Of a stretch of DNA of 20,207 bases, positions 1 to 20,207 are shown one piece after another. The first letter of the stretch is position 1. The number at the start of each line of letters is the position of its first letter. This DNA comes from a bacterium (lineage in GTDB: Bacteria; SM23-81; DAOVCL01): the NCBI GenBank assembly GCA_029932675.1, contig JAOZPP010000061.1, positions 1 to 20,207 on the forward strand, written 5' to 3'. Under the pieces are notes generated by a model. The model had not been told where the DNA came from, made no database searches, and saw only the letters and a list, made by a program, of their open reading frames with translations. The translations under genes and the position numbers were made by a program.

Positions 1-1229
1 ATTCCTATTCGGAGGGAGCTAACTTTCCGGGGGTAGAAGTCTGTCGCATTCACACACAGTTTCCCGTTCCCTTCCAGCAAGGTCCTGGGAGTAGCCGACC
101 CCAGTATTTGGGATCAAACTATGTGGCTTTTATCCCCGATGGGAGCCTGGGTGGCCTGAGGATAGACTTTAATGGTCAAAACGACCTCTCCTGGAAGGCC
201 ACTGCTGTTGGGTATGGGGGGAAATCGGGTAAATGGGCGATTATCAAACAATTCGCTTTGGATTCTGACAACCGAGGCGAGATTCGTTTGGCTAATTGGG
301 AGGATTTCTCCCAGATCATGCTCATTGCTTCTGTTGTCTCAGATGTCAATGGCGGGGGTGTCTACTATTACTCTGCCACCTATGATTCCAACTTGGACAA
401 CCTGGCGGAATTGAAAGACATCTCTATAACGCCCGGTACGGCTTATGTGGTTCAGTTTCACTCCAAGCAGTTTGGGATGAAGGGATATGACGAAGAAGCA
501 CAAGAAATTACTGCACATCCCAATTGGTTTGATTGGAAGGTAGTGGGAGATATAGGGAGTATTGATAGCGTAGGCTATTTTACTGCTGATGAGGATACAG
601 GGAAGGGTTTGATAATAGCATCCCGGGAGGGGATGGCTGATACTGCCCAGGTCATTGTGACGAAGAGCGCACTTACCCGCATTCAAGTAATGCCCTACTT
701 GATCTACCTTGCCGTAGGAGCATCTCAGCAGTTTACAGCTATAGGGTTTGACAACTCCAACCATCAGATCCTCATCTATCCGGCTTGGGAGGTTGTAGGT
801 AATGCCGGGACTATTGATCAAAATGGTCTCTTCACGGCCTCTCGAAAAGGATCTGCCGAGATTGTGGCCAAGGTCGGCCTTATATCTGGCTCAGCAAAAG
901 TCAATGTCACTTCTCCTGAACCAATTTTATCCCAGAACTACCCTAACCCTTTTCGATTATCCCGAGGCACAGGGAAGGTCTATTTCCCTTATATCCTGCC
1001 AGAGGACAAAAAGAAGGTATCCATAACCATCTTTACAGTTTCCGGGGAGAGGGTACGAGAGATCAATTTAGGCAAGATGAAAAGGGACGATTACCGGGAC
1101 AAAAGGAAAGCCCCTTACTGGGATGGCAAGAATGAAGCTGGCCGCACCGTCGCCGAGGGCATCTACCTCTACCGCTTCCAGGCAGATGATTATACAGCCA
1201 TAAAGAAAATGGCAGTGATAAGGGAATAA
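1..1229 (+). CDS. Secreted Ig-like repeat protein with C-terminal FlgD-like/T9SS-like domain (5' partial)
   Basis: The reading frame (codons start at base 3) is open to the left window edge, so this is the C-terminal ~408 residues of a larger protein; a TTG at 108 is internal, not the start. Two similar Ig-like (BIG2-type) repeats are visible, at about 411-665 and 666-910. Both contain the pattern W-x-VVG-x-x-GxID followed by GxFTA and a hydrophobic strand rich in Ala and Val. The last ~105 residues begin with NYPNPF and end in a GIYLYRF...K strand. This is the signature of the FlgD-like Ig/C-terminal sorting domain common in Bacteroidota and many candidate phyla, so the protein is probably exported and surface-attached or secreted. 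The N-terminal visible part (about 108-400) is beta-rich and I do not recognise its family. No terminator is evident before the next gene. Confidence 0.85.
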   Translation, partial: SYSEGANFPGVEVCRIHTQFPVPFQQGPGSSRPQYLGSNYVAFIPDGSLGGLRIDFNGQNDLSWKATAVGYGGKSGKWAIIKQFALDSDNRGEIRLANWEDFSQIMLIASVVSDVNGGGVYYYSATYDSNLDNLAELKDISITPGTAYVVQFHSKQFGMKGYDEEAQEITAHPNWFDWKVVGDIGSIDSVGYFTADEDTGKGLIIASREGMADTAQVIVTKSALTRIQVMPYLIYLAVGASQQFTAIGFDNSNHQILIYPAWEVVGNAGTIDQNGLFTASRKGSAEIVAKVGLISGSAKVNVTSPEPILSQNYPNPFRLSRGTGKVYFPYILPEDKKKVSITIFTVSGERVREINLGKMKRDDYRDKRKAPYWDGKNEAGRTVAEGIYLYRFQADDYTAIKKMAVIRE

Positions 1230-1319
1230 TGGAAATACAGAGTTCCTCTCCAGCACTATCCTCCTGATTTACCGAAGAGGTTAAAGTTGGTCGTTAGATG
1301 ACAAGCAAGGCTATGGAAG

Positions 1320-1850
1320 ATGAGCAAGGGCATAAGTGAGTTGTTAGTTCATACCGGTGAAGAGGTTTTCGCCTTTTCACCGAAACTTCTTGTCTCAATC
1401 GGCATCTTCCTTGCCTTTTACCTAATCGGTTTGATCATCAAGAAGATTACCACTAAGCTTGCTACCAAAGCCGATAGGGATAAGAGCAAGGTTATCCGGT
1501 TGATCGGATCCGCGCTAAAGATCGTGGTCATAATTGTTGGGTTAATTACAGCACTGGGGACATTAGGGGTTGATGTAACGGCGATGGTGGCTGGTCTTGG
1601 GTTAACGGGGTTCGCATTGGGGTTTGCCCTTAAGGATGCTTTATCAAATCTGCTCGCTGGCATGCTGATATTGTTTTATCACCCCTTTCGTTGCGGGGAT
1701 AGGATAAAGGTAGCGGGATGTGAAGGTGTGGTTACCAATATAAACCTCCGATATACTGAGCTCGACGGTGGTGACGCAGAGTTTCTCATTCCGAACTCCA
1801 TATGTTTCACTAACTGGGTTGCTGTGAGCAAGGGCCGCAATGAGGAGTAG
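1320..1850 (+). CDS. Minimal MscS-family mechanosensitive channel
   Basis: A 176-residue membrane protein. Hydrophobic helices lie at about residues 22-41 and 62-84. A Gly/Ala-rich pore helix follows at about 86-120, containing the MscS-type GLGLTGFALGFALKD segment and then NLLAGMLIL. The beta domain (about 121-170) has the family pattern P-F-x-x-GD-x-I, an EG-x-V strand and an IPNS motif. The E. coli protein is about 286 residues; this one stops right after the beta domain and lacks the C-terminal alpha/beta vestibule. It is either a naturally minimal homologue or a truncated one. Predicted role: a tension-gated inner-membrane channel that relieves osmotic downshock. The ATG at 1320 has only a weak GGAAG three bases upstream. 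The channel family is clear, but conductance and ion choice are not. Confidence 0.87.
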   Translation: MSKGISELLVHTGEEVFAFSPKLLVSIGIFLAFYLIGLIIKKITTKLATKADRDKSKVIRLIGSALKIVVIIVGLITALGTLGVDVTAMVAGLGLTGFALGFALKDALSNLLAGMLILFYHPFRCGDRIKVAGCEGVVTNINLRYTELDGGDAEFLIPNSICFTNWVAVSKGRNEE

Positions 1851-1851
1851 T

Positions 1852-1878
1852 TATCCATCCAATAGTTTTGTATGGATA
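1852..1878 (+). terminator. Short hairpin after the MscS gene
   Basis: TATCCAT (1852-1858) and ATGGATA (1872-1878) form a 7-bp inverted repeat starting 2 bases after the MscS stop codon. There is no T-tract after it, so it is at best a weak terminator or a 3'-end stabilising hairpin. Confidence 0.3.
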
Positions 1879-1937
1879 GATCCCCGGTCGGTGGTTAACA
1901 TAATTTTAGCCTAATGTCCATAGTCTGAAAAATCTAT

Positions 1938-1965
1938 TTGACATCTCCAAATACCGTGCTATTTT
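1938..1965 (+). promoter_or_regulatory. Possible sigma70-type promoter reading into the small-gene array
   Basis: TTGACA (1938-1943), a 16-bp spacer and TATTTT (1960-1965). The same -35/-10 combination occurs before the cobalamin riboswitch. It points towards the DUF4258/DUF2283 pair, but lies inside a 49-codon open stretch (1910-2059, ending in KEIDDFVV) that I do not recognise and that may be a gene remnant. Sequence match only. Confidence 0.35.
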
Positions 1966-2133
1966 AGGGCATTCTTTTAAAAAAACGCTGGAGAGACTCC
2001 GGGATGGTCACAAGGATTTATTGGCCGTTATCAAGGAAATCGACGATTTTGTTGTGTAAAGCAAGGAGGGAAGTGAGATTGTGGATATTGTAGAATTGAA
2101 TGAGGTTGCTGGTTTTAGAACTTGTTGACGCTT

Positions 2134-2368
2134 ATGGTGCACTGAGAAGATAAGGAGCGAAACATTCAGGAGGACTGGGTGAAACTGGCCATAGAAGATC
2201 CGGAGAGAAAGGAGATGAAGGAAGAGGGGACAGTTCACTATATACGGGCTATTGAGCAATATGGAGGACGATACCTACACCTCGTAGTGAATCCGGATTA
2301 ATAAACCCCACAGAAATGTAACTGTCTTCTTTGATCGTAGGATAACGAGGAGGTTGCAATGGGGCTAA
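2134..2368 (+). pseudogene. Broken DUF4258-like toxin gene (nonsense plus +1 frameshift)
   Basis: Starting at ATG 2134 the frame reads M-V-H and then TGA (2143-2145). It resumes with a typical toxin-like body: EDKERNIQEDWVKLAIEDPE, then a TVHYIRAIEQYGGRYLHLVVNP strand pair, and meets TAA at 2299. From 2309 the next frame continues the same fold (H-R-N-V-T-V-F-F-D-R-R...) and ends at 2368, overlapping the DUF2283 start. One extra T near 2298-2300 explains the frameshift, and the TGA could have been TGG. The product would have been a ~75-residue DUF4258-type protein; such genes often lie directly before DUF2283 genes and are suspected toxin-antitoxin pairs. A double sequencing error is the alternative explanation. 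Confidence 0.65.
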
Positions 2369-2559
2369 AGGTGGATCATAAGAATGATGCTTTATATTTT
2401 CGGCTCGACGAATCAGCTATTGTCGACTCTGAGGAGATAAGCCCCGGCGTAATTCTCGACTATGATGTAAATAATAACGTGGTTGGCATTGAAATACTAG
2501 GCTTAAGCAACCGTGTGGCTGTAGAGGCGCTAAAGAGTCTGCTATTCGAGACAGTATAA
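2359..2559 (+). CDS. DUF2283 family protein (putative antitoxin of the DUF4258 pair)
   Basis: A 66-residue protein matching the DUF2283 pattern. It opens with a D-x-x-x-D-A-L-Y-F-R-L-D strand, continues with an E-E-I-S-P-G-V-I-L-D-Y-D hairpin, then an N-x-V-V-G-I-E-I-L strand and a short C-terminal helix. An excellent AGGAGG (2348-2353) lies 5 bases before the ATG. The start overlaps the tail of the broken DUF4258 reading frame, which suggests translational coupling in the ancestral pair. DUF2283 proteins have no established biochemical activity. The antitoxin role is inferred from the gene pairing and small size. The frame is intact, unlike its neighbour. Confidence 0.8.
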   Translation: MGLKVDHKNDALYFRLDESAIVDSEEISPGVILDYDVNNNVVGIEILGLSNRVAVEALKSLLFETV

Positions 2560-2574
2560 GCAGATGAAACTGTT

Positions 2575-2676
2575 GTCTAACAAGGCGCTGCACCTGACCA
2601 CCGTTCCGCTGGCCTGCCTGTGCGTGAACGCACGCAGACAGGCGCTCCATAGAGGCAGGGAGCCTGGTCGTTAGCC
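2575..2676 (+). repeat. attC-like recombination site A (structured intergenic element)
   Basis: GTCTAAC (2575-2581) fits the integron R'' core RYYYAAC, and GTTAGCC (2670-2676) nearly fits the R' core GTTRRRY. Between them is a folded region with GCCTG/CAGGC arms and a GTGCGT-GA-ACGCAC hairpin near 2620-2633. A left segment with GCTGCACCTG can pair, with bulged bases, to a right segment with CAGGGAGC. The element follows the DUF2283 stop by 15 bases, where a cassette recombination site is expected. No integrase gene is in the window, so the assignment rests on shape and cores only. Confidence 0.5.
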
Positions 2677-2803
2677 AGCCTTAGTCATTTGGTATATTTT
2701 TCGCGAGTCAAGTTGATGTATCCATCATTCTTAGGAGTAGGAGACGATAGTGTTTCAGCGTGTGTTGAAGTAAATTCGGGAGAAAGTTCGCCGCCGTCGA
2801 TAT

Positions 2804-3031
2804 GTGATGACGCTACACGCTGAAGAAGAGATGAGCGATGACGAATTGAGCATTTTTGATGTGGAACGCAGTCTGCTCACGGGTGAAATCATTGAACGAC
2901 AAAAGGATACCCAAACTGGCGAATGGAAATATTTGGTCAAAGGTCAAACGGTGACAGGCGATGAAATTGTTGTGGTCGCCAAAATCAGCCCCATCGGTAA
3001 ATTGGTGATCGTTACCGTCTATCGCGTATAA
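2804..3031 (+). CDS. DUF4258 domain protein, N-terminally interrupted
   Basis: 75 residues with a full DUF4258 core: a TLHA strand-helix start, E-E-M-S-D-D-E-L-S, then D-V-E-x-x-L-x-T-G-E-I-I-E, and strands ending in K-L-V-I-V-T-V-Y. The in-frame region upstream looks like the original start. GTG at 2750 sits behind AGGAG/AGGAGA (2732-2744) and reads V-F-Q-R-V-L-K. It is cut by TAA at 2771-2773, after which I-R-E-K-V-R-R-R-R-Y-V continues in the same frame. Any product must now begin at GTG 2804 or ATG 2807 without a good ribosome site, so expression is doubtful. The YgiT-like zinc-finger gene follows after 16 bases, the usual toxin-antitoxin order. RelE-like toxin activity is suspected for the family and not shown here. 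Confidence 0.6.
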   Translation: MMTLHAEEEMSDDELSIFDVERSLLTGEIIERQKDTQTGEWKYLVKGQTVTGDEIVVVAKISPIGKLVIVTVYRV

Positions 3032-3047
3032 CGCAAAAGGTGAAATT

Positions 3048-3275
3048 ATGGTATGCGACATTTGTGGCAAGGAAGGCGCTCGTATTCGGCAAGTTACCCG
3101 CAGTTACGGTAAGGGCGAGAATCTGCTGGTCATTGAAAATATTCCTCTGGTAAGCTGTCCGAATTGTGGTGAGAGTTACTTTACTGCAGAAACTCTGCAC
3201 GAGATCGAGCGCATCAAACTACATCGTCAGAGTTTTGCCGAAAAGCGTCAGGTGGCAATAGCCGAGTTTATGTAG
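3048..3275 (+). CDS. YgiT-type zinc-finger protein (MqsA N-terminal-like, putative antitoxin)
   Basis: 75 residues with two CxxC pairs (Cys3/Cys6 and Cys37/Cys40) framing a beta hairpin, then an H-E-I-E-R-I helix. This is the pattern of YgiT-type zinc fingers, the N-terminal zinc domain of MqsA antitoxins. The C-terminal HTH domain of full MqsA is missing, as is usual when this family pairs with DUF4258. A ribosome site AAGGTG precedes ATG 3048. The gene is intact, although its putative toxin partner lacks its original start. It probably binds zinc, neutralises the DUF4258 protein and may help repress the pair; this is inferred from family and position. Confidence 0.8.
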   Translation: MVCDICGKEGARIRQVTRSYGKGENLLVIENIPLVSCPNCGESYFTAETLHEIERIKLHRQSFAEKRQVAIAEFM

Positions 3276-3280
3276 AAACG

Positions 3281-3415
3281 GGGCTGGCTAGCAGTGCATG
3301 TACCCGACCCGCCTTCGGCGGTGGATGAGCGGTGCGAATTTTGCCAGCCGTGGTTCTGGTTAAAGTTTCTTGGATTGCAAACACGGCAAGCGGGTGATGC
3401 TTTCGTTAGGCTAAC
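3281..3415 (+). repeat. Structured cassette-boundary element B, ending in GTTAGGC
   Basis: An inverted repeat GGCTGGC (3282-3288)/GCCAGCC (3343-3349) encloses a tight CCGCC-TTC-GGCGG hairpin (3309-3321). The segment ends in GTTAGGC (3405-3411), a full match to the integron R' core GTTRRRY, inside the palindrome GTTAG-G-CTAAC. The R'' side is not canonical, so this may be a diverged or compound attC. An open frame from 3294 runs through it into hicB, but that part has no protein-like character. The hicB start is at 3435. Confidence 0.4.
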
Positions 3416-3434
3416 AAGAAGTAGGAGAGGAGAT

Positions 3435-3653
3435 ATGAAAGCTGAGTTTACAGCAATTATCGAACCAGCACCTGAAGGTGGATATTGGGCTATTTGCCCA
3501 GAGGTTCCTGGTGCAAATGGACAGGGGGAAACAATAGAAGAAGCAAAAAATAGCTTGCGGGAAGCTATTGAATTAATTTTGGAAGATCGGAGGCAGGATA
3601 TCCTTCGTGGGTTACCTCAAGATGTAATACAGGAAAAGATAGTGATTGGATGA
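3435..3653 (+). CDS. hicB: HicB-family antitoxin
   Basis: 72 residues with the HicB partial RNase H-like fold: an F-T-A-I-I-E-P-A-P-E-G-G-Y-W-A strand pair, C-P-E-V-P-G, G-Q-G-E-T-x-E-E-A-x-x-x-L-R-E-A-I, and a short tail. No C-terminal DNA-binding domain is present. The ATG at 3435 is chosen because AGGAGAGG lies just upstream and the family begins with this strand; the longer frame to 3294 runs through the preceding structured element. The stop overlaps the hicA start (ATGA), so the two are translationally coupled. It should bind and block HicA. The order hicB-hicA is the reverse of the E. coli order, but is common. Confidence 0.9.
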   Translation: MKAEFTAIIEPAPEGGYWAICPEVPGANGQGETIEEAKNSLREAIELILEDRRQDILRGLPQDVIQEKIVIG

Positions 3654-3829
3654 AACGACGTGATTTAGAGCGAAGATTAAGGATTGCCGGTTGTTATTTA
3701 AAACGAGAAGGCAAGTCACATTCTCTTTGGATCAACCCGAAAACTGGAGTTATTGAAGCAGTGCCTCGTCATAATGAGATCAAAGAACCATTAGCAAAAA
3801 AGATATTGAAAAATTTAAATGCAGAATAA
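3650..3829 (+). CDS. hicA: HicA-family mRNA interferase toxin
   Basis: A 59-residue dsRBD-like protein: an R-R-D-L-E-R-R-L-R-I-A-G helix, then G-K-S-H-S-L-W-I-N-P with the catalytic-type His24, a V-P-R-H-N-E-I segment with His41, and a final helix of the I-L-K-N-L type. This matches HicA, which cleaves mRNA independently of the ribosome. The start overlaps the hicB stop by 4 bases. It is the only toxin of the three pairs whose frame is unbroken. The attC-like element C begins 4 bases after its stop codon. Confidence 0.88.
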   Translation: MKRRDLERRLRIAGCYLKREGKSHSLWINPKTGVIEAVPRHNEIKEPLAKKILKNLNAE

Positions 3830-3832
3830 AAA

Positions 3833-3893
3833 ACCTAACAAATCATTCCAGCGGACCCGCCTTACGGCGGGCCGCTGAATTTGGACGTTTGCT
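3833..3893 (+). repeat. attC-like recombination site C
   Basis: ACCTAAC (3833-3839) matches the R'' core RYYYAAC. Next is a near-perfect stem: CAGCGG (3849-3854) and CCCGCC (3856-3861) pair with GGCGGG (3866-3871) and CCGCTG (3872-3877). The loop is TTAC, and A3855 is left as a single unpaired base, the extrahelical-base arrangement typical of integron attC sites. The right core GTTTGCT (3887-3893) fits GTTRRRY only in its GTT. Placement directly after hicA fits a cassette end. Confidence 0.55.
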
Positions 3894-3899
3894 GGGCAG

Positions 3900-4215
3900 A
3901 ACGTGATATATGGACAGCGATGCTCCAAACTAAATCCTCCGTGAGCTTCTTGATCACTAGCCACCACTGTGAACAAGCAAGCTCACCAGCGTCTTCTTGA
4001 GCAGTGTGCCTCTTTTCTTGGTGCTGTGGTGTAAAATGAGGATCAGGCTGAAAGAAAAGTTTGGCAAAAAGAGAGAATCGGTAGTCCAGGCCTTAGTGAG
4101 CGAAATCCTAATGAATCAATAGCTTATGCAACCTAAGGATTATGGCTACCCTGCCTTGGACCTTTTTCCTAACCATCTTTGAAGAAAGATGTGGTGTAGT
4201 CAGAGCAGTTTCCGC
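3900..4215 (+). other. Intergenic region without a recognised gene
   Basis: I see no credible coding region here on either strand. The longest ATG frame in the middle (4036-4122, 28 codons, MRIRLKEKFGKK... start) has no ribosome site and no family resemblance. It could be a small remnant. The stretch separates the small-gene array from the cobalamin-controlled operon. Confidence 0.5.
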
Positions 4216-4243
4216 TTGACAGGCGGTTTTAACCTCTTATTTT
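4216..4243 (+). promoter_or_regulatory. Sigma70-type promoter of the cobalamin operon
   Basis: TTGACA (4216-4221), a 16-bp spacer and TATTTT (4238-4243). The predicted transcript start near 4250 is just before the riboswitch aptamer, exactly where a leader promoter is expected. Confidence 0.6.
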
Positions 4244-4261
4244 AGAAGGGTTCTTTCAAAC

Positions 4262-4425
4262 ATCGGGATCCAGGTGCCCCGTTGGGGAGAATAGGGAAGG
4301 TGGTGAAAATCCACCGCGGCCCCGCCACTGTGAGCAGCTTTCACCCGTTTTAGGTCACTGTTTTAGAAAAGGAACGGGAAGGCCTAAGATGCTGTTATGC
4401 TGTAAGCCAGGAGACCTGCCTGAGA
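4262..4425 (+). ncRNA. Cobalamin (adenosylcobalamin-type) riboswitch
   Basis: Conserved blocks appear in the correct order. AGGTGCC lies near 4272. GGGAA then GGTGAAAATCC lie near 4294-4312. The hallmark CGGCCCCGCCACTGTGA follows near 4316-4332, then GGAA with GGCC near 4371-4384. The B12 box AGCCAGGAGACCTGCC is at 4405-4420. It senses cobalamin and should lower expression of the two downstream genes when B12 is plentiful. The downstream hairpin at 4472-4500 is the likely expression platform. Confidence 0.95.
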
Positions 4426-4471
4426 TCTGCTTTTTGCATCTATCCTCGAGGGAGGATGTGAGCGTCCAGTT

Positions 4472-4513
4472 AGCCCAATTCCTTTTCGGGGAGTTGGGCT
4501 TTCCATTTTTATC
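4472..4513 (+). terminator. Riboswitch-controlled terminator hairpin
   Basis: AGCCCAA (4472-4478) pairs with TTGGGCT (4494-4500), with an inner CC/GG closing. It is followed by the T-rich run TTCCATTTTTATC. A second small hairpin, ATCCTC-GAGG-GAGGAT (4442-4457), lies between the aptamer and this stem and could be the competing structure. The position, after the aptamer and before the first start codon, supports premature termination in the bound state. Confidence 0.65.
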
Positions 4514-4532
4514 CTTAAAGGTGAAATCAAGA

Positions 4533-5066
4533 ATGGTTCTCACCACCAAAGAGCTTGTCAGGATGGGATTTTTTGTCGCCCTGGCCTTGGCTCTGGGTTT
4601 TGCCTTAGCCCATATTCCCAATGTGGAGCTTATTATGTTGACCATATTTTTATCTGGCTGCTTTCTGGGCAAGTTCAAAGGGATGTTGGTGGGGTCTGTT
4701 GCTATGGCACTATTTTCTTTCTTTAATCCCTTGGGCCCTGCGGTGATGCCGGTAGCCGGTGCCCAGGTGATAGGTATGGGATTAGTTGGGTTCGGGGGGG
4801 GGGTGATGGGGAAGAGGATAGGGAGAGTTAGGTCTATTTTAGCCAAAGGAGCTTTACTGGCAGGGGGAGGGTTTTTTCTTACCTTTTTCTATGATCTCCT
4901 CACCAATCTTGCCTTTGCCCTGGCCTTTGGTTTGAGAAGGGAATGGTATGTGGTTGTTGTCGGAGGCCTCACTTTTTCCCTTGTTCATATGGTTTCCAAC
5001 CTCCTTATCTTCGCCCTCGTAGGGGGGGCGATCTTGAGGCGAAGGTGGGGGCTGTTCAACAATTAA
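4533..5066 (+). CDS. ECF transporter S-component-like membrane protein, cobalamin-regulated
   Basis: 177 residues, nearly all hydrophobic, with five to six predicted membrane helices. A conserved-looking segment in the first half reads I-P-N-V-E-L-I-M-L-T-I-F-L-S-G, then G-x-L-V-G-S-V-A-M-x-L-F-S-F-F-N-P-L-G-P and P-V-A-G-A-Q-V-I-G-M. This is the pattern of ECF-type substrate-binding S components. The frame is open further upstream into the riboswitch, but ATG 4533 with AAAGGTG about 9 bases before it is the only sensible start. Control by the B12 riboswitch and co-transcription with a BtuB-like receptor point to cobalamin, or a precursor, as the substrate. A solitary BtuM-type transporter is another possibility. 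No energising ATPase or EcfT gene is in the window. Confidence 0.8.
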   Translation: MVLTTKELVRMGFFVALALALGFALAHIPNVELIMLTIFLSGCFLGKFKGMLVGSVAMALFSFFNPLGPAVMPVAGAQVIGMGLVGFGGGVMGKRIGRVRSILAKGALLAGGGFFLTFFYDLLTNLAFALAFGLRREWYVVVVGGLTFSLVHMVSNLLIFALVGGAILRRRWGLFNN

Positions 5067-5081
5067 AATTAAGGGGGGTAA

Positions 5082-6941
5082 ATGAAAACTAGAGCATTAG
5101 TTATCGCCCTTTTCTTGGGTTGGCTTAGCGTGGCTGGGGCTAATCAGGGAGTAGATACTACACTGGTGGACACGACCCAAGTGAGCTATTCCTTGGAGCC
5201 GATTGTTGTTACGGCCACCCGCTATCCTCAGCCCCTTTCCCAGGTTTCACCGAATTTTACTCTCATTACATCCGAACAAATTGATAAGATGGCTGGCAAA
5301 GACCTGGGGGAGGTTTTGGGGCTTTGTTCAGGAGTACACCTAGGCCGCTATGGGGGGAGTGGTCAATTAATTGCCTTGAGTATGAGAGGGAGCACCCCTG
5401 GGCAGATTCTCTTCTTGATGGATGGCCGTCCTCTAAATAGTCCACAGAATGGAGGCTTGGACTTGAACCAGGTTCCTCTATCCTCTGTAGAGAGGGTAGA
5501 AGTGGTCAGAGGGGGGCTTTCTTCCCTCTATGGGGCCGATGCTGTGGGGGGGGTGGTGAACATAATAACCAAGGAGTTTAAAGGTTCGCGTCCGTATTCC
5601 AGGATTGGGTTTTGGCAGGGGGATTATGGTTTTAGAAGAAGCCAATTTGAATTAGGGAGGGGGATAGGGGAGAGGTTAAACCTTTACCTTAGCGGGGAGA
5701 TGAAAAACTACGGCGGATATAGGCCGAATAGTGAATATAAAGCCAGCACAATCGCTGGTAATTTGAGTTACAGTTTATCAAGGGATTGGCAGTTGACCTT
5801 TTCCTCACTGAACTACAAAGGTGAGCTGGGCGTTCCGGGACCAATTTTTTCTTCTACTCCCAATGCCCGACAGAATGACAAAAGGGTCGATTTTTCATTT
5901 GGATTACAAAGAAGGAGGTGGTGGCCTGGTCAATTTAAGGTTCAAGCCTATCTTTCCAATTCTTGGCAGAGGTATAACAACCCAGATCCACTTTGGCCTA
6001 CATATTCCACCCATCAGAACAGGGTCTATGGCCTAAGCTTTCAAGGGGGGGCCCTAGGGCCGGGGGTAAACCTTGGGGTAAGGGTAGAAAGGGTAGGTTT
6101 CTGGAGCACCGATATAGGCACTACTAATGTGGGAAGAGCGGCAATTTGGATGGAGGATGACCTTAAACCTGCTCCCAGGATAACCCTGCGAGTGAGCAGT
6201 AGGTTAGATCACCACACTACCTTTGGCCATCAATTCTCGCCAGGAACTAACCTTACCTATCAAATAGGGAATGAATCGCTTCTCTTCGGCTCTTTTAACC
6301 GTTCCTATCGTGCTCCGACGGCCAATGATCTTTATTGGAGGGATCCATATATGGCCGGTAATCCGGATCTGAGGCCGGAGAGAGGATGGGAGGTGCAAAT
6401 GGGGTTCAAAACGGCTTGGAGGGAGGAAAACCACTTGGTGGTTAACTTTTTCTACCGGAGAATGAGGGATCTAATCGAATGGGAGGCCGATCCTCGGACA
6501 TTCAAATATACGGTGGTCAATAAGACACGGGCGGAATTTGTGGGAGAAGAGCTGAGCCTTATCTTCCTTCCCATTAGCCCCCTTCGGATCGGTGCGGTTT
6601 ATAATCTGTTGTGGGCAGAGGAGAGTGGGAAAGGTCCACTCCCTTATCAGCCGTTCAATTCGCTGAGGCTGTGGTTTAATTTTTCTCCCCGGTTAATTGA
6701 CAAGAAATTGGTGCTTAATCTTTGGATGGAGGGAGGATGGAGGGATTTTAGATATACAGAGAGGGGGAGTAGGCTTCCTCCAACTTTCCTGTTAAATTCC
6801 ACTTTGACCATAAGCTTTTTAGATTTAAGTGTTTATTTGAAGGGGGAAAACTTGAGCAATATCGGCTATCAACTGCGAAACGGCTACCCTATGCCCCCTC
6901 GCTCCTTTTATGGGGGACTTTCTTGGAGGTTCTGGGACTAA
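5082..6941 (+). CDS. btuB: TonB-dependent outer-membrane receptor, BtuB-like
   Basis: 619 residues, close to the ~614 of E. coli BtuB. A Sec signal peptide covers about residues 1-20 (charged start, ALVIALFLGWLSVAGA). The plug domain (about 39-165) shows I-V-V-T-A-T-R-Y, the D-G-R-P-L-N hairpin, V-E-R-V-E-V-V-R-G, and S-L-Y-G-A-D-A-V-G-G-V-V-N-I-I-T. The remainder alternates aromatic and polar residues as in a 22-strand barrel, with an N-P-D-L-R-P-E-R-G-W-E motif in the middle. The last strand ends F-Y-G-G-L-S-W-R-F-W-D, so the usual terminal Phe is replaced by Trp-Asp. AAGGGGGG precedes the ATG, 15 bases after the ECF gene. Cobalamin specificity is inferred from the riboswitch. Confidence 0.9.
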   Translation: MKTRALVIALFLGWLSVAGANQGVDTTLVDTTQVSYSLEPIVVTATRYPQPLSQVSPNFTLITSEQIDKMAGKDLGEVLGLCSGVHLGRYGGSGQLIALSMRGSTPGQILFLMDGRPLNSPQNGGLDLNQVPLSSVERVEVVRGGLSSLYGADAVGGVVNIITKEFKGSRPYSRIGFWQGDYGFRRSQFELGRGIGERLNLYLSGEMKNYGGYRPNSEYKASTIAGNLSYSLSRDWQLTFSSLNYKGELGVPGPIFSSTPNARQNDKRVDFSFGLQRRRWWPGQFKVQAYLSNSWQRYNNPDPLWPTYSTHQNRVYGLSFQGGALGPGVNLGVRVERVGFWSTDIGTTNVGRAAIWMEDDLKPAPRITLRVSSRLDHHTTFGHQFSPGTNLTYQIGNESLLFGSFNRSYRAPTANDLYWRDPYMAGNPDLRPERGWEVQMGFKTAWREENHLVVNFFYRRMRDLIEWEADPRTFKYTVVNKTRAEFVGEELSLIFLPISPLRIGAVYNLLWAEESGKGPLPYQPFNSLRLWFNFSPRLIDKKLVLNLWMEGGWRDFRYTERGSRLPPTFLLNSTLTISFLDLSVYLKGENLSNIGYQLRNGYPMPPRSFYGGLSWRFWD

Positions 6942-6954
6942 TAGGGGCTAACCC

Positions 6955-6977
6955 GGAGGGAAACCTCGTCCTCCCTT
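6955..6977 (+). terminator. Possible weak terminator after the receptor gene
   Basis: GGAGGG (6955-6960) pairs with CCTCCC (6970-6975), with a 9-base loop, followed by TT-A-T. A perfect 12-bp palindrome GTAGGGCCCTAC lies at 7016-7027, flanked by GAGG/CCTC, and may contribute. Neither has a good T-tract. Confidence 0.35.
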
Positions 6978-7078
6978 ATCATGCTGGTGATCTTGGCTTT
7001 ATGATTTGGAGGGGCGTAGGGCCCTACACCTCTCCAGATCGTTTGGCATAGGCCTCATAGCCCATTAAGTAATTTCCT

Positions 7079-7107
7079 TTGACAATCCGAGGTTTCATCC
7101 CTATAAT
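7079..7107 (+). promoter_or_regulatory. Perfect-consensus sigma70 promoter of the sigma54 activator gene
   Basis: TTGACA (7079-7084), exactly 17 bp, then TATAAT (7102-7107). With the last T of the -10 box as -7, the transcript would begin at 7114, the A of the activator's ATG. This makes the TTG at 7108 an unlikely start and suggests a leaderless mRNA. Confidence 0.75.
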
Positions 7108-7113
7108 TTGGAT

Positions 7114-8448
7114 ATGCGGATAAAGAAGAGGGAAGATGTCATCCTCGATTCCATTGCCGAGGGGGTCTTCACTGTGGATCTCACATGGAAGATTACCTCC
7201 TTTAACCGAGCTGCAGAGAAGATAACGGGCATTCCTCGCCAGGAGGCCATAGGTAGGCCATGCAGCGATGTCTTCCGGGCCAATATCTGTGAAGCAGATT
7301 GCGCCCTCCGACGGACTATGGAGACCGGGAAGCCAGCCTTGGCCAACAAGGCGATTTACATCGTTAATGCGCGGGGAGAGCGGATCCCAGTTAGTGTATC
7401 TACGGCGATTTTGAGAGATCAAGGCGGAAAGATCATCGGTGGAGTGGAGATCTTCCGCGATCTCAGTTTGGTTGAGGAACTCCGCAAGGAACTGGAGGGC
7501 CGCTATAGCTTTGCAGACATCCTGAGCCAAAACCATGAAATGCATAGGCTTTTTGACATCCTCCCTGAAGTAGCCCGTAGCGAAAGCACAGTTTTGATTG
7601 AAGGAGAAAGCGGAACTGGGAAAGAACTTTTTGCCAGAGCCATCCATAACCTGAGCCCCCGTTGCCAGGGTCCCCTGATAGTGGTCAACTGCGGAGCTCT
7701 TCCTGACACCCTCTTGGAATCAGAACTCTTTGGTTATAAGGCTGGGGCTTTCACCGATGCTAAGAGGGACAAGCCTGGTCGCTTTGCTTTAGCCGAAGGG
7801 GGGACTATTTTCTTGGATGAAATTGGGGACGTCTCCCCGGCCCTTCAAGTTCGGCTGCTCAGGGTACTTCAGGAAGGGACCTATGAACCCTTAGGTGCAA
7901 CTCGGCCAGTTAAAGCTGATGTGAGGGTGGTCACGGCGACCAACAAGGACCTCGCCGAGTTAGTGAAAAGGGGGGAGTTTAGGCAGGACCTATATTATCG
8001 GGTAAATGTGGTGAAGCTTTCTCTCCCCCCATTGCGTCAACGAAGGGAGGATATCCCTCTTTTAGTTGATCACTTTATCACCAGATTTAACCGCTTGCGC
8101 GGTAAAGACATCACTGGAGTCTCGCCTGAAGTGCTTAACATCCTGATGAAACACGATTTTCCAGGCAACGTGCGGGAGCTGGAAAACATCATAGAACACT
8201 CCTTTGTTTTATGTCGGGGCAAACTTATCCTCCCTGAACACCTTCCAGACTATCTCCAACCCTCTCAGGCCAGGGTTTCTCCTCCACTGACATTGAATGA
8301 GCTTGAGGCCCAGTTCATTGTTGATGCCCTCAGGCGAAATGGGTGGAACAGAATAGCAACGGCAAAGGAGCTGGGTATTCACCAGACCACCCTTTGGAGG
8401 AAGATGAAACGGTTTGGTATTCAACCACCGGAGAGGAAAACCAATTAA
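7114..8448 (+). CDS. Sigma54-dependent activator (PAS - AAA+ - Fis-type HTH), ORP-locus type
   Basis: 444 residues. The PAS domain (about 8-118) contains three cysteines (Cys50, Cys59 and Cys63, pattern C-x8-C-x3-C). The AAA+ domain (about 136-375) has Walker A GESGTGKE (164-171), the sigma54-contacting GAFTDA loop (211-216) and Walker B TIFLDEIGD (231-239). The sensor region has arginines in F-R-Q-D-L-Y-Y-R, then P-G-N-V-R-E-L-E-N. A Fis-type HTH is at the C-terminus (about 400-438, ATAKELGIHQTTLWRK). It should open sigma54 promoters after binding upstream sites; both kinds of site lie directly downstream (8449-8606). The closest known functional context is the DVU2106 activator of the Desulfovibrio ORP operons (established knowledge). 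The PAS signal is unknown. ATG 7114 is chosen because the promoter overlaps any earlier start. Confidence 0.92.
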   Translation: MRIKKREDVILDSIAEGVFTVDLTWKITSFNRAAEKITGIPRQEAIGRPCSDVFRANICEADCALRRTMETGKPALANKAIYIVNARGERIPVSVSTAILRDQGGKIIGGVEIFRDLSLVEELRKELEGRYSFADILSQNHEMHRLFDILPEVARSESTVLIEGESGTGKELFARAIHNLSPRCQGPLIVVNCGALPDTLLESELFGYKAGAFTDAKRDKPGRFALAEGGTIFLDEIGDVSPALQVRLLRVLQEGTYEPLGATRPVKADVRVVTATNKDLAELVKRGEFRQDLYYRVNVVKLSLPPLRQRREDIPLLVDHFITRFNRLRGKDITGVSPEVLNILMKHDFPGNVRELENIIEHSFVLCRGKLILPEHLPDYLQPSQARVSPPLTLNELEAQFIVDALRRNGWNRIATAKELGIHQTTLWRKMKRFGIQPPERKTN

Positions 8449-8494
8449 TTGCAAATTTGCAAATCATAGGGCCGAATAAAATGCAATTCTGCAA
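8449..8494 (+). promoter_or_regulatory. Two upstream activator sites (TTGCA-N3-TTGCA type)
   Basis: Site 1 is the perfect 14-bp palindrome TTGCAAATTTGCAA (8449-8462). Site 2, TGCAATTCTGCAA (8482-8494), reads TTGCA-GAA-TTGCA on the other strand, with the same 3-base gap. Their centres are about 32 bp apart, close to three helical turns, and lie about 130 and 160 bp before the predicted sigma54 start. That is the standard position for enhancer-binding protein sites. Confidence 0.7.
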
Positions 8495-8590
8495 TTTCCG
8501 TCCTTGAATTTCGTCCATCAACTACTTCCTTTGAATTTGTAACCTACTGTTATCTTTAGACTTAAAATATAATTGGAGATCTTTGCTGTT

Positions 8591-8606
8591 TGGCACGGAG
8601 TTTGCT
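8591..8606 (+). promoter_or_regulatory. Sigma54 (RpoN) promoter of the NifX/ATPase operon
   Basis: TGGCAC at 8591-8596, 5 bases, then TTGCT at 8602-8606. This is a full match to TGGCAC-N5-TTGCW, with the invariant GG (8592-8593) and GC (8604-8605) exactly 10 bases apart. The predicted start is near 8617, only 3 bases before the ATG at 8620. Confidence 0.88.
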
Positions 8607-8619
8607 TTATCTAAAGGCG

Positions 8620-9033
8620 ATGAAGGTAGCTCTTCCTGTCTGGAATTCCCGGATATCTCCTCTCTTTGATACTGCCCGCAACCTTCTAGTTGCTGAGGTA
8701 GAGGAGGGGGATGTCCTCTCCCGTGCAGAGGTGAGGTTTGAGGAGTATTACCCTCCCCGGCGGGTAAATAAACTAGTGAAGCTTGGTGTAAACACCTTGA
8801 TTTGTGGGGCTATCTCACGGCAATTCGCCGCTATGCTCATTGGTTCTGGGATTACCATCGTCCCTTGGATGAGCGGGTTGGTTGAAGATGTTCTGCAAGC
8901 GTATCTGGAGGGCAGGCTTTCCGACCACCGATTTCTCATGCCTGGATGTAGGTGGCGGGGGCCCAGAGGGAAGTTCCACGGAGGAATGAGAAGGGTTTGG
9001 TGGCAAACGAGGATTCATGAAGACTTATCTTGA
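8620..9033 (+). CDS. NifX/NifB-family (dinitrogenase Fe-Mo cofactor domain) protein, ORP-like
   Basis: 137 residues. The start M-K-V-A-L-P-V-W-N-S-R-I-S-P-L-F-D-T-A-R is diagnostic of the NifX-type fold that binds metal-sulfur clusters (as in NifX, NafY and ORP). The core L-G-V-N-T-L-I-C-G-A-I-S and G-I-T-I-V-P-W-M-S-G follow. The C-terminal 35 residues are basic and Trp/Arg/Gly-rich, and are not part of the fold. An upstream in-frame GTG-like extension to 8590 overlaps the sigma54 promoter and is rejected. There is essentially no leader: AAAGG lies just 2-3 bases before the ATG and mostly upstream of the predicted transcript start. First gene of the sigma54 operon; it overlaps the DUF89 gene by 17 bases. 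Confidence 0.88.
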   Translation: MKVALPVWNSRISPLFDTARNLLVAEVEEGDVLSRAEVRFEEYYPPRRVNKLVKLGVNTLICGAISRQFAAMLIGSGITIVPWMSGLVEDVLQAYLEGRLSDHRFLMPGCRWRGPRGKFHGGMRRVWWQTRIHEDLS

Positions 9034-9886
9034 GTGTATCCCTTGCTTTCTCCGTCAAACCTTAGAAGCAGTGAGGATGGTTACCGCTGACCCCAAATTA
9101 CAGGAATATGTGTTGCGAGAAGTACTGCGGCTTGTCTCGGAGATGGATCTCAATCAGTCTCCCCCCTATATGGGTTGGCAGATTCATAGGCTTATTCGTC
9201 AGGTAAGTGGTAACCCGGACCCCTATAGGGAGGTGAAGAGGAGATTTAATAGGTTCGCTATGGAGCTCTATCCCCAATTGAAGGAGAAAGTTGATCGATC
9301 CGAGGATCGATTCCAGACCGCGGTGAGATTGGCTATTGCTGGGAACATAATCGACTTTGGCCCCGCTGGAGCCATCGATGGGGAGAGGATGGACCAAACC
9401 ATCGATGAATCCCTGAAGAGCCCAATTGATGAAGAGGCCATTGAGAAGTTGCAGGTCAATGTCTTCAACGCAAGAGATATCCTTTATCTCACTGACAATG
9501 CCGGAGAGATAGCCTTCGATAGGTTGCTATTGGAAGAAATGCCCTTGGAGAGGATCACTTTAGTAGTCAAGGGGAGTCCAGTGATTAATGATGCTACCAT
9601 AGAGGATGCAGAGAATATAGGACTCTCCAATTTGGTAAAGCTCGTAGATAATGGATCGGATGTTCCCGGGACTATCTTAGAGCAGTGCTCGGAGAGGTTT
9701 CGTCGCCTCTTTAATCGGGCTGATCTGATCATTGCTAAGGGCCAGGGAAACTATGAAACGCTAAGCGAGTCTAACCATAGAAAGATATTTTTCTTGTTGA
9801 AGGTCAAATGTCCGGTTATTGCCAGGGACATCGGGTGCGATCCCGGTACATTAGCTGTTTTTGAGAACAGCCCTTCAGAGGATTGA
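9017..9886 (+). CDS. DUF89/ARMT1-like metal-dependent phosphatase family protein
   Basis: 289 residues. The N-terminus Y-L-E-C-I-P-C-F-L-R-Q-T-L-E-A (Cys7 and Cys10) is typical of the prokaryotic DUF89 branch (COG1578). The phosphatase-type metal site is visible as Asp160-Asn161 in T-D-N-A-G-E-I-x-F-D. K-G-S-P-V-I-N-D-A-T follows near 186-195, then K241-G-Q-G-N-Y-E-T. Related proteins are 'damage-control' phosphatases acting on sugar phosphates and phosphometabolites. The substrate here is unknown. The start overlaps the end of the NifX-like gene, so the two are coupled. Its place between a cluster-binding protein and an Fe-S ATPase suggests a role in removing a damaged intermediate or in metal handling, which is inference only. 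Confidence 0.85.
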   Translation: MKTYLECIPCFLRQTLEAVRMVTADPKLQEYVLREVLRLVSEMDLNQSPPYMGWQIHRLIRQVSGNPDPYREVKRRFNRFAMELYPQLKEKVDRSEDRFQTAVRLAIAGNIIDFGPAGAIDGERMDQTIDESLKSPIDEEAIEKLQVNVFNARDILYLTDNAGEIAFDRLLLEEMPLERITLVVKGSPVINDATIEDAENIGLSNLVKLVDNGSDVPGTILEQCSERFRRLFNRADLIIAKGQGNYETLSESNHRKIFFLLKVKCPVIARDIGCDPGTLAVFENSPSED

Positions 9887-9934
9887 AGTTAACCCTCTAA
9901 TATGATCTGATAGAGGCTAAAATGGAGGCATATT

Positions 9935-10738
9935 ATGGCCAATCAAGAGGATGAGAAGGTCAAAGCGACTTTGTCGAGGATGAAGAACAGGCTTCTGATA
10001 TTTAGTGGTAAGGGAGGTGTGGGTAAAAGCACAGTTGCAGCCAATTTAGGCTTAGCTTTTGCTAAAAAGGGATTGAAAGTTGGCCTTTTGGATGTTGACA
10101 TTCACGGGCCAAACCTGGCGAAGATGTTAGGGGTAGAGGGACAGAGGATGGGGGCAACGGGAAAAGATAGGATCTTACCCGTGTCCGTTACAGAAAACTT
10201 GAAACTCGTTTCAATGGCGTTCCTTCTCCAAGACCCTGACCTTCCGGTGATCTGGCGGGGTCCGTTAAAGATGAAGGCTATTCGGCAATTCCTGGGAGAT
10301 GTTGAATGGGGGAATTTGGATTGGTTGATAGTTGACTCCCCTCCTGGGACTGGTGATGAACCGCTTTCGGTTGCTCAGCTCATCCCTGCCACAGGTGCCA
10401 TAATCGTAACTACACCTCAAGATGTATCGATTCTGGATTCCCGAAAGGCGGTCAATTTTGCCCGTAAACTTAATCTCCAGATAGTGGGAATAATCGAGAA
10501 TATGAGCGGATTTGTCTGTCCTCACTGCGGGGAGAGGATTAACCTCTTCAAGGAAGGGGGGGGCGAGAGAGCCGCCGCAGAGTTAGGGGTAACATTTTTG
10601 GGCAGGGTGCCCATAGACCCGAATATTGTGGAATCTGGCGATGATGGGAAACCTTTCGTCTCCAGTCAGCCTGAATCTGAGGCGACAAAGGCTTTTACCA
10701 GAATAGTTGAAAAGGTTATAGAAAGGGGAACCGGCTAA
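9935..10738 (+). CDS. mrp: Mrp/NBP35-family P-loop ATPase (Fe-S cluster carrier)
   Basis: 267 residues. The deviant Walker A is SGKGGVGKST (24-33). D-V-D-I-H-G-P-N follows, then I-V-D-S-P-P-G-T-G-D-E as Walker B/switch, and the CxxC pair Cys195/Cys198 in S-G-F-V-C-P-H-C-G. This matches Mrp/ApbC/NBP35 proteins, which dimerise, bind a bridging [4Fe-4S] cluster at the CxxC and pass it to target proteins. The N-terminal DUF59 domain of many bacterial Mrp proteins is absent. GGAGG precedes the ATG. The corresponding ORP-locus component in Desulfovibrio is also an Mrp-type ATPase, which supports a common pathway. Confidence 0.93.
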   Translation: MANQEDEKVKATLSRMKNRLLIFSGKGGVGKSTVAANLGLAFAKKGLKVGLLDVDIHGPNLAKMLGVEGQRMGATGKDRILPVSVTENLKLVSMAFLLQDPDLPVIWRGPLKMKAIRQFLGDVEWGNLDWLIVDSPPGTGDEPLSVAQLIPATGAIIVTTPQDVSILDSRKAVNFARKLNLQIVGIIENMSGFVCPHCGERINLFKEGGGERAAAELGVTFLGRVPIDPNIVESGDDGKPFVSSQPESEATKAFTRIVEKVIERGTG

Positions 10739-10795
10739 AAGTAGCAATTCCTTAGGGCAGCATCTTGGCTCCTTTTTAAGGCTAAGGGGGTGAGA

Positions 10796-11047
10796 ATGCC
10801 TGTATACGAATATAGGTGTGAGGACTGCGGAAGGATAACTGAGGTCTTGCAAAAGGGATTAGGGTGGGGGGAAGCTCTCACCTGTCCAGATTGTGGAGGC
10901 TCCAATCTTACCCGGTTGTTCTCCGCGCCAGGTATGGTTAGGACTGGTGGATTTTCTGCAAAAGGAACTACCTGTTGTGGAAGGACAGAACGGTGTGACA
11001 GGCCACCTTGTTCTCCCAACGGTGTCTGCCGGAAGGCTGATCTTTGA
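10796..11047 (+). CDS. FmdB-family zinc ribbon protein with Cys-rich tail
   Basis: 83 residues. The start M-P-V-Y-E-Y-R-C-E-D-C-G and the second pair C-P-D-C-G (Cys8, 11, 30 and 33) define the FmdB regulatory-type zinc ribbon. After the F-S-A-P-G-M-V segment there is an unusual tail with five more cysteines, in C-C-G-R-T-E-R-C and P-P-C-S-P-N-G-V-C. ATG 10796 is preferred to the GTG 6 bases earlier because AAGGGGG is correctly spaced for it. A second FmdB protein lies at 13580. Role unknown; it is a likely metal-binding accessory of the operon. Confidence 0.87.
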   Translation: MPVYEYRCEDCGRITEVLQKGLGWGEALTCPDCGGSNLTRLFSAPGMVRTGGFSAKGTTCCGRTERCDRPPCSPNGVCRKADL

Positions 11048-11130
11048 TGGGAACTTAGCTCGTTATATTTGGCTTTTCCCTTTATAATTTGGAAGGGCAA
11101 GAACTAAGAAGTTTAAGAAAGGAGGTTAAA

Positions 11131-11538
11131 ATGCCAGGTGGAGATGGAACTGGACCGGCAGGGCTTGGTCCAATGACTGGTAGGGCTGCCGGTTTCTGTG
11201 CCGGCTATGCTGTCCCCGGTTATATGAACCCCATTCCTGGGCGGGGTTATTGGGGATTGGGTAGAGGATACTGGGGATGGGGTGGTGGTCGGGGCCATCG
11301 GAACTGGTATTATGCCACCGGACTTCCCGGGTGGGCAAGGGCTAGTTGGGGATATCCCGCTTGGCGGACGGTTCCGATTGGGGGATATACTCCTCCCTAT
11401 GCTCCAGTTCATTCGCCATACTTGACCCGTGAGCAGGAGATCGATTTCCTTAAAGGGCAGGCTGAATATTTTGAGGATGCCCTTGATGGGATCAAAAAGC
11501 GTATAGAAGAACTGGAGAAGAAGGGGGAGGAGAAGTGA
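11131..11538 (+). CDS. DUF5320-like Gly/Trp-rich protein with C-terminal coiled coil
   Basis: 135 residues. The header M-P-G-G-D-G-T-G-P-A-G-L-G-P-M-T-G-R is the signature of the DUF5320-type proteins found beside NifX and MinD/ferredoxin genes in anaerobes. A low-complexity Gly/Trp/Tyr/Arg-rich middle (about 30-90) follows. The C-terminal ~35 residues form a charged amphipathic helix (E-Q-E-I-D-F-L-K-G-Q-A-E-Y-F ... R-I-E-E-L-E-K-K), probably a coiled coil. The strong AGGAGG fixes the ATG at 11131. No biochemical function is known. It is possibly a partner or scaffold of the cluster-binding proteins. A related header starts the protein at 12443. Confidence 0.8.
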   Translation: MPGGDGTGPAGLGPMTGRAAGFCAGYAVPGYMNPIPGRGYWGLGRGYWGWGGGRGHRNWYYATGLPGWARASWGYPAWRTVPIGGYTPPYAPVHSPYLTREQEIDFLKGQAEYFEDALDGIKKRIEELEKKGEEK

Positions 11539-11544
11539 GATGTT

Positions 11545-11580
11545 CCAGGTGGGGGAAGGGGTCCCTCTTCCCCCACCTGG
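11545..11580 (+). terminator. Strong intra-operon hairpin without a T-tract
   Basis: CCAGGTGGGGGAAG (11545-11558) and CTTCCCCCACCTGG (11567-11580) are a perfect 14-bp inverted repeat with an 8-base loop. No run of T follows, and the next gene begins 27 bases later. It may attenuate transcription or protect the upstream mRNA end, rather than fully terminate. Confidence 0.5.
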
Positions 11581-11607
11581 AGCTCTATTCAGAGGAGGTA
11601 AAAGCTT

Positions 11608-12372
11608 ATGAAAGTGGCGGTGACAGCAGAAGGAACTGGCTTGGATTCAAAGGTTGACCCAAGGTTCGGTCGGTGTCCCTATTTTCTTTTTGTGGAGACC
11701 GAGACGATGGACTTTGAAGCGGTGGAGAATTCTAATCTCTCGCTCGGTGGCGGAGCCGGGATTCAAGCTGCCCAATTTGTTGCCGAGAGGGGAGCTAAGG
11801 CAGTGCTTACTGGCAACTGTGGCCCTAATGCCTACCAGACCCTCACTGCTGCCGGGGTTCAGGTAGTGGTTGGCGTGAACGGATTGGTGAAGGAGGCTGT
11901 AGAAAGGTTCAAATCTGGTGGACTAAGGGCAACATCTGGGCCTAATGTAGAGGGGCATTTTGGCACTGGTGGATTGCCCCATTCAGGGCGGCCAGGAGGG
12001 GGATTTGGTCGGGGGATGGGAAGGGGGTACCGAATGGGGTTGGGGAGGTCACATCCGGTATTGAGGGAGGGGGGTGTACCTAACCAATTGAGCCGAGAGG
12101 ATGAGTTGAGGATGCTGCGGGAAGAGGCCCGGGCCATTGAGGAGGAGAAAAATCGTCTGGAGGAGCGGATTCGTCAGCTCGAGGTTGGGACTGGAACTCG
12201 TGCTATCGCTATAATTGATCAGGAGAAGTGCTCTGGCTGTGGGATTTGTATTCCTGTCTGCCCTACGCAAGCCATTCAGATGGAAGGGGAAAAAGCTGTA
12301 GTGAAGGATGGGTGTACAGCATGTGCTCGATGTGTGGGAGTATGTCCCACTGGAGCTATAAGTATAGGCTGA
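11608..12372 (+). CDS. NifX domain - Gly-rich linker - coiled coil - 2[4Fe-4S] ferredoxin fusion protein
   Basis: 254 residues in four parts. Residues 1-105 are a NifX/dinitrogenase-cofactor domain (D-P-R-F-G-R-C-P-Y-F start; L-T-G-N-C-G-P-N-A core). About 110-150 is a Gly/Arg-rich stretch resembling the DUF5320-like neighbours. About 158-193 is a heptad-type coiled coil (E-D-E-L-R-M-L-R-E-E ... R-L-E-E-R-I-R-Q-L). About 200-254 is a ferredoxin with two [4Fe-4S] motifs: Cys208, 211, 214, 218 and Cys236, 239, 242, 246. AGAGGAGG supports the start. The fusion ties a metal-cluster scaffold to an electron-transfer module in one polypeptide. Known relatives are mostly single-domain NifX proteins next to separate ferredoxin-type genes. 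Confidence 0.9.
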   Translation: MKVAVTAEGTGLDSKVDPRFGRCPYFLFVETETMDFEAVENSNLSLGGGAGIQAAQFVAERGAKAVLTGNCGPNAYQTLTAAGVQVVVGVNGLVKEAVERFKSGGLRATSGPNVEGHFGTGGLPHSGRPGGGFGRGMGRGYRMGLGRSHPVLREGGVPNQLSREDELRMLREEARAIEEEKNRLEERIRQLEVGTGTRAIAIIDQEKCSGCGICIPVCPTQAIQMEGEKAVVKDGCTACARCVGVCPTGAISIG

Positions 12373-12442
12373 TTTGAAGTATTGATTACAGGGGGAATAT
12401 CCCGTAAAAAACTTTGGTCTAAACCTAAAAAGGGAGGGAAAG

Positions 12443-12670
12443 ATGCCAAGAGGTGATGGAACAGGTCCTTTGGGTCAGGGGCCAGGGACCGGAAGGGGGA
12501 TGGGGATGGGACGGGGCGGTGGTCGGGGGAGGATGGGAGGGTATGGGTTGGGCCCAGGGGGAAGCTGTATTTGCCCAAGTTGTGGGAAGAAAGTCCCCCA
12601 TTCCCAAGGAACGCCTTGCACCCAGATGAGATGTCCTGCCTGTGGTGCCCCGATGACGAGGGCTAGATGA
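12443..12670 (+). CDS. DUF5320-like Gly-rich protein with C-terminal zinc ribbon
   Basis: 75 residues. The header M-P-R-G-D-G-T-G-P-L-G-Q-G-P-G-T-G-R matches that of the protein at 11131. A Gly/Arg/Met-rich stretch follows. In place of a coiled coil, the C-terminus carries C-x-C-P-S-C-G-K-K ... C-x5-C-P-A-C-G, a zinc-ribbon or rubredoxin-like metal site. AGGGAGGG precedes the ATG. Function unknown; it is a likely metal-binding companion of the flanking fusion protein and MinD-type ATPase. Confidence 0.8.
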   Translation: MPRGDGTGPLGQGPGTGRGMGMGRGGGRGRMGGYGLGPGGSCICPSCGKKVPHSQGTPCTQMRCPACGAPMTRAR

Positions 12671-12717
12671 TGGGAATTGTTGCCTCTCAATGATCTGCCG
12701 ATCCCTAAATAGGACCT

Positions 12718-13575
12718 ATGAAGATAGCTGTCGCCAGTGGTAAGGGGGGGACAGGGAAGACCACCGTGGCCACAAATTTGGCCTCTGTTATGGCAGAGGA
12801 AGGGCAGAAGCTGGTTTACATCGATTGCGATGTGGAAGAGCCAAATGGACACATCTTCCTTAAACCGGCGATAAGGCGAAGGATCCCCGCGGGGATACCT
12901 ATCCCGCAAGTCGACACAGAAAAGTGCACTGGCTGCGGGCTCTGCGGTCAAATCTGCCAATACAGCGCAATTGTGGTCATTAACAAAAGGGTGTTGACCT
13001 TTCCCCAACTGTGTAACGGTTGTGGAGGGTGTTCACTGATCTGTCCGGTGGGGGCAATCAAAGAGGTGCCCCGGCAGATAGGGGTGGTGGAGGTAGGCAC
13101 GGCGGATGGGATGGACTTTGTCCAGGGGTTTCTGGCTATTGGTGAAGTCAGGGCAACGCCCTTGATTAAGAAGGTGAAGGGCTCTGCTCCCCCTGGTGAG
13201 GGGATAAGCATTGTTGATGCCCCACCGGGAACCTCCTGTCCGGTTATCGAGTCGGTTAAAGGGGCAGACTTTGTCGTCTTGGTAACCGAGCCCACACCAT
13301 TTGGCCTCAATGACCTCAAACTTGCCGTGGGGATGATCCGGGAGCTATCCATCCCCTTTGGGGTGGTAATCAATCGATCTAATGTAGGGGACGAGGAGGT
13401 GAAAAGGTATTGCCAAACCGAGGGGATCAAAATTTTGTTAGAGATACCAGAAGACCGCCAGGTAGCTGAAGCCTACTCGCGGGGGGAGTTGGCCATCAAC
13501 GCCCTCCCTGAATATCGATCCCGGTTTCGTCAGTTGTTTAAATCCGTGGAGAGGAATTTTAAGGGAAAGGGGTAA
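12718..13575 (+). CDS. MinD-superfamily P-loop ATPase with inserted ferredoxin domain (copy 1)
   Basis: 285 residues, COG1149 type. The deviant Walker A SGKGGTGKTT (7-16) and C-D-V-E-E-P-N-G are followed by an inserted 2[4Fe-4S] ferredoxin: Cys70, 73, 76, 80 and Cys99, 102, 105, 109. The ATPase then resumes with G-I-S-I-V-D-A-P-P-G-T-S-C-P-V-I and V-V-L-V-T-E-P-T-P-F-G-L-N-D-L. Pairs of such proteins are core members of the Desulfovibrio ORP complex, where they associate with the NifX-like ORP protein. A copy with 293 residues ends this operon. Likely role: ATP-driven Fe-S or heterometal cluster transfer. The FmdB gene follows after 4 bases, so they are tightly coupled. Confidence 0.93.
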   Translation: MKIAVASGKGGTGKTTVATNLASVMAEEGQKLVYIDCDVEEPNGHIFLKPAIRRRIPAGIPIPQVDTEKCTGCGLCGQICQYSAIVVINKRVLTFPQLCNGCGGCSLICPVGAIKEVPRQIGVVEVGTADGMDFVQGFLAIGEVRATPLIKKVKGSAPPGEGISIVDAPPGTSCPVIESVKGADFVVLVTEPTPFGLNDLKLAVGMIRELSIPFGVVINRSNVGDEEVKRYCQTEGIKILLEIPEDRQVAEAYSRGELAINALPEYRSRFRQLFKSVERNFKGKG

Positions 13576-13579
13576 ACCT

Positions 13580-13786
13580 ATGCCTATCTTCGAGTATAGA
13601 TGCAAAAACTGTGGTCAAATCACTGAGTTCCTGGAAAGGGCCGACTTCAAGGGGGAACATATTTGCCAGGGTTGTGGGAGCAGGGAGATGGAGAAGCAGA
13701 TCTCCCTGTTTAGCGCCCAGATCTCCGGTAGCTCCTCTTCAACAAGCAGCGACACCTGTCCCACCGGAACCTGTCCGCTCTCTTAA
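13580..13786 (+). CDS. FmdB-family zinc ribbon protein (copy 2)
   Basis: 68 residues. M-P-I-F-E-Y-R-C-K-N-C-G and the second pair Cys29/Cys32 give the FmdB zinc ribbon. A Ser-rich linker (S-S-S-S-T-S-S) leads to a short C-terminal D-T-C-P-T-G-T-C-P-L-S with Cys60 and Cys65. Copy 1 also has cysteines in its tail, though in a different arrangement. It sits 4 bases after the MinD-type ATPase with AAGGGG as ribosome site. Role unknown; probably metal binding within this operon. Confidence 0.85.
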   Translation: MPIFEYRCKNCGQITEFLERADFKGEHICQGCGSREMEKQISLFSAQISGSSSSTSSDTCPTGTCPLS

Positions 13787-13800
13787 CCGGTGGGGAATCC

Positions 13801-14334
13801 TTGTCGGATTTCTACGAGCGGCTTAAACCCTGGTTGTTCAGCCAGGTTGCTGAGGAATTAAGGTACGCCAATTGCATCTTAGATCTGGGATGTGGAGATT
13901 GTAAACTTCTTCGTTGGTTGGCTGAAACCTATGGAAAGAGCACCATAGGAGTGGACATATCTGATCTGGGGTTTCCTCCAGCAGGGGAGGGGATAAGCTG
14001 CCTCCGGGGAGATGCTCAATCGCTTGATTTCATTGGTAAGGGGGCTATAGATGCGGTTCTCCTCTTCTGGTCCTTACATGAGATGGGAGACCCCTTAGCC
14101 GTTCTTCAGGAGGCCAGGAGAGTTCTTCACCCCTTAGGGGAGGTTCTCATCATCGAATTCCCGCGAGGCTCTTTGGCTCAAAAACTATGGAACGAAACCT
14201 ACTATTCTGTAGGGGAAGTAGCCAATATGCTTAGGGAAACTGGCTTTTGGAGATCAGAAGCGAGGTTAATTGTCCATCGCCAATTGATTTGGGCTAAAGG
14301 GTTCAAGGGCCCTCGCCCAAAGGGGGTGAGGTGA
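13801..14334 (+). CDS. Small class I SAM-dependent methyltransferase
   Basis: 177 residues. Motif I I-L-D-L-G-C-G-D-C-K (26-35), acidic V-D-I-S (51-54), G-D-A-Q-S near 72, A-V-L-L-F-W-S-L-H-E-M (motif IV region) and L-H-P-L-G-E-V-L-I-I-E-F define a type 11-like Rossmann methyltransferase. The chosen start is TTG at 13801, with GGTGGGG in front; no ATG lies near the family N-terminus. The stop overlaps the next start (GTGA), so it is coupled to the second MinD/ferredoxin ATPase. The substrate is unknown. Its place between two cluster-ATPase genes suggests a protein or small thiol/metal ligand as the methyl acceptor, which is speculative. Confidence 0.85.
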   Translation: MSDFYERLKPWLFSQVAEELRYANCILDLGCGDCKLLRWLAETYGKSTIGVDISDLGFPPAGEGISCLRGDAQSLDFIGKGAIDAVLLFWSLHEMGDPLAVLQEARRVLHPLGEVLIIEFPRGSLAQKLWNETYYSVGEVANMLRETGFWRSEARLIVHRQLIWAKGFKGPRPKGVR

Positions 14335-15212
14335 AGGAACTTGTGGTGATAAGCGGCAAAGGGGGCACAGGGAAGACGAGCTTGGTTGCTTCCTTCTCCA
14401 CCTTGGCGGAAAGGAAGGTTCTTGCCGATTGTGATGTGGATGCTGCTGACCTCTGGCTCATCCTGGAACCCCGGATACTTCGTCGGAAGCCCTTTTCTGG
14501 AAGTAAGAAAGCAGAGATAATTGAGGAGAAATGCACAGCTTGCGGAAGATGTGAGGAGGTTTGTCGCTTTGAGGCCATCAGGGGCACTGGTCCCCCAGAG
14601 GATCGAGTCTACAGGGTGGATCCCATTGGCTGTGAAGGATGTGGCGTCTGTTTCTATATCTGTCCGGAGAAGGCCATTGATTTTCAAGAGCGGATCAACG
14701 GTGAGTGGTTCATCTCTGAGACCCGCAATGGGCCATTGGTTCATGCTAAGCTGGGCATCGCTGAGGAGAATTCGGGAAAGCTGGTTACCTTGGTGCGGAA
14801 GGAAGCTAAGCATCTGGCTGAGGAGCGAGGTTTAGATTTAGTAATTATCGACGGATCGCCGGGCATTGGCTGTCCGGTGATTGCCTCTGTTACCGGGGCT
14901 GACCTCGCTCTGGTGGTCACCGAGCCTACCCTTTCTGGTCAGCATGATTTAGAGCGGGTGACTAAATTGACTGCCCATTTTGGTATACCAACAGTTGTCT
15001 GTATCAACAAGTATGACCTCAATCCCCAGATGTCTGCAGTAATAGAGGGATGGGCAAGGGAGGTGGGTCTGAAAGTAGTAGGTAGGGTGAGGTATGATCC
15101 AGCGGTGACTAAAGCCCAGATTATGAGGGCTAGCCTGGTGGAGTACACTGGTGGCAAGATAGCGGAGGAGGTAAGATCCCTCTGGAGGCACATAGTCTAT
15201 GAACTAGGTTAA
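14331..15212 (+). CDS. MinD-superfamily P-loop ATPase with inserted ferredoxin domain (copy 2)
   Basis: 293 residues. The start is GTG at 14331, overlapping the methyltransferase stop. Walker A is SGKGGTGKTS (8-17), then C-D-V-D-A-A-D. The inserted ferredoxin has Cys68, 71, 74, 78 and Cys101, 104, 107, 111. I-I-D-G-S-P-G-I-G-C-P-V-I and V-V-T-E-P-T-L-S-G-Q-H-D-L follow. It is clearly a paralogue of the 12718 gene; the two probably work as a pair, as the two COG1149 proteins of the ORP complex do. It is the last gene of the operon, and a strong terminator follows within 14 bases. Confidence 0.93.
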   Translation: MKELVVISGKGGTGKTSLVASFSTLAERKVLADCDVDAADLWLILEPRILRRKPFSGSKKAEIIEEKCTACGRCEEVCRFEAIRGTGPPEDRVYRVDPIGCEGCGVCFYICPEKAIDFQERINGEWFISETRNGPLVHAKLGIAEENSGKLVTLVRKEAKHLAEERGLDLVIIDGSPGIGCPVIASVTGADLALVVTEPTLSGQHDLERVTKLTAHFGIPTVVCINKYDLNPQMSAVIEGWAREVGLKVVGRVRYDPAVTKAQIMRASLVEYTGGKIAEEVRSLWRHIVYELG

Positions 15213-15225
15213 TCTATGAGCTCTT

Positions 15226-15270
15226 CCAAGAGGGGGGCTACCCTTTAAGGTAGCCCCCCTCTTGGTTTAC
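15226..15270 (+). terminator. Bidirectional-looking terminator between convergent genes
   Basis: CCAAGAGGGGGGCTACC (15226-15242) and its exact complement (15249-15265) make a 17-bp stem with loop CTTTAA, followed on the + strand by TTTACTT. It closes the metal-cluster operon and lies directly after the stop of the minus-strand lipoprotein gene. Confidence 0.88.
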
Positions 15271-16820
15271 TTCCTTGTGGTGAAGGAAAACCGGTAGGGG
15301 TAGGGGAGCTTCATTCCACCGATGTCCTGGGCCGATGTGTCCACCTGCACGGTGTAGGTGGTATTTGCCCGTAGGTATCCTTCAGGATGGAAATAGAATT
15401 CGTAGAGGGAATTCCACTCGAAGTGGCCTTCGGCTGGGGGATCGATGGAGAAGGCGCTTTCTGCTTTTTCCTGATCCACTGAGGTGTTGAATAGAATCGA
15501 TATACTGGCTGTGGTGTCTACCCAGGTTGCCCCATTGACCGGATGGGTGGAGCTTATTCGCAGCGGTTCGGTTGTAAAGGAGAAGGAATCGGGTTCTGCC
15601 AGCTTCGTCCCATAGATGTCCCTTGCCGCTTGAGATACCTTTACCGTATATACGGTGCTGGTGGTCAAGGGGGAGCCTGGCTGAAAACGGATTTCGCTTC
15701 CCCAGGGGCTGTAATTGCTTGAGAAATACCCCTCTACCGGCGGGGAGAAGGAGAGGGCCCCATATAGGCTCTCCTCCTCCATCCACCCATTGAAGGAAAG
15801 GCGGATATAGATTTTGGTGGGCACATCGGTGGCGCCATTGGAAGGGGAGGAGTAGCGGAGGTATAGGCCTTCTGTGCTAAAGCGGACTGAATCGGGTCCT
15901 TTGAAGCCAAATCCATTTACATCCCTTGCCCCTTCACCAATGACAATGGTATATTCCGTATCTGCCCTCAGGGGAGTATTGGGCTCGATGTTCAGGCGGG
16001 AGCCCGAATAGGGGAAGTCGGAATACCAGTTATAGGTGCAGCTCAGCGGGGGGTCAATGGAGAGGGCATCTTTGGTAGAACTATGGTCCATCTCGCTGTT
16101 AAACCTGATGGTGATGTGATCCCACAACTCCACATCCTTTTCCCCTGCCGTGGGATGGGTTGATTCCACCCTTATTCGATCCGTGGTGAACGAAAACGAG
16201 TAGTCAAAGGAGAGGCTTTCACCCTCCTCGGTTTGTGCACCTCTCGTAAGGGTCACCGTGTAGGTAGTCTCTGGGATGAGGGAAAAATTGGGCTGATAGC
16301 GGAAATTCCTGCTTCCGCCCTGCCAGACGAATTCACCCTCCAGAGGGGGATCTATGCTAAATGAGGATTCCACACTCCCCTCATCCATTGCCTTTAGGAA
16401 GGAGAGGGAGATATAATTGGCTAAAGGAACCCTTCTATCCCCGTCTCGGGGATGGGTTGATGTAATTTGAGCGGGCATTGCGGAGAGGGTTATCAGGGGA
16501 ACGGTGGTGATCGCTCCATCAGAAACGGTAACCTCCTTTGATGTATAGCTACTATACCCAGGGGCGCTTAGCCGCAAGAAATAGGTTCCCACCCTGAGCC
16601 CATCGATCCGATAGTAACCCTCTTTATCCACCCAGGTGGAGTCCACTGGCTTACCTTGGAGGGCAACTACCTTCGCTCCACAACCCTTTGGCTCTACCGT
16701 TCCCACAATACTTCCCCTACCGTATGGGTTGGTAGTCTTGTTCTCGCTACAACCCACTAGAAAGGTCAAAGCCCAGAGGAGGATGAGGATATATCCCCAA
16801 AGGTTTCTGGATAAATCCAT
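15267..16820 (-). CDS. Lipoprotein with carboxypeptidase-regulatory-like domain and four Big_5 Ig-like repeats
   Basis: 517 residues. A signal peptide ends in the lipobox L-V-G-C with Cys24, so this is a lipid-anchored envelope protein. About 35-112 is a carboxypeptidase regulatory-like beta sandwich (G-S-I-V-G-T-V-E, D-K-E-G-Y-Y-R-I-D-G-L, G-T-Y-F-L-R-L-S-A-P-G-Y). Four Big_5-type repeats of ~100 residues follow, each with S-T/S-H/S-P ... N/F-x-M-x-x-x-S ... S-I/F-S/D-P-P ... L-x-x-x-T-x-Y-T-V ... F-S-F-T-T. There is no catalytic domain. It is likely an adhesive or structural surface protein. AGGAGGTG supports the ATG. It follows the DUF3795 gene by 32 bases on the same strand. Confidence 0.9.
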   Translation of the reverse strand: MDLSRNLWGYILILLWALTFLVGCSENKTTNPYGRGSIVGTVEPKGCGAKVVALQGKPVDSTWVDKEGYYRIDGLRVGTYFLRLSAPGYSSYTSKEVTVSDGAITTVPLITLSAMPAQITSTHPRDGDRRVPLANYISLSFLKAMDEGSVESSFSIDPPLEGEFVWQGGSRNFRYQPNFSLIPETTYTVTLTRGAQTEEGESLSFDYSFSFTTDRIRVESTHPTAGEKDVELWDHITIRFNSEMDHSSTKDALSIDPPLSCTYNWYSDFPYSGSRLNIEPNTPLRADTEYTIVIGEGARDVNGFGFKGPDSVRFSTEGLYLRYSSPSNGATDVPTKIYIRLSFNGWMEEESLYGALSFSPPVEGYFSSNYSPWGSEIRFQPGSPLTTSTVYTVKVSQAARDIYGTKLAEPDSFSFTTEPLRISSTHPVNGATWVDTTASISILFNTSVDQEKAESAFSIDPPAEGHFEWNSLYEFYFHPEGYLRANTTYTVQVDTSAQDIGGMKLPYPYRFSFTTRK

Positions 16821-16852
16821 TCTGCACCTCCTTTCCTTGGGTAGAAGTCGGG

Positions 16853-17194
16853 CTAAGCGTTCCTGATCTCTTCCAGGGTGGTCCGTGCATCAGGAGCATG
16901 GACAAAGAAGCCTTCCAGCTTATCACAGGCATATTCATCACAGAAGGCACAATTATCTATCCCCTTTTCCAGCCCGCACCTCCTTATCTCACAGAGTTGG
17001 CAGTATTCTATATGCCTTCCGTTTTCGGCCAGACACCCATCACAATTGATGGCCTCGGGTTTGATCTCCGTGTTGAACTGTTTTGTCCACATCTGGGCGA
17101 CCCTCTTCCTTTCTTCATCATCATCCTTCTGAGTGGCCAAATAAGCCGGGCATTTGGTGCAGACTATGCCGCAAAAGGCAACCATCCTTTCCAT
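16853..17194 (-). CDS. DUF3795 Cys-rich protein
   Basis: 113 residues with 11 cysteines. The start M-V-A-F-C-G-I-V-C-T-K-C-P-A-Y is the DUF3795 signature. C-D-G-C, C-Q-L-C-x4-C and C-A-F-C-x4-C follow (Cys51/54, 65/68/73, 82/85/90). The arrangement suggests zinc or Fe-S binding; the family has no assigned function and is common in anaerobes. GGAGGTG lies before the ATG. It is probably co-transcribed with the lipoprotein gene downstream, though no functional link is evident. Confidence 0.85.
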   Translation of the reverse strand: MERMVAFCGIVCTKCPAYLATQKDDDEERKRVAQMWTKQFNTEIKPEAINCDGCLAENGRHIEYCQLCEIRRCGLEKGIDNCAFCDEYACDKLEGFFVHAPDARTTLEEIRNA

Positions 17195-17235
17195 AGGTTT
17201 TCACCTCCTCTCCGCGGGATTTTCTACGTTTGCCA

Positions 17236-17269
17236 AATTCCCAGAGGGACGATAGCCCCTCTGGGAATT
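17236..17269 (-). terminator. Hairpin after the DUF7309/DUF6930-like gene
   Basis: AATTCCCAGAGGG (17236-17248) and CCCTCTGGGAATT (17257-17269) form a perfect 13-bp stem. It is 39 bases downstream of the minus-strand stop, followed on that strand by TTTGG. Likely terminator of the upstream minus-strand gene. Confidence 0.6.
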
Positions 17270-17307
17270 AGTAATCCTCCCCTCTCTCCCATTTGAAATT
17301 TTTAAGG

Positions 17308-18348
17308 TTATGAATCAAATCTGGGGAAGAGCTCCTTCAATGATTCTCTGGTCTCCTCCATAGCGGTTAGCTTCTTCACCAATTGCAATTTGATCCCCAA
17401 CCCAGAGGCAATGGGCTTTAGCAGATGGAAGACCATCTCCTTTTCCACCTGGATCTCGGTGGGCAAGGATTTGGCCCTCTCCAGCAGCTTTATACACTCT
17501 TCGGCGAATTGGGAGGGGAGCTCGGACCCCTTAAGGAGGAAGACATCTAAGATAAATCGTGAATCCTGGTCAATCCAGATCGAGAGGTAAGGATAAAAGG
17601 GCCTTTCCCCCCTTTTGTCCCTCACCGGCTCGGGGGAGTAGGAAAAATCAACCTCCCAGGTCATTGGTTGGTGGGGGGCTACCTTTTCGATCCTCTTCAA
17701 CCGGACCTCATCAATTGGGGGCAGAACGACCTCTTTCTCCTCTATGGGCTTTAATTCCATCCATTCGTCCTTCCAGCTAAGCCCGGAGGCATCTTTGACC
17801 GGAACCCTAACCAGCAATTGGTTTCCCTTGGGAGGTGTAAGCAGATCTTCGTTATCCAAAAAGCGAAGGCAAACATCTTTGGCCTGCTCTAAGGCCAAGG
17901 TCAAGTATCTCACCTCCTCCCGCGTTAGGTACCAGGGGTAGTAGCCCGGGGAATAGTTGCGGAAGAGAGGCCAGGAGTTATGTCCTCTAAATTTCAATCC
18001 AAGCCTCTTTATCACCTCCAGATCGGCCTTTGTCAGATATCTTCTGTCTTCGAAGGAGGCCATTAAACACTTCTGGATATGGATTGCATCCAGAGTATCC
18101 ATGGGAACCTCTTGGGATTGGATCTTTAGGTATCCCCTTAATCCCTCTTCGCCCAGATAGACTGCCAGGGCGAACATCTCCCCCCACGCCCCTAATATGC
18201 AACAGTAGCCTACTTCCCCATTTTCCGGATTCTGCACGCCAAAGAGGTCCGAATCGAGCATCCAGTCCCAACTCTCTATTTCCTTGAATTCCTCTGCTGC
18301 CTTATACAATCCCCGCCAATCCTCCAGGGTTGGTTTCTTGCTTGCCAT
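17308..18348 (-). CDS. DUF7309/DUF6930-like protein of unknown function
   Basis: 346 residues, soluble, no signal peptide. The N-terminal ~110 residues contain W-D-W-M-L-D-S-D-L-F-G-V-Q-N-P and G-E-V-G-Y-C-C-I-L-G ... A-L-A-V-Y-L-G-E-E-G-L, which resembles DUF7309. A central R-N-Y-S-P-G-Y-Y-P-W-Y-L-T-x-E-E-V-R-Y-L motif and the C-terminal part with F-Y-P-Y-L-S-I-W-I-D resemble DUF6930. No catalytic residues can be assigned. AAAAGGAGAGGG precedes the ATG. It stands alone on the minus strand, with hairpins on both sides. Confidence 0.7.
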   Translation of the reverse strand: MASKKPTLEDWRGLYKAAEEFKEIESWDWMLDSDLFGVQNPENGEVGYCCILGAWGEMFALAVYLGEEGLRGYLKIQSQEVPMDTLDAIHIQKCLMASFEDRRYLTKADLEVIKRLGLKFRGHNSWPLFRNYSPGYYPWYLTREEVRYLTLALEQAKDVCLRFLDNEDLLTPPKGNQLLVRVPVKDASGLSWKDEWMELKPIEEKEVVLPPIDEVRLKRIEKVAPHQPMTWEVDFSYSPEPVRDKRGERPFYPYLSIWIDQDSRFILDVFLLKGSELPSQFAEECIKLLERAKSLPTEIQVEKEMVFHLLKPIASGLGIKLQLVKKLTAMEETRESLKELFPRFDS

Positions 18349-18425
18349 CTACCCTCTCCTTTTCGTTAATTTAAGTTCTTGGCCAAGAGCGGTTACTAAA
18401 AGATTGATGAAGATCTGGTTCTTTT

Positions 18426-18471
18426 TATGAGCATATTTGGGGGATTATCTCCTGAAGCATTTAAGCTCATA
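18426..18471 (-). terminator. Inverted repeat spanning the stop codon of the isomerase-like gene
   Basis: TATGAGC (18426-18432) pairs with GCTCATA (18465-18471), a 7-bp stem with a long loop. The stop codon (18467-18469) lies inside one arm. There is no T-tract on the minus strand. Weak terminator candidate. Confidence 0.3.
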
Positions 18472-19726
18472 TCACTTCAACCTGCAACATAGTTGCTACC
18501 TCTTTTGTCTCCTTTAAGTAGTTTCCATAGGTCAGGGCGAACTCCCTCCCCCTAATCCTATGGATGAGTTCCCTCCCCTCAATTTTTATCCAGACCGTTG
18601 TTCTACAATTATCCCCACCGATGTCCCTGCAGTCTATCACTTCACCCTTCATCACGACTATTCTATCACCTATGCCGGAATTGACAAGGGTAACTTCTCC
18701 CTTGGGCATTTCCCAATACCCAGTGACTGTCCCTTCCTTATCGCGCCATCTTCTTAGAACGTATGAACCCCTCCCGGGGACTGCACAATGCCTGAGGCTG
18801 ATAACCCCATCACGGTTATGGTACATATGAACTTCTCCAAAAAATACAGGCTTTGTGGATAAGGCATGTAAGATGAGCATAGGAAGTAGATTCTCTCCCC
18901 TCCAGCATCCAGTTAGGTAACCAGCATCATTCAGTTTTGCTATGGCAAAGCACATCTTCGTCCCCAGCATCTCAGTAAACTGTCCACACCAAAGCACATA
19001 AGCTATGGTTGTTCCCTTGGCCTCTATGATCTCCCTCATCGCTAAATATAAAGATGCCGATTTTGTTACCTCCTCCAAAGAGGGTTCTATAACCTTTGAC
19101 TCCTTCATCCATTGCTTAGCCAAATTTACGGCTCTTCTTTTGTCTACCTTTTTATATCTCCTTTCGAAATCTGATGGATCTATATATTCAGTCCTTAGCT
19201 TCTCCCTTAAGAGTGGATTCTTAAGCCAGCAAGCCCCTTCCAGCAGGTGTTCTCCCCGATCAAAGACACAGATTTTTGTCTCTCTTATCCACTTTAGGGC
19301 ATTTAAGACCCTAACCCTTTCTCTGATCTCCTCAAAACTGAATACTACCTCAACGTTGTTATAATCTGCAAGGTACTCAAATATATCCAGGGCATCGCCT
19401 GGTGCATTCTCTTCACCAGTGAGGATGATGGGTAAACCTAAGCTGGCCAGGGTGATAAGGGAGGGAAACCTCTTCATAGAGTGGACAAATATGATAAATG
19501 CATCGGCCTCTGTGTTTAAGCGGTGGAGGTCTTCCTCCTTTCTGATAAGAACCTTGGCTTCCATATCCATCTCTAATTGGCGCAGGATTTCATCGGTTTT
19601 AGCATCCTGCTCCGACTCTTCCTTGATATCACGGAACCCTAACCCATCTTCTCTAACAAATGATGGATTTGAGCCCAACAAGAATAGTGGTTTTATCTTT
19701 ATCGAATTTCCCTTTTTCAAGCTCAT
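18467..19726 (-). CDS. Sugar-isomerase-like protein (L-fucose/L-arabinose isomerase fold)
   Basis: 419 residues. An N-terminal Rossmann-like part has L-G-L-P-I-I-L-T-G-E-E and G-D-A-L-D-I-F-E-Y-L. The C-terminal part has C-F-A-I-A-K-L-N-D-A-G-Y-L-T-G and L-H-A-L-S-T-K-P-V-F-F-G-E, then S-L-R-H-C-A-V-P with His313-Cys314. This layout resembles the fucose/arabinose isomerase superfamily, whose members end with an H-C metal-site motif. The usual acidic C-E-x-D site appears as A-K-L-N-D, so activity may be altered. Start choice: ATG 19726 has GGAAGGAAG in front; a TTG at 19750 lacks one. A promoter candidate lies at 19819-19847. No sugar pathway genes are beside it. Confidence 0.6.
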   Translation of the reverse strand: MSLKKGNSIKIKPLFLLGSNPSFVREDGLGFRDIKEESEQDAKTDEILRQLEMDMEAKVLIRKEEDLHRLNTEADAFIIFVHSMKRFPSLITLASLGLPIILTGEENAPGDALDIFEYLADYNNVEVVFSFEEIRERVRVLNALKWIRETKICVFDRGEHLLEGACWLKNPLLREKLRTEYIDPSDFERRYKKVDKRRAVNLAKQWMKESKVIEPSLEEVTKSASLYLAMREIIEAKGTTIAYVLWCGQFTEMLGTKMCFAIAKLNDAGYLTGCWRGENLLPMLILHALSTKPVFFGEVHMYHNRDGVISLRHCAVPGRGSYVLRRWRDKEGTVTGYWEMPKGEVTLVNSGIGDRIVVMKGEVIDCRDIGGDNCRTTVWIKIEGRELIHRIRGREFALTYGNYLKETKEVATMLQVEVI

Positions 19727-19767
19727 TTCTTCCTTCCTTCGAGGAATCAAGTCAGGTCAAGGTACAT

Positions 19768-19785
19768 CCCCCCCCTCGATGGGGG
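19768..19785 (-). promoter_or_regulatory. C-run/G-run hairpin in the isomerase-like gene leader
   Basis: A run of eight C (19768-19775), TCGAT and five G (19781-19785) can fold in the ~86-base leader between the predicted start site (about 19812) and the ATG. Role unknown; it could slow ribosomes or polymerase. Confidence 0.3.
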
Positions 19786-19818
19786 CTGCTTTTCGCCCTT
19801 TGAGTAATCCTCTCATGT

Positions 19819-19847
19819 AGAATAAGGTAAAATACCTCCCCTGTCAA
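19819..19847 (-). promoter_or_regulatory. Sigma70-type promoter of the isomerase-like gene
   Basis: Read on the minus strand: TTGACA (19847-19842), 17 bp, TATTCT (19824-19819). The start site is predicted near 19812. Confidence 0.55.
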
Positions 19848-19976
19848 GTGCTTTTCCTCTCCTCAAGGTCTGGATTTAACTTGACTTTTGAGGTTTTATA
19901 CCATAATTTGGGAGCAGTTAAAATTGAGGAGGGGCTGTGAGTCCTTCCCCAGAGAGGGTTTAAAGGAGCGGATTTA

Positions 19977-20061
19977 CCCGAATTATTCATAAACTGAGCG
20001 AAGCGGGGTTTTCAAGCCCAATTTCCCTTATGGAGAGGATGTAAGCCCGAATTATTCATAA
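19977..20061 (+). repeat. Direct repeat CCCGAATTATTCATAA, two copies 69 bp apart
   Basis: The 16-base sequence occurs at 19977-19992 and again at 20046-20061. The unit looks like part of a dispersed intergenic repeat. Copy number in the genome is unknown. Confidence 0.65.
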
Positions 20062-20106
20062 GCCAATGACGATCCCATTATCCAGAGGTTGTTCAGTCAT
20101 CCGTAG

Positions 20107-20159
20107 GGACAGACATTTATGTCTGTCCGCTTCTTTCGGACAGGGCTGAAACCCTGTCC
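20107..20159 (+). repeat. Double-hairpin (REP-like) palindromic repeat
   Basis: GGACAGACAT-TT-ATGTCTGTCC (20107-20128) is a perfect 10-bp stem, and GGACAGGG-CTGAAA-CCCTGTCC (20138-20159) is a perfect 8-bp stem. They are 9 bases apart and share the GGACAG/CTGTCC ends. This resembles REP/BIME-type paired palindromes scattered in many genomes. Confidence 0.65.
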
Positions 20160-20207
20160 CTGGTATAATTAGGTTGTTTTTAAAAATTGTGTTTGCTTTT
20201 AGGTTTT

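Follow-up and report, generated by a model that had tools for sequence, protein, structure and literature searches.

A predicted eleven-gene operon of the ORP type behind a dedicated sigma54 activator, and the recurrence of its genes in other bacteria and archaea

What does an operon do that joins ORP-like proteins to a phosphatase, a methyltransferase and zinc ribbons? The role of the ORP ('orange protein') complex, an iron-sulfur system of anaerobes, has been debated since its discovery, and both cell division and Fe-S maturation have been proposed. We analysed 20,207 nt of contig JAOZPP010000061.1 (GCA_029932675.1), referred to as the window. At 7108–15265, it contains an OrpR-like sigma54 activator gene and, behind an exact sigma54 promoter, eleven closely spaced genes that end at a terminator (Table 1). 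Judged by its sequence, the locus is an expanded ORP-type operon of eleven genes with a dedicated activator. Profile matches recovered all genes named in the initial annotation, intact and on the + strand. The spacing between genes in the operon ranged from an overlap of 17 nt to gaps of 83–92 nt. The locus is more than a chance assembly, because the same gene combination recurs in other genomes.

Table 1. Predicted features of the locus, with positions in the window
Feature	Position	Strand	Remarks
OrpR-like sigma54 activator	7108..8448	+	PAS + AAA+ + HTH_8 (Fis-type HTH), GAFTDA
Proposed activator site 1, palindrome TTGCAAATTTGCAA	8449..8462	.	candidate by sequence
Proposed activator site 2, ATGCAATTCTGCAA	8481..8494	.	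32 bp from site 1
Sigma54 -24/-12 promoter TGGCACGGAGTTTGC	8591..8605	+	exact TGGCAC-N5-TTGC
NifX1	8620..9033	+	PF02579, 40 bits
DUF89/ARMT1-like metal-dependent phosphatase	9017..9886	+	PF01937, 246 bits
Mrp/NBP35-type Fe-S carrier ATPase, without NifX fusion	9935..10738	+	PF10609, 338 bits
FmdB1, FmdB-type zinc ribbon 1	10796..11047	+	
DUF5320a	11131..11538	+	80 bits
NifX-DUF5320-ferredoxin fusion	11608..12372	+	PF02579, 93 bits; two Fer4
DUF5320b	12443..12670	+	26.4 bits, slightly below Pfam cut-off of 27
ATPase A, COG1149 type	12718..13575	+	deviant Walker A SGKGGTGKT, two 4Fe-4S motifs inserted
FmdB2, FmdB-type zinc ribbon 2	13580..13786	+	
Class I SAM methyltransferase	13801..14334	+	Methyltransf_11
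ATPase B, COG1149 type, paralogue of A	14331..15212	+	two 4Fe-4S motifs
Intrinsic terminator, 17-pair stem	15226..15265	+	closes operon

The ORP system of Desulfovibrio vulgaris Hildenborough comprises Orp3, Orp4, Orp5, Orp8 and Orp9 (DVU2103, DVU2104, DVU2105, DVU2108 and DVU2109) and the activator DVU2106. Control of the Desulfovibrio ORP genes by sigma54 and DVU2106 was shown previously. Common to both systems are the GAFTDA activator, the sigma54 promoter with upstream palindromic sites, the paired ferredoxin-containing MinD-type ATPases, an ORP-like NifX protein and an Mrp carrier. Kinship with ORP, as supposed in the initial annotation, is well supported: the best PDB match of the NifX domain in the fusion protein was the D. 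gigas ORP (2WFB, E 1e-24). The two systems differ in layout, with one collinear operon here and two divergent ones in D. vulgaris. The locus adds DUF89, a methyltransferase, two FmdB proteins, two DUF5320 proteins and the NifX-DUF5320-ferredoxin fusion. The gene set is thus fuller than that of Desulfovibrio, as had been claimed, and the extra genes recur around the ATPase pair elsewhere.

A further difference lies in the Mrp protein, which stands alone at the locus and is not fused to NifX. Against the MrpORP family (NCBIfam NF041136), it scored 379 bits (cut-off 450) over the first 250 of 365 positions; lacking the NifX domain, it stays below the cut-off. A true Mrp-NifX fusion is present in a related genome (G003, L016). 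As the fusion is absent here, we call the locus ORP-type and not the orp operon itself.

The regulatory region resembles that of D. vulgaris Hildenborough, where a sigma54 promoter, a dedicated activator and palindromic upstream sites have been described (PMC3897727). The exact TGGCAC-N5-TTGC match has a chance expectation of 0.03 in the window, and together with the OrpR-like activator gene before it, it bears out the dedicated sigma54 activator proposed earlier. The promoter predicts a start of transcription that nearly coincides with the NifX1 start at 8620. Two palindromes lie upstream of the promoter, and similar ones were found at related loci. A sigma54 site matching at least nine of ten positions was located downstream of the activator gene in 14 of the 17 loci read; inverted TYGCA..TGCRA repeats upstream of the site were seen in about 12 of the 17 (a raw count, with varying spacing). 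In the genome itself, TTGCA-N4-TGCAA occurred in five places (reversed control pattern: 0), and rpoN is present. Control by sigma54 and the activator is, on these counts, well supported, and the conserved promoter layout offers a route to the regulon in other genomes.

The activator is likened to DVU2106 by the published motif GAFTDA of the AAA+ domain, which both contain (PMC4641369 for DVU2106). In its PAS domain, the activator has a CX8CX3C motif (C52, C61 and C65). The PAS domain of OrpR reportedly contains a redox-active [4Fe-4S] cluster, according to a paper of 2021. CX8CX3C was found in the PAS domains of 16 activators preceding or inside such operons, and the three cysteines here probably hold a redox-active Fe-S cluster. 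The activator would bind the paired palindromes and switch on the sigma54 promoter when conditions are reducing and anaerobic. A three-cysteine PAS domain is possible in unrelated activators too.

NifX1, the first gene product after the activator, has an FDTA-type NifX domain without the RFGR/HFGR motif and a short basic tail. Among loci with at least 6 kb of upstream sequence, FDxA-type NifX proteins occurred in nine of 13 activator-bearing loci and in three of 32 others (p 0.0001), mostly directly after the activator gene. This test overstates independence, because related loci share ancestry, and the motif search misses diverged forms. The enrichment suggests a role that adds to any of the functions discussed below: NifX1 may be the activator's partner rather than a metal scaffold, and the operon would then sense as well as handle metal sulfide. 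We regard this as possible, if rather doubtful.

The neighbourhoods of the best 80 relatives of ATPase A were surveyed (about 20 phyla, archaea included). ATPase B was found in 78 of these 80 loci, NifX in 75, DUF5320 in 50 and Mrp in 35, with these genes lying near ATPase A in the same orientation. The two ATPase genes were also surrounded by DUF89, methyltransferase, FmdB, DUF5320 and NifX genes in a second family of this phylum, in other phyla and in archaea. The conserved neighbourhood is well supported. Since unrelated bacteria and archaea also have these extra genes and control signals, the function of the system becomes easier to test.

ATPases A and B are paralogous MinD-type proteins with two 4Fe-4S motifs each. 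The predicted structure of ATPase A (pLDDT 95.8) was not decisive as a guide to function: ApbC, BchL, MinD, HypB-type proteins and NifH all matched with Z 21–25, and Fe-S carriers, NifH/BchL and MinD were not told apart. The MinD-type fold and sequence agree with the first proposal for Desulfovibrio, in which ORP-type proteins would place the site of division or assist chromosome segregation, with MinD/ParA-like ATPases. This proposal and a polar location of MrpORP are found in PMC4672049 and PMC6345978, and MinC was not found in this genome. However, PMC4672049 itself terms the proposal a hypothesis awaiting confirmation, and each of the two ATPases has eight conserved cluster cysteines. The neighbours recovered without bias from the best 80 loci were Fur, FeoB-like, DtxR-like, DUF59 and DUF364 heavy-metal genes, and the genes identified included none for division. 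A division role is therefore very improbable in our view. As Fur, Feo, NifU, DUF59 and heavy-metal proteins are the recurring neighbours, metal and sulfur handling is favoured.

The composition of the DUF5320 proteins points in a more specific direction. Essentially no literature was found on this family. DUF5320a has a GDGTGP motif, a basic segment rich in Gly, Arg, Trp and Tyr and a charged (helical) C-terminal end, and DUF5320b has a Gly/Arg-rich segment with GDGTGP followed by a Cys-rich, zinc-ribbon-like end. The DUF5320 segments (55 residues) contain 31% Gly, 14.5% aromatic and no acidic residues, with a net charge of +6. The fusion protein consists of an ORP-like NifX domain (1–107), a Gly/Arg tail (110–160), a helix (163–194) and a 2[4Fe-4S] ferredoxin (200–254). 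The tail was predicted as disordered; the structure model was of moderate confidence (pLDDT 70.6, alignment of three rows) and was used for order and disorder alone. This tail is rich in Gly/Arg with few aromatic residues; the aromatics sit in DUF5320a. Fourteen NifX-DUF5320 fusions were found.

By composition, DUF5320 is a basic Gly-/aromatic-rich tail, free or fused to NifX, that resembles the tail of the iron-sulfur storage protein IssA (PF2025) from Pyrococcus furiosus, which is new. IssA likewise joins a NifX-family domain to a disordered basic Gly-/aromatic-rich tail, with 15 Gly, 14 aromatic and 7 cationic residues per 70 (PMC5524996). The likeness is one of composition against the published description and not of homology. 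Unlike in IssA, the tail here also occurs as separate DUF5320 proteins, and ATPases and a ferredoxin adjoin. The IssA tail binds thioferrate, and electrostatic binding of anionic metal sulfide was proposed for it. The DUF5320 composition makes iron-sulfide binding a concrete testable idea.

We infer that the locus handles metal sulfide, and an expanded ORP-type operon with this function is the best explanation and on balance a probable one. The NifX-domain and DUF5320 proteins would hold the metal sulfide, with the NifX domain as scaffold and the basic Gly/Arg/aromatic tails binding it electrostatically, as proposed for IssA. Mrp would carry Fe-S clusters to partners; in Desulfovibrio, MrpORP transfers Fe-S to the Orp3-Orp4-Orp8 complex (PMC6345978). 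ATPases A and B, a pair with the MinD/NifH fold, may load, reduce or release metal sulfide at the expense of ATP, and the ferredoxin of the fusion protein may pass electrons. DUF89 and the methyltransferase would be accessory enzymes. A bolder version appears fairly unlikely: across many phyla of bacteria and archaea, DUF5320 proteins would be stand-alone IssA-type tails that form a metal-sulfide depot with NifX, as an anaerobic equivalent of ferritin. The paired ferredoxin-ATPases would fill and empty this depot, and an Fe-S-sensing sigma54 activator would control it.

The initial annotation had suggested a fuller pathway for the assembly or repair of a metal-sulfur cofactor. Spelled out, this would be a dedicated pathway for one specific heterometal-sulfur cofactor of a target enzyme, in which radical SAM proteins, a NifU-type scaffold, the methyltransferase and the phosphatase would be biosynthetic steps. 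ORP itself has such a cofactor, a Mo-Cu cluster (PMC6345978). Near ATPase A, a NifU-type scaffold (NifU_N) was found in 24, radical SAM proteins in 16 and methyltransferases in 13 of the best 80 loci, and contig 57 of the same genome encodes two metallo-beta-lactamase proteins along with a NifX-radical SAM fusion. Yet no target enzyme was consistently encoded among the neighbours of these 80 loci. Moreover, radical SAM, methyltransferase and phosphatase genes can each be missing from such loci, and the methyltransferases are non-orthologous; this would be unusual in a linear pathway. We give this pathway a modest chance; holding and mobilising iron sulfide as in IssA would explain the DUF5320 tails no less well than cofactor assembly or repair. 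A nitrogenase cofactor role (NifX/NifB) was rejected, as PF00148 detected no nitrogenase-type NifDK/NifEN subunit in the genome, which is 97% complete.

The phosphatase and the methyltransferase are not confined to this genome, since both recur in other phyla and in archaea. For DUF89, the expected recurrence was fully found. The protein matches PF01937 over its full length and has the invariant residues of the family (nearest PDB entries 2G8L and 2FFJ; 213 bits against an NCBIfam equivalog cut-off of 440). DUF89 lay within 8.5 kb of ATPase A and in the same orientation in 15 of the best 80 loci (0.07 expected), with none on the opposite strand. Co-occurrence of the two across 60 genomes was 14/7/7/32 (p 0.0002, or p 0.001 when the phylum of this genome is left out). 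One dedicated clade of locus-linked DUF89 proteins was not supported, as linked and unlinked rows were mixed (9 changes, shuffled mean 10.6); seven linked ones, including that of the window, group together (90/94). No description of DUF89 in a metal-sulfur operon was found in the literature, and the link provides a physiological context for this orphan phosphatase family.

The methyltransferase followed the expectation in part: it recurs, but not as a conserved orthologue. A clear orthologue was found in a same-genus genome alone (73%), and the others reached ~31% or less. Methyltransferases of related loci are a heterogeneous class I type. The protein is not a member of the DVU_1556 family (NF045667; 47.9 bits, cut-off 155). 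A defence-system role was rejected, as the sole PADLOC match was a generic methyltransferase domain. The methyltransferase type of the window lies between the two ATPases again in L066 only (31%).

The window spans an entire contig (G000:C47, 20,207 bases) from a draft genome of 3.03 Mb that is 97% complete. A sigma54 activator is followed by eleven closely spaced genes, and a 17-pair terminator closes the run. The gene list of the initial annotation was correct, with all genes found intact, and was refined in two points: the Mrp ATPase is without a NifX fusion, and DUF5320b scores slightly below the Pfam cut-off. The three DUF5320 matches of the source genome all lie inside the operon.

Features of the window and their positions
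Feature	Position	Strand	Remark
Small ORFs (three)	2804-3653		middle ORF (3048-3275) with weak MqsA-like zinc finger match
Cobalamin riboswitch	within 4255-6941		111 bits; upstream of S component gene
ECF-type transporter S component	4533-5066		weak match
TonB-dependent receptor	5082-6941
Activator and eleven genes	7108-15265	+	terminator at end
Palindromes, TYGCA-N4-TGCRA	8449-8462 and 8481-8494		32 bp apart; only two matches in window, one mismatch allowed
Sigma54 promoter	8591-8605		TGGCACGGAGTTTGC; exact
Lipoprotein-like protein	15267-16820	-	four Big_5 Ig-like domains, carboxypeptidase-regulatory-like domain; convergent with operon
DUF7309/DUF6930 protein	17308-18348	-
427-aa protein	18467-19750	-	without any Pfam match

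The ORP-type system as such is already known. The top solved match of the NifX domain in the fusion protein was the orange protein (ORP) of Desulfovibrio gigas (2WFB, E 1e-24). In both ATPase A and ATPase B the Walker A motif is deviant and eight cluster cysteines are present; for ATPase A, these are invariant across 45 sequences. The pair matches the description of Orp3 and Orp4 of Desulfovibrio, and the Orp3-Orp4-Orp8 complex receives Fe-S clusters from MrpORP in vitro (PMC6345978). Unlike the Mrp of the window, that of G003, a related genome of another family, is a true Mrp-NifX fusion.

The regulatory sequences are also similar. A GAFTDA motif is common to the activator and DVU2106 of D. 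vulgaris Hildenborough (DvH), for which the variant GAFTDA is tabulated (PMC4641369). A C-x8-C-x3-C motif in the PAS domain was found in 16 activators preceding or inside such operons in several phyla, while activators elsewhere in the same loci were mostly without it. A paper of 2021 reportedly places a redox-sensitive [4Fe-4S] in the PAS domain of the activator OrpR. Sigma54 itself is encoded in the source genome, and 0.03 promoter matches were expected in the window. The promoter is so near the ATG of NifX1 (8620) that the predicted transcript would be almost leaderless. Downstream of the activator, a sigma54 site at 9 or 10 of 10 positions was read in 14 of 17 loci, and inverted repeats (TYGCA..TGCRA) stood between activator stop codon and promoter in ~12 of the 17 (counted by eye, without a null). 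In the DvH orp promoters, palindromic DVU2106 sites likewise stand upstream of the sigma54 site (PMC3897727). FDxA-type NifX is the usual first gene after the activator and is rare in activator-less loci. Four more exact TTGCA-N4-TGCAA palindromes occur in the source genome (contigs 54, 75, 83 and 93), where the reversed control pattern gave zero matches; they are possible further regulator sites.

Four genomes sampled the phylum itself. In the genome of the same genus, DUF5320, NifX fusion, DUF5320b, ATPase A, FmdB2, methyltransferase and ATPase B follow one another as in the window; the contig starts past the expected DUF89 position, and a DUF89 was not found in the rest of that genome. Two genomes of another family share NifX1, DUF89, several DUF5320, FmdB, NifX, both ATPases and a methyltransferase, and beyond these encode a metallo-beta-lactamase protein and a scaffold of NifU type; the activator was found in G003. 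G003 has the operon in two copies on different contigs (L016, L017). On contig 57 of the source genome (L019, 3378-7314), two metallo-beta-lactamase proteins lie near a 458-aa NifX-radical SAM fusion; in other genomes, members of these families occur within the operon or related ones.

Scanning 84,980 species genomes yielded the best 80 ATPase A loci, from ~20 phyla. Same-strand neighbours within ≤8.5 kb were ATPase B (78), NifX (75), DUF5320 (50), Mrp (35), NifU_N (24), FmdB (18), radical SAM (16), metallo-beta-lactamase (15), DUF89 (15), the Cys-PAS activator (14) and methyltransferase (13), all lower bounds, as many contigs are short. The matches cluster near ATPase A, with almost none on the opposite strand.

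The initial annotation had joined DUF89 and the methyltransferase to the ATPase pair. This held for DUF89: with shared ancestry ignored, the background of 0.14 per Mb gives 0.07 expected against the 15 observed, and across 60 genomes DUF89 and ATPase A co-occurred (14 both, 7 and 7 one only, 32 neither; p 0.0002, or 0.001 without the own phylum). It held in part for the methyltransferases, which recur but are diverse; their association is weaker because any genome encodes many class I methyltransferases. DUF89 proteins from these loci do not form a single clade. None of the family's invariant residues is missing from the DUF89 of the window, and its match to 2G8L and 2FFJ is full-length; it is therefore probably an active phosphatase. 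By eye, DUF89 lies near hypA- and hypB-like genes in two unrelated genomes (L046, 6302-9008; L052, 9601-11706), in L052 also beside hydrogenase-like genes. This proximity points to metal-cofactor maturation.

When the neighbours outside the classes above were clustered, the groups obtained were DUF134, DUF364 (heavy-metal chelation), Fur, DUF1847, CGGC and DUF59, and, by eye, a large FeoB-like GTPase and a DtxR-like regulator. A role in division, the other hypothesis for the ORP-type operon, is less likely, because no division gene was identified among these neighbours of the best 80 loci; Fur, FeoB-like, DtxR-like, DUF364 and DUF59 favour metal and sulfur handling.

DUF5320 segments (73, of 55 residues each) have medians of 31% Gly, 14.5% aromatic, 12.7% Arg/Lys and 0% acidic residues, and a median net charge of +6 versus 0 in other ORFs. 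IssA of Pyrococcus furiosus, a NifX-family protein storing thioferrate, carries a 70-residue basic tail (15 Gly, 14 aromatic, 7 cationic), and its authors noted that Trp, Gly and Arg are conserved among relatives with long tails (PMC5524996). The DUF5320 profile was matched in-frame by 14 NifX proteins of related loci, and linker 110-160 of the window fusion is predicted to be disordered. From this likeness in composition and architecture we infer a DUF5320-IssA link.

The reading that we favour, and consider in this general form slightly more probable than not, is a redox-induced operon for metal sulfide. A redox signal would induce it, metal sulfide would be kept on the NifX/DUF5320 proteins, and the ATPases and Mrp would shift it. 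The bound material may be a defined heterometal cofactor, in line with the initial annotation, or simple Fe-S clusters or a storage polymer. In the searched literature we found no description of the DUF89-extended gene set, of the conserved promoter layout in different phyla or of the resemblance between DUF5320 and IssA; together they make the locus a novel version of the ORP-type system.

Outside the operon, the small ORFs may be toxin-antitoxin-like genes. The riboswitch, S component and receptor probably form a cobalamin uptake operon.
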